The notes under the pieces are model-generated. The model searched no databases. It was not told the DNA's origin and saw nothing but the letters and a program-made list of their open reading frames with translations. 64,000 nucleotides of DNA from Cryptosporangium aurantiacum (GTDB taxonomy: Bacteria > Actinomycetota > Actinomycetes > Mycobacteriales > Cryptosporangiaceae): positions 62,001-126,000 of the forward strand of contig NZ_FRCS01000001.1 in the NCBI RefSeq assembly GCF_900143005.1, written 5' to 3'. Position 1 is the first letter of the stretch; the number at the start of each line of letters is the position of its first letter. Shown in pieces: positions 1 through 64,000 of the stretch. The position numbers and the translations under genes were made by a program.

Positions 1-857
1 TGCTCGGCGGCGGCGACGTCGGATCCGCGCTGGTCACCGACCCCGGCGTCGACATGGTGAGCCTCACCGGCTCCAGCGAGACCGGACGCGCGGTGATGAG
101 CGGGGCGGTGTCCGGCCTGAAGCGGCTGCACCTGGAGCTCGGCGGCAAGGCGCCGGCGCTGGTCTTCGGCGACGCCGACCTGGAGGAGATGGCCACCGCG
201 GTGGCGCTGGGCGCGACGTACAACACCGGGCAGGACTGCACCGCGGCCACCCGCGTGTACCTGGAGCGTTCGGTCTGGGACGCCGGCGTCGAAGCGTTGC
301 GGGCGGCGCTGGCGCGCGTCCGGGTGGGTGACCCGGCGGGCGCCGAGACCGACATCGGCCCGATGGTGTCCGCGGCCCAGCGGGATCGGGTGCACGGGTT
401 CGTCACGCGGGCGGTCGCCGCGGGTGCCCGGATCGCGACCGGAGGTGTGCTGCCGGAGGGCCGGGGGTTCTACTACCCGCCGACGCTGCTCGTCGACGCC
501 GGGCAGGACAGCGAGATCGTCCAGCGCGAGGTGTTCGGACCGGTGCTCGTCGCGGTGCCCTTCGACTCCGAGGGCGAGGGCATCGCGCTCGCCAACGACA
601 CCCCGTACGGGCTGGCCTCGTCGGTGTGGTCCCGGGACGTGGCGCGTGCGCTGCGGGTCGCCCACCGGCTCGACTTCGGGACGACGTGGGTCAACGATCA
701 CCTGCCGCTGGCGTCCGAGGCTCCGCACGGCGGCATCAAGGCGAGCGGTTTCGGCACCGACATGAGCGAAGGCGCAGTCCAGGAATACACGGTCACCCGC
801 CACGTCATGCTCAAGCACGCCGCCCCCACCCCCCGCGATTCCTTCCGCCCCGCGTAA
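1..857 (+). CDS. Aldehyde dehydrogenase, C-terminal part (gamma-aminobutyraldehyde dehydrogenase-like)
   Basis: NAD(P)-dependent aldehyde oxidation. The gene starts before the window; the frame is open from base 3, so the N-terminal third is missing. Visible motifs in order are the cofactor-domain stretch [10 protein letters not shown], the catalytic glutamate region [12 protein letters not shown], the catalytic cysteine in [11 protein letters not shown], and EVFGPVL followed by [12 protein letters not shown] near the C-terminus. GQDCTAA around the active cysteine is typical of YdcW/PatD-like gamma-aminobutyraldehyde dehydrogenases of putrescine breakdown, but other betaine or semialdehyde dehydrogenases share it, so the substrate is inferred. 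A perfect hairpin follows the stop codon, and the next gene converges on it. Confidence 0.9.
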
Positions 858-878
858 CCAAGAAAGTTGGCCACTCCT

Positions 879-906
879 CGACGTATCACCGCGAGGTGAT
901 ACGTCG
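879..906. terminator. Hairpin between convergent genes (likely bidirectional terminator)
   Basis: A perfect 12-bp inverted repeat (CGACGTATCACC and its complement) with a GCGA loop lies between two genes that end toward each other, 21 nt after one stop and 8 nt before the other. Neither strand has a strong T-run, so it would be a GC-type or Rho-assisted terminator. Confidence 0.6.
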
Positions 907-914
907 AAAAGCGG

Positions 915-1790
915 TCAGATTTTTAGTGCCCGCCGGAGCTGAGCGCAGAAGGCCCGGAAGCGGACCTCGTTCTTCAAATCCGCGGCGGTGAGATGGAGCA
1001 CCGTCCACCCGCAGGACACGAGCGCGTTCAACCGCGCCCGGTCGAGAACCATCTGATCCGCGTCGCCCACGTGCCACAAGCCGTCGTACTCGACCACGAC
1101 CTTCGCTTCCGGCCACGCGAGGTCGACCCGGGCGACGAATGACCCGCCGGCGACCACCGTGTACTGGGGTATCGGTGGCGGGAACCCGGCGAGGACGATC
1201 TTCAGCCGCGTGCGGGTCTCCTGGGGAGATTCCGCGCGCCCGTCCGCGAGCGTGATGGCCTTCGCGGCGCGGCTGTGCGGGCGAGCGGCCACCCAGGCGT
1301 CCATGGATTCTCGCCGGGGCCGTCGATCGCGGAACAGCATGTCGAGCGCGACCACCGCCTCGATCAGGTCGGGTTCGGATGCGATCTCCCACGCCGTGCG
1401 CTGCGGCACGGTGACCGGGTACGGCTCCGTCAGGAGGTGGCCGGCGGGCAACCACCTCGTCCGGTGGACCTTGACGCCGCGAGGCCGGAAGCGGCAACCC
1501 GCCGGTGCCAGCACGTGTACGGGGTCGCCGAGGGTCCCCAGGAGCTGCCCGTCCAGGCAGGCCGCCGACCGGCCGGTGATCACAGCGCCGGCGGGGACGA
1601 TCAGCGCTGCGGCCTGGCACCGGAGCGCGTAGGAGTCGGGAATCCCGCTGTCCACGTCGACGTCCGGGCATACCCGACGCCACGACTTCCCGCGCAGCTG
1701 GCGCGCGGTCACCTGGCCGCGTTCCACGGCGAGGGAGCCCCGGAACGGTTTCCGGAGCAACTCGGCGGGGCGATGGGGAGAAGGCGGCAT
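915..1790 (-). CDS. DUF559 / Vsr-like endonuclease-fold protein
   Basis: A 291-residue protein of a family abundant in actinobacteria. The N-terminal half resembles AbiEi-type winged-helix domains (FRGSLAVERGQVTARQLRGK, then an alpha/beta region). The C-terminal ~90 residues look like the very-short-patch-repair/DUF559 nuclease fold: a Glu-rich opening (ESPQETRTRLK), ARVDLAWPEAKVVVEYDG with the Asp and Glu expected of a PD-(D/E)xK core, then a His and DRARLNALVSCGWTVL. The chemistry is inferred; no substrate is known for most members. No partner toxin or methylase is adjacent, so a restriction or toxin-antitoxin role is unsupported. The start is uncertain because no Shine-Dalgarno precedes the ATG. 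Confidence 0.75.
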   Translation of the reverse strand: MPPSPHRPAELLRKPFRGSLAVERGQVTARQLRGKSWRRVCPDVDVDSGIPDSYALRCQAAALIVPAGAVITGRSAACLDGQLLGTLGDPVHVLAPAGCRFRPRGVKVHRTRWLPAGHLLTEPYPVTVPQRTAWEIASEPDLIEAVVALDMLFRDRRPRRESMDAWVAARPHSRAAKAITLADGRAESPQETRTRLKIVLAGFPPPIPQYTVVAGGSFVARVDLAWPEAKVVVEYDGLWHVGDADQMVLDRARLNALVSCGWTVLHLTAADLKNEVRFRAFCAQLRRALKI

Positions 1791-1904
1791 ACGTTCACGA
1801 TGGCGCCACGCGCCGGTAGTTCCCGGCGCTGTCCACAGGCGGCAGTGGCGTGGGGCGAGGTCACCACCGCTCAGTTCCAGATCATCCGGTCGGATGATCC
1901 GGGC

Positions 1905-2165
1905 TCAGCGGGACGTGATTTGGCGCTTCCGTGAACGGTGCGCGTTGGAGGTCGGCCGTGGAGGGTCGGCAGAGGCGAGGACCGCGGGAAGTTCCCGGAG
2001 AATGCGCACGCGCTGCTCTGGGTCGGAGTCTTGTAGCGCCATCCGGGCCAGCCGCTCTCGCTCTCGACATCTGACCCAAGTGATGCCGAATCTCGCCAAC
2101 GCGATGACGACCATCGCTCCGCCGGAGAGCGATGCCGTGTGTAACGCGATGTCTGTGACATCCAT
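1905..2165 (-). CDS. Small hypothetical membrane protein
   Basis: 86 residues, not recognised as a named family. One probable transmembrane segment lies near the N-terminus (about residues 14-31, LSGGAMVVIALARFGITWV). An amphipathic, charged segment follows (RCRERERLARMALQDSDPEQRVRILRELPAVL), and the tail is basic. This layout, with a DPEQR-type helix after a single helix, recurs in short actinobacterial proteins of unknown role. An AAAGG Shine-Dalgarno about 11 nt before the ATG supports translation. It stands alone between DUF559 and the marR gene; the 277 bp upstream contain no other gene I can support. Confidence 0.5.
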   Translation of the reverse strand: MDVTDIALHTASLSGGAMVVIALARFGITWVRCRERERLARMALQDSDPEQRVRILRELPAVLASADPPRPTSNAHRSRKRQITSR

Positions 2166-2442
2166 CGGCCCGGAGCCTTTCGTCGCTCACGGACCAGACG
2201 GGCACTGCGACTCAGCCCGACCAGTCCAATGGACAACTGATCAAGCTGAGCCCGCCAACATCGGTGCTCAGACCTTGCGCTCGGCAGTGGCGGCTGACCA
2301 CCCGTCGCTCTCCCCAGAGTCACCTCAGCTCTTGTTGGCGAGCTGAAGCCCCATACGACGTCCTGCCAAGCGCCGCGAGCGAACAAACACAGGGTAAACC
2401 TTTTCGTGGCGCATGGGGGGCGGCGACGAGCCGTAAGTCCCT

Positions 2443-2874
2443 TCAGGGGAGCCAGGACTCGTCGTCGGTGACGTGGGCCAGGACGCCCTGGAGCAGGCGA
2501 CGGAGTGTCTCTGCCGCGGCGGGTGACACCCCCTCGAAGAACTCCTCCTCCGCATCCTGCAAAACCCGGCGCAGGCGAGGAAGACGCCGCACCGCCTGGG
2601 GCGTCAGCGCCAGCCGACGCGTCCGGCCGGTTGCCCCGGGTGCCCGCACCAGGTAGCCGGCGCGCTCGAGGCCGCCGATCATCTCGTGCAGCGTCTGGCG
2701 CGAGACGTCCAACTGCCGCGCCAGCTCCGACGTCGTCAGCTCGGGCTCGAGATCGAGCTGGGCCAGCAGCCCGTACTGCCGCGTGGTGAGCCCGTACGGC
2801 CGCAGGGCGGCGTCGGAATAGCGGGTGGCGAGCGCACCGGCGTGCGCGAGCAAATACGCGAGTGGATGTCTCAC
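2443..2874 (-). CDS. MarR-family transcriptional regulator
   Basis: 143 residues, the usual MarR length. The winged helix-turn-helix occupies roughly residues 30-95 (GLLAQLDLEPELTTSELARQLDVSRQTLHEMIGGLERAGYLVR), with the wing in GRTRRLALTPQA, flanked by dimerisation helices. It is divergent from a DrrAB-type ABC exporter, so it is probably the repressor of that exporter and of itself. The start is GTG, and its AGGA ribosome site lies inside an inverted repeat that overlaps the start codon, which fits autorepression. The ligand is unknown but likely a hydrophobic or phenolic compound. Confidence 0.88.
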   Translation of the reverse strand: MRHPLAYLLAHAGALATRYSDAALRPYGLTTRQYGLLAQLDLEPELTTSELARQLDVSRQTLHEMIGGLERAGYLVRAPGATGRTRRLALTPQAVRRLPRLRRVLQDAEEEFFEGVSPAAAETLRRLLQGVLAHVTDDESWLP

Positions 2875-2893
2875 AGTCAGGGATCCTGACAGT
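2873..2893. promoter_or_regulatory. Candidate MarR operator
   Basis: An inverted repeat ACAGTCAGG-GAT-CCTGACAGT with 9-bp arms and one mismatch covers the start codon and ribosome site of marR and faces the ABC transporter. The geometry (short spacer, ~21 bp) is typical of MarR dimer sites. Binding is inferred. Confidence 0.5.
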
Positions 2894-3007
2894 TATGTGA
2901 TATGTAGGCCTACGCTTCTCGAGCTTCCGGCGCCGGAAAGCCGACCAAATCCGCACCAAGCCGTCTCGAACGGCGGCTCCCGCATGCCCAAAACACGGAG
3001 GTTCCGC

Positions 3008-3757
3008 ATGATCCACGCGCGTGGCCTGACACGACATTTCCGGCTACGGCGAGGGCAGATCGTCGAGGCCGTCCGCGGCATCGACCTCGACGTAGCGCCA
3101 GGAGAACTCGTCGCGTTCCTCGGCCCGAACGGCGCCGGCAAGTCGACGACGCTCCGCATGCTCACCACGCTGCTCCCGCCGACCGCGGGAACGGCCACCG
3201 TCGCCGGATACGACGTCCGGACCGACCCGGCCGAAGCGCGCCGCCGGATCGGCTACATCGGACAGGGACACGGTGCCGGCGACTACTTCCGGGTACGGGA
3301 CGAACTCGTCACCCAGGGGCGGCTCTACGGGCTGACCAGGACAGAAGCCGGCGAGAGGGCGGACCAGCTCCTCGCGGTCCTCGACCTCGAATCGCTCGCG
3401 AAGAGGACGGTGTCCACGCTCTCCGGTGGGCAGCGGCGGCGCCTGGACATCGCGATCGGGCTCATTCATCGTCCACCGTTGTTGTTCTTGGACGAGCCGT
3501 CGACCGGCCTGGACCCGCAGAACCGGGCGAACCTCGCCGAGGTCATCCGGCGTCTGCACGCCGAGTTCGCGACCACGATCTTCCTGACCACCCACTACCT
3601 GGAAGAAGCGGACGCGCTCGCGGACCGGGTCATCGTCATCGACGGCGGCCGAGTCATCGCGGACGACAGCCCGATGACGCTCAAGGCGGAACACGACCGA
3701 ACCACCCTCGACGGCGTCTTTCTGGCGCTCACCGGAAGGAGCCTTCGGGATGAGTGA
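3008..3757 (+). CDS. ABC transporter ATP-binding protein, DrrA-like
   Basis: 249 residues, cytoplasmic ATPase of an ABC-2 type exporter. Walker A is GPNGAGKST (residues 39-47), the signature is LSGGQ (~138-142), Walker B is LLFLDEPSTGLDP (~157-169), and the H-loop is TTHY. The family exports antibiotics such as daunorubicin or other lipophilic compounds. The start was set at the ATG preceded by GGAGG at 6 nt; the reading frame is open further upstream, but that part would run through the regulator's control region. The gene overlaps the permease gene by 8 nt and is divergent from marR, so exporter production is likely repressed until an inducer is present. Confidence 0.92.
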   Translation: MIHARGLTRHFRLRRGQIVEAVRGIDLDVAPGELVAFLGPNGAGKSTTLRMLTTLLPPTAGTATVAGYDVRTDPAEARRRIGYIGQGHGAGDYFRVRDELVTQGRLYGLTRTEAGERADQLLAVLDLESLAKRTVSTLSGGQRRRLDIAIGLIHRPPLLFLDEPSTGLDPQNRANLAEVIRRLHAEFATTIFLTTHYLEEADALADRVIVIDGGRVIADDSPMTLKAEHDRTTLDGVFLALTGRSLRDE

Positions 3758-4505
3758 GATCTCCGCCGCGACGACGATTTTCACCAGGGAAATCGTGCCG
3801 GTTCTGCGTAACCCGTTCGGCCTGCTGTTCACGATCGCGCAGCCGCTGGTGTTCCTGCTGCTGTTCGGCCCGCTGCTCACCGACGTTCCGGGGACCGGGG
3901 ACGAGTCGCCGTGGCAGTGGTTCGTGCCGGGGATCCTCGTGATGACCGGTTTGTTCGCCACCGCCGGCGCCGGATACGCGGTGCAGACCGAGCTGTCCGG
4001 CGGGTCGATGGAACGGATCCTCGTGACGCCGGTCAGCCGGGCGTCGATCCTCACCGGCAAGACGATGAAGGAGGTGTTCTCGCTGCTGGTCCAGGCGGTG
4101 ATGATCGTCCTGGTGGCAATACCGTTCGGGTTCCGGTTGTACCCGTTGGAGGTGCTGGCGGGTCTGGCGCTGCTCAGCCTGACCGGGATCGGACTCGGTT
4201 CGCTGGCGATCGCACTGGCGGTCGTGATGCGCAAGCAGCAGGAAGCGTTCTGGGCCGCACACCAGTTCTTCCTGTTCCCGCTGGTGTTGCTGTCCGGGGT
4301 GTTGCTGCCGGTGGACCAGGCGCCGGGATGGCTGGAGACCGCGAGCCGGCTCAACCCCCTGACCTACCTGGTCGAGGCGGAGCGGGCGTTGTTCGCCGGT
4401 GAGTTCCTGCACTCGTCCGTACTCTGGGGCACCATCGGCGCGGGGGTCACGGCAGTGATCGGCCTCGTCGTCGGCACCCGCACGATGCGCACCGCAACCC
4501 TGTAG
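3750..4505 (+). CDS. ABC-2 type transporter permease, DrrB-like
   Basis: 251 residues with about six hydrophobic segments (for example PFGLLFTIAQPLVFLLLFGPLL, WFVPGILVMTGLFATAGAGY, and VLAGLALLSLTGIGLGSLAI). The conserved ABC-2 pattern GGSMERILVTPVSRASILTGKT lies in the cytoplasmic coupling region, and the C-terminal part carries LNPLTYLVEAERALF. It forms the membrane channel for the ATPase encoded just upstream. The 8-nt overlap with that gene implies translational coupling and fixed stoichiometry. A strong hairpin follows the stop codon. Confidence 0.92.
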   Translation: MSEISAATTIFTREIVPVLRNPFGLLFTIAQPLVFLLLFGPLLTDVPGTGDESPWQWFVPGILVMTGLFATAGAGYAVQTELSGGSMERILVTPVSRASILTGKTMKEVFSLLVQAVMIVLVAIPFGFRLYPLEVLAGLALLSLTGIGLGSLAIALAVVMRKQQEAFWAAHQFFLFPLVLLSGVLLPVDQAPGWLETASRLNPLTYLVEAERALFAGEFLHSSVLWGTIGAGVTAVIGLVVGTRTMRTATL

Positions 4506-4508
4506 AGC

Positions 4509-4539
4509 GTGGGGGCCGGTGACCAACGCCGGCCCCCAC
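4509..4539. terminator. Bidirectional terminator hairpin
   Basis: A perfect 11-bp stem (GTGGGGGCCGG / CCGGCCCCCAC) with a 9-nt loop fills the 38-bp gap between the convergent ABC permease and dioxygenase genes. There is no T-run, as is usual for high-GC actinobacteria. Confidence 0.7.
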
Positions 4540-4543
4540 CACC

Positions 4544-5473
4544 TCACATCGGGGGAGCGACGAAGAGGCCGCGGTCCACGTCGTTGAACGACTCCTTGGC
4601 CACCAGCTCGTTCATCGGGTTGGCCGTGCCCCACTGGTCGGTGACCTCGGGCTCCGAGAAGTCGTAGATGTGCGGGTGCCAGGTGTCCTCGTCGAGCAGC
4701 TCGAGCTCGGTCGTGTACTCGATCGTGTTGCCGTGCGGGTCGAAGAAGTACGAGAACGTGTTGTCCCCGGCCATGTGGCGCCCCGGGCCCCAGATCTTGC
4801 GGACGCCCGCGCGCATGAGCCGCCCGGTGCCGAACATGTACTCGTCGATGCCGCGCATCTCGAACGACGCGTGGTGCAGCGACGCGTGCGGGCCCTGCGC
4901 GATCGCCAGGCTGTGGTGCTGCGGGTTGCAGCGCATGAAGTACATGACGTCGCCGATGTGCGGGTGCGACAGCGTGTCCGACAGCGCGAACGACAGGTGC
5001 TCGGTGTACCAGTCCCGGGTCGCCGACGCGTTCGGCGAGTTCAGCACGACGTGCGAGAGCCGCACCGGGATCGCCTCGCGCTCCTCGATCTTGCGGTGCG
5101 CGCGAGCCGAGACGTCCGCGGAGATCTCGATCGTCCGGCCGTCGATGTCGAAGAACCGGAAGCCGTAGCCGCCGCCGGGGGTGTCGATCTTGCCCGGCTC
5201 GGAGATCAGCCGGGACCCCAGTGAGGCGGCCAGCGTGTCCACATCGGCCGGTGTGGCGACCCCGAACGAGACCAGGTCCAGCCGCTTCTCCTCGGCCTTC
5301 CGGATCCGCACGATGTACTGCTCCGGCGACCCTTCGGCGGCGAGGAACACCACGCCGCTGTCGTCGGCGACCCGGGTGAGCCCCCACAGGTCCTCGTAGA
5401 ACGTGACCTGCTTGTCGAAGTCCGGCACCGCCAGGTCGACGTGGCGCAGGTGGGTGATCAGCCGATCAGGCAT
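4544..5473 (-). CDS. Extradiol ring-cleavage dioxygenase (VOC superfamily)
   Basis: 309 residues with two vicinal-oxygen-chelate halves, as in catechol 2,3-dioxygenase and 2,3-dihydroxybiphenyl 1,2-dioxygenase. The likely Fe(II) ligands sit in the second half: His141 (RLSHVVL), His200 or 201 (SLHHASFEM) and Glu252 (GNTIEYTTE), with spacing close to the BphC type. It should open a catechol-like ring next to its two hydroxyls. The start was chosen at the ATG preceded by GGAGG. The gene overlaps the upstream FAH-family gene by 8 nt, so the two are one transcription unit, with a LysR regulator divergent from them. The natural substrate cannot be read from the sequence. Confidence 0.88.
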   Translation of the reverse strand: MPDRLITHLRHVDLAVPDFDKQVTFYEDLWGLTRVADDSGVVFLAAEGSPEQYIVRIRKAEEKRLDLVSFGVATPADVDTLAASLGSRLISEPGKIDTPGGGYGFRFFDIDGRTIEISADVSARAHRKIEEREAIPVRLSHVVLNSPNASATRDWYTEHLSFALSDTLSHPHIGDVMYFMRCNPQHHSLAIAQGPHASLHHASFEMRGIDEYMFGTGRLMRAGVRKIWGPGRHMAGDNTFSYFFDPHGNTIEYTTELELLDEDTWHPHIYDFSEPEVTDQWGTANPMNELVAKESFNDVDRGLFVAPPM

Positions 5474-6437
5474 CGGTGCCTCCAAGGGATACGCACCGGG
5501 TGCGCTGCGCGCCAAGCCCGGTGATGGTTCCGTCCATGACGTCGCCGGCACGCAGAAGTCGTCCCCAGTGGGCGCCGTTGCCGGCCGGACTCCCGGTGAG
5601 CACCAGGTCGCCCGGGTTGAGCGTGGTGATCTGCGACGCGGCCGCGACGAGCGCGGCTACGCCGAAAATCATGTCCTTCGTCGACTCGTCCTGCATCGGC
5701 TCCCCGTTCAAACGAAGCGTGATGCGGACGTCGTCCGGGGCGCCGAACAGCGGCGCGGGCACCAGCCACGGGCCGGTCGGCAGGAAACCGGGCGCGTTCT
5801 TCGCCCGGAACCAGTCGGTGCCGATCTCCGGCATGTCGCGCCGGAACACCAGGTCACGAGTCGTGAGGTCGTTGACGATCGTGTAGCCGGCGACGTGGTC
5901 GAGCGCGTCGGCGCGGTCGACCCGGAACGCCGGTTTGCCGATCACCGCGGCCAGTTCGAGCTCCCAATCGTGCTGGTCGCTGTACGGCGGGAGCACGACG
6001 TCGTCGTACGGGCCGGTCACCGCGGAGGGGAGCCCCAGGAACAGGTAGGGCGTCCCGCTCTCGGCCCGGCGGTCCATCATGGCCCCGATCTCGGCCCGGT
6101 GTTCGTCGATCGGCCGGGGGTCGTCGGCGGCGCGGTGGGCGATCGCCAGGTCGATGACGTGCGTCCGGTAGTTCGCGCCGCACTGGAAGATCTGCCCCGG
6201 CTCGACCGGGGCGTGAACGGTCAGGCCTTCCAGCGGCTGCCAGGCCTGCGTCGGGTCCTCGGCCAGCGTGGTGAGCAGCGGATACGCGGTCTCCCACTGT
6301 TGGAGGACGGCTCGCACTGACGGAGCGACGAAGGACAGGTCCAAGACGCGGTCGTCCACGACCAGGGCCGGGAACGGGCGGCCGGCCGCGCTCACCGTGC
6401 CCAGCGCGAGAACCCCTGGTTGCAGGAGCGTGTCCAT
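5466..6437 (-). CDS. Fumarylacetoacetate hydrolase family protein
   Basis: 323 residues of the FAH superfamily, which hydrolyses, decarboxylates or isomerises 2-oxo-acid products of ring cleavage. Metal-binding acidic residues are visible in HDWELELAAVIG (about residues 156-168). FLGLPSAVTGPYDDV and the C-terminal LNPGDLVLTGSPAG are family marks, though here the end reads NGAHWGRLLRAGD rather than the commoner VG. The start is the ATG with GAGGGG upstream. It is first in a two-gene unit with the extradiol dioxygenase, so it probably processes that enzyme's ring-opened product. The exact reaction (hydrolase, isomerase or decarboxylase) is open. Confidence 0.87.
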   Translation of the reverse strand: MDTLLQPGVLALGTVSAAGRPFPALVVDDRVLDLSFVAPSVRAVLQQWETAYPLLTTLAEDPTQAWQPLEGLTVHAPVEPGQIFQCGANYRTHVIDLAIAHRAADDPRPIDEHRAEIGAMMDRRAESGTPYLFLGLPSAVTGPYDDVVLPPYSDQHDWELELAAVIGKPAFRVDRADALDHVAGYTIVNDLTTRDLVFRRDMPEIGTDWFRAKNAPGFLPTGPWLVPAPLFGAPDDVRITLRLNGEPMQDESTKDMIFGVAALVAAASQITTLNPGDLVLTGSPAGNGAHWGRLLRAGDVMDGTITGLGAQRTRCVSLGGTDA

Positions 6438-6468
6438 GGCGTTTCCCCTCGACGGATTGACCCTCACT

Positions 6469-6488
6469 ATGCGAGCCTCGTCACGCAT
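6469..6488. promoter_or_regulatory. Candidate LysR-type operator
   Basis: ATGCG-N10-CGCAT lies between the divergent FAH/dioxygenase unit and the lysR gene. Partial dyads of about this size with a T-N11-A character are usual recognition sites for LysR regulators. It was found by eye and is untested. Confidence 0.35.
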
Positions 6489-6530
6489 GAAGGAAATCGA
6501 TAATCAGCATGGGGGTCATAGGTGGCATCG

Positions 6531-7451
6531 ATGCAGGGTCGGGTCAATCTGTCAGGACTGGACCTGAATCTGCTCGTCGCCCTCAACGCGCTGATCGAAG
6601 AGCAGAACGTGACGCGAGCGGGGGAGCGCGTCGGCCTCACCCAGCCCGCGATGAGCGCCGCGCTGGCCCGGCTCCGGCGCCATTTCGGCGACGAGCTGAT
6701 GGTGCGCCACGGAAACCGCTACGAGCTGACACCGCTCGGCGCCGCGCTGCGGCACCGCGCCGAGCTCGCGGTCGCCGCCGTCGAGCGGGTGTTCGGCGCG
6801 CAGCCCGACTTCGACCCGCTCACCGCGGAGCGCGAGTTCACGGTGCTGCTCAGCGACTACGCGCTGATGGTCCTCGGGCCGATCCTCGCCAACCTGCTGG
6901 AAACGCGCGCGCCGCGCGTCCGGCTGCGCCTGGAGCCGCACGGCCCGACCGCGATCGACGACGCCGAGACGACGCTGCGCGGCGTCGACCTCCTGCTGCT
7001 GCCGCACGGTTTTGTCAGCGGTTACCCGTCCCAGGACCTCTACCGCGACGGGTGGGTGTGCGTCGTGGCCGCCGACAACGACGCGATCGGCGAGGCGCTG
7101 ACCGCCGAGCAGCTCCGGACGCTGCCCTGGATCACCCAGTACCACCGCCCGACCGCGGCCACCACCGCCGACCGGCAGCTCGCGCTGCTCGGCTTCGAGC
7201 ACCGCGTCGACCTGGTGATCGAGAGTTTCCTGCCGCTGCCGTTCCTGCTGGCGGGCACCCGCCGGATCGCGCTGATCCAGCGGCGGCTCGCCGAGCGGCT
7301 CGCCCCGGCGGCTGGCGTCCGGGTGCTGCCCTGCCCGATCGAGGTCACCGACCTCGTCGAGGCCGCGTGGTGGCACCCGTTGCACGCGACGGACCCCGCC
7401 CATCAGTGGTTGCGCTCCCTCTTCGCGGACGCCGCGGCGACGCTGAAGTGA
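6531..7451 (+). CDS. LysR-family transcriptional regulator
   Basis: About 306 residues. The N-terminal winged helix-turn-helix (LDLNLLVALNALIEEQNVTRAGERVGLTQPAMSAALARLRRHFGDELM, split here only for naming) is of the NodD/LinR subgroup, and the periplasmic-binding-type effector domain follows. Divergence from the FAH and extradiol dioxygenase genes makes it their likely activator, with an aromatic intermediate as inducer. The start is the ATG preceded by AGGTGG at 5 nt; a GTG nine bases earlier, preceded by GGGGG, is an alternative. Confidence 0.9.
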   Translation: MQGRVNLSGLDLNLLVALNALIEEQNVTRAGERVGLTQPAMSAALARLRRHFGDELMVRHGNRYELTPLGAALRHRAELAVAAVERVFGAQPDFDPLTAEREFTVLLSDYALMVLGPILANLLETRAPRVRLRLEPHGPTAIDDAETTLRGVDLLLLPHGFVSGYPSQDLYRDGWVCVVAADNDAIGEALTAEQLRTLPWITQYHRPTAATTADRQLALLGFEHRVDLVIESFLPLPFLLAGTRRIALIQRRLAERLAPAAGVRVLPCPIEVTDLVEAAWWHPLHATDPAHQWLRSLFADAAATLK

Positions 7452-7621
7452 GTCCATCCAGCCGGTTGATCCGAGCTATGTGAAGTTCTGATTTCCGGCG
7501 GAGCAGTGGCGGCTGCTTCCATGGCGTCCAGCCGTGACGCGGGTCACCGAACCGGTCGGCTGTCTTCCTCTTCCTCGTGGCAACCCGGTCGGGTCGCCGC
7601 TGTCGCAAAGGTGCGCTGCCC

Positions 7622-8830
7622 ATGACAACGATCTCTGCGCCGGTCGCCGCCGGGCCGCGGCAGGCCGGCCGCTTACAGGGCGTCCTGCTGCTGCTCGGCA
7701 GCTGTCTGCCGATCCTGGGCGCGGTCCTCATCGCGCCGGTGCTGCCGGACATCGAGGATCACTTCGCCGGTGTGGCCGGCGCAGAGGCGCTGGTGCCGAT
7801 CGCGCTGACGATCCCGGCGCTGGCCGTGGGTCTGCTGGCGCCGTTCGCCGGACGGATCGTGGACGCCGTCGACCGCAAGCGCCTGCTGCTCGTCGCGCTG
7901 GTGGTGTACGCGATCGTGGGTACCGCGCCGCTCTGGCTCGACTCGCTGCCCGCGATCGTCGCCAGCCGCGCGCTGGTCGGCGTCACCGAGGCGGCGATCA
8001 TGACCTGCTGCACCACGCTGCTCGGCGACTACTTCTCCGGTAAGGCGCGCGAGCGGTGGCTCGCGCTGCAGACCGTCTGCACCGCGATCGCCGCGACGCT
8101 GTTCTTCGTGCTCGGCGGCGCGCTGGGGTCGGCCGGGTGGCGGACACCGTTCTGGGCCTACGCGGTGAGCCTGGTGCTGCTGCCGCTGATGGCGGCGTTC
8201 ATCTGGCAGCCCGCGCGGCCGGCCGACGCCGAGCGGCGCACCAAGCTCGCGCCGGTGCCGTGGAAGCTGCTGTCCGCCCCGCTGGTCGTGACGCTGTTCG
8301 GTGCCGTCGTGTTCTACGTGATCCCGGTCGAGTTCAGCTACGTCCTGGACGAGCTGGGTGTCACCGAGACTCAGACGATCGGCCTCGCCACCGCGATCAC
8401 CAGCCTCGCGACCGTGGCCGGCGCGCTGACGTTCAGCCGGGTGGCCCGCCGTGGACCGGTCGTGCTGCTGCCGGTGGCGTTCGGCCTGGCGGCGGTCGGG
8501 CTCGGGATCGTGGCGGTGTCCGGCTCGATGCCGGTCGCGGTGGTCGGCGCCTCGATCTCCAGCTACGGCACCGGGCTGCTGCTACCGACGCTGGTCACCT
8601 GGGCGATGAGCGTCCTGACGTTCGAGCAGCGCGGACGCGGCACCGGGACCTGGACCGCGAGCTTCTTCATCGGGCAGTTCGTGTGTCCGCTGATCGTGCT
8701 CGCGCTGCAGGGAGGTGTCGGCGGGCTGCTGGGTGCGATCGGCGTCCTGGCTGCGGCGTCCGCGGTGGCGGCGGTGGCTTCCGTCGCGGCCGGTCGTGGT
8801 GGTCGTCTCCCGGCAGGCACTGAACACTGA
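7622..8830 (+). CDS. MFS transporter
   Basis: 402 residues with about 12 hydrophobic helices. The first loop motif of the major facilitator family appears as APFAGRIVDAVDRKRLLL, and the second half repeats the six-helix bundle. The length and the lack of a 14-helix extension suggest a drug/H+ antiporter of the DHA1 or sugar-efflux kind; substrate unknown. It may serve the neighbouring ring-cleavage pathway, since it lies downstream of lysR on the same strand, but 170 bp separate them. The ATG has AAAGGTG about 10 nt upstream. A strong hairpin plus TTT ends the unit. Confidence 0.85.
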   Translation: MTTISAPVAAGPRQAGRLQGVLLLLGSCLPILGAVLIAPVLPDIEDHFAGVAGAEALVPIALTIPALAVGLLAPFAGRIVDAVDRKRLLLVALVVYAIVGTAPLWLDSLPAIVASRALVGVTEAAIMTCCTTLLGDYFSGKARERWLALQTVCTAIAATLFFVLGGALGSAGWRTPFWAYAVSLVLLPLMAAFIWQPARPADAERRTKLAPVPWKLLSAPLVVTLFGAVVFYVIPVEFSYVLDELGVTETQTIGLATAITSLATVAGALTFSRVARRGPVVLLPVAFGLAAVGLGIVAVSGSMPVAVVGASISSYGTGLLLPTLVTWAMSVLTFEQRGRGTGTWTASFFIGQFVCPLIVLALQGGVGGLLGAIGVLAAASAVAAVASVAAGRGGRLPAGTEH

Positions 8831-8844
8831 CGCTGTTCGCTCTC

Positions 8845-8874
8845 GTCGCCGCCCGGGTACGCCCGGGCGGCGAC
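8845..8874 (+). terminator. Hairpin terminator after MFS gene
   Basis: A perfect 13-bp stem (GTCGCCGCCCGGG and its complement) with a TACG loop is followed by TTTG, 14 nt after the stop codon. Confidence 0.8.
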
Positions 8875-8885
8875 TTTGAATTGCG

Positions 8886-8928
8886 TTGTCATCGTCACCT
8901 TTGCGCCATATAGCGAATCCCGCATATG
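8886..8928 (+). promoter_or_regulatory. Sigma-70-type promoter with overlapping palindrome for the CDF gene
   Basis: TTGTCA at 8886-8891 and TATAGC at 8909-8914 are spaced by 17 nt, which predicts a transcript start near 8921. CATATAGCG (8907-8915) and CGCATATG (8921-8928) form an imperfect inverted repeat over the -10 box and the start of transcription, where a metal-sensing repressor of the ArsR/CmtR type would act. No such regulator gene is in the window. Confidence 0.5.
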
Positions 8929-8937
8929 TTGGATGAC

Positions 8938-9885
8938 ATGCACGATCATCGGGGGCACGACCACGGCCACGGCCATTCCCATGCGATCGGCCCCAACGCC
9001 GACCGCCGCTGGCTGATCGCCGCGCTCGCGCTGATCCTGGCGTTCATGGCCGGTGAGGTCGTCGTCGGCCTGGTCGCCGACTCGCTGGCGCTGCTCTCCG
9101 ACGCCGCCCACATGCTCACCGACGCGGCCGCGATCGTTCTCGCACTGATCGCGATGCGGCTCGCCGCCCGCCCGGCGAAGGGCAACTTCACCTACGGCCT
9201 GCGCCGGGTGGAGATCCTGTCCGCGCAGCTCAACGGCGTGACGCTGGTGGTGCTAGCGGTAGTCTTCGCGATCGAAGCCGTGCACCGGTTCCGGCACCCG
9301 CCGGACGTCGAGGGCGGCCTGGTGCTGGTGACCGCGGTGATCGGCATCGGCGTCAACGCGCTCGCCACCTGGTTGCTATCTCGCGCCGACCGGCGTTCGC
9401 TCAACGTCGAAGGGGCGTTCCAGCACCTGCTGAACGACCTGTTCGCGTTCATCGCGACCGCGGTCGCGGGTGCGATCGTGCTGCTGACCGGCTGGGCCCG
9501 CGCCGATGCCGTGGCGACGATGCTGGTCGCGCTGTCGATGGCCTACGCCGGCTGGGGCCTGGTGCGGGACTCGTGGTGGGTGTTCCTCGAGGCCGCACCT
9601 CGTGGGCTCGACGTCGCGGCCATCGATGGTGACCTACACGCGGTGGAGGGCGTCGTCGACGTCCACGACCTGCACGTCTGGGAAGTGACGTCCGGGTTCC
9701 CGAACCTGTCCGCCCACCTGTTGCTCGCGCCGGACCAGAATTGTCACGCCCGGCGCGAGGAGATCGCGGCGCTGCTGGCCGACCGGTACGGCATCCAGCA
9801 CACCACGCTGCAGGTGGACCACTACCGCGAGCCGCTGATCGACCCGGAGGAACTGCGGTCGGGCGGCCGCGTCACACCGCACTAG
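8938..9885 (+). CDS. Cation diffusion facilitator (CzcD/ZitB-like metal exporter)
   Basis: About 315 residues. It exports Zn(II) or a similar divalent ion from the cytoplasm in exchange for protons. The N-terminus is His-rich (HDHRGHDHGHGHSH), a cytosolic metal-binding tail. The CDF signature SLALLSDAAHMLTDAAAIVLAL carries the HxxxD metal site of helix II, and FQHLLNDLFAF supplies the matching HxxxD of helix V, the Zn/Cd-type pair. A C-terminal cytoplasmic domain (VEGVVDVHDLHVWEVTSG) follows. The start is ambiguous: an ATG four codons earlier would leave only a 5-nt leader after the predicted promoter. The stop codon overlaps that of the convergent methyltransferase gene. Confidence 0.92.
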   Translation: MHDHRGHDHGHGHSHAIGPNADRRWLIAALALILAFMAGEVVVGLVADSLALLSDAAHMLTDAAAIVLALIAMRLAARPAKGNFTYGLRRVEILSAQLNGVTLVVLAVVFAIEAVHRFRHPPDVEGGLVLVTAVIGIGVNALATWLLSRADRRSLNVEGAFQHLLNDLFAFIATAVAGAIVLLTGWARADAVATMLVALSMAYAGWGLVRDSWWVFLEAAPRGLDVAAIDGDLHAVEGVVDVHDLHVWEVTSGFPNLSAHLLLAPDQNCHARREEIAALLADRYGIQHTTLQVDHYREPLIDPEELRSGGRVTPH

Positions 9886-10679
9886 GGCTTGCGGGCGACC
9901 CCGCCGTACTCGATCCACTCCAGGCTGGTCTGCTTCGGCCCGGCGAACGCCGGATCGGGGCGCCATGTCGAGATCTCAACCAGCCCGGGCTCGATCACGT
10001 CGAGGTCGCCGAAGAGCGTCGCGATCTCGGCCGGCTTCCGCACCCGGCCCCAGTTGCCGCCGGTGCTCGTCAGCATGAACTCGGTGAGGTGCTCGCGCAC
10101 CGCGTCGTCGTCGCTGGCCAGGTGCGAGATGACCAGGTAGCTGCCGGAGGGCAGCCGGTCGAAGACGCGCGCCACCAGCGCGGCGGGGTCGTCGCCGTCG
10201 GGGATGCAGTGCAGCACCGAGACGAACAGCGCGGCCACCGGCTGGTCGAAGTCGATCAGCTTCGTGAGCTCGGGCTGCGCGAGGATGGCCGCGGTGTCCC
10301 GCATGTCGGCCTGGATCACGGCCGTGTTGCCGTTCTCGGCCAGCAGCGCGCGGCCGTGCGCGAGCACGATCGGATCGTTGTCGATGTACACGACCCGTGC
10401 GCCGGGGTCGACGCCCTGCGCGATCTGGTGCACGTTGTCCTGCGTCGGGAGCCCGGATCCGTGGTCGATGAACTGCCGGATGCCGTGCTCGGCGGCGAGC
10501 GTCCGGACCGCGCGCTGTAAGAAGCGGCGGTTGTTGATCGCCAGGGCCTTGGTGCCGGGCGCGGCGGCGTCGAGTTGCCGCACCGCCTCCCGGTCGACGC
10601 CGAAGTTGTCCTTGCCGCCGAGGTAGTAGTCGTACATCCGAGCCACGCTCGGAACGCTGGTGTCGACCGGGTCGGCCAT
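9882..10679 (-). CDS. SAM-dependent methyltransferase, DUF574 family
   Basis: 265 residues, an actinobacterial family (PF04672) of class I methyltransferase fold. It begins with the typical VPSVARMYDYYLGGKDNF. The SAM-binding strand is FIDHGSGLPTQDNVHQIA, the acidic loop is VVYIDNDPIVLAHGRALL, and ALFVSVLHCIPDGDDP comes later. Members are numerous in actinomycetes and almost all are uncharacterised, so substrate and pathway are unknown. The ATG is preceded by AGGAGAG, which rules out the longer upstream frame. It shares a CTAG at its 3' end with the CDF gene. Confidence 0.85.
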   Translation of the reverse strand: MADPVDTSVPSVARMYDYYLGGKDNFGVDREAVRQLDAAAPGTKALAINNRRFLQRAVRTLAAEHGIRQFIDHGSGLPTQDNVHQIAQGVDPGARVVYIDNDPIVLAHGRALLAENGNTAVIQADMRDTAAILAQPELTKLIDFDQPVAALFVSVLHCIPDGDDPAALVARVFDRLPSGSYLVISHLASDDDAVREHLTEFMLTSTGGNWGRVRKPAEIATLFGDLDVIEPGLVEISTWRPDPAFAGPKQTSLEWIEYGGVARKP

Positions 10680-10932
10680 GCTGGTCTCTCCTGGTGGGAA
10701 GGGCACCGCGGGGCGGTGCGTCACCCGGTGCAGCGCCCTGACCGGTGGACGACCGCAGTGTATCCACACTGGACGAATTCCGATGGTTGCATCACGACAC
10801 CTGTGTGAACGTCTGTTCGATGTTCGGGTGTGAAACACGTGTTCTGCTCAGACCGGCCCCGGAGCGGTCGATGTCGAAGTGGTTCCTCACCCCGGCCACG
10901 GCCGTTCGAGCGTGGATTTTGAAGGAGCAACG

Positions 10933-13758
10933 GTGACGCAGCCCGCGAGTCTCATCGACGCGAACGCGAGCTCCGCGATCAAGGCGGCGACCCTGGCGCT
11001 TCTGGTCCAGGAGCGGCTCGTCCTGACCGTGCACGCGAAGACCGGCGCCGTGCTGTCGGTCAACCAGCGGGTCGTCGAGATGGCCGATCGCCCGATCGAG
11101 GCACTGATCGGACAGCGCCTCGACGCGATCTGGTCGATCAGCAGCGTGGCCGTGGAGAAACTGCTCAGTACCGGCCGCCGTGGCGAGTTCGTCGAAGAGG
11201 TCATGCAGATCTCCGACGGCCAGGGCAAACCGCGGTGGCTGCGGCTGAACTGCGGCCCGGTCGCGACGCCGGCGAACGACCCGGAACAGGTGCTGGTCAC
11301 CGCGTACGACATCACGAAGGACCGCGAGCAGATCGGGGAACTGCGCGGTCGCTACGCCGCGATCGACCGCGCGCAGGCCGTCATCGAGTTCGACCTCGAC
11401 GGGGTGATCCTCACCGCCAACGAGAACTTCCTCGAGCTCACCGGCTACGCGCTGGCCGACATCGTCGGTCAGCACCACCGGATGTTCGTGCCGCCGGGCC
11501 ACGCTGAGTCGGAGGAGTACGAGCGGTTCTGGGAACGGCTCCGCGCCGGTGAGGTGGAGAACGGCGAGTACAAGCGGATCGGCCGGAACGGACGCGAGGT
11601 CTGGATCCGGGCGACGTACAACCCGATCTTCGACCTGGAGGGTCGTGCCTGCAAGATCGTCAAGTACGCGATGGACGTCACCGACACCAAGCTCGTGAAC
11701 GCCGAGTACGAGGGCAAGGTGAACGCGATCAGCCGCGCGCAGGCGGTGATCGAATTCGACCTCGACGGCAACGTCCTGTCCGCGAACCAGAACTTCCTCG
11801 ACGTGACCGGCTACGAACTAGAGGAGATCGTCGGCCAGCACCACCGGATGTTCGTCGACGACGAGCACGCCCGGGGAAGCGCCTACCGGATGTTCTGGCA
11901 GAAGCTGGCCCACGGCGAGTTCGAGGCGGGCGAGTACAAGCGCTACGGCAAGGACGGCAAGGAGATCTGGCTGCAGGCCACCTACAACCCGATCTTCGAC
12001 CTCGAAGGTCGTCCGGTGAAGGTGATCAAGTACGCGGTCGACGTCACCGCGCAGAAGCTGCGCAATGCGGAGTTCGAGGGCAAAGTCAGGGCCATCGACC
12101 GCGCGCAGGCGGTGATCGAGTTCGACCTCGACGGCGTCGTGCTCGACGCGAACAAGCTGTTCCTGGAGACCACCGGCTACAACCTGGACGAGGTGGTCGG
12201 CCAGCACCACCGGATGTTCGTCGAACCGCGCTACGCGACGACCGACGCCTACCGGTCGTTCTGGAAGCGGCTCGCGCAGGGCGAGTACGAGGCGGGCGAG
12301 TACAAGCGCGTCGGCAAGGGCGGCACGGAAATTTGGCTGCAGGCCTCCTACAACCCGATCTTCGACCAGGACAACCGGCCGCGGAAGATCGTCAAGTACG
12401 CGACCGACGTCACCGCGCAGAAGCTCCGCAACGCGGAGTTCGAGGGCAAGGTGAACGCGATCGACCGGGCCCAGGCGGTGATCGAGTTCGACCTGGAAGG
12501 CCGCGTCCTCACCGCGAACGACAACTTCCTCCGGCTCACCGGCTACCGCCGCGAGGACGTCATCGGCAGGCACCACCGGATGTTCGTCGAGCCGCAGGAA
12601 GCCAGCTCCGACACCTACACGAGCTTCTGGGAGCGGCTCGGCCGCGGCGAGTACGAGGGCGGCGAGTTCAAGCGGATCGGCCGGGACGGCACCGAGGTCT
12701 GGATCCAGGCCACGTACAACCCGATCTTCGACCTGGACGGCAAGCCGGTGAAGATCGTCAAGTTCGCGATCGACGTGACCGCCCAGAAGCTGCGCAATGC
12801 GGAGTTCGAGGGCAAGGTCAAGGCGATCGACCGGGCGCAGGCGGTGATCGAGTTCGACCTCGAGGGCACCGTGCTCGAGGCGAACGAGAACTTCCTGCGG
12901 ACGATCGGCTACTCGGCGCGGGAGATCAAAGGCCAGCACCACAGCATGTTCTGCACCCCGGAATACATCACGTCCGAGGCCTACCGCGATTTCTGGCTGC
13001 GGCTGCGCAAGGGCGAGTTCATGTCCGGCCGCTTCCACCGGGTGGGCAAGTACAACCGGGACGTCTGGATCCAGGCCACGTACAACCCGATCTTCAACCT
13101 GGCGGGCGAGCCGGTGAAGGTCGTGAAGTACGCGACCGACATCACCGAGCAGGTGCAGCTGGAGCAGTTGCTGACCAACAAGACACGCGAGCTGGCCGAG
13201 ACCGTCACCGCGCTGGCCGCCTCGATCGACGAGATCGTGGTCAGCGCCGGAACGGCCAGCGGCATGGCCGGTACGACCCAGGAGAACGCCGAGACCGGCT
13301 TCGAGGAGCTGCGCAAGTCGATCGAGGCGATCGACCTGATCGAGAAGTCGTCGGAGGAGATCGCGTCGATCGTCAACGTGATCGGGGAGATCGCGAGCCA
13401 GACCAACCTGCTCGCGTTCAACGCCTCGATCGAGGCGGCGCGCGCCGGCGAGCACGGTGTCGGGTTCTCGGTCGTCGCGGGCGAGGTGCGGAAGCTCGCC
13501 GAGCGGTCGTCGGACGCCGCCCGGGAGATCAGCAAGCTCATCGCGGAGTCGGCGAGCCGGGTGAGCCAGGGCTCGACGGTGTCGCGAAAAGCGCAGGAGG
13601 CGTTCACCGAGATCCTCAAGAGCGTCCGGCAGACCAGCGACTCGATCCAGCGGATCGCGTCGACGACGCAGGAACAGCAGGCCGCCTCGCACCGGGTCAG
13701 CGAGATCATCACCTCGCTCACGGCGGCCGGTGAGCGGAAGCCGGACGGTTCCCGGTGA
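10933..13758 (+). CDS. Soluble chemoreceptor with multiple tandem PAS domains
   Basis: 941 residues with no transmembrane segment. A first, divergent PAS-like domain lies at about 25-130. Five closely similar PAS units of 122 residues begin at residues 143, 265, 387, 509 and 631, each opening with [10 protein letters not shown] and carrying GQHHRMF (GRHHRMF or GQHHSMF in two) and YNPIF. The C-terminal ~200 residues are a methyl-accepting signalling domain whose hairpin tip reads [23 protein letters not shown] (near 818-845). PAS units of this kind often bind haem or flavin for oxygen or redox sensing; the ligand here is unknown. The GTG start has AAGGAG upstream. It overlaps the CheW gene by four bases (GTGA), so both are made together. 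Confidence 0.92.
11359..13150 (+). repeat. Five in-frame tandem PAS repeats, period 366 bp
   Basis: Repeat units begin at 11359, 11725, 12091, 12457 and 12823, exactly 366 bp apart. The linker between units ([10 protein letters not shown]) is nearly identical after units 2-4. The last unit diverges after its PAS core, near 13150, where the signalling domain begins. Confidence 0.95.
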
Positions 13759-15281
13759 CGGTGCTGCTCGAGCGCCCGGACGCGGTGGCACAGCGAACCA
13801 GCGGTCCGGGCGGCACCGACACGACGGTCTACGGCATGTTCACGGTGGGCCCGACCCAGGTGGCCCTCCCGCTCTCCGAGCTCCGTGAGGTCATCCCGTG
13901 CCCGCCGACGTTCGCCCAGCTGCCGGCCCGCGCGGTCGGGCTGGTCGGGGCCGTGAACCTGCGTCACCTCGTCATCCCGGTGCTCGACCTCCGTGAGCTG
14001 TTCGGGCTCGAGGAGGACGGCGGCAACGACGTCATCGTCATCGTCGCGCGCGAGGGGTACATGTTCGGCCTGCTCGCGGACGAGATCCGCGGCGTCTCCC
14101 GGATCCCGGCCGACAACCTGATGGAGATGGCGGTCGGCGGTGAGGCGACACCGCTGTTCCGCGAGACGTTCGAGCAGCCCGAGGACGGGACCGTCGTCTC
14201 GGTGCTGGACTCGGCCGCGATCCTCGCGCTGCCGGGCTTCCCGGCGGTCCGTGATGCCGGGACGCCGAGCGCGGCGCTGGCCACCCTGGCTGCCGATCCG
14301 GACGCGACCGTGCGCATCGGCGACACCCGGCGCCGCGTCGTCATGCTGCTGCGCTGCGGGAACATCGGGCTGTCGATCGAGGTCAACCACGTGCACTCGG
14401 TCATCCCGAAGCTCGTCGTCCGGCCGTCGCCGCTGGTGGGGGACCGGTGCCTGGGGGTCGTGCCGCTCGGCGGGGTGTCGGTGCCGGTCGTCGATTCGCT
14501 GCAGGTGCTGGGCCTGGGGGAGCTGCCGAAACACGACACCGACCGTGGCCTCGTGCTGAGCATGCCGCGCGGGCTCGTCGTCCTCGCGGTCTCGGACGTC
14601 ACGAACATCGAGTCGGTGCCGGAGACCGACGTCCTCCCGCTGCCGGCGGCCGGCATGGCCGTCAATCCGTTCCTGCAGGGAGCGTTGCTGGTCCCGGGCA
14701 AGGGACAAAACCTCGTGCTGGACGGTGAGGCGTTGCGCGCCGACGTTCAGCTGGACAACCTCGCGAACATGGGCATGCCGCTGGCGGGGGCTGCCGACGA
14801 CGAGCCGCCTGCCCGGAGCGGCCGGCGGACCGACGACGCGCCGGAGGGGCGGCGGGTCGTGCCGGTCGTCAAGAAGATGCTCACGTACAACGCGGGGGTC
14901 GACGTCGCGAGCCCGCTCGTCCAGATCTCCGAGATCCTGCCGTACCCGGACGACTACATCCCGCTCGACGGAGTGGGGCGAACCATCCAGGGGGTCTTCA
15001 CCCACCGGCAGTCGACCGTGCCGCTGATCTGCCTGACCACGCTGCTCGGGCGGGACGACGAGGTCGATCGCGCCACCGCACGGGTGCTGCTGGTCGACGC
15101 GGCGGGCGGGTACGTCGGGTTCATCGTCCCGGCGCTCAACGCGATCGAGGAATCGGTCTGGGAAGAGGTGGAGGACACCGAGCGCGGGGTCGGAACCGAC
15201 GCGCTCAGCCGTCGCCTCGTGAAGGTGGGTACGCGGATGCTCCCGGAGATCGACCTCCAGCGCCTCGCGGCCGCCGCCTGA
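13755..15281 (+). CDS. Triple CheW-domain adaptor protein
   Basis: 508 residues with three CheW-like beta-barrel domains in a row. The first (~25-165) opens with [23 protein letters not shown] and includes [21 protein letters not shown]. The second (~190-330) has [24 protein letters not shown]. The third (~365-505) has [26 protein letters not shown] and [26 protein letters not shown]. CheW couples receptors to the CheA kinase. A protein with three copies could scaffold several receptor or kinase contacts. It is translationally coupled to the multi-PAS receptor by a GTGA overlap, so it most likely serves that receptor. No cheA lies in the window. Confidence 0.88.
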
Positions 15282-15284
15282 CCG

Positions 15285-16550
15285 TCAGGGCGTGGGCATC
15301 TGGCGGCGGCGGGGTCCGTCGAGGGGGACGGCGTCGAGCATCTTCGTCGACCAGCTGATCGCCGACAGGTAGGCCTCGGTCGGTTCGACCGGCCCGGTCA
15401 GCGCCGCCAGCTCACCCACCGCGCCCTCCTCGTAGTGCCGGACGGCGGTGAGGATCTCGCCCAGGTCGCCGGCCCCCTCGGCCAGCGCCGACCGCACCTC
15501 CTCGGCGAGCGGCAGTTCCTCGGCCAGCGCCGCGACCGGACGTCCGACCAGGTCGGCGATGCCGGAGAGCAGGCCGATCGTGAACGCCGTGCTCCCGGGC
15601 AGGTGCTGGTACTCCGCGGTGGTCTGGCAGAGCCTGGCCCGCGTCATCGTCGTCGCCAGCTGGTCCTCGGTGGCGTCCGAGAGGTCGGTCAGCAGCATCA
15701 GCGTCACCCACTGCCGCACCTTGTCCAGCCCGAGGAACACCGCGGCCTCGTGCACCGACGAGACCCGCACGGTCAGCCCGGACGCCGCCGCGTTCGTCGC
15801 CCGCAGCAGCCGGTAGGCGAGCGTCGGGTCGAGCGCGACCCGGTCGACGACGTCGTCGTAGTTCACTTCTTCGGCGCTCAACGCCGCGAGCAACTGGAGC
15901 CGGCTGACCCGGGCGGGAGAGAGCCCGGTGGTCGACAGCGTGTGCGGCCGCCCGAGGATGTTGCCCCGGAACAGGTCGAACCCGAGCAGGAACGCGACCT
16001 GGAGCTGCTCCTCGGTCTCCAGCCGTTCGGCGATCAGCCGGAGGTGCGGATAGTCCCGGCACCGCTGGATCGTCTCGTCGACCTTGGCGGGGTCGGCGTC
16101 CCGCATATCGATCATCACGTAGCTGGCGATGTCGAGCAGCCGTTCGTGGCCGCTGCCCCAGACGAACGCGCTCAACGCGATCGTGAACCCTCGCTCGACC
16201 AGCGCGGTGGCGCCCCGCACCACCTCGTCATCGACCTCGACCGCGGGCACGATCTCCAGTGCCGCGTGGCCGGAGTCGAACGGGATCGGCAGCTCACCGA
16301 CCAGGAATTCCCTGGTCACGTTGATGAAGCACGCCTTGGAGCCGACCAGCTGTTCCAGACCGAAGTCGGTGAACGCGCCGATGATCACCCGGCTGGTGGC
16401 GTACGGACCGCGACTGGTGGCCCGCGGTGCGTCCGCGGCATCGCGGAACGACAACTCGTAGGCCACCACGTCGCCGGTCTGGTCGTAGATCCCCTGTCGC
16501 CCGACGTGGACGAGCGGTGCCGACAGGTCGGTCGGCGGACGGACGAGCAT
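15285..16550 (-). CDS. EAL-HDOD domain signalling protein (YuxH/CdgJ type)
   Basis: 421 residues. The N-terminal ~200 residues follow the EAL fold (VHVGRQGIYDQTGDVVAYELSFR, then FINVTREFLVGELP and LRLIAERLETEEQL). The signature EAL is degenerate (YELSFR) and several metal-binding acidic residues are absent, so cyclic-di-GMP hydrolysis is unlikely. The C-terminal half is an HDOD domain (LQLLAALSAEEVNYDDVVDRVALDPTLAYRLLRATNAA, quoted only in part for recognition). Family members link c-di-GMP pools to motility and chemotaxis, which fits the convergent chemotaxis genes. No Shine-Dalgarno is seen; a TAGTCT box 7 nt before the ATG suggests a leaderless transcript. Confidence 0.85.
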   Translation of the reverse strand: MLVRPPTDLSAPLVHVGRQGIYDQTGDVVAYELSFRDAADAPRATSRGPYATSRVIIGAFTDFGLEQLVGSKACFINVTREFLVGELPIPFDSGHAALEIVPAVEVDDEVVRGATALVERGFTIALSAFVWGSGHERLLDIASYVMIDMRDADPAKVDETIQRCRDYPHLRLIAERLETEEQLQVAFLLGFDLFRGNILGRPHTLSTTGLSPARVSRLQLLAALSAEEVNYDDVVDRVALDPTLAYRLLRATNAAASGLTVRVSSVHEAAVFLGLDKVRQWVTLMLLTDLSDATEDQLATTMTRARLCQTTAEYQHLPGSTAFTIGLLSGIADLVGRPVAALAEELPLAEEVRSALAEGAGDLGEILTAVRHYEEGAVGELAALTGPVEPTEAYLSAISWSTKMLDAVPLDGPRRRQMPTP

Positions 16551-16628
16551 GAAGGAAAGACTAGGACAAAAACTACAAAAACCCTATTACGGACGCTATG
16601 CGCGCGCCCCTTTGTGAATTCCGGCCGT

Positions 16629-18179
16629 TCACACCGGAGCGGGCACCGCCGGGGCGGCGTCGGTGATCGGCGGAACCTCGGTCTCGCGGGTCGGCACCAG
16701 CCACGGACCGGCCGAGCCGTGCACCGCCCGCGGCTCCGGGAACACGAACAGCAGCAGGGTGTAGAGCACCGCGGCCAGCCCCAGCGAGAGCGGCAGGCTG
16801 ATGTCGACGCCGTTCGCGAGGTCGCCGAGCGGGCCGACGAACTGCCCCGGGATGTTCGTGAACAGCACCGCGACCGCTGCGGACACCAGCCACGCGGTCA
16901 GCCCGCGCCAGTTCCAGCCATGGCTGAACCAGTACCGCCCGCCGCGCTGCCGCCGGTTGAACACTTGCAGGGCGTCCGGGTCGTACCAGCCGCGCCGGGT
17001 CACGTAGCCGACGATCATCACGACCATCCACGGCGCGGTGCACGTGACGATCAGGACCGCGAACGTGCTGATGCTCTGAACCAGGTCGAACGCGAACCGG
17101 CCGAGGAAGATGAACGTGATCGAGAGCGTGCCGATCAGCAGCGTGGCCTGCACCCGGGAGAACCGCGGGAACACGCTGGAGAAGTCGAGCCCGGTGCCGT
17201 ACAGCGCGGTCGTCCCGGTGGACAGGCCGCCGATCAGCGCGATCAGGCACAGCGGCAGGAAGTACCAGGTCGGTGCGATCGCCAGCAGCCCGCCGACGTA
17301 GTTCGGCGCAGCCGGGTCGACGTACTCCGCCGCCTTCGTCGCGATGATCGACGCGGTCGTGAGCCCGAACAGGAACGGGATGATCGTGGCGACCTGGGCC
17401 AGGAACGCCGCGCCGATCACCCGGCGCTTCGGCGTCTCGGCCGGGATGTACCGCGACCAGTCGCCGAGGAACGCGCCGAACGAGATCGGGTTCGAGAGCA
17501 CGATCAGCGCCGCGCCGATGAAGCTCGGCACGAACAGTTCCGCGTTCGCGCCGTCGACGAAGATGCCCGGGTACGACGCGTCGAAATCGCCGGCGAACGC
17601 GATCGCTCCGAGGACGAACAGCGCGGTGGCGCCGGTGATCGCGACCTTGTTGACCAGCAGCATGAACCGGAAGCCGTAGACGCAGACCACCAGCACCAGG
17701 CCCGCGAACAGCGCGTACGCGACCGCGAACGCCGGGGTGCTCTCGGGTAGCCCCACCAGCCGGTTCGCGCCCCCGACCAGCGCGTCACCGGAGCTCCAGA
17801 CCGAGATCGAGAAGAACGCGACCGCGGTGAGCAGCGAGAGGAACGAGCCGACGACGCGTCCGTGCACGCCCAGGTGGGCCGAGGACGAGACCGCGTTGTT
17901 CGTGCCGTTCGTCGGGCCGAACACGGCCATCGGCGCGAGGATGACCGCGCCCACGAGGAGCCCGAGCAGCGTCGCGGCCAGGCCCTGCCAGAACGACAGG
18001 CCGAACAGGATCGGGAACGCGCCCAGGACGCAGGTCGCGAACGTGTTCGCGCCTCCGAACGTCAGGCGGAAGAGGTCGAACGGGCTCGCGGTCCGGTCGA
18101 CGTCCTGGATGCGGTCGACGCCGTACTGCTCGACCTCGGTGACTCTAGGAGGTTCGGAACGGGTGGTCTCAGCGGACAT
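16629..18179 (-). CDS. NCS1-family permease (nucleobase/cation symporter)
   Basis: 516 residues with about 12 transmembrane helices. NCS1 marks include the acidic, Tyr-rich cytosolic N-terminus (EVEQYGVDRIQDVDRTASP), LTFGGANTFATCVLGAFP in helix 1, FGPTNGTNNAVSSSAHLGVHG, and SNPISFGAFLGDWSRYIP. It imports purines, pyrimidines, allantoin, hydantoins or related ring compounds with Na+ or H+. It lies 42 bp downstream of the ureohydrolase gene with a GGAGG ribosome site, and a PucR regulator is divergent, so substrate uptake and amidine hydrolysis are probably one pathway. The exact substrate cannot be inferred. Confidence 0.9.
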   Translation of the reverse strand: MSAETTRSEPPRVTEVEQYGVDRIQDVDRTASPFDLFRLTFGGANTFATCVLGAFPILFGLSFWQGLAATLLGLLVGAVILAPMAVFGPTNGTNNAVSSSAHLGVHGRVVGSFLSLLTAVAFFSISVWSSGDALVGGANRLVGLPESTPAFAVAYALFAGLVLVVCVYGFRFMLLVNKVAITGATALFVLGAIAFAGDFDASYPGIFVDGANAELFVPSFIGAALIVLSNPISFGAFLGDWSRYIPAETPKRRVIGAAFLAQVATIIPFLFGLTTASIIATKAAEYVDPAAPNYVGGLLAIAPTWYFLPLCLIALIGGLSTGTTALYGTGLDFSSVFPRFSRVQATLLIGTLSITFIFLGRFAFDLVQSISTFAVLIVTCTAPWMVVMIVGYVTRRGWYDPDALQVFNRRQRGGRYWFSHGWNWRGLTAWLVSAAVAVLFTNIPGQFVGPLGDLANGVDISLPLSLGLAAVLYTLLLFVFPEPRAVHGSAGPWLVPTRETEVPPITDAAPAVPAPV

Positions 18180-18221
18180 GGCGATCCTCCGGGAGGGGGT
18201 TGAGGGCGCCGGACTGGGTTT

Positions 18222-19178
18222 TCAGGCGAGCCGGTTGCGCGCCAGCACGGAAAGCAGTTCAAAGGCGATGTGGGACGCGGCGACACCGGTGATCTCCGCG
18301 TGGTCGTACGGCGGCGACACCTCGACCAGGTCCGCGCCGATCACGTCGAGCCCGACCAGGCCCCGCAGCGTGTTCAGGAGTTCGCGGCTGGTCAGGCCGC
18401 CTGCCTCGGGGGTACCGGTGCCCGGCGCGTGGGCCGGGTCGAGGATGTCGATGTCGACCGAGACGTAGACCGGGCCGTCCCCAAGACGCTGGCGCATCCG
18501 TGCGACGACGTCCGCGACGCTGCTCGTCTCGTAGTCGTCGGCCCGGATCACCTGGAAGCCGAGGACGCCGTCCGCGGTGAGGTCCTGCGCGGTGTAGAGC
18601 GGCCCTCGGATGCCGACGTGCAGGCAGCGCTCGGGATCCAGCAGCCCTTCCTCGGACGCCCGGCGGAACGGCGTCCCGTGAGTGGTGGGTTCGCCGAAGT
18701 AGGTGTCCCAGGTGTCCAGGTGGGCGTCGAAGTGCACGACGCCGATCGGGCCGTGGGTCGCGGCGGCCGCCCGCAGCAGCGGCAATGCGATCGTGTGGTC
18801 GCCGCCGAGCGTCAGCAGCCGGACGCCGTCGGCCGCGAACCCGCGGGCGGCGGCTTCGATCGTCGCGACCGCCTCGCCGATGTCGAACGGGTTCACCGCG
18901 AGGTCACCGGCGTCCACGACCTGTTGGACCGCGAACGGAGCGACGTCGAGCGCCGGGTTGTACGGGCGCAGCAGCTTGCTCGCGGTGCGGATGTGCCCCG
19001 GGCCGAATCGCGCGCCGGGCCGGTAGCTGACGCCGGAGTCGAACGGCACGCCGAGCACCGCGACATCCGCAGCCGGGACCTGGTCGATGCGCGGCAGCTG
19101 AGCGAACGTGGGCGGACCGGCGTAGCGCGGGATTCGCGTGTTGTCGACGGGGCCGACCGGGGGCTGCGGGGTGGACAT
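18222..19178 (-). CDS. Ureohydrolase (agmatinase/guanidinobutyrase family)
   Basis: 318 residues of the arginase/agmatinase superfamily. The binuclear metal (Mn or Ni) ligand motifs are GGDHTIALP (~125-133), FDAHLDTWD (~149-157) and [19 protein letters not shown] (~240-258). It hydrolyses a guanidino compound to urea plus an amine; agmatine, guanidinobutyrate, guanidinopropionate or guanidine are all possible. The partner is an NCS1 permease rather than a polyamine transporter. The start is the ATG with no Shine-Dalgarno but a TACGGT box 6 nt upstream, suggesting a leaderless mRNA; an in-frame ATG 17 codons earlier would run into the control region. Confidence 0.88.
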
Positions 19179-19194
19179 GCGGGAACCGTAGACG

Positions 19195-19210
19195 TCCGGC
19201 GGTCCGGCGG
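19195..19210. promoter_or_regulatory. Tandem 8-bp repeat in the ureohydrolase/pucR divergent region
   Basis: TCCGGCGG occurs twice in direct tandem in the 65-bp gap between the divergent genes, just upstream of the leaderless promoter box of the ureohydrolase. It is a plausible site for PucR-type activation; this is inference only. Confidence 0.3.
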
Positions 19211-19243
19211 ATATGGACGCGTCGTACAAGTTGCCTGCGGTTC

Positions 19244-20842
19244 ATGGACACTGGGGCCATGCCGTTCACGCTGGCCGAACTGCTCGCGACCCCGGCCCTC
19301 CGGCTCTCCCTCGCGGCGGGGGCCGGCAGTTCGTCGCTGGGCCGGCCGATCAGCGCCGCCCACGTCTCCGAACTGACCCGCCCCGGGTCCTGGCTCCAGG
19401 GTGGCGAGTTGCTGATGACCGTCGGGCTGCTGCTGCCGATGGACGCGCCGTCCTGCCGGGCCTACGTGGCGGACCTGCGCGCGGCGAACGCGTGTGCACT
19501 GGGCCTGGGGCTGGGCCGCGAGCTGCCGTACCAGGTCGCACCGGAGCCGCTGGTGGCCGCCGCGGCGGAGGCCGGCCTGCCGCTGCTCACGGTGCCGGAG
19601 GAGGTGCCGTTCATCGCGGTGACCAAGGCCGTCTTCGCCGCGCAGGCCGCGGAGGAGCGTCGGGCGCTGGAAACCGCGCTGGAGGTGCAGCGGCGGCTCA
19701 CCGCCGCCGCGGCCACCGGCGGGGTGACCGGCATCCTCGACGCGTGGCACCGCGCGACCGGGTTGGCGGCGGGCGTCCTCGACCTGCTGGGGCGACCGCT
19801 GGTGACGGCCGGGGACGCGGCCGACGCACTGGTCGACGAGGCCGCCGTGGTGCTGCCGACGATGGCGCGGCACGGCTTGCGCGGCAGCGCGGTCGTCGAC
19901 CTTCCCGGACGGCGGGCCAGCGTGCAGCCGGTCGGGGCGGCTCGCCTGCGGGGGTACGCGGTGGTGGCCGGGGTGCCCGGGCCGCTGCTGCCGGTGCTGG
20001 TGTCGCTGCTGTCGCTGGAGATGGAACGGCGGCACCTGGCGGGCGACCCCGAGCGCCGTCGGCGGGCCGCCGTGCTCGGCCGCCTGCTCGCGGCGGACGC
20101 CGGACGGGCAGCCGAACTGCTCGCCGGACTGGGCGTCCGCACCCGAACCCTCCGCGGCGTCGCGATCTCGACCATCCCTCCGCGGGCCGCGGAAGGCGCC
20201 GCGGGCTCGGCCGCGGAGACCGCCGCGGGAACGGCGGCGGGAACGGCCGCGGGGGCGGCGGGGGCCGGGGACCTGGCGGCGGATCTGGCGCTGGCTTTGC
20301 CGGGCGGGCTGGTGCGGGTCGCGTCCGGTGGGGCGGTCGTCGAGCTGCTCGCACCCGACGACGCCGACGTCGCCGCCCTGCTGGCCCGGTTCGCGCCCGG
20401 ACGTCCGGCCGGCGTCGGCGGCGCAGTGGACCCGGGCATCGCCGCGACCAGCCTGCGGCAGGCGTCCGCGCTGCTCCCGGCGAGCGCCCGCGCGGGCCGC
20501 CCGCTGTTCGCGGACGAGGGGGTCACCAGCCGCCTGCTCTGGGAGCTGGCGCCTCCGGAGGTGCTGCGCGGGTTCGCCGACACCGTGCTCGCAGCCCTGG
20601 ACGACAAGCTCGCCGACACCCTCCGCGCGTGGCTGGAGCAGAACAGCTCGCTGGAAGCGGCCGCGGCCCAGCTCGGCGTCCACCGGCACACCGTGCGCAA
20701 CCGGCTGGAGAAGATCGAGCGGCTCACCGGCCGATCGCTGGCCGTCGCCGCCGACCGCCACGAACTCTGGCTCGCCCTGCGACTTCGGGACGTCGCGGTT
20801 GCCGGAGCGGCTCGTGGGGAACGCGATCCGGAGAGGAGGTAA
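19244..20842 (+). CDS. PucR-family transcriptional regulator
   Basis: 532 residues. The N-terminal PucR domain begins MPFTLAELLATPALRLSLAAG and continues through SELTRPGSWLQGGELLMTVGL. A GGDEF-like middle region follows, with an Ala/Gly-rich stretch around residues 310-340. The C-terminal helix-turn-helix (SLEAAAAQLGVHRHTVRNRL) is the PucR/CdaR DNA-binding type. The family activates purine, allantoin and nitrogen-compound catabolism. Being divergent from the ureohydrolase-NCS1 pair, it is the probable regulator of that pair. An ATG five codons downstream is an alternative start, and the ribosome site is weak for both. Confidence 0.88.
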   Translation: MDTGAMPFTLAELLATPALRLSLAAGAGSSSLGRPISAAHVSELTRPGSWLQGGELLMTVGLLLPMDAPSCRAYVADLRAANACALGLGLGRELPYQVAPEPLVAAAAEAGLPLLTVPEEVPFIAVTKAVFAAQAAEERRALETALEVQRRLTAAAATGGVTGILDAWHRATGLAAGVLDLLGRPLVTAGDAADALVDEAAVVLPTMARHGLRGSAVVDLPGRRASVQPVGAARLRGYAVVAGVPGPLLPVLVSLLSLEMERRHLAGDPERRRRAAVLGRLLAADAGRAAELLAGLGVRTRTLRGVAISTIPPRAAEGAAGSAAETAAGTAAGTAAGAAGAGDLAADLALALPGGLVRVASGGAVVELLAPDDADVAALLARFAPGRPAGVGGAVDPGIAATSLRQASALLPASARAGRPLFADEGVTSRLLWELAPPEVLRGFADTVLAALDDKLADTLRAWLEQNSSLEAAAAQLGVHRHTVRNRLEKIERLTGRSLAVAADRHELWLALRLRDVAVAGAARGERDPERR

Positions 20843-20844
20843 TC

Positions 20845-21207
20845 ATGTCTGTCACCGCATTCCAGGACCTTCCGCTCGGCGACCGGGACGCGCAGTGGGA
20901 CGGCGCTGCGGCCGAGAAACACGTCCGAGCCTGGGCGAACGCCGAGGACGAGCCGAACGAGAAGTACCGGAACGCGCATGTCTGGTACGACAAGGACCGC
21001 AAGGACAAGTTCACCGGCTACAAGCTGCTGATCGCCGACGTCGTCGACGGAAAGCTCGTCGCGATGCCCCGGGGTGTGATGGCGGCGGCCGCGGTGATGC
21101 AGGGCTCCCGCGGCGGCGTCGACCTGCCGAAAGAAGACATCGACCGGGTGAAGAGCCATCTCGCCAAGTACTACGCCAAACTGGATGAAACTCCTCCCTG
21201 GGAGTAG
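20845..21207 (+). CDS. Small protein resembling a phage-associated domain
   Basis: 120 residues, not a named family. The pattern (LPLGDRDAQWDGAAAEKHVR, a KYRNAHVWYD core, YKLLIADVVDGKLVAMPRGV, AAAAVMQGSRGGVDLP, then HLAKYYAKLDETPPW at the end) resembles, from memory, a domain seen in or beside HK97-type phage prohead proteases. Here it stands alone with no capsid, portal or integrase genes nearby. A very strong GGAGAGGAGG ribosome site lies inside the end of pucR and only two bases separate the genes, so it is co-translated with the regulator. Codon use matches its neighbours. The function is unknown. Confidence 0.75.
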   Translation: MSVTAFQDLPLGDRDAQWDGAAAEKHVRAWANAEDEPNEKYRNAHVWYDKDRKDKFTGYKLLIADVVDGKLVAMPRGVMAAAAVMQGSRGGVDLPKEDIDRVKSHLAKYYAKLDETPPWE

Positions 21208-21296
21208 TGCAGTCATGTGTCCGATGCCGCTGCGGACGGTGCCACGCAGCATTGCCGGTGAGCGCAGTCCGGCGCTGACCCGCAGAGGAGCACCAC

Positions 21297-22121
21297 ATGC
21301 CCACGATCACCACCACCGACGGCACCGAGATCTTCTACAAGGACTGGGGCACCGGCCAGCCGGTCGTCTTCAGCCACGGCTGGCCGCTGAACGGTGACGC
21401 CTGGGACAACCAGCTCAAGCTCGTCGCCGACAACGGCCTCCGGGGCATCGCGCACGACCGCCGTGGGCACGGCCGGTCCACCCAGACCTACGTCGGCAAC
21501 CACATGGACACCTACGCCGACGACCTGGCCGCGCTGATCGAGAAGCTCGACCTCCGCGACATCATCCTGGTCGGGCACTCGACCGGCGGCGGCGAGGTGG
21601 CCCGCTACCTGGGCCGGCACGGCAGCGAGCGGGTCGCCAAGGCCGTGCTGCTCGGCGCGGTGCCGCCGATCATGCTCCAGTCGGACACCAACCCCGAGGG
21701 CACGCCGCTCGAGGCCTTCGACGGCATCCGGAACGGCGTCCTGGCCGACCGGTCGCAGTTCTACAAGGACCTGAGCGTCGCCTTCTACGGCGCCAACCGC
21801 GAGGGCTCGAACATCTCGGACGGCACCCGGGAGGCGTTCTGGCTCTGGAGCATGCAGGTCGGCGTCGCCGCCGCCTACGACTGCGTCAAGCAGTTCTCGG
21901 AGTCGGACTTCCACGACGACCTGGCGAAGATCGACGTCCCGGTGCTGGTCGTGCACGGTGACGACGACCAGATCGTGCCGATCGCCGCGGCCGCGCTGAA
22001 GACCGCCGAGATCGTCAAGGACGCGACGCTGAAGGTGTACGAGGGCGCGCCGCACGGCATCGTCGGCAGCTCCTACGAGCAGCGGTTCAACGCCGACCTG
22101 CTCGCGTTCGCCAAGTCCTGA
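21297..22121 (+). CDS. Alpha/beta hydrolase, non-haem chloroperoxidase-like
   Basis: 274 residues, the length of cofactor-free haloperoxidase/esterase proteins. The catalytic triad is Ser95 in GHSTGGG, an Asp in HGDDDQIVP (222-224) and His253 in APHGI. The oxyanion motif is [12 protein letters not shown]. These enzymes hydrolyse esters or perhydrolyse short acids; the true substrate is usually unknown. AGAGGAG precedes the ATG. It is monocistronic, since a strong hairpin follows and the next gene is convergent. Confidence 0.9.
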
Positions 22122-22126
22122 CGGCT

Positions 22127-22157
22127 CGCGGGCACGTGGCACGACCGCGTGCCCGCG
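22127..22157. terminator. Bidirectional hairpin terminator
   Basis: CGCGGGCACG and its perfect complement are separated by 11 nt, in the 43-bp gap between the convergent hydrolase and chemoreceptor genes. Confidence 0.65.
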
Positions 22158-22164
22158 GCACCCG

Positions 22165-23787
22165 TCAGACGCGGAAGCGGCTCACGATCGCCTGGAGCTG
22201 GGCCGACATCCGGGCCAGCTCCTCAGCCGACTGCTGAGTGTCGGCCACGGTCGCGCTCGTGGTCTGCGCCGCCGCCGCGACGCCCGCCACGTTCGCGGCG
22301 ATGCTAAGCGAACCGGTCGAGGCCTCGGCGATCGAGCGGCTCATCTCGTTCGTGGTGGCGGTCTGCTCCTCGACGGCCGAGGCGATCGTCATCTGGTAGT
22401 CGTTGATCTGCGCGATGATCCCGGAGATCTGCTCGATCGCCGCGACCGCGGAATCCGTGTCGGCCTGGATCGCCTCGACGCGCTTGGAGATGTCCTCGGT
22501 CGCCTTCGCGGTCTCCTGGGCCAGGTCTTTCACCTCGTTGGCGACGACCGCGAAGCCCTTACCGGCCTCACCGGCGCGCGCGGCCTCGATCGTGGCGTTG
22601 AGCGCCAGCAGGTTCGTCTGCTCGGCGATCGACGTGATGACCTTGACGACGTTGCCGATCTCCACCGACGACTCACCCAGCTTGGCCACCGTCGCATTCG
22701 TCGCCGACGCCGCGTCCACCGCCCGCGACGCCACCCCGGCCGCGTCGTTCGCGGACTGCGAGATCTCCCGGATCGCCGAACCCATCTCGTCCGTGCCGGC
22801 CGCGGCAGCGGACACGTTCCGCGACACCTCCTCGGACGCCGACGCCAGCACGCCGGTCTGTGCCGAGGTCTCCTGCGCGTTGCCCGCGATCGCCTCCGCC
22901 GACGCCGACAGCTGCCGCGACGAGTCGGAGAGCGTCCGGGCCGACTCCGAGAGCGCGGTGACCGTGCTGCGAACCGAGTCGGTGGCGCGGTTCACCGCTG
23001 CGGCCATCGAGCCGACCTCGTCGTTCGCGTCGACCCGCGCCTGGCGCGTCAGGTCACCGTTCGCTACCGCGTCCAGGACGTCACGGACCCTGCCGAGCCG
23101 CCGCGCGATCGTCTGGCCGATCCACAGCGCCAGGGCCACGGCCACGATCAGACCGGTCACCAGCACGATCGCGATGAGCGTCCGGGCGCCGGACGCGGTC
23201 TCGGTCGCCGACGTCGCGGCGGCCTCCGCCTGTGAGCGCTCCAGCGCGCCCAGCTCCGCGATCGCGTTGTTCATCGCGGTCTCGGCGTTGTTGAACGCGG
23301 GGACGATCGCCGCTCCGGTCGGCAGCGTGAAACCGGACGGTGGCGCGTCACCGAGGATGAACGTGTTCGCCAGCGTCTTGTAGTTCGTCCAGGCCTCTTG
23401 GAACGTAGCGACCTGGGTCTTCCACGTCTGCGACTTGTCTTCGGTGGAGGAGTAGGCCGCCAGCGCCTCGTCCAGCGACGCCTCGGCGTCCTTGGTGGTC
23501 TGCTTGTGGGCCGCCTTCTCCGCGGCCGGAATGTTGGGCAGGTTGTAGAGGAAGAAGCCGCGGAACATCGCGGCGACCGCGCTCTCCATCTCCACCAGGT
23601 TGTTCAGCCGCGAGATGTTCGTCGACTTCACGTTCTGGACCTTGTCGTCCAGCGTGCCCAGCCGAGACCAGGCGACGGCGCCGGTCACGACCGCGACCAG
23701 CGCCATCACCGCGACGGCGACCAGAATTTTCGGCCCGACGCCGAGGCTCGAAAACCCACCACGCCGTGCCTTTGTTGCCTGCGTCAT
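22165..23787 (-). CDS. Methyl-accepting chemotaxis protein (membrane receptor)
   Basis: 540 residues. TM1 ([20 protein letters not shown], ~20-40) and TM2 ([20 protein letters not shown], ~200-220) flank a ~155-residue extracytoplasmic four-helix-bundle sensor. HAMP follows at ~222-275, and then the signalling hairpin with tip [25 protein letters not shown] at ~383-407. The sensor region is Ala-rich and has no recognisable ligand motif. The start was chosen at the ATG with GGGGGCGG upstream; an ATG 13 codons earlier is possible. It is a single gene, with no cheB/R/A beside it. Confidence 0.9.
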
Positions 23788-23855
23788 CTCGGCCGCCCCC
23801 GCGTCGAAGAGATTCCTCGGTGTCATCCCATCGGCGGCGCGGTAAAGGATCTGAG

Positions 23856-24503
23856 TTACGACGAGTAACCGTTCAGAAACGCCCGCACGCCTTCGGTGAC
23901 CGCGATCTGTGTCTCTTCGGCGCTCAGATGACCGACCGGGCGAAGGCCGCGCGGGCTCGCCTCGGCGGTGGCGAGCGCCATGAAGTGCAGCGTCGCCCGC
24001 TCGAGGTCGGGGACGACGAGCAGCCCCCGGTCGGCGAGGCGACGGAGCCGACCGGCGACCTCGGCTTCGACGCGCAGCGGCCCGGCTTCCTGCCACGCCG
24101 CGAGCACAGGCGCGGGGAAGTGGGTCGACTCGGCGACGATCTGCCGCACCATCGCGAAGTGCTCCGGGTGGTCGATCGCCTGCCGGACCAGCGCGTGCGC
24201 GACCCCGGCCAGCTCGGTCAGCACCTGGTCCGCGGTCTCGGCGTACGGCACGGCGGCCGCGCTCTCGACGAGCGTGTCAGCCACCTGGGTCGCGCTCGCC
24301 TCCAGCACCGAGGCGAACAGCTGCTCCTTGCCGCTGAAGTGCTTGTAGATCGTCCGGGTGGAGACGCCGGCCTCGGTGGCGATCGCGTCGATGCTGGCGC
24401 GCGCGTAACCGTCGCGGCCGAACACCCGGCGGGCGGCCCGGGTGATCGCGTCCCGCTTCTGCGGCTGCAGCCGCCCCAGCGGCACGGCGGACGGCGAACT
24501 CAT
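23856..24503 (-). CDS. TetR-family transcriptional regulator
   Basis: 215 residues. The N-terminal helix-turn-helix ([44 protein letters not shown], abbreviated in thought to residues ~20-62) is typical, and an all-helical ligand domain follows. It is divergent from a flavin reductase-MFS operon with a palindrome between them, so it probably represses both directions until a toxic compound binds. The ATG lacks a Shine-Dalgarno; TAGGCT sits 7 nt before it, consistent with leaderless translation. Confidence 0.9.
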
Positions 24504-24534
24504 GCGCGGAAGCCTAGACGACGGGGCGATCTGT

Positions 24535-24558
24535 AAAGTAAAACGAGTACTGTACTTT
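24535..24558. promoter_or_regulatory. Candidate TetR operator
   Basis: AAAGTA-N12-TACTTT spans 24 bp in the TetR/flavin reductase gap, and inside it AGTAC-T-GTACT forms a second perfect dyad. The stretch is AT-rich compared with its surroundings. It would overlap the promoters of both divergent genes. Confidence 0.5.
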
Positions 24559-24575
24559 CTAGCAAAGGAGTTCCC

Positions 24576-25166
24576 ATGGAGTCCGCCCCCCTTCGGATCG
24601 CCGTGATCGCCGGGAGCACCCGCCCGGATCGGAAGTCGCGCGCCGTCGCCCGCTGGGTGACCAACCGCGCGGCCGCCTCACCGGCTGACTTCGTGCTCGT
24701 CGACCTCGCCGACCATCCGCTGCCCTTCCTGGACGAGCCGTTACCGGCGATCCACGGGAGCTACGCACATCCCCACACCCGGGCGTGGGCCGCGCTGATC
24801 GACTCGTTCGACGCCTACGTTTTTGTCGTGCCGGAGTACAACCGGTCGATCCCGGCCGTGCTCAAGAACGCGCTGGACTTCCTGCACGCGGAGTGGCGGG
24901 ACAAGGCCGCGGGCTTCGTCGGCTACGGCGCCGACGCCTCCGGCGCGCGGGCGGTCGAGCACCTGCGCTTGATCATGGGCGAGCTGCAGGTCGCGGATGT
25001 CCGCTCCCACGTGCTGCTCTCCGCGTTCACCGACTTTGATCGGGACGGCGCGCCACGGCCGCCGGAGCACGCCGAGGCGCAGCTCCACACGATGCTCGAG
25101 CAGCTGCTCTCCTGGGGCACGGCCCTCCGGTCGGTGCGGACCGAAACGGCGGCGGTGGCCGGATGA
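24576..25166 (+). CDS. NADPH-dependent FMN reductase / quinone reductase
   Basis: 196 residues of the flavodoxin-like NADPH:FMN reductase family (PF03358). The FMN phosphate loop is AGSTRPDRKSRAVARW near residues 10-26, and the second signature is VVPEYNRSIPAVLKNALDF. It reduces FMN, quinones or azo dyes with NAD(P)H. An AAAGGAG site precedes the ATG. It overlaps the following MFS exporter gene by 4 nt (ATGA), and the unit is controlled by a divergent TetR. Detoxification of quinone-like or nitro compounds is a reasonable inference. Confidence 0.9.
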   Translation: MESAPLRIAVIAGSTRPDRKSRAVARWVTNRAAASPADFVLVDLADHPLPFLDEPLPAIHGSYAHPHTRAWAALIDSFDAYVFVVPEYNRSIPAVLKNALDFLHAEWRDKAAGFVGYGADASGARAVEHLRLIMGELQVADVRSHVLLSAFTDFDRDGAPRPPEHAEAQLHTMLEQLLSWGTALRSVRTETAAVAG

Positions 25167-26605
25167 ACGTCGCGGACGTCTCCTCGCCGGCGCGGCCGGA
25201 CGCGCCGATCTCCCCGCAGGTCTGGCGGCTGGCCGGCGTCATCGCGTCCGGCGCGTTCCTGAGCGGTCTGGACGCCTCGGTCGTCAGCGTCGGGCTGGAC
25301 ACCCTCACTCGCGACCTCGACACCACGCTCGCCACCGCCCAGTGGGTCGCAACCGGGTACCTGATCGCGTTTGCGGCCTCGCTGCCGCTCTGCGCCTGGC
25401 TGGCCCGCCGGGCGGGAGCGGGCCGGCTCTGGCTCTGGTGCCTCGTCGCGTTCACGATGGCCTCGGCGGCGTGCGCGGCCGCACCGAACGTCGAATGGCT
25501 CATCGGCCTCCGCGTCGTGCAGGGCCTCGCGGCCGGGATGTTGATCCCGGCCGGTCAGACCGTCCTCGGCCGCGCCGTCGGCCCGCATCGGCTGGGCCGG
25601 GTGATGGCGACGCTCGGCGTCGCGGTCACGCTCGCGCCCGCGCTCGGACCGGTCGTCGGTGGCGTGGTGATCCACGTCGGTTCCTGGCCGTGGTTGTTCC
25701 TGCTTAACGTGCCGATCGGCCTCGTCGCGCTCTGGCTCGGACGGCGCTGGGTGCCGCGCGGCGAACCGGTGGATCCCGGACGCCTGGATTGGGTCGGGCT
25801 GCTGCTGGTCAGCGTCGGCTTGCCGCTCGTGGTGTACGGCTGCACCCGGTGGGGCGAGACCGGCAACGTCACCGGCGCAGGCGTGGCCGGGCCGCTGGTG
25901 GGCGGCGTCCTGGCACTGCTGGCCTACGGTGTGCACGCCGGCCGGTCCGCCAACCCGATTCTCGACCTCGGGCTGTTCCGGAACCGGATCTACCGCGCGG
26001 CGACGGTCACCGCCACGTTCACCGGCGCCGCCCTGTTCGGCGCAGGGCTGCTCTTTCCGCTCTACTACCAGCTCGGCCGCGGTGCCGGTCCGCTCGAATC
26101 CGGCCTGCTGCTGATCGCGATGAGCCTGGGCAGCGCGCTGGTCCTGCCGCTGTCCGGCCGGCTGGTGGACCGTTTCGGCGGGGGGTTGGTGAGCTTCGCC
26201 GGTGGTCTGGCGACCGTCGTCACGACGGTTCCGTTCGCGGTGATCGACGTGGACGCCGCGGAATGGCTCGTCCAGCTGCTGTTGCTCGTCCGGGGTGCGG
26301 CGCTGGCGTGCGCGGTGGTGCCGGCGATGAGCGCGGCCTTCAAAGCGGTCACGGCCGAGCAACTGCCGGACGCCACCAGCGAGGTCAACATCGTGAGCCG
26401 GGTCGGCGGCGCGCTGGGCGGAGCGATCTTTGCGATCGTGGTCGCCACCCATCTGCCGGACGGCGTCGACGCCGCGTTCCACGCGTCGTTCCGATGGCTG
26501 CTCGCCGCCTCGGTGCTGGCCACCCTGGCCGCCGCCTGGCTCCTGCTCGCCGAGCGCGGCGCCCAGCCCGAGGCCCCGGCCCCGGCGCGGGCACCGGCCC
26601 GGTAG
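25163..26605 (+). CDS. MFS transporter, DHA2/EmrB-QacA type
   Basis: 480 residues with about 14 transmembrane helices, typical of proton-driven multidrug exporters. Motifs include FLSGLDASVVSVGLDTLTRDL in helix 1 (motif D1), LPLCAWLARRAGAGRLWLW (motif A), LRVVQGLAAGMLIPAGQTVL (motif B) and LGVAVTLAPALGPVVGGVVI (motif C of antiporters). It is translationally coupled to the upstream flavin reductase and ends three bases from the convergent nitrate reductase gene. The substrate is unknown, probably the TetR inducer. Confidence 0.9.
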   Translation: MNVADVSSPARPDAPISPQVWRLAGVIASGAFLSGLDASVVSVGLDTLTRDLDTTLATAQWVATGYLIAFAASLPLCAWLARRAGAGRLWLWCLVAFTMASAACAAAPNVEWLIGLRVVQGLAAGMLIPAGQTVLGRAVGPHRLGRVMATLGVAVTLAPALGPVVGGVVIHVGSWPWLFLLNVPIGLVALWLGRRWVPRGEPVDPGRLDWVGLLLVSVGLPLVVYGCTRWGETGNVTGAGVAGPLVGGVLALLAYGVHAGRSANPILDLGLFRNRIYRAATVTATFTGAALFGAGLLFPLYYQLGRGAGPLESGLLLIAMSLGSALVLPLSGRLVDRFGGGLVSFAGGLATVVTTVPFAVIDVDAAEWLVQLLLLVRGAALACAVVPAMSAAFKAVTAEQLPDATSEVNIVSRVGGALGGAIFAIVVATHLPDGVDAAFHASFRWLLAASVLATLAAAWLLLAERGAQPEAPAPARAPAR

Positions 26606-26608
26606 CAC

Positions 26609-29600
26609 TCAGTACACGTCGCGGACGTAACGCTTGTCGGCGGCCAGCTGCTTCACCCAGGCGGCGGCGTCGTCCGCGGACATCCCGCCGTGCGCGGCGA
26701 CCACCTCGCGCAGCGCCAGGTCGACGTCCTTCGCCATCCGGCGGGCGTCACCGCAGACGTAGAAGTGGGCGCCGTCGCGCAGCCAGGCCCAGAGCTGAGC
26801 GCCGCGCTCCCGCATCCGGTCCTGGACGTAGACCTTGGCGCGCTGGTCGCGGGAGAACGCCAGGTCCAGCCTGGTCAGCGTGCCGTCGGCGCGCAGGTCG
26901 CCGAGTTCCTCCCGGTAGTAGTGGTCGGTCGCCTGGCGCGGCGCCCCGAAGAACAACCAGTTGGGGCCGGTGGCGCCGCGGGCGCGGCGGTCGTGCAGGA
27001 ACCCGACGAACGGCGAGATCCCGGTGCCCGGCCCGACCATGATCGCCGGGGTCGCCGCGTCGGCGGGCGGCTTGAACTGCGACGCCCGCTGGACGAACAC
27101 CGACACCGGAGCGTCGGGGTCGGCGTCCGCGAGGTACGTCGAGCAGACGCCCTTGCGCTCCCGTCCGGCCTCGTTGGCGAACCGGACCACGGACACCGTC
27201 GTCCGGATCACCTCCGGGTCGACCAGCGGGCTGGACGAGATCGAGTACAGCCGCGGCTGGAGCTTCGGCAGCGCGTTCACCCACTCCTGCGCGGCCGCGC
27301 CGACCTCAAAAGCACCGATGACGTCGGCGGCCTGGCGTCCCCAGGTCCACTGGGCCAGCTCGCCCTTGTTCTCCGGCCGCAGCAGCTTGCCCAGCTCGCG
27401 GTCGTGCGTCCGGTCGAGCAGGAACCGCAGCAGGCTCGGGCTGATCGCTGCGATCTCCAGGTGGTGCCGCAGCGCGGTGGCGAAGTCGACGTCACTGGTC
27501 CCGGGCAGCGTGACCGGCGTCGCCGGGTCGAGCCCGGTGAGCGTCAGCCACTCGTCGACCAGGTCCGGGCAGTTCACCGGCCAGACGCCGAGCGCGTCGC
27601 CGACCTCGTACTCCAACCCGTCGGCCGCGAACGCGAACTCGCGGACCTCGCGAACCGCGCCCGGCCGGCTCAGCAGCCGGTTGCCCACCAGCCGCGCGGT
27701 CGCCGGCGAGGCCTTCGACGGCCGCGTCACGGTCGTGACCGCGGACGGCGGTGAGAGCGGAACGGACGGTGCCGCGGCGGATTGGGCCGGGGCGGATTGG
27801 GCCGGGGCGGATTGGGTCGCGAGTGCGGCGAGCACGGCTTCCGCCCAGGCCTCCGCCGCCTCGGCGTAGTCCGGCTCGCAGTCGACGCGTCCGACCAGCT
27901 GCTCGGCTCCCAGTTCCGCGAGCCGCTCGTCCAGCCGGCGTCCGTGGCCGCAGAAGTTGTCGTAGCTGGAGTCACCGAACGCCAGCACCGCGTACCGCAG
28001 CCCCTCCAGCCGCGGCGCGTCGTCGGCGACCAGCGCGTCCCAGAACGCCCCGCCGTTGTCCGGCGCCTCACCGTCGCCGTACGTGCTGGTGACGAACAGC
28101 AGATCGGACGCTCGGCGCAGCAGCGTCGGCGAGCAGTCGGCCATCGGGAACACGGTCACCGCGCGGCCGGACTCCGAGAGCCTGCCCGCCACCGACAGCG
28201 CGTACTCCTCCGCGTTGCCGGTCTGCGAGGCCCAGAGCACCATCAGCTCCCGGGTCGCCGCGGGAGCCTCGAGAACCGCCGCCCCGCCGCGCGAGTACGC
28301 CCCGGCCAGCGCCCCGTTGATCCAGAGCGCGTTGTCCGGCGCGAACGGCGCGGTCGGCGGCAGCACTGGCACGGTGTCGCCGGGCGGGGTGGTCCGCAAC
28401 CCGGTGACGAACCCGGCCAGGTAGTGTCGCTCGGCCTCGGACAGGACCGGTGGCGCCACCGCACCCAGCCCGAACACGTCGGTCAGCCCGTCGACGATGC
28501 CCGGCGGCGTCACGTCCACCTGAGTACGAGGAACCGAATCACCCACGGACGCGACCACCGTGAGCGCGACAGCGCACACCTTGAACTCGGGCTGGAACGA
28601 GATCGGGTCGACGGCGTCGTTCGTCACCGCGTTGACGCTCAGGTACTCGCCGAAGACGTCGTTCCAGTGGAACGGCGCGAAACAGCTGCCGGGAAGCACC
28701 CGGTCGGTGACGACGGCGGGCAACACGGCCCGTCCACGCCGGGACGCGACCTCGATCCGGTCGCCCTCACGCACGCCGAGCGCGTCGGCGTCCGACGGGT
28801 GGATCTCGACGAACGGCTCCGGGTTGAGCTTGGTGAGCGCCGTGACCTTGCCGGTCTTGGTGAGCGTGTGCCAGTGGTGCGGGAGCCGCCCGGTGTTGAG
28901 GACGAACGGGTAGTCGTCGTCGGGCAGCTCCGCCGGTGGCAGGTGCGGACGCGGGAAGAACGCGGCCTTCCCGCTGGCGGTGGCGAACGTCAGCTCCGAG
29001 CCGGACCGGTACCGGATCGGGTGGCGGTCGGCGTCGTCGTCCGGCGGGGCCGGCCACTGCACCGGACCGTTCCGCAGCCGCTCGTAGTCGACTCCACGCA
29101 GGTCATAGCCGGTCTGCGGGTTCCAGAACGCGGTCAGCTCGGCGAAGACCTCTTCTGCGGACGTGTACGAGAACGCTTCGCCGAACCCCATCTCGGTCGC
29201 GATCCGGGCGATCAGCTGCCAGTCCGGCAGCGCCTCGCCGGGCGCGTCCACGGCCTGCCGCGACAGCGTCAGGTTGCGCTCGGAGTTGACCATCACACCG
29301 TCCGCCTCGGCCCACATCGCGGCCGGGAGCACGACGTCGGCGTACGCGTTGGTCTCGGTGTCGGCGAACGTGTCCTGGGTGACCACGAACTCCGCGGCCT
29401 CCAGGCCCTCGATCACCGTCCGGCGGTTCGCCACCGACGCGACCGGGTTCGTGCAGATGATCCAGCACGCCTTCACGTCGCCGTCGGCCATCCGGCGGAA
29501 GAGATCAACCGTTCCCGTACCGACGGACGACGGGATCGTGTCGGCCGGGAGGTTCCACTGCTCCTCGACGAACCGGCGGTCGGCCGCGGCGAGCACCGAG

Positions 29601-30685
29601 CGCTGACCGGGTAGGCCAGGGCCCATGTAGCCCATCTCCCGGCCGCCCATCGCGTTCGGCTGGCCGGTCAGCGAGAACGGCCCGGCGCCGGGGCGGCAGA
29701 TCGCGCCGGTGGCCAGGTGCAGGTTGACCAGCGCGTTCGTGTTCCAGGTGCCGTGGGTGCTCTGGTTGAGGCCCATCGTCCAGCAGCTCACCCAGCGGTT
29801 TCCGGCGCTCCGGATCAGCTCGGCGGCCTTCCGCAGGTCTGCTTCCGGAATGCCGGTGATCTCGGCGACCCGGGCCGGCGGGTAGTCCCGCAGCAGCGCG
29901 GGCATCGCGTCCCAGCCCTCGGTGTGCGCGGCGATGAAGTCGGTGTCCAGGCCATCCGACTCAGCCAGCAGGTACATGAGCCCATTCAGTAGCGCGAGGT
30001 CGGTCCCGGGCTTGACCTGCAGGAACAGGTCCGCCTTCGCGGCGGTTGCGGTTCGCCGGGGGTCGACGACGATCAGCTTGGCGCCCTTTTTCACCCGATC
30101 GAGCAGACGCAGGAACAGGATCGGGTGGCAGTCGGCCATGTTCGACCCGATCACCAGGAACGCGTCGGCCTCGTCGAGGTCGGAGTACGAGCCGGGCGGG
30201 CCGTCGGCGCCGAGCGAGAGTTTGTAGCCGCTCGCGGCGCTGGCCATGCAGAGCCGTGAGTTCGACTCGATCTGGTTCGTGCGGAAGTACCCCTTGGCCA
30301 GCTTGGTGGCCAGGTACTGGGCCTCGAGCGACATCTGGCCGGACACGTAGAGCGCGATCGCGTCCGGGCCGTGCTCATCGAGGATGCCCCTCAGCCGCCG
30401 GGCGGTGGTGCGGATCGCCTCGTCGACGCCGGTGGGGGCCAGCGCGGCGGCCCGGTCGTCGCGGGTGAGCGCCGTGGCGAGCCTGCCGTCCGCGGACAGC
30501 ACGTCCGCGCTGGTCGAGCCCTTGGTGCAGAGCCTGCCCCGGTTCGCGGGGTGCTCCTTGTCGCCGGACGCTTTCAGCGCGCGCCGCCGCCCGTCGGCGT
30601 CGCGTCCGATCTCCAGGACGACGCCGCAGCCGACGCCGCAGTACGAGCACACGGTCTTGACGCGGTCGAGGACTTCCGACGCCAC
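26609..30685 (-). CDS. Fused assimilatory nitrate reductase - diflavin reductase
   Basis: 1358 residues. Residues ~1-700 are a molybdopterin-guanine-dinucleotide nitrate reductase (NasC/NarB-like): [4Fe-4S] ligands Cys13, 16, 20 and 53, then the catalytic domain ([22 protein letters not shown]) and the dinucleotide-binding domain ([17 protein letters not shown]). Residues ~815-965 are a flavodoxin domain ([20 protein letters not shown]). A Pro/Ala/Gln/Ser linker leads to an FAD/NADP domain of the CysJ type (~990-1358; [30 protein letters not shown]). It should carry electrons from NADPH through FAD, FMN and Fe-S to nitrate on one chain in the cytoplasm. Such fusions occur in actinomycetes. 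The third codon of the longest frame (GTG, after GGGAGG) is the likely start. No nitrite reductase is in the window. Confidence 0.9.
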
Positions 30686-30700
30686 CAGCACCCCTCCCGG

Positions 30701-30714
30701 ACGGAACGTTCCGT
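30701..30714. promoter_or_regulatory. Perfect 14-bp palindrome before the nitrate reductase gene
   Basis: ACGGAACGTTCCGT is self-complementary over 14 bp and lies 16 bp upstream of the chosen start codon. It may be a regulator site or a leader hairpin. Confidence 0.45.
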
Positions 30715-30734
30715 ACCGAGCATGCGAAGCAGCG

Positions 30735-30750
30735 ATTTCATCGACGTGAC
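30735..30750 (-). promoter_or_regulatory. GlnR-like box
   Basis: On the minus strand GTCAC-N6-GAAAT matches the actinobacterial GlnR pattern gTnAC-N6-GaAAc at all but the last base. It sits about 50 nt upstream of the nitrate reductase start, in the 105-bp gap after xanthine dehydrogenase. GlnR is the known activator of nitrate assimilation genes in this phylum; its use here is inferred. Confidence 0.45.
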
Positions 30751-30790
30751 GCGATCGGCGTAGACCTGGTTACACCTCCCGCACTGCGGC

Positions 30791-33487
30791 TCAGGCGCCT
30801 CGTGCGTGAACCAGCGTCTGCCAGACCACGTCGCGGGCCAGCGGGAGCTCGGTGAACCGGACACCGGTCGCATCCCGCACCGCGTTGGCCAGCGCCGGAG
30901 CCACCGGGTTGAACGGGCTCTCGCTCATCGACTTCGCTCCGAGCGGGCCGACCGGATCATGCACGTCTCTCACGAAGTGCACCTCCGTCTTCGGCACGTC
31001 GGCGAACGCCGGCAGGTGATAGGTGCGGAACGTCGGGTTCACCACCGCGCCGTCGGCATCCAGGCGGACCTTCTCGTAGAGCGTCGCGCCGAGCGCCTGG
31101 GCGACGCCGCCCTCGATCTGCCCCCGGCACTGCATCGGGTTCATCACCCGGCCCGCGTCGGCGGCGTGGACGCTGCGCAGGATGCGGATCTCGCCGGTGC
31201 CGGGGTCGACCGCCACCCGGAACCAGTGCGCGTTGAACGCCACCGACCGCGGCGTGCCGTCGAAGTGGCCGTCGGCGGTGAACGGGGCTCCGGCCGCCTC
31301 GACGAGGTCCTTCAACGGAATGCGGGTGGCGCCGGCGAGCACCGCGTCCGCGTCCAGGCGACACGCCGCCACCGGGGTCTCGGCGCGGGCGGCCGCCGCC
31401 GCGAGCAGGCGGTCGCGGAGGACCCTGCTCGCGGCCAGCACCGCGTTACCCGCGACCGTCGTCCCGGTCGAACCGAACGCGCCGGTGTCGTGCCCGACCA
31501 GGTCGGTGTCGGACTGCCGGACCGTCACCCGGTCGGTGGTCGTGCCCAGCGTCTCGGCGACGATCTGCTGATGCACGGTCGTGCTGCCGTTGCCGAACTC
31601 CGCGGTGCCCACCAGCAGCTCGTAGCGGCCGTCCGGCAGCAGCGTGAGCTTCGCGTCGGCGTAGTGGCCGTTCGGGGGAGTGGTCGCGATCATCGCGATC
31701 GCCGAGCCGTCGCCGACGAGCCAGCCGTCGGGGGCTTCCGGTGCCGGATCGCGCCTGGCCTCGTCCAAGATCGCCAGGCACTGGTCGAGGCCGGAACTGG
31801 CGACGCTGATGTCGGCCTCCTGCCCGGCGGGTGTGACCAGCGGTTCACCGACCCGGATGGCGTTCCGGGCCCGGAACGCCACCGGGTCGAGGCCCAGCGT
31901 GCGCGCCAGCTCGTCGATCGCCGACTCGAGCGCGAACAGCACCTGCCCGAGGCCGTAGCCGCGGAAGGCCCCGGACGGCAGCGTGTTCGTGTAGACCGCG
32001 TACCCCTCGACCTTCTTGTTCGCGCAGCGGTAGACGGCCATCGACTCGCCGCAGGCGTGGAACAGCACCCCCGGACCGTGGTTCCCGTAGGCGCCGGTGT
32101 TCGAGACGACCCGCAGGTCGATCGCGGTGAGCGTTCCGTCCTTCTTCGCGCCCAGCCGGACACCGACCGTGAACGGATGCCGGGTGGTGGCCGCCTCGAA
32201 CTGCTCGGAGCGGGTGTACTCGTACTTGACCGGGCGCTTCACCGTGAGCGCGGCCAGCGCCACCAGATCCTCGGCCAGCATCTCCTGCTTGCCGCCGAAC
32301 CCACCGCCCACCCGCCCGGTGACCACCCGCACCTGGTCGAGCGGCAGGTCGAACAGCGCGCACAGCGCCCGCCGGGTCAGGAACGGCACCTGGCTGCTCG
32401 ACCGGACGACGAGCCGGCCCGCGTCGTCGAACCAGGCCATCGAGCCGTGGGTCTCCAGGCTCGCGTGCTGCACCCGCTGGGTGACGAACGTCCCCGCGAA
32501 GACCTCGTCGGCCTCGGCGAGGCCCGCCGCGACGTCACCGATCTCGCCGTGCACCTCGCCTGCGACGTTGCCCTCGGCGCGGGCGATTCCATCGCCGGGC
32601 CCCTTGTCCGGATGCAGGACCGGTGCGCCCGGTTGCAACGCCTCCTCCGCGTCAAAAACCGCAGGTCGGACGTCGTACTCGACGACGATCCGGCGGCAGG
32701 CCTCCTCCGCGGCGCCCTCCGACTCGGCCACCACCGCCGCGACCCGCTGACCGCGGAACCGGACGACGTCGTCGAGGACCCGGGTGTCGAGCGGGTCGTC
32801 CTGCGGGCGCTCGTGCCGACCGGTGGAGAACCGTGCTCTCGGGGCGTCCTCATGGGTGAGTACGGCGTGCACTCCCGGGACGTTCGTCGCGGCGCTGGTG
32901 TCGATGCGGACGATCCGCGCGTGGGCGTGCGGCGACCGGAGCACCTTGAGGTGCAGCAGCCCGGGGACGTCGAGATCGAACGTGTACCGCGCGGCGCCGG
33001 TGACCACCTGCGGACCGGCCGGTGCCGGAGCGTTACCACCGACGGCGGCGTCCTCGGTGTGTTTGACGCCGCACACGGCGTCGGAAATCGCGCGGTAGCC
33101 GGTGCAGCGGCAGAGGTTGCCCTTGAACGCCCGCGGCAGGTCGTCGAGCTGCCGTTCGTCCAGCGCGGCGGTCGTCATCACGAAGCCCGCGGTGCAGAAG
33201 CCGCACTGGAATCCCTGCGCGTCGAGGAAGCGCTGCTGGATTTTGTGCAGGCCGCCCTCGGGGGCCAGGCCCTCGATCGTCGTGACCTCGTGCCCCTGGG
33301 CGCGGACCGCCGGATAGACGCAACTGTGCACCGGCATGCCGTCGACGTGCACGGTGCAGGCGCCGCAGTCACCCGCGTCGCAGCCCTTTTTGACGCCGTA
33401 GTGGCCCAGATCGCGCAGGTGGGTGCGGAGGCACTGGCCGGGCCGGGGCTTCTCGTCGTAGGGCCTGCCGTTGACCGTGACGCTCAT
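30791..33487 (-). CDS. Xanthine dehydrogenase-family protein: fused [2Fe-2S] and molybdopterin subunits
   Basis: 898 residues. Residues 1-~150 are the small iron-sulfur subunit: plant-type [2Fe-2S] with Cys36, 41, 44 and 56, and the second cluster with Cys95, 98, 126 and 128 (QCGFC, CRC). From ~165 on is the molybdenum subunit (VVTGAARYTFDLDVPGLLH, VGGGFGGKQE, FRGYGLGQ, FGSTGTTVAG). A Glu in GAKSMSESPFNP is at the place of the catalytic base. It hydroxylates a purine or similar heterocycle or aldehyde. The FAD subunit gene lies just upstream with a 4-nt ATGA overlap, so the enzyme is a two-chain complex. The substrate is unproven; the PucR region 12 kb away makes a purine plausible. Confidence 0.88.
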   Translation of the reverse strand: MSVTVNGRPYDEKPRPGQCLRTHLRDLGHYGVKKGCDAGDCGACTVHVDGMPVHSCVYPAVRAQGHEVTTIEGLAPEGGLHKIQQRFLDAQGFQCGFCTAGFVMTTAALDERQLDDLPRAFKGNLCRCTGYRAISDAVCGVKHTEDAAVGGNAPAPAGPQVVTGAARYTFDLDVPGLLHLKVLRSPHAHARIVRIDTSAATNVPGVHAVLTHEDAPRARFSTGRHERPQDDPLDTRVLDDVVRFRGQRVAAVVAESEGAAEEACRRIVVEYDVRPAVFDAEEALQPGAPVLHPDKGPGDGIARAEGNVAGEVHGEIGDVAAGLAEADEVFAGTFVTQRVQHASLETHGSMAWFDDAGRLVVRSSSQVPFLTRRALCALFDLPLDQVRVVTGRVGGGFGGKQEMLAEDLVALAALTVKRPVKYEYTRSEQFEAATTRHPFTVGVRLGAKKDGTLTAIDLRVVSNTGAYGNHGPGVLFHACGESMAVYRCANKKVEGYAVYTNTLPSGAFRGYGLGQVLFALESAIDELARTLGLDPVAFRARNAIRVGEPLVTPAGQEADISVASSGLDQCLAILDEARRDPAPEAPDGWLVGDGSAIAMIATTPPNGHYADAKLTLLPDGRYELLVGTAEFGNGSTTVHQQIVAETLGTTTDRVTVRQSDTDLVGHDTGAFGSTGTTVAGNAVLAASRVLRDRLLAAAAARAETPVAACRLDADAVLAGATRIPLKDLVEAAGAPFTADGHFDGTPRSVAFNAHWFRVAVDPGTGEIRILRSVHAADAGRVMNPMQCRGQIEGGVAQALGATLYEKVRLDADGAVVNPTFRTYHLPAFADVPKTEVHFVRDVHDPVGPLGAKSMSESPFNPVAPALANAVRDATGVRFTELPLARDVVWQTLVHARGA

Positions 33488-34296
33488 CGTCCCACCGCCA
33501 GCTCGTCGCGGACCTCGGCCGCGAACCGCTCGGTGAGGTGCCGCCGCCACGCGGGGGCGCCGTGGACGTCGTCCACCCAGACGTCGGCCGGGAGCGCGTC
33601 GATCGCCGCCCGGAGTTCGGCGGTGGTCGGCAGCTGCGCGAACCGGAACTGGATCGGTCGGCAGGTGGACGCGGTGACCGTGAGGACGAGTGTTTCCGTG
33701 CCGGCGTCGATCCGGCCGATCACCAGCGCCGCCGAGCGCCCGAGCGGGTGCAGCGAACCCTGCCGGAACGCTGCCCGTCCGGTCAGCGCGGTCGCCGGGA
33801 GGACGATCGAGCGGAGAAACTCCCCGGGGCGGAGTGCGGTGGTGCCGTCGCCCGTGACGAAATCGGTCACTGCGAGCTGGCGGTGGGTGCCGTCCAGCGA
33901 CTCGAGCGTGCACCGGCCGTCGAGCGCCGCGGTCAGCGACGTCATCGGACCGGCCGGCAACGCCGCACAGAGGTTGCCACCGACCGTGGCGACGTTCTGG
34001 ATCTTGAAGCTCGCGAGGAACGCGTCGGCGCACTGCCGGAACAGCGGGTCGCAGACCGGCCAGGTCGGCGCCGCCAACCTCGCTAGCTCGGCAATAGTGC
34101 AGGTCGCAGCGATCTGCAGGCCGTCGGGCGTCGCGGTCAGCGCGGGCCAGCCGAGCGTCGTGAGGTCCCGCAGGCGGTGCAGGTGCGGCTGCGGCTCGGA
34201 GAACAGGTACGTGCCTCCGGCCAGCCAGCCGTCACCGGCACGCCAGACACCGGCGTCGGCGGCGCCGGTGATCTCGTCGATCGTGTTCAGGTCCAC
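33484..34296 (-). CDS. Xanthine dehydrogenase-family FAD-binding subunit
   Basis: 270 residues of the CoxM/XdhB type, passing electrons from the Fe-S clusters to NAD+ or another acceptor. FAD contacts are seen in WLAGGTYLFSEPQPH, near the N-terminus, and in IQNVATVGGNLCAALPAGPM. A C-terminal CO-dehydrogenase-flavoprotein-like domain follows. The GTG start has AGG about 8 nt upstream. Its stop overlaps the start of the fused Fe-S/Mo subunit gene (ATGA). It is somewhat shorter than many XdhB proteins (about 290). Confidence 0.87.
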   Translation of the reverse strand: MDLNTIDEITGAADAGVWRAGDGWLAGGTYLFSEPQPHLHRLRDLTTLGWPALTATPDGLQIAATCTIAELARLAAPTWPVCDPLFRQCADAFLASFKIQNVATVGGNLCAALPAGPMTSLTAALDGRCTLESLDGTHRQLAVTDFVTGDGTTALRPGEFLRSIVLPATALTGRAAFRQGSLHPLGRSAALVIGRIDAGTETLVLTVTASTCRPIQFRFAQLPTTAELRAAIDALPADVWVDDVHGAPAWRRHLTERFAAEVRDELAVGR

Positions 34297-34609
34297 AAGT
34301 GCACCTGTTTCATCGTATTTGTCGCTGAGGGCCCGCTCGGCGTCGTCGCCGGTCGACGGGGAGGGGGCACCGATCGCTACCGGACGCGCGGCCTTCTGTT
34401 CACCATCAGATCACCGGGTGCGGCGGCGGGCTACTGGCGTTCTCTCCAAACGCGTCCGGCGTCGCGGTGACGGTCGCTGGGTGATCCCACAGGCCCCGCT
34501 GTTGGAGGAATCCCACAAGCCAGCGGACGTGACGTTCGTCGCGGAACGCGCTGGAAGGTGCATTCACCGTGTAATTAGCCTGCTGACGGTTGTTTTAGGC
34601 AGGAGGCTC
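34297..34609. other. Intergenic region without a gene (divergent promoters)
   Basis: 313 bp between the divergent xanthine dehydrogenase and bioY genes. The plus frame is open through it, but only as the tail of an antisense frame, with no start or codon signal of its own. The last 50 bp are AT-richer (GTGTAATTAG) and hold the bioY leader. I see no clear -35/-10 pair or known operator. Confidence 0.6.
34579..34606 (+). promoter_or_regulatory. Ribosome-site hairpin in the bioY leader
   Basis: CCTGC (34579-34583) can pair with GCAGG (34599-34603), which overlaps the AGGAGG ribosome site (34601-34606) of bioY. It is a short stem with a 15-nt loop that could modulate translation; the energy is modest. 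Confidence 0.3.
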
Positions 34610-35197
34610 ATGACCACCCTTAGCGTCACCCGATCCCCGCGGGTCCTCGCCGATGTTCTTCCCGGTGGGCTCGTTCGGGATGCCGCCCTCGTCGGCGGGT
34701 CGGCACTCTTCGTGGGGCTCTTCGCGCAGATCGCGATCCCGCTCTCGTTCACCCCCGTCCCGCTCACCGGCCAGACGTTCGCGGTGCTGCTCTCGGTCGC
34801 CGCGCTCGGTCCGGCCCGCGGCGTCCTGGGCATGCTCGTCTACGCCCTGGTCGGCATGGCGGGCGTGCCGTGGTTCGCCCAGCAGACGTCCGGCTGGTCG
34901 ATGCCGTCGTTCGGGTTCGTCCTCGGCTTCATCCTGGCCGCGGCCGTCGTCGGCGCGCTCGCGAAGCGCGGTGCCGACCGGACCCCGCTGCGGGCGGTGC
35001 CGCTGATGATCGCCGGCAACCTCGCGCTCTACGCGATCGGCGTGCCGTGGCTGATGGCGTCGCTGGACGTCAGCTTCGCCAAGGCCGTCGACCTGGGCCT
35101 GACGCCGTTCCTGATCGGCGACGCGATCAAGATCGTGCTCGCGGCGGTGCTCCTGCCCGGTGCGTGGGCGCTGGTCCGGCGGTTCGACCGAGGCTGA
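34610..35197 (+). CDS. bioY: Biotin transporter S component BioY
   Basis: 195 residues with about six membrane helices. The BioY signature is clear: FAQIAIPLSFTPVPLTGQTFAVLL, then LGPARGVLGMLVYALVGMAGVPWFA and FGFVLGFILAAAVVGALA. It captures biotin as the substrate-binding unit of an ECF-type transporter. No bioM/bioN ATPase genes are adjacent, so it works alone or with shared ECF modules. A perfect AGGAGG ribosome site sits 3 nt before the ATG. A 12-bp hairpin terminator follows. Confidence 0.95.
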   Translation: MTTLSVTRSPRVLADVLPGGLVRDAALVGGSALFVGLFAQIAIPLSFTPVPLTGQTFAVLLSVAALGPARGVLGMLVYALVGMAGVPWFAQQTSGWSMPSFGFVLGFILAAAVVGALAKRGADRTPLRAVPLMIAGNLALYAIGVPWLMASLDVSFAKAVDLGLTPFLIGDAIKIVLAAVLLPGAWALVRRFDRG

Positions 35198-35213
35198 GCC
35201 GCCACCCCCGACT

Positions 35214-35252
35214 GCCCGCCCCGGCGCTGCGAAGACGCGTGCCGGGGCGGGC
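35214..35252 (+). terminator. Terminator after bioY
   Basis: GCCCGCCCCGGC and its perfect complement are separated by a 15-nt loop and followed by TGCTTCTC, 16 nt after the bioY stop. Confidence 0.7.
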
Positions 35253-35294
35253 TGCTTCTCCCGGGCACCTCGGGGCGAGCTTAGGATCGGGTCC

Positions 35295-36446
35295 GTGACC
35301 GAGACGCTCGCACCTGAGATCGACAGTCGTGATCCGGCGTCGTTCCCGTGGAGCGTCTTCCATCGCCGCCATCCGGTGCTGATCGAGCGGGTCGCGACCG
35401 CGTTCCCCCGCCCCGCCGCCCAGCGCGCGGCGTTGGACACGCTGCTCACCGAGTCGACGTCCGGGGTGGTCACCGCGCCCGACGTCGAGGCACTGCGGCA
35501 CGAGCCGTGGCCCTGGTGGCGCCCCGAGTACCGCGGCGTGCCCTGGGGCGAGACGCCGTTCCTCTGGGCCGAGAGCTACTTCTACCGGCGGATCCTCGAC
35601 GCGGTCGAGTTCTACCGGCCCGGCCCGTGGCGCGGGATCGACCCGTTCGGCCCGACGAAGGCCGCCGAACTGGCCGGCGATGCCGTCGACGAGGAAATGG
35701 CGGCGCTCGACACCCTGGCCCCCGACGAAACGTGGGACGCGCTGGTCCGGTCGTCGCTCTGGGGGAACCGCGCCGACCTGAGCTTCCGCGCGGGCCCGTC
35801 CGCCGGGTCCGGCACCGGCGGCCTGATCGTGGACGAGAGCGCGGAGTTCCGTGCGCTGCTGCACGACCGGCCGCCCGGCCAGGCGCACCTGATCGCCGAC
35901 AACGCCGGCCAGGAACTGCTGCCGGACCTCGTCCTGCTCGACCACCTGCTGGGTGCGGGGCTGGCGACGAGCGTGGTCCTGCACGTCAAACCGCATCCCT
36001 ACTACGTTTCGGACGCCACCCCGGCGGACGTTCTGGCCACCGTCGCCCGGCTCGCGGCCGCCGACGGGCGAGCGCGCACCATCGGCGAGCGGCTCGGCGA
36101 GTCCCTGCGTGACGGGCGGCTCGAGCTGCGGGCACACGAGTTCTTCTGCGGGCCGCTCACGTACCACGCGATGCCGGTGGACCTCCGGGCGCAGTTCGCG
36201 CAGGCCGCGCTGACGATCGTGAAGGGCGACCTGAACTACCGGCGGCTGGTCGGCGACCGACTCTGGCACCCGACCGCGCCGTTCGCCGAGCTGACCGCGC
36301 ACTTCCCGGGTCCGCTGGTGGCGCTGCGGACGTTGAAGTGCGACGTCGCGGTCGGGCTGACCGAGGCGACCGTGGAGACGCTCGACGCCACCGGCAAACC
36401 CTGGCGCACGACCGGCGAGTACGCGGTCGTCCAGACGCGTTCGTAG
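35295..36446 (+). CDS. DUF89 / ARMT1-like damage-control phosphatase
   Basis: 383 residues. The family marks are HLIADNAGQELLPDLVLLDHLL (~197-218), with the metal-binding Asp-Asn, then HVKPHPYYVSDATPADV, VKGDLNYRRLVGD (~308-320) and LRTLKCDVAVGL. Subfamily III DUF89 proteins are Mn/Co/Ni-dependent phosphatases that remove damaged sugar phosphates such as fructose-1-phosphate; human ARMT1 is the relative. The bacterial substrate is unknown. The GTG start has no Shine-Dalgarno but TAGGAT lies 7 nt upstream, so the mRNA is probably leaderless. The next gene is convergent and ends 7 bp away. Confidence 0.85.
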   Translation: MTETLAPEIDSRDPASFPWSVFHRRHPVLIERVATAFPRPAAQRAALDTLLTESTSGVVTAPDVEALRHEPWPWWRPEYRGVPWGETPFLWAESYFYRRILDAVEFYRPGPWRGIDPFGPTKAAELAGDAVDEEMAALDTLAPDETWDALVRSSLWGNRADLSFRAGPSAGSGTGGLIVDESAEFRALLHDRPPGQAHLIADNAGQELLPDLVLLDHLLGAGLATSVVLHVKPHPYYVSDATPADVLATVARLAAADGRARTIGERLGESLRDGRLELRAHEFFCGPLTYHAMPVDLRAQFAQAALTIVKGDLNYRRLVGDRLWHPTAPFAELTAHFPGPLVALRTLKCDVAVGLTEATVETLDATGKPWRTTGEYAVVQTRS

Positions 36447-36453
36447 GCCGGGC

Positions 36454-36816
36454 TCAGCCGCGCGGACTGCGGCGCAGGACGCAGAACTCGTTGTCCTCGG
36501 GGTCGGCCAGCACGACGAACGGCTCGGAACCGGTCTGACCGACGTCGACGCGGCGGGCGCCGAGCGCCTCCAGCCGACGGACCTCGGCGTCGACGTCGTC
36601 GGTGACCAGGTCGGGGTGGAAGCGATTCTTGCCGACCTTGGCCCCGCCGGAGTTCTGCAACCAGATCGTCGGCTCGGCTTCGGACGGCGGGAAGAGCTTC
36701 GCCGAACCGTCGTCGCCCCTGTTCACGACCTCGTAGCCGAGCGCCTGCGACCAGAACTCCGCCATCACGCCGACGTCCCGGACGTCGAGCGTCCACTGCG
36801 CGAAGCGGCTGACCAT
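36454..36816 (-). CDS. Glyoxalase/VOC-fold protein
   Basis: 120 residues, one complete vicinal-oxygen-chelate unit (AQWTLDVRDVGVMAEFWSQALGYEVV, then FHPDLVTDDVDAEVRRLEALGARRVDVG and VVLADPEDNEFCVL). It matches the large VOC/glyoxalase-like actinobacterial group with unknown substrates; resistance or metal-dependent lyase roles are possible. GGAGGAGG sits 6 nt before the ATG, fixing the start well inside the longer frame. It is a single gene. Confidence 0.85.
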   Translation of the reverse strand: MVSRFAQWTLDVRDVGVMAEFWSQALGYEVVNRGDDGSAKLFPPSEAEPTIWLQNSGGAKVGKNRFHPDLVTDDVDAEVRRLEALGARRVDVGQTGSEPFVVLADPEDNEFCVLRRSPRG

Positions 36817-36882
36817 GGGCGTCCTCCTCCGGAGCGCGGATGACACCCGGGGTTCCCGCGCCGGCCGAACGGAACACATGCG

Positions 36883-38202
36883 TCAGGCCGACCCCAGGTC
36901 GTGGCGCGCGATCAGGGCCTTCGCCCTGGCCCGGACGCCGGGAAGGATCGCCAGGCCCTTCTCGCCCGGGCAGGCGGTGCGGCTGGTCTCCTGGTGCGGG
37001 GAGATCGCCGGGACCCGTACCGTCGTCCGCTGCCGGTACCGGGTGGACGGACCGCCGGTGAGCTGCTGCCTCGACATCGGATCGACGCCGTTCGTCCCGA
37101 GCTTGAACGCGGCGTACCGGGCGATCGCCTCGCGGGCCGCCTCGGTGACCCGCCGGTCGGCGTGGTCGCCGATCAGCGCGACGCCCGAGGTCCCGGTGTT
37201 GAACCCGCCGGCGTGTACGCCGATGACCGCACGATCGACGCCGCCCGCCCGCCCCTCCCAGATTCGGCCGAACTTGTCGACGAGCACGTTGTAGCCGATG
37301 TCGCCGTACTCCTCGGTAACGGACATGTAGTAGTAGATCGACCGAATGATCCGGGGGACGTCGCGCGCCTCGTAGTTGTTCGTCGTCGCGGTGTGGTGCA
37401 CGACGACGGCCTTGACGCCGGGTGCGTACCGCGCGGAGCGCCGGAGATACGCCGGGCTGGCGCCCCACGCCGCCCGGCTGAAGATCCGGACGACGCCGTT
37501 GCCGTAGCTGGTGGGCTGCCGCCCCGCGGTCGGGAGGCCGGCGAGCAGCGTGGTGGCGCCGAAGGCCGGTTTTCCGCCGGCCGGGAGCGCTGCCGCGGTG
37601 TCGGCCGCCGCGGTGCCCGGGTCGATCAGGTCAACGGTGACGTCGGTCGGCTGCGGTCCGCTCAGGCTGGTGAGCACGATCTCCAGGGTGTCGGCGTCGC
37701 CGGTCCAGAGCAGACCGGGCCCGGTGCGGCCGGACTGGTTCTTGGCGCCGTGGTACTCGGTCGTGCTCCAGGCGGTCCACTTAGCGACGTCGCGAGTACG
37801 CGTGCGGACCGCGACGCTCACCTCGCCGATCCGCGGGTCGCGTCGCCAGTTCACGCCGACCGCGGCGAACGGCACACCGCCGGTCGTCGCCCGCAGGACG
37901 CGAGGCGTACCGCTCGGCGCGAGCCGATGGCCGTCGGAGAGCGGAACCTCGCGTGGCTGCGCGCGTAGCGACCGGACGCCGTCCTTCGGCGCTGCGGCGC
38001 TGCCGAGCACCAACCGCCGGGCGAGCGTGACCGGCGCGTCGGCGGCCGCCGCTCGAGCGTCCCAATAGGCCGTGTCTGGTGGTCGGCGGCCGTTCTCGGC
38101 CGCGGCCTCGCGGCCGGGCAGCAACACCCCACCCGCGAGCGCGGCGGCCGTCAGCAGACCGCCCGCCAGAGTTACGCTGCTCGTTTTTCTGCACCGTCGC
38201 AT
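36883..38202 (-). CDS. Secreted N-acetylmuramoyl-L-alanine amidase / PGRP domain protein
   Basis: 439 residues. A signal peptide spans residues ~1-34 (basic MRRCRK, hydrophobic core, then AAAENG). An N-terminal region of ~190 residues of unknown role (VNWRRDPRIGEVSVAVRTR) is typical of actinobacterial PGRP proteins. The amidase_2/PGRP domain occupies about 225-400 (IFSRAAWGASPAYLRRSARY, VVVHHTATTNNY, WEGRAGGVDRAVIGVHAGGF). Candidate zinc ligands are the His pair near 267-268, His ~329 and Cys ~411 (TACPGEKG). It cleaves the amide between MurNAc and the peptide stem outside the membrane. A GTG two codons earlier is an alternative start. Confidence 0.88.
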   Translation of the reverse strand: MRRCRKTSSVTLAGGLLTAAALAGGVLLPGREAAAENGRRPPDTAYWDARAAAADAPVTLARRLVLGSAAAPKDGVRSLRAQPREVPLSDGHRLAPSGTPRVLRATTGGVPFAAVGVNWRRDPRIGEVSVAVRTRTRDVAKWTAWSTTEYHGAKNQSGRTGPGLLWTGDADTLEIVLTSLSGPQPTDVTVDLIDPGTAAADTAAALPAGGKPAFGATTLLAGLPTAGRQPTSYGNGVVRIFSRAAWGASPAYLRRSARYAPGVKAVVVHHTATTNNYEARDVPRIIRSIYYYMSVTEEYGDIGYNVLVDKFGRIWEGRAGGVDRAVIGVHAGGFNTGTSGVALIGDHADRRVTEAAREAIARYAAFKLGTNGVDPMSRQQLTGGPSTRYRQRTTVRVPAISPHQETSRTACPGEKGLAILPGVRARAKALIARHDLGSA

Positions 38203-38330
38203 GTCCCTCACGCCCCCGCGCCGAGGATCAGCTGTGGGGCGCCCGCCCCGATGCAATTCCCGTCGGCTCCGGGGCCTCGCAAATGAGCGAGACTCCGGTC
38301 CACCCGGGCGTTTATTGGGAGAGCGCGGGG

Positions 38331-38660
38331 CTACTCAGAATGTTCGGCCGCGGACGGTGTCGCCGGGATGACCCGCACTTCGGTCAGCTGGGTGAGGCCG
38401 CACACCGTCAGCAGGTACTCGTTGAGCGGTGCGATCAGGACCTCGATCCGGTCCGCGTGGGTGAACAGCGCGGCGAGCGCGGCACTGTCCAGGTACTCGA
38501 CCCCGGTCAGGTCGACGATGAGCCGCGGACCGGGGTGCACGGCGGCGGCGAGCTGGTCCCGGAACATGGCGGCGTTGCTGAGGTCGATCTCCCCGGTGGC
38601 CGTCAACTGCCACCTGCCGTCCGCGGACTGACCGGTGGCGATGTGGAGCGGGGTACTCAT
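38331..38660 (-). CDS. STAS-domain anti-sigma factor antagonist
   Basis: 109 residues of the SpoIIAA/RsbV type. The conserved core is GEIDLSNAAMFRDQL and VDLTGVEYLDSAALAALF, with Ser59 as the residue normally phosphorylated by the anti-sigma kinase. It overlaps the giant kinase/phosphatase gene by ATGA. That upstream protein carries both a PP2C phosphatase and an RsbW-like kinase domain, so this STAS protein is its evident substrate. The switch would release a sigma factor or another target; none is encoded here. Confidence 0.9.
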   Translation of the reverse strand: MSTPLHIATGQSADGRWQLTATGEIDLSNAAMFRDQLAAAVHPGPRLIVDLTGVEYLDSAALAALFTHADRIEVLIAPLNEYLLTVCGLTQLTEVRVIPATPSAAEHSE

Positions 38661-41600
38661 GGCGTGATCCTCGTGACCATCTCGACGACGGTGCCGGTGG
38701 CACCGGTGTGCAGGGTAACTTCGCCCATCAGCGACCGGATGAGGTGGAGGCCGTGACCGCGGTGCGGATCCGGCGGGGTCTGCTCGTCGCGCCAGGTCCC
38801 CGCGTCGGTGACCGTGACGTCCAGCTGCTGCCCCCCGGCCCTGGCCACGAGTCGCACCAGTCCGGAGGCATCGCGGTAGCCGTGCTCGATGGCGTTCGCG
38901 CAGGCCTCACCGGCCGCGACGAGGACGCTCTGCGTGGTCGCCTGCCCCACTCCTGCGCGGGCGAGCCACCGCCGGAGAGCGGCCCGCACCCGCACGAGCT
39001 CACCGGCGTCGGCGTCGAAGCAGAGGTCGAGCGGAGCCGGATGCCCGTAGAGGAGCAGCGCGACGTCGTCGGAGCCGCCGTCGACCGCCGCCATCCGGCT
39101 CAGGAGCTGCTCGGCGAGGTCCTCGACCGGGAGCGTGCGGTGGTTCCGCAGCGTGTCGGCGGCGCGCCCGATCCCGAGGTCGATCGATCGCCCACGACGT
39201 TCGACGAGCCCGTCGGTGTAGAGCAGCGTGACCGCGCGGGCGGGGAGCATCGTGACGGCCTCGGTCCGGGGAAGCCTGCGACGCACGCCCAGCGGCGTTC
39301 CGCGGCCGCCGTCGAGCAGCTCGGTCCGGCCGTCCGGGTGGGCGAGGATGCCGGGCGGGTGGCCGGCGCTGCTGTAGACCAGCCGGCCGCTTTCGGCGTC
39401 GAGAATGCCGCAGAACGCGGTCGTGCACGACGCTCCGGGCAGCAGCGCAGCGAACCGGTCCAGCGAGGTGAGAACCTCGGCGGGGCCGCTCGCCTGCAGG
39501 AGCAGCGCGCGGCCGGCGCTGCGGAGCTGCCCCATCACGGTCGCGGCGACCAGACCGCGGCCGACGCAGTCGCCGACCATGATCCCGATCCGGCCGTCCG
39601 GTAGCTCGACCGCGTCGTACCAGTCACCGCCGACCTCCAGCGGCCGCCCCGCGGGTTGGTAACGCACGGCGAACCCGTCCGGGAGGACGGCCGGCCCGAG
39701 GATCGATCGCTGCAGGGCGACGGCGACGTCCCGCTGCTGGTCGAACGCGTACGCGCGGTGCAGCGCCTGGGAGAGCGAGCCGCACAGCAACAGCAGCAGC
39801 GTCTGGTCCTCGGTGCCGAAGCCCCGCGCCGGGTTGAGCACCAGCCAGAGCGCGACCGGACCGGACGTGGAGTCGATCGTCGCCCCGACGCCGGTCGGCC
39901 GTCCCTCGGTGGCGTCGATCCGGATCCTCGAAGCTCCCGGGCCGCGCAGGTCGTCCAGCGCCGCGGGCGGCCGGTCGCCGCCAGGGACGGCGGCGGTGAC
40001 CGTGTCGCTGCGGGCGAACGCCGCGGTCGCCTGCCACTGCCGACGCAATTGTTCGACGCCTGCCTGCAGCACCTCCGGCACGGTCCGGGCCACCGCGAGC
40101 CGTTCGTTCATCGCATTGAGGGCGGCGTCGCGTTGCGCTGCGTACCGTTCGGCGGTGACGTCCCGGATCGTGCCGACGACCATCCGGGCACCCCGGTCGT
40201 CGTTCACCGAGCTGATCGACACCGCAGCCCAGAGCCGGTGGCCCTTCCGGTGCTGCAGCGGGACGATCAGGTCGCCGTACGGGCCGTCGAGCACCCGCCG
40301 GTAGGCCTCGAGCACCTGCCCGTGCGCGGCCGGGTCGTCCTGCGGATCCGGCCACCACGGCTGGGGCGCGGGATACGGCAGGTCCTCCGCCGGGTATCCG
40401 AGTATCTCGCTGAACGCCGAGTTGACCTCGACGACCGAACCGTCGGCGTCGGCGACGAAGAAGCCCTCCTGCAGGGAGTCGATCAGCGCGGTCCGCCACT
40501 GGGCGTGGTGGTTGCGGAGCCGGGCCAGGTCGACGTTCGCGCGGACGCGAGCCAGCAACTCCTGCGCGGCGAACGGCTTGACCAGGTAGTCGTCAGCCCC
40601 GGCGGACAGGCCCTCGACCGCGGCCTCCTGACCGGCGCGGGCCGACAGCAGCACGATCGGGATGCCCGCCGTGCGCGGGTCGGCTCGCAGGGCGGTGACC
40701 AGCTCCAATCCGTCCAGGCTCGGCATCATGACGTCGCTGACGATCAGGTCCGGGGGTTCGCTGCGGGCCGACGCCAGCGCGGCGACGCCGTCGGCGACCG
40801 TCGTCACCGCGTACCGGCTGCTCAGCAGGCGCTCCAGGTAGTCGCGCATGTCGGCGTTGTCGTCGGCGACCAGGACCCGGCCTCGCGGCACGTCGGAGCC
40901 GGCGGGCGACGGGACGACCGGCGTCGGTTCCGCGGTGCTGTTTGTGGCGCTGTCCGTGGTGCCGTCCGAACCCTCCGGGAGCCACCGCAACGCCTCCTGG
41001 ACGAACGGCTCGGCCGCGTCCGTCGGAGCGTCGGCGCCGGTCGTCGGGGTGAGATGCTCGGCGGGCAGGTGCGCGGAACCGAACGGCAGGCGGATCGTGA
41101 ACGTCGTACCGACGCCCGGATCGCTCTCCGCGCCGATGGTGCCGCCGTGCAGCGCGACCAGCTCCTGCACCAGCGCGAGGCCGATGCCGCTGCCCTCGTT
41201 CGACCGTGAGCGAGTCGTCGGGATGCGGTGGAACCGCTCGAACAGCCGCGGCATCTCCGCCGCGGGCACCCCGATCCCGCTGTCAGCGACCCGGACGACG
41301 GCGCCGGCTTCACCCTGAGCGACCGACACCCGGATCGCGCCGTCGAACGTGAACTTGAGCGCGTTGCTCAGCAGATTGAGGACGATCTTCTCCCACATGC
41401 CACGGTCGAGATACACCGGCTGGTCGAGGCGCGGGCAGTCGACGTCGAACGTCAGGCCGGCGCGTTCGACGGCGGCGCGGAACACGCTGGCGAGCTCCGC
41501 GGTGAACAGCGCCAGGTCGATCGGCTCGTAGCGGGCCTGCATCCGGCCCGCTTCGATCCGGGAGAAGTCGAGCAGCGTGTTCACGAGCTTGGTCAGCCGC

Positions 41601-42970
41601 AGGCCGTTGCGGTGGATCATCTCCACGTCGTCGCGGGACCGCTGGTCGTCGGCGGGCAGGCGGTCGCGCAGCTCCTGCAGCGGGCCCGTGATCAGCGTCA
41701 GCGGGGTACGAAACTCGTGGCTGACGTTGGAGAAGAAGGCGGTCTTCGCCCGGTCGAGCTCGGCGAGCTCTTCGGCGCGCCGCTGCTGCGCCTGGTAGCT
41801 GCGGGCGCTCGCGATGCCCGACGCCACGTGCGTCGCGGTCAGCTCGATGAACCCGCGGTACCCCTCGTCGTAGGGCCGGTAGCGGTTCAGGGCCGCGACG
41901 AGGAACCCGTGCGGTGCGGCACCCTGGCGGATGAGCGGCACGAGCAGGGCGTGGGTGGGTGGCTCCGGCCAATCGCCGCTCGGCGTTTCGGCGTCGAGCG
42001 GCACCAGCAGCGTTTCCTGCCGGGCCAGTGCCGCCGTCGGCCACACATGGTTTGCGCCGTCGGCCGCGAGTGTCCTCGGGGCCATCGGGTGGCCGGACGG
42101 GATCCCGGACGCGGCGGCCAGCTCGGCGTGGGCATCGTCGGTGAACAGATAAACGAGCGTGAACGGCAGGTCCCGGAGGTTGCGGGCGAGCTGCCTGCTG
42201 GAGAACGCGAGCGTCTCCTGCACGGTCCGGACGACGCTCGGATCGGAGCCGAGGTCTCGCAGCGTCGCCATCCGCCGCTCGCCGATGACCCGCTCGGTGT
42301 CCTCGCTGACGACGCACAGCATGCCGACCAGCGCACCGGCGTCGTCGCGCAGCGGGCTATAAGAGAACGTGTGGTAGGACTCCTCGGGGAAGCCGGAGCG
42401 CTCCACGAACAGCAGGAGCGCCTCGTCCCAGGTGGCCTTTCCGGTGGTCAGAACGGTGTCGATCCGGGGACCGATGTCGTTCCAGATCTCCGCCCACACC
42501 TCGCTGGCCGGGCGGCCGAGCGCCCACGGGTACTTCCGGCCCAGCGTGTCCCGGCGGTAGGCCGCGTTGCAGAAGAACGTCAGCTCGGGGCCCCAGGCCA
42601 TCCACATCGGGAAGCGGGACGAGAGCAGGATGCTCACCGCGGTGCGGAGGCTCTGCGGCCATCCGGTGGGCGGTCCGAGCGGCGTGGCCGACCAATCGAC
42701 GTCGGCGAGATCGGCGCCGATCTCGTCATCAGCGGCAAACACGTCGGGGGTGCTGGCGCCATGTTCCGGGCCGTCGCGTTCCGGGCCGTCGCGTTCCGGG
42801 CCGTCGGGGGTGTCGCCGTCTGGGGTGTGGCTGTCCGGGGTGGTGTCGTCCGGGGTGGTGTCGTCCGGGGTGGTGTCGTCCGGGGTGTCGCCGTCGGGTT
42901 CGGGGTCGTCGGATCTAGCCCCGGGGTCGTCGGGCCCGGCCGCCGATGGGGATGCTCGGTTGCTGCTCAT
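38657..42970 (-). CDS. Multi-domain signalling hub: histidine kinase, receiver, PP2C phosphatase and anti-sigma kinase
   Basis: About 1437 residues. In order: an acidic Thr/Pro/Asp repeat tail (~15-75), PAS (~80-230), GAF (~245-395), HisKA with His418 (FFSNVSHEFRTPL), HATPase (~520-635; NLLSNALKF, DSGIG), receiver with Asp746 (SDVMMPSLDG, ADDYLVKPF), PAS (~825-950), GAF (~955-1085), PP2C/SpoIIE phosphatase (~1100-1295; GGDWYDA, GDCVGRG, YTDGLVERRG, GGSDDVALL) and an RsbW-type HATPase (~1310-1437; AAGEACANAIEHGY, GHGLHLIR). One chain joins a phosphorelay to a partner-switch output, and the coupled STAS gene supplies the substrate. There is no transmembrane helix. The start is uncertain: ATG with GAGGA close by, or a GTG 22 codons upstream. 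Confidence 0.9.
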   Translation of the reverse strand: MSSNRASPSAAGPDDPGARSDDPEPDGDTPDDTTPDDTTPDDTTPDSHTPDGDTPDGPERDGPERDGPEHGASTPDVFAADDEIGADLADVDWSATPLGPPTGWPQSLRTAVSILLSSRFPMWMAWGPELTFFCNAAYRRDTLGRKYPWALGRPASEVWAEIWNDIGPRIDTVLTTGKATWDEALLLFVERSGFPEESYHTFSYSPLRDDAGALVGMLCVVSEDTERVIGERRMATLRDLGSDPSVVRTVQETLAFSSRQLARNLRDLPFTLVYLFTDDAHAELAAASGIPSGHPMAPRTLAADGANHVWPTAALARQETLLVPLDAETPSGDWPEPPTHALLVPLIRQGAAPHGFLVAALNRYRPYDEGYRGFIELTATHVASGIASARSYQAQQRRAEELAELDRAKTAFFSNVSHEFRTPLTLITGPLQELRDRLPADDQRSRDDVEMIHRNGLRLTKLVNTLLDFSRIEAGRMQARYEPIDLALFTAELASVFRAAVERAGLTFDVDCPRLDQPVYLDRGMWEKIVLNLLSNALKFTFDGAIRVSVAQGEAGAVVRVADSGIGVPAAEMPRLFERFHRIPTTRSRSNEGSGIGLALVQELVALHGGTIGAESDPGVGTTFTIRLPFGSAHLPAEHLTPTTGADAPTDAAEPFVQEALRWLPEGSDGTTDSATNSTAEPTPVVPSPAGSDVPRGRVLVADDNADMRDYLERLLSSRYAVTTVADGVAALASARSEPPDLIVSDVMMPSLDGLELVTALRADPRTAGIPIVLLSARAGQEAAVEGLSAGADDYLVKPFAAQELLARVRANVDLARLRNHHAQWRTALIDSLQEGFFVADADGSVVEVNSAFSEILGYPAEDLPYPAPQPWWPDPQDDPAAHGQVLEAYRRVLDGPYGDLIVPLQHRKGHRLWAAVSISSVNDDRGARMVVGTIRDVTAERYAAQRDAALNAMNERLAVARTVPEVLQAGVEQLRRQWQATAAFARSDTVTAAVPGGDRPPAALDDLRGPGASRIRIDATEGRPTGVGATIDSTSGPVALWLVLNPARGFGTEDQTLLLLLCGSLSQALHRAYAFDQQRDVAVALQRSILGPAVLPDGFAVRYQPAGRPLEVGGDWYDAVELPDGRIGIMVGDCVGRGLVAATVMGQLRSAGRALLLQASGPAEVLTSLDRFAALLPGASCTTAFCGILDAESGRLVYSSAGHPPGILAHPDGRTELLDGGRGTPLGVRRRLPRTEAVTMLPARAVTLLYTDGLVERRGRSIDLGIGRAADTLRNHRTLPVEDLAEQLLSRMAAVDGGSDDVALLLYGHPAPLDLCFDADAGELVRVRAALRRWLARAGVGQATTQSVLVAAGEACANAIEHGYRDASGLVRLVARAGGQQLDVTVTDAGTWRDEQTPPDPHRGHGLHLIRSLMGEVTLHTGATGTVVEMVTRITP
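42831..42890 (-). repeat. 15-bp tandem repeat in the kinase N-terminus
   Basis: A 15-bp unit (GGGGTGGTGTCGTCC on the plus strand) occurs three times in a row, with degenerate copies beside it, encoding Asp-Thr/Asp-Thr-Pro-Asp repeats. A second short repeat encodes Gly-Pro-Glu-Arg-Asp. It is a likely hypervariable, disordered tail. Confidence 0.75.
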
Positions 42971-43161
42971 CGTCCTCGCATCCCTCTCCGCCGCAGGGTG
43001 ACTCGATCGACGAAACAGCCGACGAATGAGCTTCACGCTACCGCGCGGGGGATGCTCCGGTGTGTCCTCGAACGACGCGGCGCCGAACGGCGCGTCGGCG
43101 CTGCTCGCGCGGTGTCCACATCCGTTAGCCGGGGACCGATCTGGGTGCCGCCGCTAAGCAA

Positions 43162-43199
43162 ATTGCATTTGGAAGGGCTATACGTCTTCTAAGTGCAAT
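43162..43199. repeat. AT-rich imperfect inverted repeat beside tRNA-Arg
   Basis: ATTGCATTTGGAAG and CTTCTAAGTGCAAT are 14-bp arms matching at 12 positions with a 10-nt spacer, in a strikingly AT-rich patch. It lies 59 bp beyond the 3' end of the tRNA gene and upstream of the signalling hub gene. It may be a tRNA terminator, an operator or an old insertion scar. Confidence 0.55.
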
Positions 43200-43257
43200 C
43201 CGCCTGGGCGGCCGGGCATCGTCGACGCGCCAAACGGCGCGGATTCGTTGTAATGAG

Positions 43258-43329
43258 TGCCCCCGGCAGGATTCGAACCTGCGCCCCCGCCTCCGGAGGG
43301 CGGTGCTCTATCCCCTGAGCTACGGGGGC
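43258..43329 (-). tRNA. tRNA-Arg (anticodon CCG)
   Basis: 72 nt. Acceptor stem GCCCCCG pairs with CGGGGGC, the D arm is GCTC-AGGGGATA-GAGC, and the anticodon stem CCGCC/GGCGG encloses loop CTCCGGA with CCG. The T arm GCAGG/CCTGC encloses TTCGAAT. The discriminator is A, and the 3' CCA is not encoded. It reads CGG codons, common in this genome. Confidence 0.97.
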
Positions 43330-43417
43330 TCAGGAACGGCTAAAGCCTAGCAGCCGTCCGCGAGAGCTTATGCATCGGGCCGCTCGGCATCCGCGCCTCT
43401 GCGCGGGCGGGAAGCGC

Positions 43418-43452
43418 GTGCGTTCGGGCGGGCTATCACCGCCCGAACGCAC
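43418..43452 (-). terminator. Terminator of the DUF3105-DUF305 operon
   Basis: A perfect 14-bp inverted repeat (GTGCGTTCGGGCGG and its complement) with a 7-nt loop begins about 20 nt past the stop of the last operon gene. Confidence 0.75.
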
Positions 43453-43471
43453 ACACTTCAGGGCGGACTCG

Positions 43472-45400
43472 TCAGTCGGCGACGGTGGTGCCGTTACTGC
43501 ACGGGGCGCCGGTCTCGATCGACGCCGTGATCCGGTACTCCTCCAGGAACTTGTCGATCCGCTCGTCGTCCGCGTCGTTGACCTTGAGCTGGTAGCCCCA
43601 GGCCTGCAACGAGATCGGGCTTTCGAGGCCTGGGTACGGACTCAGGAACGTGTAATCCTTGCCGGTGACCCGGGCCTTCAGGGAGTCGACTTGGTCGGGC
43701 GTGAGGTCGGGGCGATAGGTGATCCAGACCGCGCCGTGCTCGAGGCTGTGGACGGCGTGCCCGTCGTCGATCTTCGTCGCGTAGACATCGCCCTGGCAGT
43801 TCTGCCAGACCGCGTCGTGGTCGCCACCCACCGGCGGCTTCACGGCGTAATTGGAGTCGCCGGCGACGTGCTGCGTGGTGAGAATCTCCGGCTGGGTGGT
43901 GCGATAGTCGACGACGCCCTCGATCGCGACGCTGCTGGTTCCGCCGTCGGAGCCGTCGCGCACGATGTAGATGCCGGCGGTCACGCCGCCGCCGCAGAGC
44001 AGAATCAGGACCACCACGCCGACGACCAGACCGGCGATGAGCTGGCCCTTGCCGCCCGACTTCCCACCCGGCGCGCCCGGTAGGGGGCCGCCCGACGCTC
44101 CGGGCGGCACGAAACCGGGCGGTGGCGGGAACCCACCTGCCGCACCGGGAGGGGGGACAAACCCGGTGGGCGGCGGGAATCCGCCGTGCACGGGCGCCGG
44201 CGACGCAAAGCCGCCCTGCCCCGGTGCGGCGGCGTATCCGCCCTGGCCAGGTGCGGCCGGGAAGCCGGGCTGACCGGGCGCAGCGGGGTATCCGTGCTGA
44301 CCGGGCGCGCCCGGGGCGCCGGTTTGTGGGGGTGTAGCAGGGTAGCTGGGTTGGCCGGGTGCGCCCGGGGCGCCGGTTTGTGGGGGTGCGGCCGGGTAGC
44401 TGGGTTGGCCGGGTGCGCCCGGGGCGCCGGCTTGTGGTGGTGCGGCCGGGTAGCCGGGCTGGCCGGGCGCGCCCGGGGCGCCGGGCTGGCCGGGCGCGGT
44501 GGGGTAGTTGGGTTGGCCGGGCGTGGCCGGGATACCGGGCTGGCCGGGCGCGGTGGGGTAGTTGGGTTGGCCGGGCGTGGCCGAGGGGCCGGTTTGTGGG
44601 GGTGCAGCGGGATAGCTGGGTTGGCCGGGGCCGGCGGGCTGCCCCGGCGCGCCGGGATAGCCGGGCGCGGCGTGGTAGCCGGGAGCCGCGTGGACGCCGG
44701 TCGGTGCCCCGCTGGCGTAGTACGGGGAGGGAGAACCGGGCGGCGGAGGCCAAGCCGCGCCAGTGGCAGGAACTGCGACGGGGCCGGTGACGTGGCCGGA
44801 CGAAGGCGGGAACGGGCCGGCGGGAGGGAAGCTCGCCGCCGGTTCGGCGGGATCGCTCGATGCCAGGTGAGCAGGCGGAGGTGGCAGGACCGACGGCTCT
44901 GCCGTAGCCGGCGGTGCGGAAGTGTCGCTCGCGGCGCCCTCGCTAGCCTGCGCCGCCACCGTGGACGGCGGTACCTCAGCTGACGGCGCGCCCTCGGACG
45001 GGGACGTCCCCTCGGTCGGCGTTGCCCCACCGGACGGCGCTGCCCCCTCGGGCGGTGCTGCGCCCTCGGGCGGTGCTGCGCCCTCGGGCGGTGCTGCGCC
45101 CTCGGGCGGTGCTGCGCCCTCGGGCGGTGCTGCGCCCTCGGGCGGTGCTGCGCCCTCGGGCGGTGCTGCGCCCTCGGGCGGTGCTGCGCCCTCGGGCGGT
45201 GCTGCGCCCTCGGGCGGTGCTGCGGCCTCGGGCGGTGGTGCCTGTTCGGGCGGTGATGCCTCGTTGGGCGTTAGTGCCTCGGCGGGCGGGGACGGCGGGC
45301 TGGGCGGGGGTGCGTCGGTCGGCGGCGAGCCGTCCGGGGAGGTTCGCTGGGGCGGCACGGCCCCGTGCGGTGGTAACTCGCCGGGCGACGTCCAGCTCAT
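43472..45400 (-). CDS. DUF3105 membrane-anchored protein with long repeat-rich N-terminus
   Basis: 642 residues. The first ~450 are low complexity: a block of about eleven Pro-Pro-Glu-Gly-Ala-Ala hexapeptides, then collagen-like Gly-Gln-Pro-x-x-Pro-Ala repeats. One membrane helix (~453-480, LIAGLVVGVVVLILLCGGG) precedes an exterior DUF3105 domain (~490-642). The domain has PPVGGDHDAVWQNCQGDVY, HAVHSLEHGAVWITYRPDL and a C-terminal APCSNG. Four His and two Cys of these stretches also occur in the paralogue two genes away. The repeat region is inside the cell if the helix runs in-to-out. Function unknown; conserved His residues suggest metal binding. It overlaps the DUF305 gene by ATGA, with GGAGAGA before the ATG. 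Confidence 0.87.
   Translation of the reverse strand: MSWTSPGELPPHGAVPPQRTSPDGSPPTDAPPPSPPSPPAEALTPNEASPPEQAPPPEAAAPPEGAAPPEGAAPPEGAAPPEGAAPPEGAAPPEGAAPPEGAAPPEGAAPPEGAAPPEGAAPSGGATPTEGTSPSEGAPSAEVPPSTVAAQASEGAASDTSAPPATAEPSVLPPPPAHLASSDPAEPAASFPPAGPFPPSSGHVTGPVAVPATGAAWPPPPGSPSPYYASGAPTGVHAAPGYHAAPGYPGAPGQPAGPGQPSYPAAPPQTGPSATPGQPNYPTAPGQPGIPATPGQPNYPTAPGQPGAPGAPGQPGYPAAPPQAGAPGAPGQPSYPAAPPQTGAPGAPGQPSYPATPPQTGAPGAPGQHGYPAAPGQPGFPAAPGQGGYAAAPGQGGFASPAPVHGGFPPPTGFVPPPGAAGGFPPPPGFVPPGASGGPLPGAPGGKSGGKGQLIAGLVVGVVVLILLCGGGVTAGIYIVRDGSDGGTSSVAIEGVVDYRTTQPEILTTQHVAGDSNYAVKPPVGGDHDAVWQNCQGDVYATKIDDGHAVHSLEHGAVWITYRPDLTPDQVDSLKARVTGKDYTFLSPYPGLESPISLQAWGYQLKVNDADDERIDKFLEEYRITASIETGAPCSNGTTVAD
45042..45239. 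repeat. 18-bp minisatellite, about 11 copies
   Basis: GCGCCCTCGGGCGGTGCT repeats without interruption nine times identically (45060-45221), with a one-base variant copy before and a degenerate copy after. It encodes Pro-Pro-Glu-Gly-Ala-Ala on the minus strand. Near-perfect DNA identity indicates recent expansion by slippage, and the number may vary between strains. Confidence 0.95.
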
Positions 45401-46515
45401 TTCTCTCCGCTCAACCGGTTCTTCTGCTGTTGCAGCGCGTCGATCTCCGACTGCTGCGACGTTTTTATCTGACGGGCCAGGTACAGCACCTGGTCATCCT
45501 CCGCCTGTTTCAGCGCGGAGTCGGCCATGTGGATCCCGCCCAGATGGTGCTGGATCATCAGGTCGATGAACAGCTGGTCCCTGACCGTGCCGGTGGACGT
45601 GCGCAGCTTCTCCAGCTGAGCATCGCTGGCCATGCCGGGCATCCGTCCGTCGACGATCAGCGCTCGCCCCCCGTCCGGCATCCACGCCATCGCGGGGTCC
45701 GTGCTGGTCGGGTTGAGGTCCCAGTTGCGCAGCCAGCCGATCATCAGGCCGATCTGCGCCTGCTGGGTCAGCGTGATGTCGATCGCGATCTGCCGCAGCG
45801 CCGCGTCGTCGGTGACGCGGTACTCCAGCGACGCCATCGTGACGGCTTGGGCGTGGTGGGTCATCATGTCGCGCGTGAATCCGGCGTCCGCGGAGTCGTC
45901 GGCGGGCCGGTGCGGGCTACCGACCCAGAATCCGATGCCGAACCCGACGGCCAGCACCAGGATCGCGGCCATCACCGCACGGTAGATGCGCGTGCGACGC
46001 CCGGCCCGGACCCGCGCGCTTCCGGCGACTGCGGCGTCCTCGCCGTAATCGTCCCCACCGTCATCGGCCTCGAAGGAGGTGATCCCAAAGGAGCCGGCCT
46101 CGCCGACCCGGGCGCCATCGGACCTGCCGCGCCCGGCGCTGCTGGCCCTCGCGGGCCCGGCGCCATCGGACCCGCCGCGCCCGGCGCCATCGGACCCGCC
46201 GCGCCCGGCGCTGCCGGCCCTCGCGCGGCCGGCTCTACCGGCCCCGCTGTGCCTGCCGCCCCCGGCCCCGGTGCCGCCAAGCTCGGCGCTGTCAACGCCC
46301 GCGCCGCCGAGCTCGGGGCCGCCGGACCCGCTGTCGGCGGCCTCGGGGCCGCTGACGTCCGCGGCGGCTCGCGGGTCAGCGTCCCCATCGTCGTTAATCG
46401 TGAGCTCGGCCGACGACTCGTCGGCGGCGTCGTCACCGACGCCGGCCGACCTGTCCTCCGCGTCGAGCTCGTCGAGCCGACGCCGTGCGCCGGCGAACCC
46501 CCGTCCGTGCGCCAC
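45397..46515 (-). CDS. DUF305 membrane-anchored protein
   Basis: 372 residues. A Gly/Ala/Ser/Arg-rich disordered region (~30-150) precedes one membrane helix (~177-200, VMAAILVLAVGFGIGFWVG) and an exterior four-helix DUF305 domain. The domain has two histidine pairs, FTRDMMTHHAQAV (~215-227) and LFIDLMIQHHLGGIHMA (~315-331), with Met-rich surroundings. DUF305/CopM proteins bind copper at such His/Met sites, so copper or another metal is the best guess. The GTG start has GGGGAA 5 nt upstream. It sits between two DUF3105 genes and overlaps the downstream one by 4 nt, so the three products likely act together at the membrane surface. Confidence 0.88.
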   Translation of the reverse strand: MAHGRGFAGARRRLDELDAEDRSAGVGDDAADESSAELTINDDGDADPRAAADVSGPEAADSGSGGPELGGAGVDSAELGGTGAGGGRHSGAGRAGRARAGSAGRGGSDGAGRGGSDGAGPARASSAGRGRSDGARVGEAGSFGITSFEADDGGDDYGEDAAVAGSARVRAGRRTRIYRAVMAAILVLAVGFGIGFWVGSPHRPADDSADAGFTRDMMTHHAQAVTMASLEYRVTDDAALRQIAIDITLTQQAQIGLMIGWLRNWDLNPTSTDPAMAWMPDGGRALIVDGRMPGMASDAQLEKLRTSTGTVRDQLFIDLMIQHHLGGIHMADSALKQAEDDQVLYLARQIKTSQQSEIDALQQQKNRLSGEK

Positions 46516-46539
46516 TGGTTCCCCAATCGCTGTCCGGCG

Positions 46540-47652
46540 TCAGCTGCCGGACTGCATCCCGTCGGTCGCCGAGGCTTCCTGCGGCGTGTCACCGGTCACG
46601 GTGACACCGTTGGAGCAGGACGCGCCGGACTCGACGCTCGCGTTCACCCGGTACTGCGTGATGAACTCGTCGATCCGCTTGTCGTCGACGCTGTCGACCT
46701 TGAGCTGGAAGCCCCAAGCCTGCAGCGAGATCGGCTTGTCGAGGCCGGGGTAGGGGCTCATGAACATGTAGTCCTTGCCCTTGACCTTCTCGGCCAGCTT
46801 GTCGATCTGCGCCTGCGGCAGGTCGGGGTTGTAGGTCACCCAGACCGCGCCGTGCTCGAGGCTGTGCACCGCGTGCTCGTTCGGGATCTGCTTGGCGTAG
46901 ACGTCGCCGTTGCAGTTCTCCCACGAGCCGTTGTGGTTGCCGCCCACCGGCGGGCTGGTCTCGTACTTCACCTTGCCCGCCACGTGGTTCTGGGTGAGCC
47001 ACTTGACGTCCTTGGCGCGGTAGTTCGTCACGCCGTCGATCTGCTGCGACCGCCGCTCGCCGAACGGCTTGCTGGCGTCCCAGGAGTACCAGACGCCGTA
47101 GCCGATGATGCTCAGCGCGACGATCGTGACGATGCCGCCGAGCACGATGTTGCCCCAGGGCAGACCCGTGCTCTTGACCTTCACCGGCTGGCGCCCGCGG
47201 CCGCCGCCGCTCTTACCGGCCGGGCCTTTGCCGGGGCCCTTGCCCCCGCCGGAACCGCCACGGCCCGGCGCGGACTTCCCGGCGCCCGGCTTGGTCGCAC
47301 CGGCCTTGCTGGCGCCGACCTTGGCCGCCGCGCTCTTGGCGCCGGTCGACTTCGCGGCGGTCGACTTCGCACCAGTCGATTTGGCGGCGGTCGACTTCGC
47401 GGCGGTCGATTTGGCAGCGGTGGATTTCGCGGCGGTCGACTTCGCCGCCGTCGACTTCGCCGGTGGAGCCTCAGCGGCCGCCGTCTCGGTCTCGGTTGCC
47501 TCGGTCTCAGTCGCCTCGGTGGTCTCGGTCGCCTCGGCGTCGGACTCGGCGGTTGGGTTCTCGACCTTCTCGGTCGAGGCCGACTTACCGGACGAGTCGC
47601 GCTCGGGCCGCTTACCGGAACCGGACCTGCGCTGCGTGGTGTTGGACGGCAT
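46540..47652 (-). CDS. DUF3105 membrane-anchored protein with Lys/Ala-rich linker
   Basis: 370 residues, first gene of the operon. A Thr/Glu-rich stretch (TEATETEATETETAAAE) is followed by about eight Ala-Lys-Ser-Thr-Ala-type repeats and a Gly/Lys/Pro segment, all highly basic like a histone H1 tail. A membrane helix (~165-190, IVLGGIVTIVALSIIGYGVWY) leads to the exterior DUF3105 domain (PPVGGNHNGSWENCNGDVY, HAVHSLEHGAVWVTYNPDL, GASCSNGV). The domain is closely similar to that of the paralogue downstream. The start is the ATG with AAAGG 4 nt upstream; an ATG four codons earlier is possible. It is divergent from argS. Function unknown. Confidence 0.86.
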   Translation of the reverse strand: MPSNTTQRRSGSGKRPERDSSGKSASTEKVENPTAESDAEATETTEATETEATETETAAAEAPPAKSTAAKSTAAKSTAAKSTAAKSTAAKSTGAKSTAAKSTGAKSAAAKVGASKAGATKPGAGKSAPGRGGSGGGKGPGKGPAGKSGGGRGRQPVKVKSTGLPWGNIVLGGIVTIVALSIIGYGVWYSWDASKPFGERRSQQIDGVTNYRAKDVKWLTQNHVAGKVKYETSPPVGGNHNGSWENCNGDVYAKQIPNEHAVHSLEHGAVWVTYNPDLPQAQIDKLAEKVKGKDYMFMSPYPGLDKPISLQAWGFQLKVDSVDDKRIDEFITQYRVNASVESGASCSNGVTVTGDTPQEASATDGMQSGS

Positions 47653-47873
47653 GGGACCTTTCATGGCTTCCGTGCGCGGGCCCGCCGTTCTGGCGGAAGC
47701 CCCGGGGAGGGTGCGGACCGTGCGTGCGGGCCGGCAAACCAGGCAACCGAGGCCCGACCAGGTAACGATCCATGATCTCGCCTCGTTCCGCGCGCTCGGC
47801 CCGCGGGGCACGCGTGCGCTCGCCCCCACGGTAGCGGGCGGGGCTGCCCCGCGACGCTCGATAGCATGACGTA

Positions 47874-49529
47874 GTGACTCCCGATGCCCTCTCGGCCGCG
47901 ATACTCACTGCGGCGCGCGCTGTCTTCACCGAGCGCGGACTCGATTCCGCGAGCCTGCCCGACGCGGTGACGGTGGAGCGACCCCGCAACCCGGAGCACG
48001 GCGACTACGCGACCAATATCGCGCTCCAGATCGCCAAGCGAGCCGGGGTGAAGCCGCGCGACCTGGCGGGCTGGCTCGCCGAAGCGCTCGCGACGACGGA
48101 TGGCATCAAGACGACCGACGTCGCCGGTCCCGGCTTCCTCAACATCACGCTGGAGGCCGCCGCGCAGGGTGAGCTCGCGCGGACGATCGTGCAGGCCGCG
48201 GAGACCTACGGTCGCACGGACACGCTGGACAAGAAGCGCATCAACCTCGAATTCGTCTCCGCGAACCCGACCGGACCGGTACACATCGGCGGGGTGCGCT
48301 GGGCGGCGGTCGGCGACACGCTGGCCCGGTTGCTGGAGGCGGCCGGCGCCGACGTGACCCGCGAGTACTACTTCAACGACCACGGTGCGCAGATCGACCG
48401 GTTCGCCAAGTCGCTGCTCGCGGCGGCGCGCAGCGAGCCGGCGCCCGAGGACGGTTACGGCGGCGCTTACATCGCCGAGATCGCCGCCGAGGTCCTGCGC
48501 CGGCGTCCCGACGCTCTGGAGAGCCCGGACCCGCAGGAAGTGTTCCGCCAGATCGGCGTCGATCTGATGTTCGACGAAGTGAAGCGCAGCCTGCACGACT
48601 TCGGCGTCGATTTTGACGTGTACTTCCACGAGAACTCGCTGTTCGAGTCCGGCGCGGTCGAGCGGGCGGTCGCCACGCTGCGTGAACATGGTCACATCTT
48701 CGAGCGGGACGGCGCGGTGTGGCTCCGCACCACCGACTTCGGGGACGACAAAGACCGCCCGATCATCAAGAGCAACGGCGAGGCCGCGTACATCGCCGGT
48801 GACGCCGCCTACTACCTCGACAAGCGCGCCCGCGGGTTCGAGGTCTGCATCTACATGCTCGGCGCCGACCACACCGGGTACGTGCGGCGGCTCAAGTCGC
48901 TGGCGGCGTGCGCGGGCGACGACCCGAACTACAACATCGAGGTACTGATCGGGCAGCTGGTCAACCTGGTGAAGGATGGCCAGCCGGTCCGGATGTCCAA
49001 GCGCGCCGGCACCGTGGTCACGATGGCCGAGCTCGTGGACGCGATCGGCGTCGACGCGTCCCGGTACGCGCTGGCGCGCTCCAGCGTGAACCAGTCGATC
49101 GACATCGACCTGAACCTCTGGGCCCGGCGCACCAACGACAACCCGGTGTTCTACGTCCAGTACGTCGCCGCACGCACCGCAAACGTCACGCGAAACGCAC
49201 GTGACGTCGGGATCACGCTGGACGAGACTGCGTTCAAGCCCGAGCTGCTCACCCACGAGTACGAGTCGGCGCTGCTCGGCGCCCTGGCGGAGTTCCCTCG
49301 TGTCATCGCAGGCGCCGCCGAACTGCGCGAGCCGCACCGGGTAGCTCACTACCTGGAGTCGCTCGCGGCCACCTATCACCGCTGGTACGACGAGTGCCGG
49401 GTGATCCCGAAGGGAGACGAGGAGATCACCGACGTGAACCGGACCCGGCTCTGGCTCAACGTGGCCACCCGCACGGTCGTCGCGAACGGGCTCCGCCTGC
49501 TCGGCGTGACCGCACCGGAGCGAATGTGA
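47874..49529 (+). CDS. argS: Arginyl-tRNA synthetase
   Basis: 551 residues, class I. It attaches arginine to tRNA-Arg. The N-terminal Add-1 domain recognises the tRNA D-loop. The HIGH signature appears as [11 protein letters not shown] (~130-140), KMSKS as RMSKR (~372-376), and the C-terminal DALR anticodon domain holds [11 protein letters not shown] and [10 protein letters not shown]. The GTG start has no Shine-Dalgarno; TAGCAT lies 6 nt upstream, so this mRNA is probably leaderless. It heads a row of amino-acid genes: lysA begins inside its stop codon (GTGA). Confidence 0.96.
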
Positions 49530-50914
49530 GGGCGCACCCGGCAGGACCTCGCCACGCCGAGGTCCTGCCCGTTCCCCACCTCGGCGGCCCGGCGGGAGAC
49601 CTCAACGCGCTCGACCCCACGATCTGGCCGGCGAGTGCGACCCGGAAGGACGGCGTCCTGCAGCTCGGCGGCGTCGACGTCCGTGACCTCGCCGCCGAGT
49701 TCGGCACGCCGGCGATCGTCCTCGACGAGGGTGACTTCCGCGCGCGGGCCCGCGGGTACGCCGAGGCGTTCACCGGCGGTGACGTGTTCTATGCGGGCAA
49801 GGCGTTCCTGAGCAAGGGCGTGGCCCGCTGGGTCGAGGCGGAAGGCCTCCACCTCGACGTCTGCACCGGTGGTGAGCTGACGGTCGCGCTGGCCGCCGGG
49901 TTCCCGCCGGAGAAGATCGCGCTGCACGGCAACAACAAGTCCACCGCCGAGCTGCGGCGCGCGGTGGAGTCCGGTGTCGGCCGGGTCGTGCTCGACTCGC
50001 AGGTGGAGATCGTCCGGCTCGCCGACGAGGCACAGCGAGCCGGGAAGACGATCAACGTCCTCGTCCGGGTCACGGTCGGCGTCGAGGCCCACACCCACGA
50101 GTACATCGCGACCGCCCACGAGGACCAGAAGTTCGGCTTCTCGCTGAGCGGCGGCGAAGCGGCCGAGGCGGTGGCGCGCGTTCTGCGCCAGCCCGGCCTG
50201 AAGCTGGTCGGCCTGCACAGCCACATCGGCTCGCAGATCTTCGACACGTCCGGCTTCGAGGTGTCCGCGCACCGGTTGGTGGGGCTGCTGCGGCAGATCC
50301 GCGACGAGCACGGCATCGAGCTCCCCGAGCTGGACCTCGGCGGCGGCTACGGCATCGCCTACGTCACCGGCGACACGCCGATCGAGGTCGGCGTCGTCGC
50401 GAAGGAGCTGCGCCGGATCGTCGAGACCGAGTGCGCCGCCGCCGGGCTCCCGGTGCCGCGGCTCGCGGTCGAGCCCGGCCGCGCGATCGTCGGCCCGGCC
50501 GGCGTGACGCTCTACGAGGTCGGCACCGTCAAGCCGGTCGACACCGGAACCGGGACCCGCACCTACGTCAGCGTCGACGGCGGGATCAGCGACAACCTGC
50601 GCACCGCCCTCTACGACGCCGAGTACACGTGCGTGCTGGCCTCCCGTGCGAGCACGGCACCACCGATGCTGGCCCGGGTGGTCGGCAGGCACTGCGAGAG
50701 CGGTGACGTGGTGGTCAAGGACGTCTGGCTGCCGTCCGACACGGTCCCCGGCGACCTGCTGGCCGTTGCCGCGACCGGCGCGTATTGCCGGAGCATGGCG
50801 AGCAACTACAACCACACGCCGCGGCCGCCGGTGGTCGCGGTGGCCGACGGGACCGGAAACGTCCTGGTCCGGCGCGAGACGGAGGACGACCTCATGCGGC
50901 TGGATGTCGGATGA
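49526..50914 (+). CDS. lysA: Diaminopimelate decarboxylase
   Basis: 462 residues, a PLP enzyme of fold III that makes L-lysine and CO2 from meso-diaminopimelate, the last lysine step. Lys92 in [12 protein letters not shown] is the Schiff-base lysine. Other motifs are [39 protein letters not shown] and [11 protein letters not shown]. The C-terminal [14 protein letters not shown] holds the active-site cysteine from the second subunit. It is about 20 residues longer at the N-terminus than many homologues ([10 protein letters not shown] opening), as is usual in actinomycetes. It overlaps argS and hom by four bases each. Confidence 0.95.
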
Positions 50915-52227
50915 CCAAGGAGCCTGCCAAGCGACCCTTGCGGGTCGCGATCCTCGGCTACGGCACGGTCGGCCGTGAGGTCGTCCGACTGCTTCATACG
51001 CAGGCGGACGATTTGACGGCGCGCATCGGCGCACCGCTGGAGCTCGCCGGCATCGCGGTGCGCCGCGGCGGCCGCGATCGCGGGGTGGATCCCGCGCTCC
51101 TCACCACCGACGCTCACGGGCTGGCCGTCCGCGACGACGTCGACCTGGTCGTCGAGGTCGTCGGCGGGATCGAGCCCGCCCGCAGCTGGCTGGTCGACGC
51201 GCTGAAGGCGGGCAAGTCGGTGGTCAGCGCGAACAAGGCGCTGCTGGCCGAGGACGGCGCGACGCTCCAGGACGCCGCCGCGGCCGGGGGCGCCGACCTC
51301 TACTACGAGGCCGCCGTCGCCGCCGCGATCCCGATCATCCGCCCGCTGCGGGAGTCGCTGCACGGCGACCGGATCACGCGCGTCACCGGCATCGTCAACG
51401 GGACGACGAACTACATCCTTTCCCAGATGGATGCCACCGGCGCCGGGTTCAACGAGGCGCTCGAAGAGGCCACCGAGCTGGGTTACGCCGAGGCCGACCC
51501 GACCGCGGACGTCGAGGGTTTCGACGCCGCCGCGAAGGCCGCGATCCTCGCCTCGCTCGCGTTCCACACCCGGGTGACCGCCGCGGACGTCCACCGCGAG
51601 GGCATCACCGAGATCACCGCGGCCGACGTGGCGAGCGCGAGGGCGATGGGCTGCACGGTGAAGCTGCTCTGCATCGCCGAACGGCATCGCGACGAGGACG
51701 GCGGCGAGTCGGTCAGCGTCCGGGTGCACCCGGCGATGCTGCCGCGGACCCACCCGTTGTCGTCGGTCGGGGACGCGTTCAACGCGGTCTTCGTCGAGGC
51801 GGACGCCGCCGGTCAGCTGATGTTCTACGGACGCGGAGCAGGCGGCGCGCCGACCGCCAGCGCGGTGGTCGGTGACCTGGTCGCGGTGGCTCGCAACCGA
51901 CTGGCCGGCGCCCGCACGACGGCCGAGTCGCCCTACGCCGACCTGCGGATCCGCACGGTTGCCGAGGCGCTCACCCGCTACCACATCTCGCTCGACGTCG
52001 CGGACAAGGCCGGGGTGCTCGCCGAGGTGGCGGCCGCCTTCGCCGGGCACGATGTCAGCATCTCCACGGTCCGGCAGGAGGGGCGTGGCGACGACGCGAC
52101 GCTCGTGATCGTCACGCACACCGCCACCGACGCCGCTCTCGCGGCCACCGTGGACGCGCTGCGCGAGCTGCCGATCGTCCGGAACGTCGTCAGCGTCATG
52201 CGGGTCGAAGGGGGAGAGGCGAAGTGA
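50911..52227 (+). CDS. hom: Homoserine dehydrogenase with ACT domain
   Basis: 438 residues. It reduces aspartate semialdehyde to homoserine with NAD(P)H, the branch point to threonine and methionine. The Rossmann motif is [15 protein letters not shown] near residues 14-28, the catalytic domain carries [12 protein letters not shown], then [14 protein letters not shown] and [26 protein letters not shown]-terminal ACT domain ([26 protein letters not shown]) likely gives threonine feedback inhibition. It starts in the lysA stop codon (ATGA) and ends in the thrC start (GTGA). Confidence 0.95.
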
Positions 52228-53327
52228 ACGCGCTCGGCGTCCAGCCGGCCGGAGTCACCCGGAGCGGGTCGAGACCGGCCTGGCGGGGGCTCATCGAGGA
52301 GTACCGGGAGCACCTCCCGGTGTCGGACTCCACCCCGGTAATCACTCTGCGTGAGGGCGGTACGCCGCTCTTCCCGGCTCCGGTCCTCTCCGAGCGCACC
52401 GGGTGCGACGTCTACCTGAAGATCGAGGGCGCCAACCCGACCGGGTCGTTCAAGGACCGCGGGATGACGCTGGCGATCTCCAAGGCCGTGGAGGAGGGCG
52501 CGAAGGCCGTCATCTGCGCGTCCACCGGCAACACGTCGGCCTCGGCCGCCGCCTACGCCGCGCGCGCGGGCCTGGTCTGCGCGGTGCTGGTCCCGCAGGG
52601 CAAGATCGCGCTCGGCAAGATGGCCCAGGCGCTGGTGTACGGCGCGAAGCTCCTGCAGGTCGACGGCAACTTCGACGACTGTCTGCAGCTGGCGTCCAAG
52701 CTCTCGCTGGAGTACCCGGTGAGCCTGGTGAACTCGACCAACGAGTACCGGCTCGAGGGCCAGAAGACCGCCTCGTTCGAGATCGTCGACGCGCTCGGCG
52801 ACGCACCGGACGCGCACTTCCTGCCGGTCGGTAACGCCGGCAACATCACCGCGTACTGGCGCGGGTACGTCCAGGCGCACGCGAAGGGCTGGGCGAGCCA
52901 CCGGCCGGTCATGCGCGGGTTCCAGGCCGCGGGCGCGGCGCCGCTGGTGTCCGGCGAGGTCGTGCGCGAGCCGTCGACGATCGCTACCGCGATCCGGATC
53001 GGCAACCCGGCGTCCTGGACGAAGGCGATCGCGGCCAGGGACGAGTCGGGCGGGGCCATCGAGGCCGTCACCGACCGGCAGATCCTCGCCGCGTACCGGC
53101 TCCTCGCCCGCTCGGAAGCCGTGTTCGTGGAACCGGCGTCGGCCGCCTCGGTGGCCGGTCTGCTCGCCGCGTCCGAGGCCGGGACGCTCGAGCGTGGCCA
53201 GCGGGTGGTCTGCACGGTCACCGGCAACGGCCTGAAGGACCCAGACTGGGCGATCTCCGGTGCTCCGGCACCGCGCACGGTTCCGGTCGACGCGGCCGTC
53301 GCCGCCGCCGAGCTGGGCCTCGCGTGA
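52224..53327 (+). CDS. thrC: Threonine synthase
   Basis: 367 residues, PLP enzyme of fold II converting O-phosphohomoserine to threonine. Lys77 in [11 protein letters not shown] is the PLP lysine. [17 protein letters not shown] and [15 protein letters not shown] bind substrate phosphate and cofactor phosphate. It is of the short bacterial (Bacillus/Mycobacterium-like) type without the N-terminal extension of E. coli ThrC. It is coupled to hom and thrB by GTGA overlaps on both sides. Confidence 0.95.
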
Positions 53328-54394
53328 GCGCTGCAGTCCCCTCGAACGACCCGGCCGCCGCCTCAGGCCCGGCCGCCGGGCGCGGTCCGGCCTCGGCCGC
53401 CGGGCGCGGTCCGGCCTCGGACGCCGGGCGCGGCCCGGGCGGCGGCGCGCCGGTGTTCCGGCGCGGGCCGGTGGTCGTGCGGCCACCGGCCACGACCGCG
53501 AACCTCGGCCCGGGCTACGACGCCCTCGGGGCCGCGCTGACCTGGTACGACGAGGTCGAGATGGCGATCGTCGACAGCGGTCTGACCGTCGAGCTCGAGG
53601 GTGAGGGCGCCGACGACCTGCCGCGGGACGAGCGTCACCTGCTGGTGCGCGCCGCCCGGACCGCGTTCGACCGGCTCGGCGGCCAGCCGTCCGGCCTTCG
53701 GCTGCGCTGCGTGAACAGGATCCCGCAGGCGCGTGGCCTCGGCTCCTCGTCCGCCGCGGTCGTCGGCGGCATCGTCGCGGCCCGCGGGCTGGTCGAGGGC
53801 GGCGACGAACTGCTCGACGACGCCGCCGCGCTCGCGCTCGCCGCCGAGATCGAGGGCCACCCCGACAACGTCGCGCCCTGCCTGCTGGGCGGCGTCACGA
53901 TCGCCTGGACCGACGACGCCTCCGGGGTGGCGCGCGCCGCCCGGATGGAGCCGGCGGCCGGCGTCCACCCGGTCATCTGCGTCCCGAAGACGCGCGGGTA
54001 CACCGCGGCGAGCCGCGGGCTGCTCCCCGCGGAGGTACCGCACGCCGAGGCCGCCGCGAACGCGGGCCGGGCCGCGCTGTTGATCCGCGCGCTCACGTCC
54101 GACCCCGCGCTGCTGCTTCCCGCGACCCGGGACTGGCTGCACCAGGACTACCGCCGGCCGTCGATGCCGCAGAGCCTCGACCTCGTCGACGCGCTCCGCG
54201 CCGAGGGCATTCCGGCGGTCGTCAGCGGCGCCGGTCCGACCGTGCTGGCGTTCGCGACGACTGCCGCCGCCACGGAGTCCGGCTCCGGAGCGGAGGCGGT
54301 GGAGGCGGTCGCAACCAAGATCGCCGGTTCCGATACCTTTGCGGTGTCCGCGGTCGGCGTTTCGAACCTCGGCGCGGCGGTTATCCAGCGCTGA
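53324..54394 (+). CDS. thrB: Homoserine kinase
   Basis: 356 residues, GHMP-fold kinase that phosphorylates homoserine for ThrC. The ATP loop is [17 protein letters not shown] (~133-149). [18 protein letters not shown] opens the fold, and [10 protein letters not shown] is motif 3. The first ~45 residues are an extra Ala/Gly/Arg/Pro tail with near-identical 24-bp repeats encoding Ala-Gly-Arg-Gly-Pro-Ala-Ser, absent from typical ThrB proteins (about 300-310 residues). It ends the run of overlapping genes; rho follows after 409 bp. Confidence 0.94.
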
Positions 54395-54488
54395 GCTGTG
54401 ACCAGCGGTGATACGAGTGTGACGTATCCCGAAGGACTTCCACGACGTCATCCGGACGCCGCTGGGAACACGCCGGTGGCGGGATGTG

Positions 54489-54803
54489 TTGCTGCGAGTG
54501 GACGTGGGCGTCTACGCTGCTAGGCAGCACAGCCGCCCTCGGGCGCGCGATCACGCCGGGCCGAGTGTCTTCTGAGCGCTCCCGCCGGCAACTCCAGCCG
54601 ATGCAGCGGGGGCGGTACCTGACCGCAACCGGCGCTGAGGTCGAGCCAGAGAGCGCTCCACCCCGGCACCCTCATGAGGTCAGGCGCGGTTGTCCCCGAG
54701 CCATCCGTCTCCGACGGGTGGTCAAGACCGGTCGTCAGACCGGTGCTCCATACCCGGCCGTGCGGCTAATTCAGCCGTCGCCCGTCGCAGGGAAGGACCC
54801 CCA
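54489..54803 (+). promoter_or_regulatory. Probable rho promoter and long leader
   Basis: TTGCTG (54489-54494), an 18-nt spacer and TACGCT (54513-54518) predict a start near 54525, giving a leader of about 280 nt before the rho TTG. Inside it, ACCGGT occurs twice within 20 bp near 54730. Long untranslated leaders are usual for autoregulated rho genes. The whole 409-bp thrB-rho gap holds no gene I can support. Confidence 0.45.
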
Positions 54804-56939
54804 TTGAGCGACACCACCGATATCGCCCCTCAGTCGCAGGACGCTTCTGCGGCGGCGGGCACCCTGGCCCCGGCGCCGGAAACCGGTGCTGACCGGGCCA
54901 GCGCGCCGGCGGCCAAGCCCCGCCGCCGGGCGGGGGGTTTGTCCGCGAAGCTTCTGACCGAGCTGCAGTCGATGGCCGCCGAACTCGGCATCCCGAGCAC
55001 CGGTCGGATGCGGAAGAGTGAGCTCGTCGCCGCCATCGAGGCTCGCCAGGCTGGTTCCGGGGCCAGTGCGGAGCCCGCCAAGGCGGCCACTGTGCCGGCG
55101 CCCCGCGCCGCCGCCGCTACCCCTGCTGAGCAGCCGACACTTCCGGTGGACGCGGAGCCGGCCGTAGCCGCGGCCGCCCCCACCCGTCGCCGTCGCGCCG
55201 CCAGCCGCGCTGCGGGCGCACCCGCCGCGGCCGAGCCCGCGCCGACTGCGACTCCGGTAGCCACCGCGGACCCGTCGCCTGCTCCGGTGCAGGTCACCGC
55301 GGCCGCGCCGACGCAGGAGGCACCCGAGACCCCCAGCGGCGACGTCCCCGAAACGCCGTCGAACGACGAAGGCGGCCAGCGCACCCGCCGTGACCGTGGT
55401 GACCGCGGTGACCGTGGCGAGCGCGGCGACCGCGACGAGAACCAGGGCAGCGAGCGCCGTGAGCGTTCCCGCGACCGTCGTCCCGCCGCCGACGGCGACC
55501 GCCAGGGCGGCCGCTCCGGCGAGGAGGGCGGCGAGCGTTCGCAGGGCGAACGCGGCCAGCGCAATCGCGACCGCAACGCCCAGCAGGGCGAGCGCCAGCA
55601 GGGCGACCGTCAGCAGGGCGACCGGACCCAGAGCGACCGGACCCAGAGCGACCGGAACCAGAACCAGAACGTCGACCAGGACGGCGACGACGACGGCGAG
55701 GGTGGCGGTCGCCGGCGCCGCGGCCGGTTCCGCGAGCGGAACCGCCGTGGCCGTGACCGCAACGAGCGGTTCAGCGGCGACGAGCAGCAGCCCCAGGTCG
55801 CCGAGGACGACGTCCTGATCCCGGTCGCGGGCATCGTCGACATCCTCGACAACTACGCGTTCGTCCGGACCTCGGGATACCTGACCGGCCCGAACGACGT
55901 CTACGTGTCGATGTCGCAGGTCCGCAAGAACGGCCTGCGCCGCGGTGACGCCGTCACCGGTGCGGTCCGCCAGCCTCGCGAGGGCGAGCGCCGCGACAAG
56001 TACAACGCGCTGGTGCGGCTCGACACCGTCAACGGCTTCCCGCCCGAGGAGGCCCGGAAGCGGCCCGAGTTCCACAAGCTCACGCCGCTCTACCCGCAGG
56101 AGCGCCTGCGGCTGGAGACCGAGCCGAACATCATGACGACGCGGATCATCGACCTCGTCATGCCGATCGGTAAGGGCCAGCGCGCGCTGATCGTCTCGCC
56201 GCCGAAGGCCGGTAAGACGATGGTGCTGCAGTCGATCGCGAACGCCGTCGCGAAGAACAACCCCGAGTGCTACCTGATGGTCGTGCTGGTCGACGAGCGG
56301 CCCGAAGAGGTCACCGACATGCAGCGGTCGGTGAAGGGCGAGGTCATCGCCTCGACGTTCGACCGCCCGCCGTCCGACCACACGACGGTCGCCGAGCTCT
56401 CGATCGAGCGGGCGAAGCGGCTGGTCGAGCTGGGCCACGACGTGGTCGTGCTGCTCGACTCGATCACCCGTCTGGGCCGCGCCTACAACCTGGCGGCCCC
56501 GGCGTCCGGCCGGATCCTCTCCGGTGGTGTCGACTCGACCGCGCTCTACCCGCCGAAGCGGTTTCTCGGCGCGGCGCGCAACATCGAGAACGGCGGTTCG
56601 CTGACGATCCTGGCGACCGCGCTGGTCGAGACCGGTTCCACGATGGACACGGTGATCTTCGAGGAGTTCAAGGGCACGGGTAACGCCGAGCTCAAGCTCG
56701 ACCGGAAGATCGCCGACAAGCGGATCTTCCCCGCGGTCGACGTGGACGCCTCGAGCACCCGGAAGGAAGAGATCCTCCTCGCGCCGGAGGAGATGGTCAT
56801 CGTGCACAAGCTGCGCCGGGTGCTGCACGCGCTCGAGCCGCAGCAGGCGATCGAGATGCTGCTGGACCGGCTGCGCAAGAGCTCGACGAACATCGAGTTC
56901 CTGATGCAGGTCCAGAAGACGACGGTCTCGAACGACTGA
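54804..56939 (+). CDS. rho: Transcription termination factor Rho
   Basis: 711 residues, a hexameric RNA helicase that ends transcription. A Rho_N/SAP-like domain (~48-75, LSAKLLTELQSMAAELGIPS) is followed by a disordered insert of ~240 residues, first Ala/Pro, then Arg/Asp/Gly/Gln repeats. The RNA-binding cold-shock domain comes next (GIVDILDNYAFVRTSGYL, ~340-360), then the RecA motor: Walker A PPKAGKTM (~466-473), Q-loop and R-loop. Such inserts are typical of actinobacterial Rho and increase RNA binding. TTG is the start (Leu-Ser-Asp-Thr-Thr-Asp) with GGGAAGGA 7 nt before; the longer frame lacks a ribosome site. Confidence 0.95.
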   Translation: MSDTTDIAPQSQDASAAAGTLAPAPETGADRASAPAAKPRRRAGGLSAKLLTELQSMAAELGIPSTGRMRKSELVAAIEARQAGSGASAEPAKAATVPAPRAAAATPAEQPTLPVDAEPAVAAAAPTRRRRAASRAAGAPAAAEPAPTATPVATADPSPAPVQVTAAAPTQEAPETPSGDVPETPSNDEGGQRTRRDRGDRGDRGERGDRDENQGSERRERSRDRRPAADGDRQGGRSGEEGGERSQGERGQRNRDRNAQQGERQQGDRQQGDRTQSDRTQSDRNQNQNVDQDGDDDGEGGGRRRRGRFRERNRRGRDRNERFSGDEQQPQVAEDDVLIPVAGIVDILDNYAFVRTSGYLTGPNDVYVSMSQVRKNGLRRGDAVTGAVRQPREGERRDKYNALVRLDTVNGFPPEEARKRPEFHKLTPLYPQERLRLETEPNIMTTRIIDLVMPIGKGQRALIVSPPKAGKTMVLQSIANAVAKNNPECYLMVVLVDERPEEVTDMQRSVKGEVIASTFDRPPSDHTTVAELSIERAKRLVELGHDVVVLLDSITRLGRAYNLAAPASGRILSGGVDSTALYPPKRFLGAARNIENGGSLTILATALVETGSTMDTVIFEEFKGTGNAELKLDRKIADKRIFPAVDVDASSTRKEEILLAPEEMVIVHKLRRVLHALEPQQAIEMLLDRLRKSSTNIEFLMQVQKTTVSND

Positions 56940-56950
56940 CCCTCGTTCTC

Positions 56951-56986
56951 CGAAACGGCCGGCCCCTCCGGGGTCCGGCCGTTTCG
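56951..56986 (+). terminator. Intrinsic-type terminator after rho
   Basis: A perfect 12-bp stem (CGAAACGGCCGG / CCGGCCGTTTCG) with further CCCC/GGGG pairing inside, 11 nt after the rho stop, followed by CGTTTCTC. It is a strong hairpin at the end of the rho gene. Confidence 0.8.
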
Positions 56987-57020
56987 CGTTTCTCATGCAC
57001 GTTTTGGGTAGTCTGCGGGC

Positions 57021-57785
57021 ATGTGGCGGGGGCTGGGGCTGGCGATGGCCGTCGTACTGACCCTTCCTTCCTGTGGGACGACGTCCGCCGGCGACGTCGC
57101 GAGCGCGATGCCGACCGCGGACCTGGCCGGATGGCGGCGGGTGCTCAGCGACGACTTCACCGGAAGTTCGCTGAGCAGTCGCTGGGCGGCCTACGACGGC
57201 CAGCCGTCGGGCGACCCGGCCGGGTGGTTCGATCCGGCCCGCGTCACGGTCACCGAGGGCATCCTGACGATTCGTGGCGCGTACGTGAAGGCGCGCGGGA
57301 AGTGGGTGACCGGCGGCGTCTCCACCAAACACACGCTGAAGCAGGTCTACGGCAAGTACGAGGTGCGGTTCCGGGCCGACCGCGGCACGGGCATCGCGTA
57401 CGCGTTGCTGCTCTGGCCGGTCGACGACAGCTGGCCGCCCGAGATCGACTTCGCCGAGGACAACGGCGCCGGGCGTGACCGGCTCTACTCGACGCTGCAC
57501 GCGATCGGCGGGTCGCAGATCGAGCGCTCCACGACCGGGGACTTCACCGACTGGCACGTCGCCGGCGTCGAGTGGACCCCCGGGCGGCTCGCGTACACGT
57601 TGGACGGAAAGGTCTGGGCGACGCTCCTCGACGACCGGGTGCCCGACCGGCCGATGGCGCTCGCGCTGCAGTCGCAAGCCTGGTACTGCGGACATACCTG
57701 GCAGAAATGCCCCGACTCCACCACCCCGGAGACGGTGGATCTGCAGGTCGACTGGGTCGTGGCGTATGCCCGCCGGTCGGCGTGA
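57021..57785 (+). CDS. Glycoside hydrolase family 16 lipoprotein
   Basis: 254 residues. A lipoprotein signal peptide ends at Cys18 (LTLPSC). The GH16 jelly-roll has WRRVLSDDFTGSSLSSRW, GGVSTKHTLKQVYGKYEVRFR and the catalytic motif EIDFAE, with Glu141 as nucleophile and Glu146 as acid/base. It cleaves beta-1,3/1,4-glucans or galactans outside the cell. The ATG has TAGTCT 6 nt upstream and no Shine-Dalgarno, consistent with a leaderless transcript. It is an accessory gene set within an otherwise conserved rho-rpmE interval. Confidence 0.9.
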   Translation: MWRGLGLAMAVVLTLPSCGTTSAGDVASAMPTADLAGWRRVLSDDFTGSSLSSRWAAYDGQPSGDPAGWFDPARVTVTEGILTIRGAYVKARGKWVTGGVSTKHTLKQVYGKYEVRFRADRGTGIAYALLLWPVDDSWPPEIDFAEDNGAGRDRLYSTLHAIGGSQIERSTTGDFTDWHVAGVEWTPGRLAYTLDGKVWATLLDDRVPDRPMALALQSQAWYCGHTWQKCPDSTTPETVDLQVDWVVAYARRSA

Positions 57786-57808
57786 TCGGCGGCGGGCAGG
57801 AGTGAACG

Positions 57809-57964
57809 ATGGCGGATCGCGACACGCAGTGTGATTGTGGTCACGCGGAGTGTGCTCATCGCCACTACCGACGGGGCACCGACTGCGCGCTCTGCGACTG
57901 CCCCCGCTACCGCCCGCGCGGCGGCCTCTGGACCCGGTTGCGCGCTCGGTTTCCCAAGCGCTGA
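57809..57964 (+). CDS. Small Cys/His-rich protein (putative zinc binder)
   Basis: 51 residues, too short for many gene finders. AGGAG lies 9 nt before the ATG. Six cysteines and three histidines sit within 24 residues: Cys8, Cys10, His12, Cys15, His17, His19, then Cys26, Cys29, Cys31, followed by a basic, Arg-rich tail (RPRGGLWTRLRARFPKR). The order CxC-x-H...CxxCxC suggests one or two zinc sites; the tail could bind nucleic acid or ribosome. Similar short proteins seem to recur in actinomycetes, but no function is known to me. It follows the GH16 gene by 23 bp and precedes rpmE. Confidence 0.72.
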   Translation: MADRDTQCDCGHAECAHRHYRRGTDCALCDCPRYRPRGGLWTRLRARFPKR

Positions 57965-58105
57965 GCCGCGCCGGGAATGGGCGCGCGGGCCGGGCGCGTT
58001 GGGAGATACGGCAATCCGTCTGACACACTGGACCTCATCGGTACCGGTTCACGCTGCTCTCCGTCTGGGGGCCGGCGACCCGGCGACCACGAGAGAAGAG
58101 GAACC

Positions 58106-58324
58106 ATGAAGCCCGACATCCACCCGCAGTACGTCGAGACGCAGGTCGTCTGCTCGTGCGGGAGCACCTTCACCACGCGCAGCACTGCGACGGGTGGCGT
58201 CATCCACGCCGACGTCTGCTCGCAGTGCCACCCGTTCTACACGGGCAAGCAGAAGATCCTCGACACCGGTGGCCGCGTCGCCCGGTTCGAGCGTCGCTTC
58301 GGCAAGCGTCAGGCTGCCAACTAG
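58106..58324 (+). CDS. rpmE: Ribosomal protein bL31 (zinc-binding form)
   Basis: 72 residues. A large-subunit protein bridging the subunits. It keeps the zinc ligands Cys16, Cys18, Cys38 and Cys41 ([18 protein letters not shown]), so it is the C+ form, which the C- paralogue replaces when zinc is scarce. GAGAAGAGGA lies 5 nt before the ATG. A very strong terminator follows. Confidence 0.96.
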
Positions 58325-58330
58325 CGACCT

Positions 58331-58377
58331 GCAAGCGCCCGTCCGCCCCTGCCCAGGGGTGGACGGGCGCTTGCTTT
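58331..58377 (+). terminator. Intrinsic terminator after rpmE
   Basis: A perfect 14-bp stem (GCAAGCGCCCGTCC and complement), with CCCCT/AGGGG pairing in the loop, ends in TTGCTTTT. It is the clearest rho-independent terminator in the window. Confidence 0.92.
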
Positions 58378-58410
58378 TGCCGCCGAGCCCCCATCGACCC
58401 GGAGCCCCTG

Positions 58411-59487
58411 ATGACCGACACCCGCACCGACCGGCTGACCTCACTGCTCGACGAGTACGCCTCGCTGGAGCAGCAACTCGCCGACCCGTCGGTCCACGCC
58501 GACCAGGCGCGCGCTCGCGAACTCGGCAGGCGGTACGCCGAGCTGGGTCCGGTCGTGGCCACGGTCAGGGAGATCGAGGCGGTCCAGGGTGACCTCGCGG
58601 CCGCGCGGGAGCTGGCAGCAGACGACCCGGCGTTCAGCGTCGAAGCGGACGAGCTGGCGGAGCGGCTCCCGGCGCTGGAGGCGAAGCTGCGCGAGCAGCT
58701 GCTGCCGCGCGACCCGGACGACAGCAAGGACGTGATCCTCGAGATCAAGGCCGGTGAGGGCGGTGAGGAGTCCGCGCTCTTCGCCGGCGACCTGCTGCGG
58801 ATGTACCTGCGGTACGCCGAGCGCGAGGGCTGGAAGACCGAGGTGATCGACGCCACGGGCTCCGACCTCGGCGGCTACAAGGACGTGTCGGTCGCGGTGA
58901 AGAGCCGGGCGAGCGCCGGGGACGGCGTCTGGGCGCGGCTGAAGTACGAGGGCGGCGTCCACCGGGTGCAGCGGGTGCCGGTGACCGAGTCGGCCGGGCG
59001 GATCCACACGTCGGCCGCGGGTGTCCTGGTCATGCCGGAGGCGGAGGAGGTCGACGTCACGGTCGACCCGAACGACCTGCGGATCGACGTCTACCGCTCG
59101 TCCGGTCCGGGCGGGCAGAGCGTCAACACCACCGACTCGGCGGTCCGGATCACGCACCTGCCGACCGGGATCGTCGTCTCCTGCCAGAACGAGAAGTCGC
59201 AGCTGCAGAACAAGGAGTCCGCGCTGCGTATCCTGCGTGCCCGGCTGCTCGCCCAGGCCAGGGCCGACGCCGACGCGGCCGCCAGCGACGCCCGGCGCTC
59301 CCAGGTGCGGACCGTCGACCGCTCGGAGCGGGTGCGGACGTACAACTTCCCGGAGAACCGGATCTCCGACCACCGGGTGAACTACAAGGCCTACAACCTC
59401 GACCAGGTGCTCGACGGCGACCTGGGTGGCGTCCTGAACGCGCTCGTCGAGGCCGACAACGAGGCGAGGCTCGCCTCCGCCGAGTAA
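58411..59487 (+). CDS. prfA: Peptide chain release factor 1
   Basis: 358 residues. It reads UAA and UAG and triggers peptide release. The catalytic GGQ is at residues 234-236 ([21 protein letters not shown], shown partly). The coiled-coil N-terminal domain and the PCRF region ([23 protein letters not shown], near 110-130) are intact. The ATG lacks a perfect Shine-Dalgarno (GGAG 7 nt upstream). PrmC, the enzyme that methylates this GGQ glutamine, is encoded two genes downstream. Confidence 0.96.
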
Positions 59488-59638
59488 GAGCGTTCTCTTC
59501 CGGTTTGGGTGGCCGGGTGGGGGTGAAGGCGCCGGATTCATTTGTCCGTCACCGGGCCGCCACTCTCTCGCCGTCCGACCTGCTCACTGATCTGGCTGGG
59601 TGTTCCTGCCGACTGCTGAGCACGTCGTGGGGAGAGCC

Positions 59639-61090
59639 GTGGCCGCGCCTGTCGAGGGTTCAGGACCGCCTGCCTTAACGCTGGTTACCTGGGGCGGCAC
59701 CGCGGCGTCAGCCGCGATCGCGCTGGGCGTCACCCGGGCGGGCACCGCAGGCGGCGCAACACCGCCGGACGGGCCGCTGGGACTCTGGCGTCCGGACGCG
59801 GAGCACCCGGTGGGCTGGGCCGTGCTGGCGCTGCTCGGGCTGACCGTGCTCGCGCTCGCGTTCCTGCAGCTCTACCGGATCGTGCGGGCCCGCGGCGCGG
59901 ACGTCCGGGCGGTGGCGACGATCGCCGCCTGGTGGAGCGCGCCGATGCTCGTCGCGCCACCGGTGCTCAGCCTGGACGTCTGGTCGTACCTCGCGCAGGG
60001 CACGATGGTCCACCACGGCATCGACCCGTACACCTACGGGCCGTCGCTGCTGGGACCCGGCACGATCCTGGACTCGGTGTCGCCGGTCTGGCGGGACACC
60101 CCGGCGCCGTACGGGCCGCTGATGCTGGCGACGTTATGGGGCGTGGCGATCGCGTCCGCCGGCCACCTGTCGATCGCGGTGCTCTTGTTACGGGCGCTGG
60201 TGGTGCTCGCGGTCGTCGCCGTGTCGCTGCTCGTCGTCCGGCTCGCGCCCGCCGACGAGCGTGCGCTCGGGTTGACGCTCGTCGCGGCGAACCCGCTGGT
60301 CGTCGTCCACCTGATCGGCGGGGCGCACCTGGACGCGCTGCTCGCGCTGCTGGCGGCGGTGACGATCTGGAGCGTGCGCAGGCGCTGGTACGTGCTGGCC
60401 GCGCTGGCCGCGGCGACCGCGTTCTCGATCAAGCTCCCGGGGATCCTGCTGATCGCGTACCTGGTCGCGCACCTGGTGCGGCAACGGGTCCCGCTGCGCC
60501 ACACGCTGACTGCGGTGGCCGCGACGGGTGCGGTGGTGATCGGGTACGCGCTGCTGGTGCCGGACGGGTGGGGTTGGCTCGGCGCGATGGACGTCCCCGG
60601 CCGGGTACGCATCTACTGGGCCCCCGCCTCGCTGGTCGGGGGAGTGTTGTACCTGGTCACCGGCGCGGCGCTGCCGTTCACCGATGCGCTGGCGCTGGCC
60701 CGGTCGCTGGTCGGCGCGGCCGGGGCGATCACGGTCGCGGTGCTGCTCTGGCGGGCCGGTGCGGAACCGAGCTGGCGTCGGGCCGGGGCGCTCGTCGGTG
60801 CCGCGCTGCTCACGCTCGCGATCTCCGCTCCGGTGATGCACGCCTGGTACGTGGTCTGGGGTGGCGTCCTGCTCGCCGCGTGCGCGGGCCCGCGCAGCCG
60901 CCACTGGGCGGTGGTCCTGGGCGCGGCGCTCTGTTTCAGCGCCGTGCCCGATCACCTCGGTGGCACGGTCTGGAGCGTGCTCGCGGTGCCGGTCTGCCTG
61001 CTGATCGTCGTCGTGGACGCGGTCCGGACCGTGACTCCACCGCGCCTGGCCCGCTGGGTGCCGGCCGGAGCAGCCGTCGACACCGCCTAG
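59639..61090 (+). CDS. Polyprenol-phosphate-mannose-dependent mannosyltransferase, MptB-like
   Basis: About 483 residues with roughly 12-13 membrane helices, GT-C fold. The first exterior loop has the acidic motif region SLDVWSYLAQGTMVHHGIDPYTYGPSLLG, with DTPAPYGPLMLATLW after it, as in MptA/MptB alpha-1,6-mannosyltransferases. These build the mannan core of lipomannan outside the membrane, using polyprenyl-phosphomannose. The start was chosen at the GTG preceded by GGGGAGA; a GTG 13 codons upstream lacks a ribosome site. It sits between prfA and prmC. Confidence 0.85.
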   Translation: MAAPVEGSGPPALTLVTWGGTAASAAIALGVTRAGTAGGATPPDGPLGLWRPDAEHPVGWAVLALLGLTVLALAFLQLYRIVRARGADVRAVATIAAWWSAPMLVAPPVLSLDVWSYLAQGTMVHHGIDPYTYGPSLLGPGTILDSVSPVWRDTPAPYGPLMLATLWGVAIASAGHLSIAVLLLRALVVLAVVAVSLLVVRLAPADERALGLTLVAANPLVVVHLIGGAHLDALLALLAAVTIWSVRRRWYVLAALAAATAFSIKLPGILLIAYLVAHLVRQRVPLRHTLTAVAATGAVVIGYALLVPDGWGWLGAMDVPGRVRIYWAPASLVGGVLYLVTGAALPFTDALALARSLVGAAGAITVAVLLWRAGAEPSWRRAGALVGAALLTLAISAPVMHAWYVVWGGVLLAACAGPRSRHWAVVLGAALCFSAVPDHLGGTVWSVLAVPVCLLIVVVDAVRTVTPPRLARWVPAGAAVDTA

Positions 61091-61100
61091 GGTTTGTCCG

Positions 61101-61976
61101 GTGGAGACCGTATCGCTGGGGCCGGTACTGGCCGGTGCCGTTCGTCGGCTGACCGAGGCCGGTGTGGCGTCCCCCCGGTTCGACGCCGAGGAGCTGGCCG
61201 CGTTCGTACTCGGCGTCCCGCGCAGCCGGTTGCTGCTCGCCGAGGGGTTCGACCAGCCGCAGGCGGCCCGCTTCGACGACCTCGTCGGCGAGCGTGCTCG
61301 CCGGGTGCCGCTCCAGCACCTCACCGGCGTCGCCGGGTTCCGGCACCTGGAGCTGGCCGTCGGGCCGGGGGTGTTCGTGCCGCGGCCGGAGACCGAGCTG
61401 CTGGCCGGCTGGGCGATCGAGCGGGCTCGTGCGCTTCCCCGGCCGGTGGTCGTCGACCTGTGCAGCGGGTCCGGCGCGATCACGCTCGCGGTGGCGAACG
61501 AGTGCCCGGACGCCACTGTCTACGGCGTCGAGCGGGAGGAACTGGCGCTGGCCTGGGCCCGCCGCAACGGCGAGGCCCGCCGGGTGGCTGGCGACCGGTC
61601 GGTGACGTTCGTCCACGGCGACGCCACCGCGCCGGACGTGCTCGCCGAGCTCGACGGCACGGTCGACGTCGTCGTGACGAACCCCCCGTACGTGCCGGAC
61701 GGCTCGACGGTCAGCCCGGAGGTCGCCGAGCACGATCCGGCCGCCGCGCTCTGGGGCGGCCCGGACGGCCTGGACGTCGTCCGGCGCCTGCTCGTGCGCG
61801 CGGCGGCGCTGCTGCGCCCTGGCGGCGTCCTCGGTATCGAACACGCGGACGTGCAGGGCGAATCGCTGCCCGCGCTGGTCAACAGGCACGAGGCGTTCGA
61901 GGATGTCGCCGACCACCGCGACCTCGCCGACCGTCCCCGCTTCACCACGGCGCGCCGCCGTAAGCTGGCCGGGTGA
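61101..61976 (+). CDS. prmC: Release factor glutamine methyltransferase
   Basis: 291 residues. It methylates the GGQ glutamine of release factors with SAM. The N-terminal helical domain (FDAEELAAFVLG) recognises RF, the SAM loop is VVDLCSGSGAITLAVANE, and the catalytic NPPY is at 194-197 (VTNPPYVPDG). GTG start; TAGGGT lies 7 nt upstream and overlaps the previous stop codon, and no Shine-Dalgarno is present, so it may have its own leaderless promoter. It is coupled to the next gene by a GTGA overlap. Confidence 0.94.
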   Translation: METVSLGPVLAGAVRRLTEAGVASPRFDAEELAAFVLGVPRSRLLLAEGFDQPQAARFDDLVGERARRVPLQHLTGVAGFRHLELAVGPGVFVPRPETELLAGWAIERARALPRPVVVDLCSGSGAITLAVANECPDATVYGVEREELALAWARRNGEARRVAGDRSVTFVHGDATAPDVLAELDGTVDVVVTNPPYVPDGSTVSPEVAEHDPAAALWGGPDGLDVVRRLLVRAAALLRPGGVLGIEHADVQGESLPALVNRHEAFEDVADHRDLADRPRFTTARRRKLAG

Positions 61977-62671
61977 CCAGGACGTACCAGTGCTCCGATC
62001 CGGCCGAGCGCACGGCCGGTATCGCCGCGGCCATCGACGCAGTCCGCCGCGGGGACCTGATCGTGATGCCGACCGACACCGTCTACGGCATCGGCGCGGA
62101 CGCGTTCACACCGACCGCGGTGGACTCGCTGCTGACCGCGAAACAGCGCGGCCGGGACATGCCGGTCCCGGTACTCGTCGGCAACCGCCGGACGCTCGAC
62201 GGTCTGGTGATGGCCGTGCCGCCGTCCGTGCACGACCTGGTGGACGCGTTCTGGCCGGGGCCGCTGACGATCGTCGTCGAGCAGGCACCGTCGCTGGCCT
62301 GGGACCTCGGTGACGCCGACGGAACGGTCGCGGTGCGGATGCCGCTGCACCCGGTGGCGCTCGAGGTGCTGGAGGCGACCGGCCCGATGGCGGTGTCCAG
62401 CGCGAACGTCTCCGGATCACCGCCGGCCACCACCGCCGAGGAGGCCTGGGACCAGCTCGGCTGGCTGGTCGAGGTGTACCTGGAGGCCGGTTCCTGCGGT
62501 GAGCCGGTCGCATCGACGATCGTCGACGTCACCGGCGAGGTGCCGCGCGTGCTGCGACAGGGCGCGCTCGACCTCGCCACGCTCCGCGGCGTGGTGCCGA
62601 ACGCGCTGGACCGGGACGGTAACGGCCCGGACGACGAGCCCGCGGTCAGCCCGGTGGTCACCGAAGCATGA
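61973..62671 (+). CDS. L-threonylcarbamoyladenylate synthase (TsaC/Sua5 family)
   Basis: 232 residues, without the C-terminal Sua5 domain but a little longer than E. coli TsaC. It makes threonylcarbamoyl-AMP from threonine, bicarbonate and ATP for the t6A37 tRNA modification. The YrdC fold shows IVMPTDTVYGIGADAF, LLTAKQRGRDMPVPVLV, FWPGPLTIVVE and MAVSSANVSGSPP. It overlaps prmC (GTGA) and the phosphatase gene (ATGA). Confidence 0.93.
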   Translation: MTRTYQCSDPAERTAGIAAAIDAVRRGDLIVMPTDTVYGIGADAFTPTAVDSLLTAKQRGRDMPVPVLVGNRRTLDGLVMAVPPSVHDLVDAFWPGPLTIVVEQAPSLAWDLGDADGTVAVRMPLHPVALEVLEATGPMAVSSANVSGSPPATTAEEAWDQLGWLVEVYLEAGSCGEPVASTIVDVTGEVPRVLRQGALDLATLRGVVPNALDRDGNGPDDEPAVSPVVTEA

Positions 62672-63336
62672 GCAAGCCGTTCAGCGTCCTGATGGTCTGC
62701 ATGGGCAACATCTGCCGGTCGCCGATGGCCGAGCGGCTGCTGCGGCTCCGGCTGGAGGAGCACCTCGGCCCGGCCAACGCCGACCTCGTCGTCGTCCACG
62801 GCGCGGGCACCGGCGGCTGGCACGAGGGCGAGCCGATGCACCGGCAGGCGGCCGACGAGGTGCGGGCCCGCGGGGGAGACCCCGACGGGTTCCGCGCCCG
62901 CGCGCTGACCGCGGCGATGCTCGGTGACCCCGCGGTGCCGGACGCGTCGGTGCCGGACCCGGTTGGCCTGGTCGAGGAGGTGCCGGGCTCCGACCTGGTA
63001 CTGACCGCCACGATCGAGCAGGTCGAGTTCGTCACCGACCTGCTGCCCGACGCCGCGCCCCGCACGTTCGTCCTCGGGGAGTTCGCCCGGCTCGCCGCCG
63101 CGGTGGACCCGGGGACGTTGCCGCCGACCGGCACCGACGTCGCCGCGCTCGGGACGCGTGGCCGGGCGCTGGTGTCCGCCGCGCACCGGCTCCGGGACGG
63201 TAGCCCCGAAGAGAAGGCCAGGTATGCCGACCAGGTGCCGGATCCGTGGGGACGGGCACCGGAGTACTTCACCGCGGTAGCCGACCAGATCGACGATGCG
63301 GTCACGATCCTCGCCAACCGTCTGGTGGACGGTTAG
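62668..63336 (+). CDS. Low-molecular-weight protein-tyrosine phosphatase
   Basis: 222 residues. The P-loop CxGNxCRS type is seen as VCMGNICRSPMAERLL, with Cys11 as nucleophile and Arg17 binding phosphate. The general-acid Asp lies in VPDPWGR near the C-terminus. It is longer than the usual ~150 residues because of a middle insert. In this gene order it is often near cell-envelope polymer genes; arsenate-reductase activity is a remote alternative. It is co-translated with the TsaC-family gene. Confidence 0.9.
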   Translation: MSKPFSVLMVCMGNICRSPMAERLLRLRLEEHLGPANADLVVVHGAGTGGWHEGEPMHRQAADEVRARGGDPDGFRARALTAAMLGDPAVPDASVPDPVGLVEEVPGSDLVLTATIEQVEFVTDLLPDAAPRTFVLGEFARLAAAVDPGTLPPTGTDVAALGTRGRALVSAAHRLRDGSPEEKARYADQVPDPWGRAPEYFTAVADQIDDAVTILANRLVDG

Positions 63337-63461
63337 GCACGCCCACGCGGGTACCCGGTGGGGCATGCCCTGGGGCGAACGAGTACGGTTTTCCCCACGC
63401 CGCCCGGGAGGGCGGTCGTCCGGCGTGCCCACGGCACCCCGCGAAAACACGGTACGAGCGT

Positions 63462-63479
63462 TCGTGATACGTTTCACGA
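63462..63479. promoter_or_regulatory. CRP/GlxR-like palindrome upstream of atpI
   Basis: TCGTGA-N6-TCACGA is a perfect 6-bp dyad with the geometry of the CRP/GlxR site TGTGA-N6-TCACA, differing at the outer T/A. It lies about 100 bp upstream of atpI, the usual first gene of the ATP synthase operon. The full 241-bp gap (63337-63577) holds no gene. Confidence 0.45.
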
Positions 63480-63577
63480 GCAAGTCAGATACGCGATTTG
63501 GCCCGCTGAACGCCGCCCTGACGACCCCGACCGACGAACTCGGCGCACCGAAGCGCCGCGCCGACCGGAGCCGCCTC

Positions 63578-64000
63578 ATGTCCCGCATAGCGACGTCCCG
63601 TCCTACCCGTTCCACCTCTGCCGGTGGTTCCGGTGTCGTCGGACGCCAGTCGCTCCTCATCGGTCTGGCCGGCATTCTAGTTCTGCTCGGTGCGGCATTC
63701 GCGCTCGGCGGTACGGATGCGCTGGTCGGAGCCGCAGTCGGTGTGGCACTGGTCGCAGCGTTTTTGCTCTCCGGTCGTCTACCATTCCTCGTCGACGCTC
63801 AGCTGGCGCCGGGTCTGGCCTATCTGGTCCTCGGCATCAACTATCTGTTCCGAGTCGTCCTTCTCCTGGTGGCACTGGTCGCACTGAAAGACCAAACCTG
63901 GTTGGACGCGAGGGCGCTCGGCGTGGTCGTGATCACCGGCGCGCTGGTGTGGAATGCGATGGTGCTTCGGCGCCATCTCGGCGTCGCTCGGAATACGACC
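63578..64000 (+). CDS. atpI: ATP synthase protein I-like membrane protein, 5' part
   Basis: 141 codons visible, cut by the window end. The N-terminus is basic and Ser/Thr-rich (MSRIATSRPTRSTSAGG). Four hydrophobic segments follow (LLIGLAGILVLLGAAFALGG, VGAAVGVALVAAFLLSG, a third around YLVLGINYLFRVVLLLVALVAL, and the last around VVVITGALVWNAMVL). It fits AtpI, which precedes atpB in actinobacteria and aids c-ring assembly. GGAG 8 nt before the ATG marks the start; an in-frame GTG 38 codons earlier would run over the CRP-like site. Identification rests on position and hydrophobic pattern. Confidence 0.7.
   Translation, partial: MSRIATSRPTRSTSAGGSGVVGRQSLLIGLAGILVLLGAAFALGGTDALVGAAVGVALVAAFLLSGRLPFLVDAQLAPGLAYLVLGINYLFRVVLLLVALVALKDQTWLDARALGVVVITGALVWNAMVLRRHLGVARNTT

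Follow-up and report, generated by a model that had tools for sequence, protein, structure and literature searches.

A hybrid histidine kinase, PP2C phosphatase and RsbW-type kinase domain encoded on one chain beside an overlapping STAS gene in Cryptosporangium aurantiacum

The window, a 64,000-nt stretch of the Cryptosporangium aurantiacum genome (assembly GCF_900143005.1, contig NZ_FRCS01000001.1, positions 62,001–126,000), carries on its reverse strand a very large signaling gene and a small STAS-domain gene that overlaps its end. The features of this locus are given below in window coordinates; residues follow the GTG-based numbering of the Pfam results, from which 22 is subtracted for numbering from the ATG.

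38657–42970, minus strand: hybrid histidine kinase/PP2C phosphatase/RsbW-type kinase gene (open reading frame and translation)
42746–42970, minus strand: N-terminal low-complexity tail, residues 23–97, with in-frame 15-bp repeats (DDTTP, DGPER)
42272–42739, minus strand: first PAS domain, residues 100–255 (PAS_4; AlphaFold2 model and fold search)
41813–42226, minus strand: first GAF domain, residues 271–408 (Pfam GAF_2; structural matches to GAF domains)
41546–41749, minus strand: HisKA domain, residues 430–497 (Pfam)
41081–41392, minus strand: HATPase_c domain with N, G1 and G2 boxes, residues 549–652 (Pfam; conserved boxes)
40541–40876, minus strand: receiver (Response_reg), residues 721–832 (Pfam)
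40145–40480, minus strand: second PAS domain, residues 853–964 (Pfam PAS_4)
39692–40114, minus strand: probable second GAF domain, residues about 975–1115 (AlphaFold2 secondary structure)
39050–39601, minus strand: PP2C/SpoIIE phosphatase core, residues 1146–1329 (Pfam SpoIIE; fold match)
38675–39019, minus strand: RsbW/SpoIIAB-type serine kinase domain, residues 1340–1454 (Pfam HATPase_c_2)
38657–38660, minus strand: ATGA, in which the stop of the sensor gene overlaps the start of the STAS gene by 4 nt (sequence)
38331–38660, minus strand: STAS-domain anti-anti-sigma gene, 109 aa (Pfam STAS_2 and STAS)

The protein of about 1440 residues with an adjoining STAS gene that the initial annotation described is borne out by this gene model, in which the ATG at 42970 opens a protein of 1437 aa. 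A longer reading frame (38657–43036, minus strand) in the open reading frame listing opens with a GTG at 43036 and would encode 1459 aa; the ATG is preferred because a purine-rich GGAGAGGG and GAGG lie upstream of it and because conservation begins only near residue 97 in ten aligned relatives, none of which shows the low-complexity tail.

Pfam matches and structural models place the domains on one chain in the order PAS-GAF-HisKA-HATPase-REC-PAS-GAF-PP2C-RsbW kinase. PAS_4 gives two stretches in a whole-protein scan; the N-terminal part scanned alone scores 23.9 bits, barely over the 23.1 cut-off, and PAS_4 is found for the first PAS domain at E = 0.01 in 35 of 36 aligned members, the C. aurantiacum protein included, and for the second in 32/32, in agreement with the two PAS domains originally proposed. 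The AlphaFold2 model of the N-terminal part (pLDDT 90) resembles PAS-GAF bidomains in a fold search, and the best structural match to the first GAF domain is 4g3v (Z 14.6, rmsd 2.7, 149 aligned). The claim of two GAF domains stands for this first one; the second is only probable and is the weakest of the domain calls: the order of predicted structural elements is GAF-like, and just one of the 32 aligned members gives a GAF-family Pfam match there. A second GAF_2 stretch, reported without a position, surfaces in the chain only when E values up to 10 are admitted, and the matches in the C-terminal fold comparison are filled by the PP2C and RsbW domains, with the second GAF region outside them. 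This region ends in a predicted 39-residue helix (1075–1113) that leads into the PP2C domain, which is consistent with the control through a coiled-coil linker that has been argued for RsbU-type phosphatases (PMC12143880).

Between the two sensory pairs lies a hybrid histidine kinase, complete in HisKA, HATPase_c and receiver domains and in the residues that these require. The predicted phospho-acceptor His440 (41717–41719, within SHEFRTP) and the receiver Asp768 (40733–40735, within SDVMMP) are H418 and D746 from the ATG, so that the residue numbers assigned at the outset, including S59 of the STAS protein, were correct. A search of the chain for an HPt domain gave no match even at E up to 10; the term phosphorelay used in the initial annotation is therefore too strong for what appears to be a single His-Asp step.

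Downstream, the SpoIIE/RsbU-type PP2C domain (PF07228, E = 4e-41) matches the folds of Rv1364c, SiaA and SpoIIE (5ucg, Z 22.0, rmsd 2.9, 212 aligned) and retains Asp1138, 1156, 1275, 1323 and 1324, the first of them just ahead of the Pfam core; we take these five to be the metal ligands. N-box Glu and Asn, together with the G1 and G2 boxes, have catalytic roles in RsbW-type kinases. The final domain, an RsbW/SpoIIAB-type serine kinase by its HATPase_c_2 match, has all three boxes, with an intact N box (GEACANAIEHG), and superimposes on Bacillus subtilis RsbW (6m37, Z 18.8, rmsd 1.4, 113 aligned). The solved structure nearest in sequence to this half is the PP2C-RsbW part of Rv1364c (3ke6, residues 1112–1457, E = 1e-43; fold match Z 26.4, rmsd 9.3, 332 aligned). 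How the domains sit relative to one another in the model of the C-terminal part is uncertain (pTM 0.58).

The neighboring STAS protein combines a STAS fold with a conserved Ser, as in STAS anti-anti-sigma factors; its predicted phospho-site is Ser59 (38484–38486, within YLDSA). It scores 41.7 bits against the NCBIfam ant_ant_sig cut-off of 53.45, only sub-cut-off NCBIfam matches being present among the 25 of 164 matches listed, and its nearest solved relatives are RsfB (8ih8) and other antagonists at E about 0.001.

Proteins with HisKA, HATPase, receiver and PP2C domains in a single frame were found at 53 of the 80 loci scanned; the chain occurs in named genomes of several families, and two annotated plasmids carry it in full with an overlapping STAS gene. 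A one-off assembly fusion is thus rejected. This recurrence, the conservation of catalytic residues, and the third-codon-position G+C (0.92 in the core of the large gene and 0.91 in the STAS gene) argue that the large reading frame is not a chance one. The phospho-His, the phospho-Asp, the HATPase_c box residues checked, the receiver Ser and Lys, and the five PP2C Asp residues are each kept in 53/53 (one acidic receiver residue is Glu in four), and the N, G1 and G2 residues checked in the RsbW domain are kept in 48/48. The complete histidine kinase, the receiver, the PP2C phosphatase and the RsbW-type kinase domain noted in the initial reading of the sequence are all confirmed. A class-wide scan identified such a chain in at least 37 of 393 genomes, which removes the uniqueness that had been implied, and a phylum scan in at least 22 of 396, all of them in that same class, with many of the genomes common to both scans; both figures are lower bounds because at most 11 candidates were scored per genome. 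A contig scan with two patterns, one of them a generic receiver motif, returned at least 80 loci, from which L044–L050 and L064 were used and the other 72, lacking a PP2C match below 1e-10, were excluded. The reading frame of L050 (Mycobacterium genavense) is interrupted in several places, and this locus enters neither the full-length counts nor the tree; L159 has no in-frame PP2C domain. In 25 shorter relatives the histidine kinase-receiver part is not complete: 16 of them have a STAS within 300 bases downstream, two carry it in the same frame and seven have none there. L160 appears to be truncated, and its STAS lies in the same frame.

The RsbW domain typical of the family is present in frame in 48 of the 53 proteins, and in 46 of these 48 a STAS gene starts in overlap with the stop codon (by 4 bases at 21 loci and by 1 base at 25), with the phospho-site Ser kept in all 46. 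The two exceptions are L125, where a STAS-like start of 14 codons runs into a stop and could by our reading be a 47th case, and L030, where no STAS lies nearby despite a full kinase domain. A STAS gene accompanies none of the remaining five: L034 and L156 have no RsbW domain (L034 ends 356 bases from its contig end, where an overlapping STAS gene would show at least in part); in L049, which the PP2C tree places amid full-length relatives, the domain is degenerate; the HATPase of L064 is divergent; and at L158 a 112-bit RsbW match lies in a different frame that overlaps the end of the protein. The initial count of 46/48 against 0/5 gave p = 7e-6; with L064 set aside and L158 taken as domain-bearing it becomes 46/49 against 0/3 (hypergeometric p about 9e-4), from rows that are related rather than independent. 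Judged from these sequences, the case for joint loss of the kinase domain and the STAS gene is weaker than the first count implied, and a 3′ deletion could delete both in one event. Chance neighborhood of the STAS gene is rejected, as the pairing holds in 46 of 48, always with stop and start in overlap, while a genome of 9.58 Mb contains only 27 PF01740 matches. Given the pairing in 46 of 48, its absence from the other five and the invariant Ser, the kinase, phosphatase and STAS protein look like one unit. The proposal that kinase and phosphatase for the same STAS protein are tethered is supported by this pairing and by the retained catalytic residues, and in Rv1364c, too, the PP2C and RsbW domains adjoin.

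The arrangement probably represents a cytosolic, single-chain partner switch that is gated by a two-component step and acts through the STAS protein on a separate anti-sigma factor. Input to the first PAS-GAF pair would set autophosphorylation of H418, and the phosphoryl group would move to D746 within the protein, either in cis or in trans inside a dimer. The state of the receiver and that of the second PAS-GAF pair would be transmitted through helical linkers to the PP2C domain, tilting the ratio of phosphatase to C-terminal kinase activity; the substrate of both would be the co-translated STAS protein, at S59. When free of phosphate, this protein could then bind an anti-sigma factor, most likely a separate RsbW-like protein beside a SigB/SigF-type sigma factor elsewhere in the genome, and this capture would release the sigma factor for a stress response. 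More tentatively, and with somewhat less than even confidence, one His-Asp event may set the ratio of phosphatase to serine kinase on the same chain and so throw a Ser switch on the STAS protein, making the sensory half of the actinobacterial general stress switch a single molecule; if so, the switch would depend on a ratio within one molecule and hence be insensitive to its amount.

Alternatively, the receiver might act on its own histidine kinase only, as a restraint or phosphate sink, leaving the PP2C-RsbW half to the second PAS-GAF pair, whose control would not depend on phosphorylation. The hybrid kinase RsbK of B. cereus has an inhibitory receiver (PMC4574943), and relatives such as L036, L167, L168, L171 and L172 keep PAS-GAF-PP2C-RsbW and a nearby STAS without the histidine kinase and receiver. 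However, among the matches listed, a PP2C output follows the receiver in the 53 proteins, so that the chain does not end there, and the histidine kinase and receiver residues persist even in proteins that have lost the RsbW domain, making such a division of the chain quite improbable.

The sigma factor or other target of the STAS protein, for which the initial annotation had proposed a search, was not found: no sigma factor gene lies in the 64-kb window, and a profile of four sigma proteins of the C. aurantiacum genome, which recovered both control loci, located a SigB/SigF-like gene in the stretches around only 2 of the 53 relatives (L132 and L158). Clustering of neighboring genes is poor evidence on this point, since its largest cluster (21 of 53 loci) consists mostly of reverse-strand frames over the start of the gene itself and the result rests on the 14 of 130 clusters listed. 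The scarcity of sigma genes bears on two further readings. The C-terminal RsbW domain could itself be the anti-sigma factor, from which STAS protein dephosphorylated by the adjacent PP2C domain would displace a sigma factor bound to the same chain: the third domain of CrsR and HsbR binds RpoS (PMC6482189), the fused domain resembles SpoIIAB in its structure with SigmaF (1l0o, Z 17.9, rmsd 2.7, 128 aligned), and L132 and L158 do have a sigma gene nearby. This is rather unlikely, as a sigma gene is missing from the window and from the stretches of 51 of the 53 relatives and the anti-sigma role could fall to other proteins of the genome. Among 12 sigma loci with a Sigma70_r3 match, of which four were inspected (C1:870.8 kb, C32:31 kb, C5:43 kb and C3:187 kb, the designation SigB/SigF-type being our reading), the N-box Asn position is occupied by Glu, Ala or Met in three RsbW-like proteins encoded next to sigma genes, whereas the fused kinase retains Asn; the one at C1 is closest to UsfX, which bears Arg there. 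The contrast parallels that described in M. smegmatis between RsbW1, an anti-sigma factor without kinase activity, and the kinase RsbW2 (PMC7693655). At C1 and at C32 the sigma/anti-sigma locus has its own STAS gene within 4 kb and so may not need this one; the pair at C5, where the RsbW-like match is under the Pfam cut-off and a PF01740 search found no match on the contig, is a weak candidate for the target. The same two-in-53 count would also suit a STAS target that is not an anti-sigma factor, in the manner of HsbA, which when phosphorylated binds the diguanylate cyclase HsbD (PMC6482189); the nearest characterized STAS proteins are nevertheless anti-sigma factor antagonists, if at a weak E value, and such an effector is considered unlikely.

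The individual parts are known, and the full fusion appears to have been little studied: no description of the whole architecture was recognized in the literature searched, which covered few subscription journals. Annotation hides the histidine kinase half, as "SpoIIE family protein phosphatase" is the sole name given to each of the three annotated plasmid copies that were inspected. For actinobacterial hybrid histidine kinases whose output is described as unclear, the chain offers a testable route, from receiver to a phosphatase/kinase pair on the same chain rather than to an HPt protein, and the variants that lack either the STAS kinase and its STAS gene or the histidine kinase and receiver are natural comparisons for how two-component and partner-switch signaling came to be joined. 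OsaC (SCO5747) has an RsbW domain; the portion of its description consulted names neither a histidine kinase nor a receiver. In Streptomyces coelicolor, SCO7327 (OsaD) is listed among the orphan hybrid histidine kinases, with a receiver that can be phosphorylated and without transmembrane helices, and its cascade is called unclear (PMC9739842). Osmotic stress is its presumed signal (PMC9739823), and an RsbV homologue whose locus number is only two lower, SCO7325, activates SigB (PMC8346170). Compared by description only, OsaD is a possible member of the family.

Rv1364c of M. tuberculosis likewise unites a sensor domain with PP2C and an RsbW-type kinase in a single polypeptide that has a STAS partner, but it bears an N-terminal PAS domain and a STAS domain fused at its C terminus (PMC12143880, PMC7693655); the C. 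aurantiacum protein has histidine kinase, receiver, PAS and GAF domains ahead, and its STAS is a separate overlapping gene, as in the 46 STAS-bearing relatives, which sets it apart from the Rv1364c type. In HsbR/HsbA of Pseudomonas aeruginosa and CrsR/CrsA of Shewanella oneidensis, a single chain combines a receiver and PP2C with a kinase/anti-sigma domain, its STAS-type antagonist substrate being a separate protein, and HsbR receives phosphate from separate hybrid kinases via HptB (PMC6482189). The present chain differs from these three-domain regulators in that HisKA and HATPase_c precede the receiver and give the protein an integral histidine kinase, the search for an HPt domain in the chain gave no match, and PAS-GAF domains intervene between receiver and PP2C. 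In RsfS-RsfR-RsbW2-RsfB of M. smegmatis and RsbK-RsbY-RsbV of B. cereus, a histidine kinase acts through a receiver-PP2C protein, a STAS protein and an anti-sigma factor on SigF or SigB (PMC10950880, PMC7693655); phosphorylation of the receiver decreases phosphatase activity in the case of RsfR but increases it in RsbY, so the direction of receiver control in C. aurantiacum cannot be guessed from them. These pathways distribute over separate proteins what is one polypeptide here: histidine kinase, receiver-phosphatase and STAS kinase. The nearest mechanisms are those of HsbR/HsbA and RsfS-RsfR-RsbW2-RsfB, here placed largely on one chain.

The initial annotation held that His-Asp signalling, a PP2C phosphatase and an RsbW kinase are fused in one chain with a STAS substrate adjoining. 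The sensor and STAS genes lie in the window with the following features:

43036 (GTG) or 42970 (ATG) to 38657, minus strand: sensor, 1459 or 1437 residues
end at 38331, minus strand: STAS gene, 109 residues; its start overlaps the sensor stop by four bases (ATGA)
43257–43329, minus strand: tRNA-Arg (CCG), directly upstream of the sensor gene
43475–45400, minus strand: DUF3105 protein, preceded by a long tail of low complexity built from tandem repeats of 18 and 54 bases
45400–46515: DUF305 gene, following the DUF3105 gene
26612–30691, minus strand: 1360-residue fusion of molybdopterin oxidoreductase and flavodoxin/FAD/NAD reductase (Pfam), whose domains tentatively suggest an assimilatory nitrate reductase that carries its own flavoprotein electron donor
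30794–34033, minus strand: 1080-residue chain whose 2Fe-2S and molybdopterin domains are of xanthine dehydrogenase type; the first ~180 residues gave no Pfam hit at E 0.001
54774–58028, minus strand: 1085-codon open frame, possibly antisense, with no Pfam match at E 0.001

The ATG at 42970 is a better start than the GTG at 43036, because a purine-rich, ribosome-binding-like sequence lies directly upstream of it and because an alignment of ten relatives shows no conservation before about residue 97; the stretch before residue ~97 is of low complexity and made of in-frame 15-base repeats. The residue numbers assigned earlier to the sensor phospho-His (H418), the sensor phospho-Asp (D746) and the predicted STAS phospho-site (S59) proved correct when the sequence was checked. 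By Pfam, the domain order is GAF, HisKA, HATPase_c, receiver, PAS, SpoIIE-type PP2C and HATPase_c_2. The first PAS domain matches PAS_4 in 35 of 36 aligned members (the sensor itself barely over the cut-off), and its confident model (pLDDT 90) resembles PAS-GAF bidomains; a second GAF domain is predicted mainly from secondary structure, together with one Pfam match among 32 members. Among solved structures, the PP2C-RsbW portion of Rv1364c (3ke6) is closest by sequence and matches sensor residues 1112–1457 (E 1e-43; fold comparison Z 26.4, rmsd 9.3, 332 aligned), and the RsbW domain resembles Bacillus subtilis RsbW (6m37; Z 18.8, rmsd 1.4, 113 aligned). Relative domain placing is uncertain in the C-terminal model (pTM 0.58), in which a predicted 39-residue helix connects the second GAF to the PP2C domain; helical linkers have been argued to relay sensor signals to PP2C dimers (in a section of PMC12143880).

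The sensor–STAS arrangement is a family and not a single case. The receiver-PAS junction, a query that biases the survey toward receiver-bearing proteins, gave at least 60 matches, spread over at least 50 of the 393 class genomes surveyed; at most 11 candidates were scored per genome, so that counts are lower bounds. At the phylum level at least 22 of 396 genomes were positive, every one within the same class. Among the 80 loci scanned (60 junction matches including the window, twelve further relatives and eight named loci), 53 encode HisKA, HATPase, receiver and PP2C as a single reading frame; by our own tally at least 37 of the 393 class genomes carry one or more such full-length chains (at least 42 loci). 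Named full-length members come from Actinacidiphila, Streptomyces, Actinokineospora, Paractinoplanes and one Mycobacteriaceae MAG. Plasmid copies in Rhodococcus ruber and Streptomyces fungicidicus (L181, L182) contain all nine domains, overlap their STAS genes by one base and carry the annotation 'SpoIIE family protein phosphatase'; the R. ruber pair is on a plasmid typed conjugative, with an ANTAR protein and an HSP20 gene nearby, and a DNA starvation protection gene is near the S. fungicidicus pair.

All 53 full-length proteins keep the phospho-His and phospho-Asp, the Ser and Lys of the receiver, five PP2C aspartates and every histidine kinase box residue examined; one acidic receiver residue is Glu in 4 of the 53. 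An RsbW domain is in frame (at least 80 bits) in 48, and all seven positions checked in its N, G1 and G2 boxes are conserved in every one (48/48). Catalytic roles assigned here to N-box and PP2C residues are presumed from family knowledge. A STAS gene lies directly behind 46 of these 48 (the overlap is 4 bases long in 21 and a single base in 25), and its phospho-site Ser and the preceding Asp are invariant (46/46). One exception, L125, has a 14-codon STAS-like start and then a stop; the other, L030, has other sequence where STAS is expected.

No STAS gene lies behind the remaining five full-length proteins (L034, L156, L049, L064 and L158), all of which retain the histidine kinase, receiver and PP2C residues: L034 and L156 are without the kinase domain, that of L049 is degenerate, and the HATPase of L064 is divergent. 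STAS pairing is associated with the in-frame RsbW domain (46/48 vs. 0/5; Fisher p 7e-6, ignoring kinship); with L064 set aside and L158, whose RsbW match is in another frame, counted as having the domain, the contrast is 46/49 vs. 0/3 (p ~9e-4 by hand, ignoring kinship). A single 3′ deletion could take out kinase domain and STAS together; L049, nested among full-length relatives in the PP2C tree, still has its decayed kinase domain. Outside the full-length group the pairing is close but does not always hold: of 25 shorter relatives, 16 are followed within 300 bases by a same-strand STAS gene, 2 carry STAS in their own frame, and 7 lack STAS in that interval. The short protein L033 is nested among full-length proteins in the PP2C tree, and parts have therefore been both gained and lost. 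In L038 (G031:C61), a 1698-codon frame holds PP2C, RsbW and STAS in one chain, the Rv1364c order, which supports STAS as partner for such kinase domains. The orthologous gene of Mycobacterium genavense (L050) is broken by several frame changes, with the STAS gene still behind it. A 915-codon PP2C-RsbW relative lacking the histidine kinase and receiver (L037, G000:C1:35357-36814), also with an overlapping STAS gene, shares a contig with the fused gene, ~64 kb away, and is present in three other genomes of the genus.

The anatomy of the sensor–STAS unit is well supported, and the mechanism is a proposal. Most likely, PAS-GAF input would set the histidine kinase, phosphate would then transfer to the receiver within the same chain, and the receiver and second PAS-GAF pair would tune the phosphatase against the serine kinase, both acting on the STAS protein. 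Phosphorylating the receiver makes RsfR a weaker phosphatase and RsbY a stronger one (as excerpted from PMC10950880); the direction for the sensor's receiver therefore cannot be inferred. In M. smegmatis, the equivalent steps are distributed over RsfS, RsfR, RsbW2 and RsfB, RsbW1 being the anti-sigma factor (portions of PMC10950880, PMC7693655). The window's genome fits this division between RsbW1 (anti-sigma) and RsbW2 (kinase), as judged from four of its twelve sigma loci that match region 3. The kinase Asn position holds Asn in the fused domain and Glu, Ala or Met in three RsbW-like proteins adjoining sigma genes; the one on contig C1 is similar to UsfX (8ih8, E 1e-11), which has Arg there, and the one on C5 scores under the Pfam cut-off. 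At the C1 and C32 sigma loci, separate STAS genes occur within 4 kb. The search for a sigma factor or target bound by the STAS protein, proposed in the initial annotation, found a SigB/SigF-like gene near 2 of the 53 relatives and none in the sequence stretches covered for the other 51. Near full-length L132 (G100:C35), which has an overlapping STAS gene, the SigB/SigF-like gene is ~3 kb downstream on the opposite strand and is a lead to the target. On Mycobacterium gordonae plasmid p1 (L158 and L183, taken as one place), a histidine kinase-receiver-PP2C chain is not followed by STAS; its RsbW-like domain occupies another, overlapping frame, and ~1 kb upstream is a sigma gene annotated to the SigB/SigF/SigG family.

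Streptomyces coelicolor SCO7327, called OsaD in one paper, is described as a hybrid histidine kinase that lacks a membrane helix, has a receiver capable of being phosphorylated and signals through an unclear cascade, in a species said to be in principle without an HPt protein (passages of PMC9739842, PMC9739823). SCO7325, close to it by gene number, is homologous to RsbV and activates SigB (excerpt of PMC8346170). L028, L045, L137 and L138 each have, ~370–470 bases downstream and on the same strand, a second STAS gene that belongs to another subgroup, which would be consistent with an activator like SCO7325 next to the pair. By its published description SCO7327 is a candidate member of the sensor family; should it belong there, some of this biology has already been published. 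No recognised description of the complete chain, from histidine kinase through RsbW, was found in the literature searched. Kinase and phosphatase on one chain are already known from Rv1364c and from HsbR and CrsR (sections of PMC6482189); to these, the sensor adds a histidine kinase.
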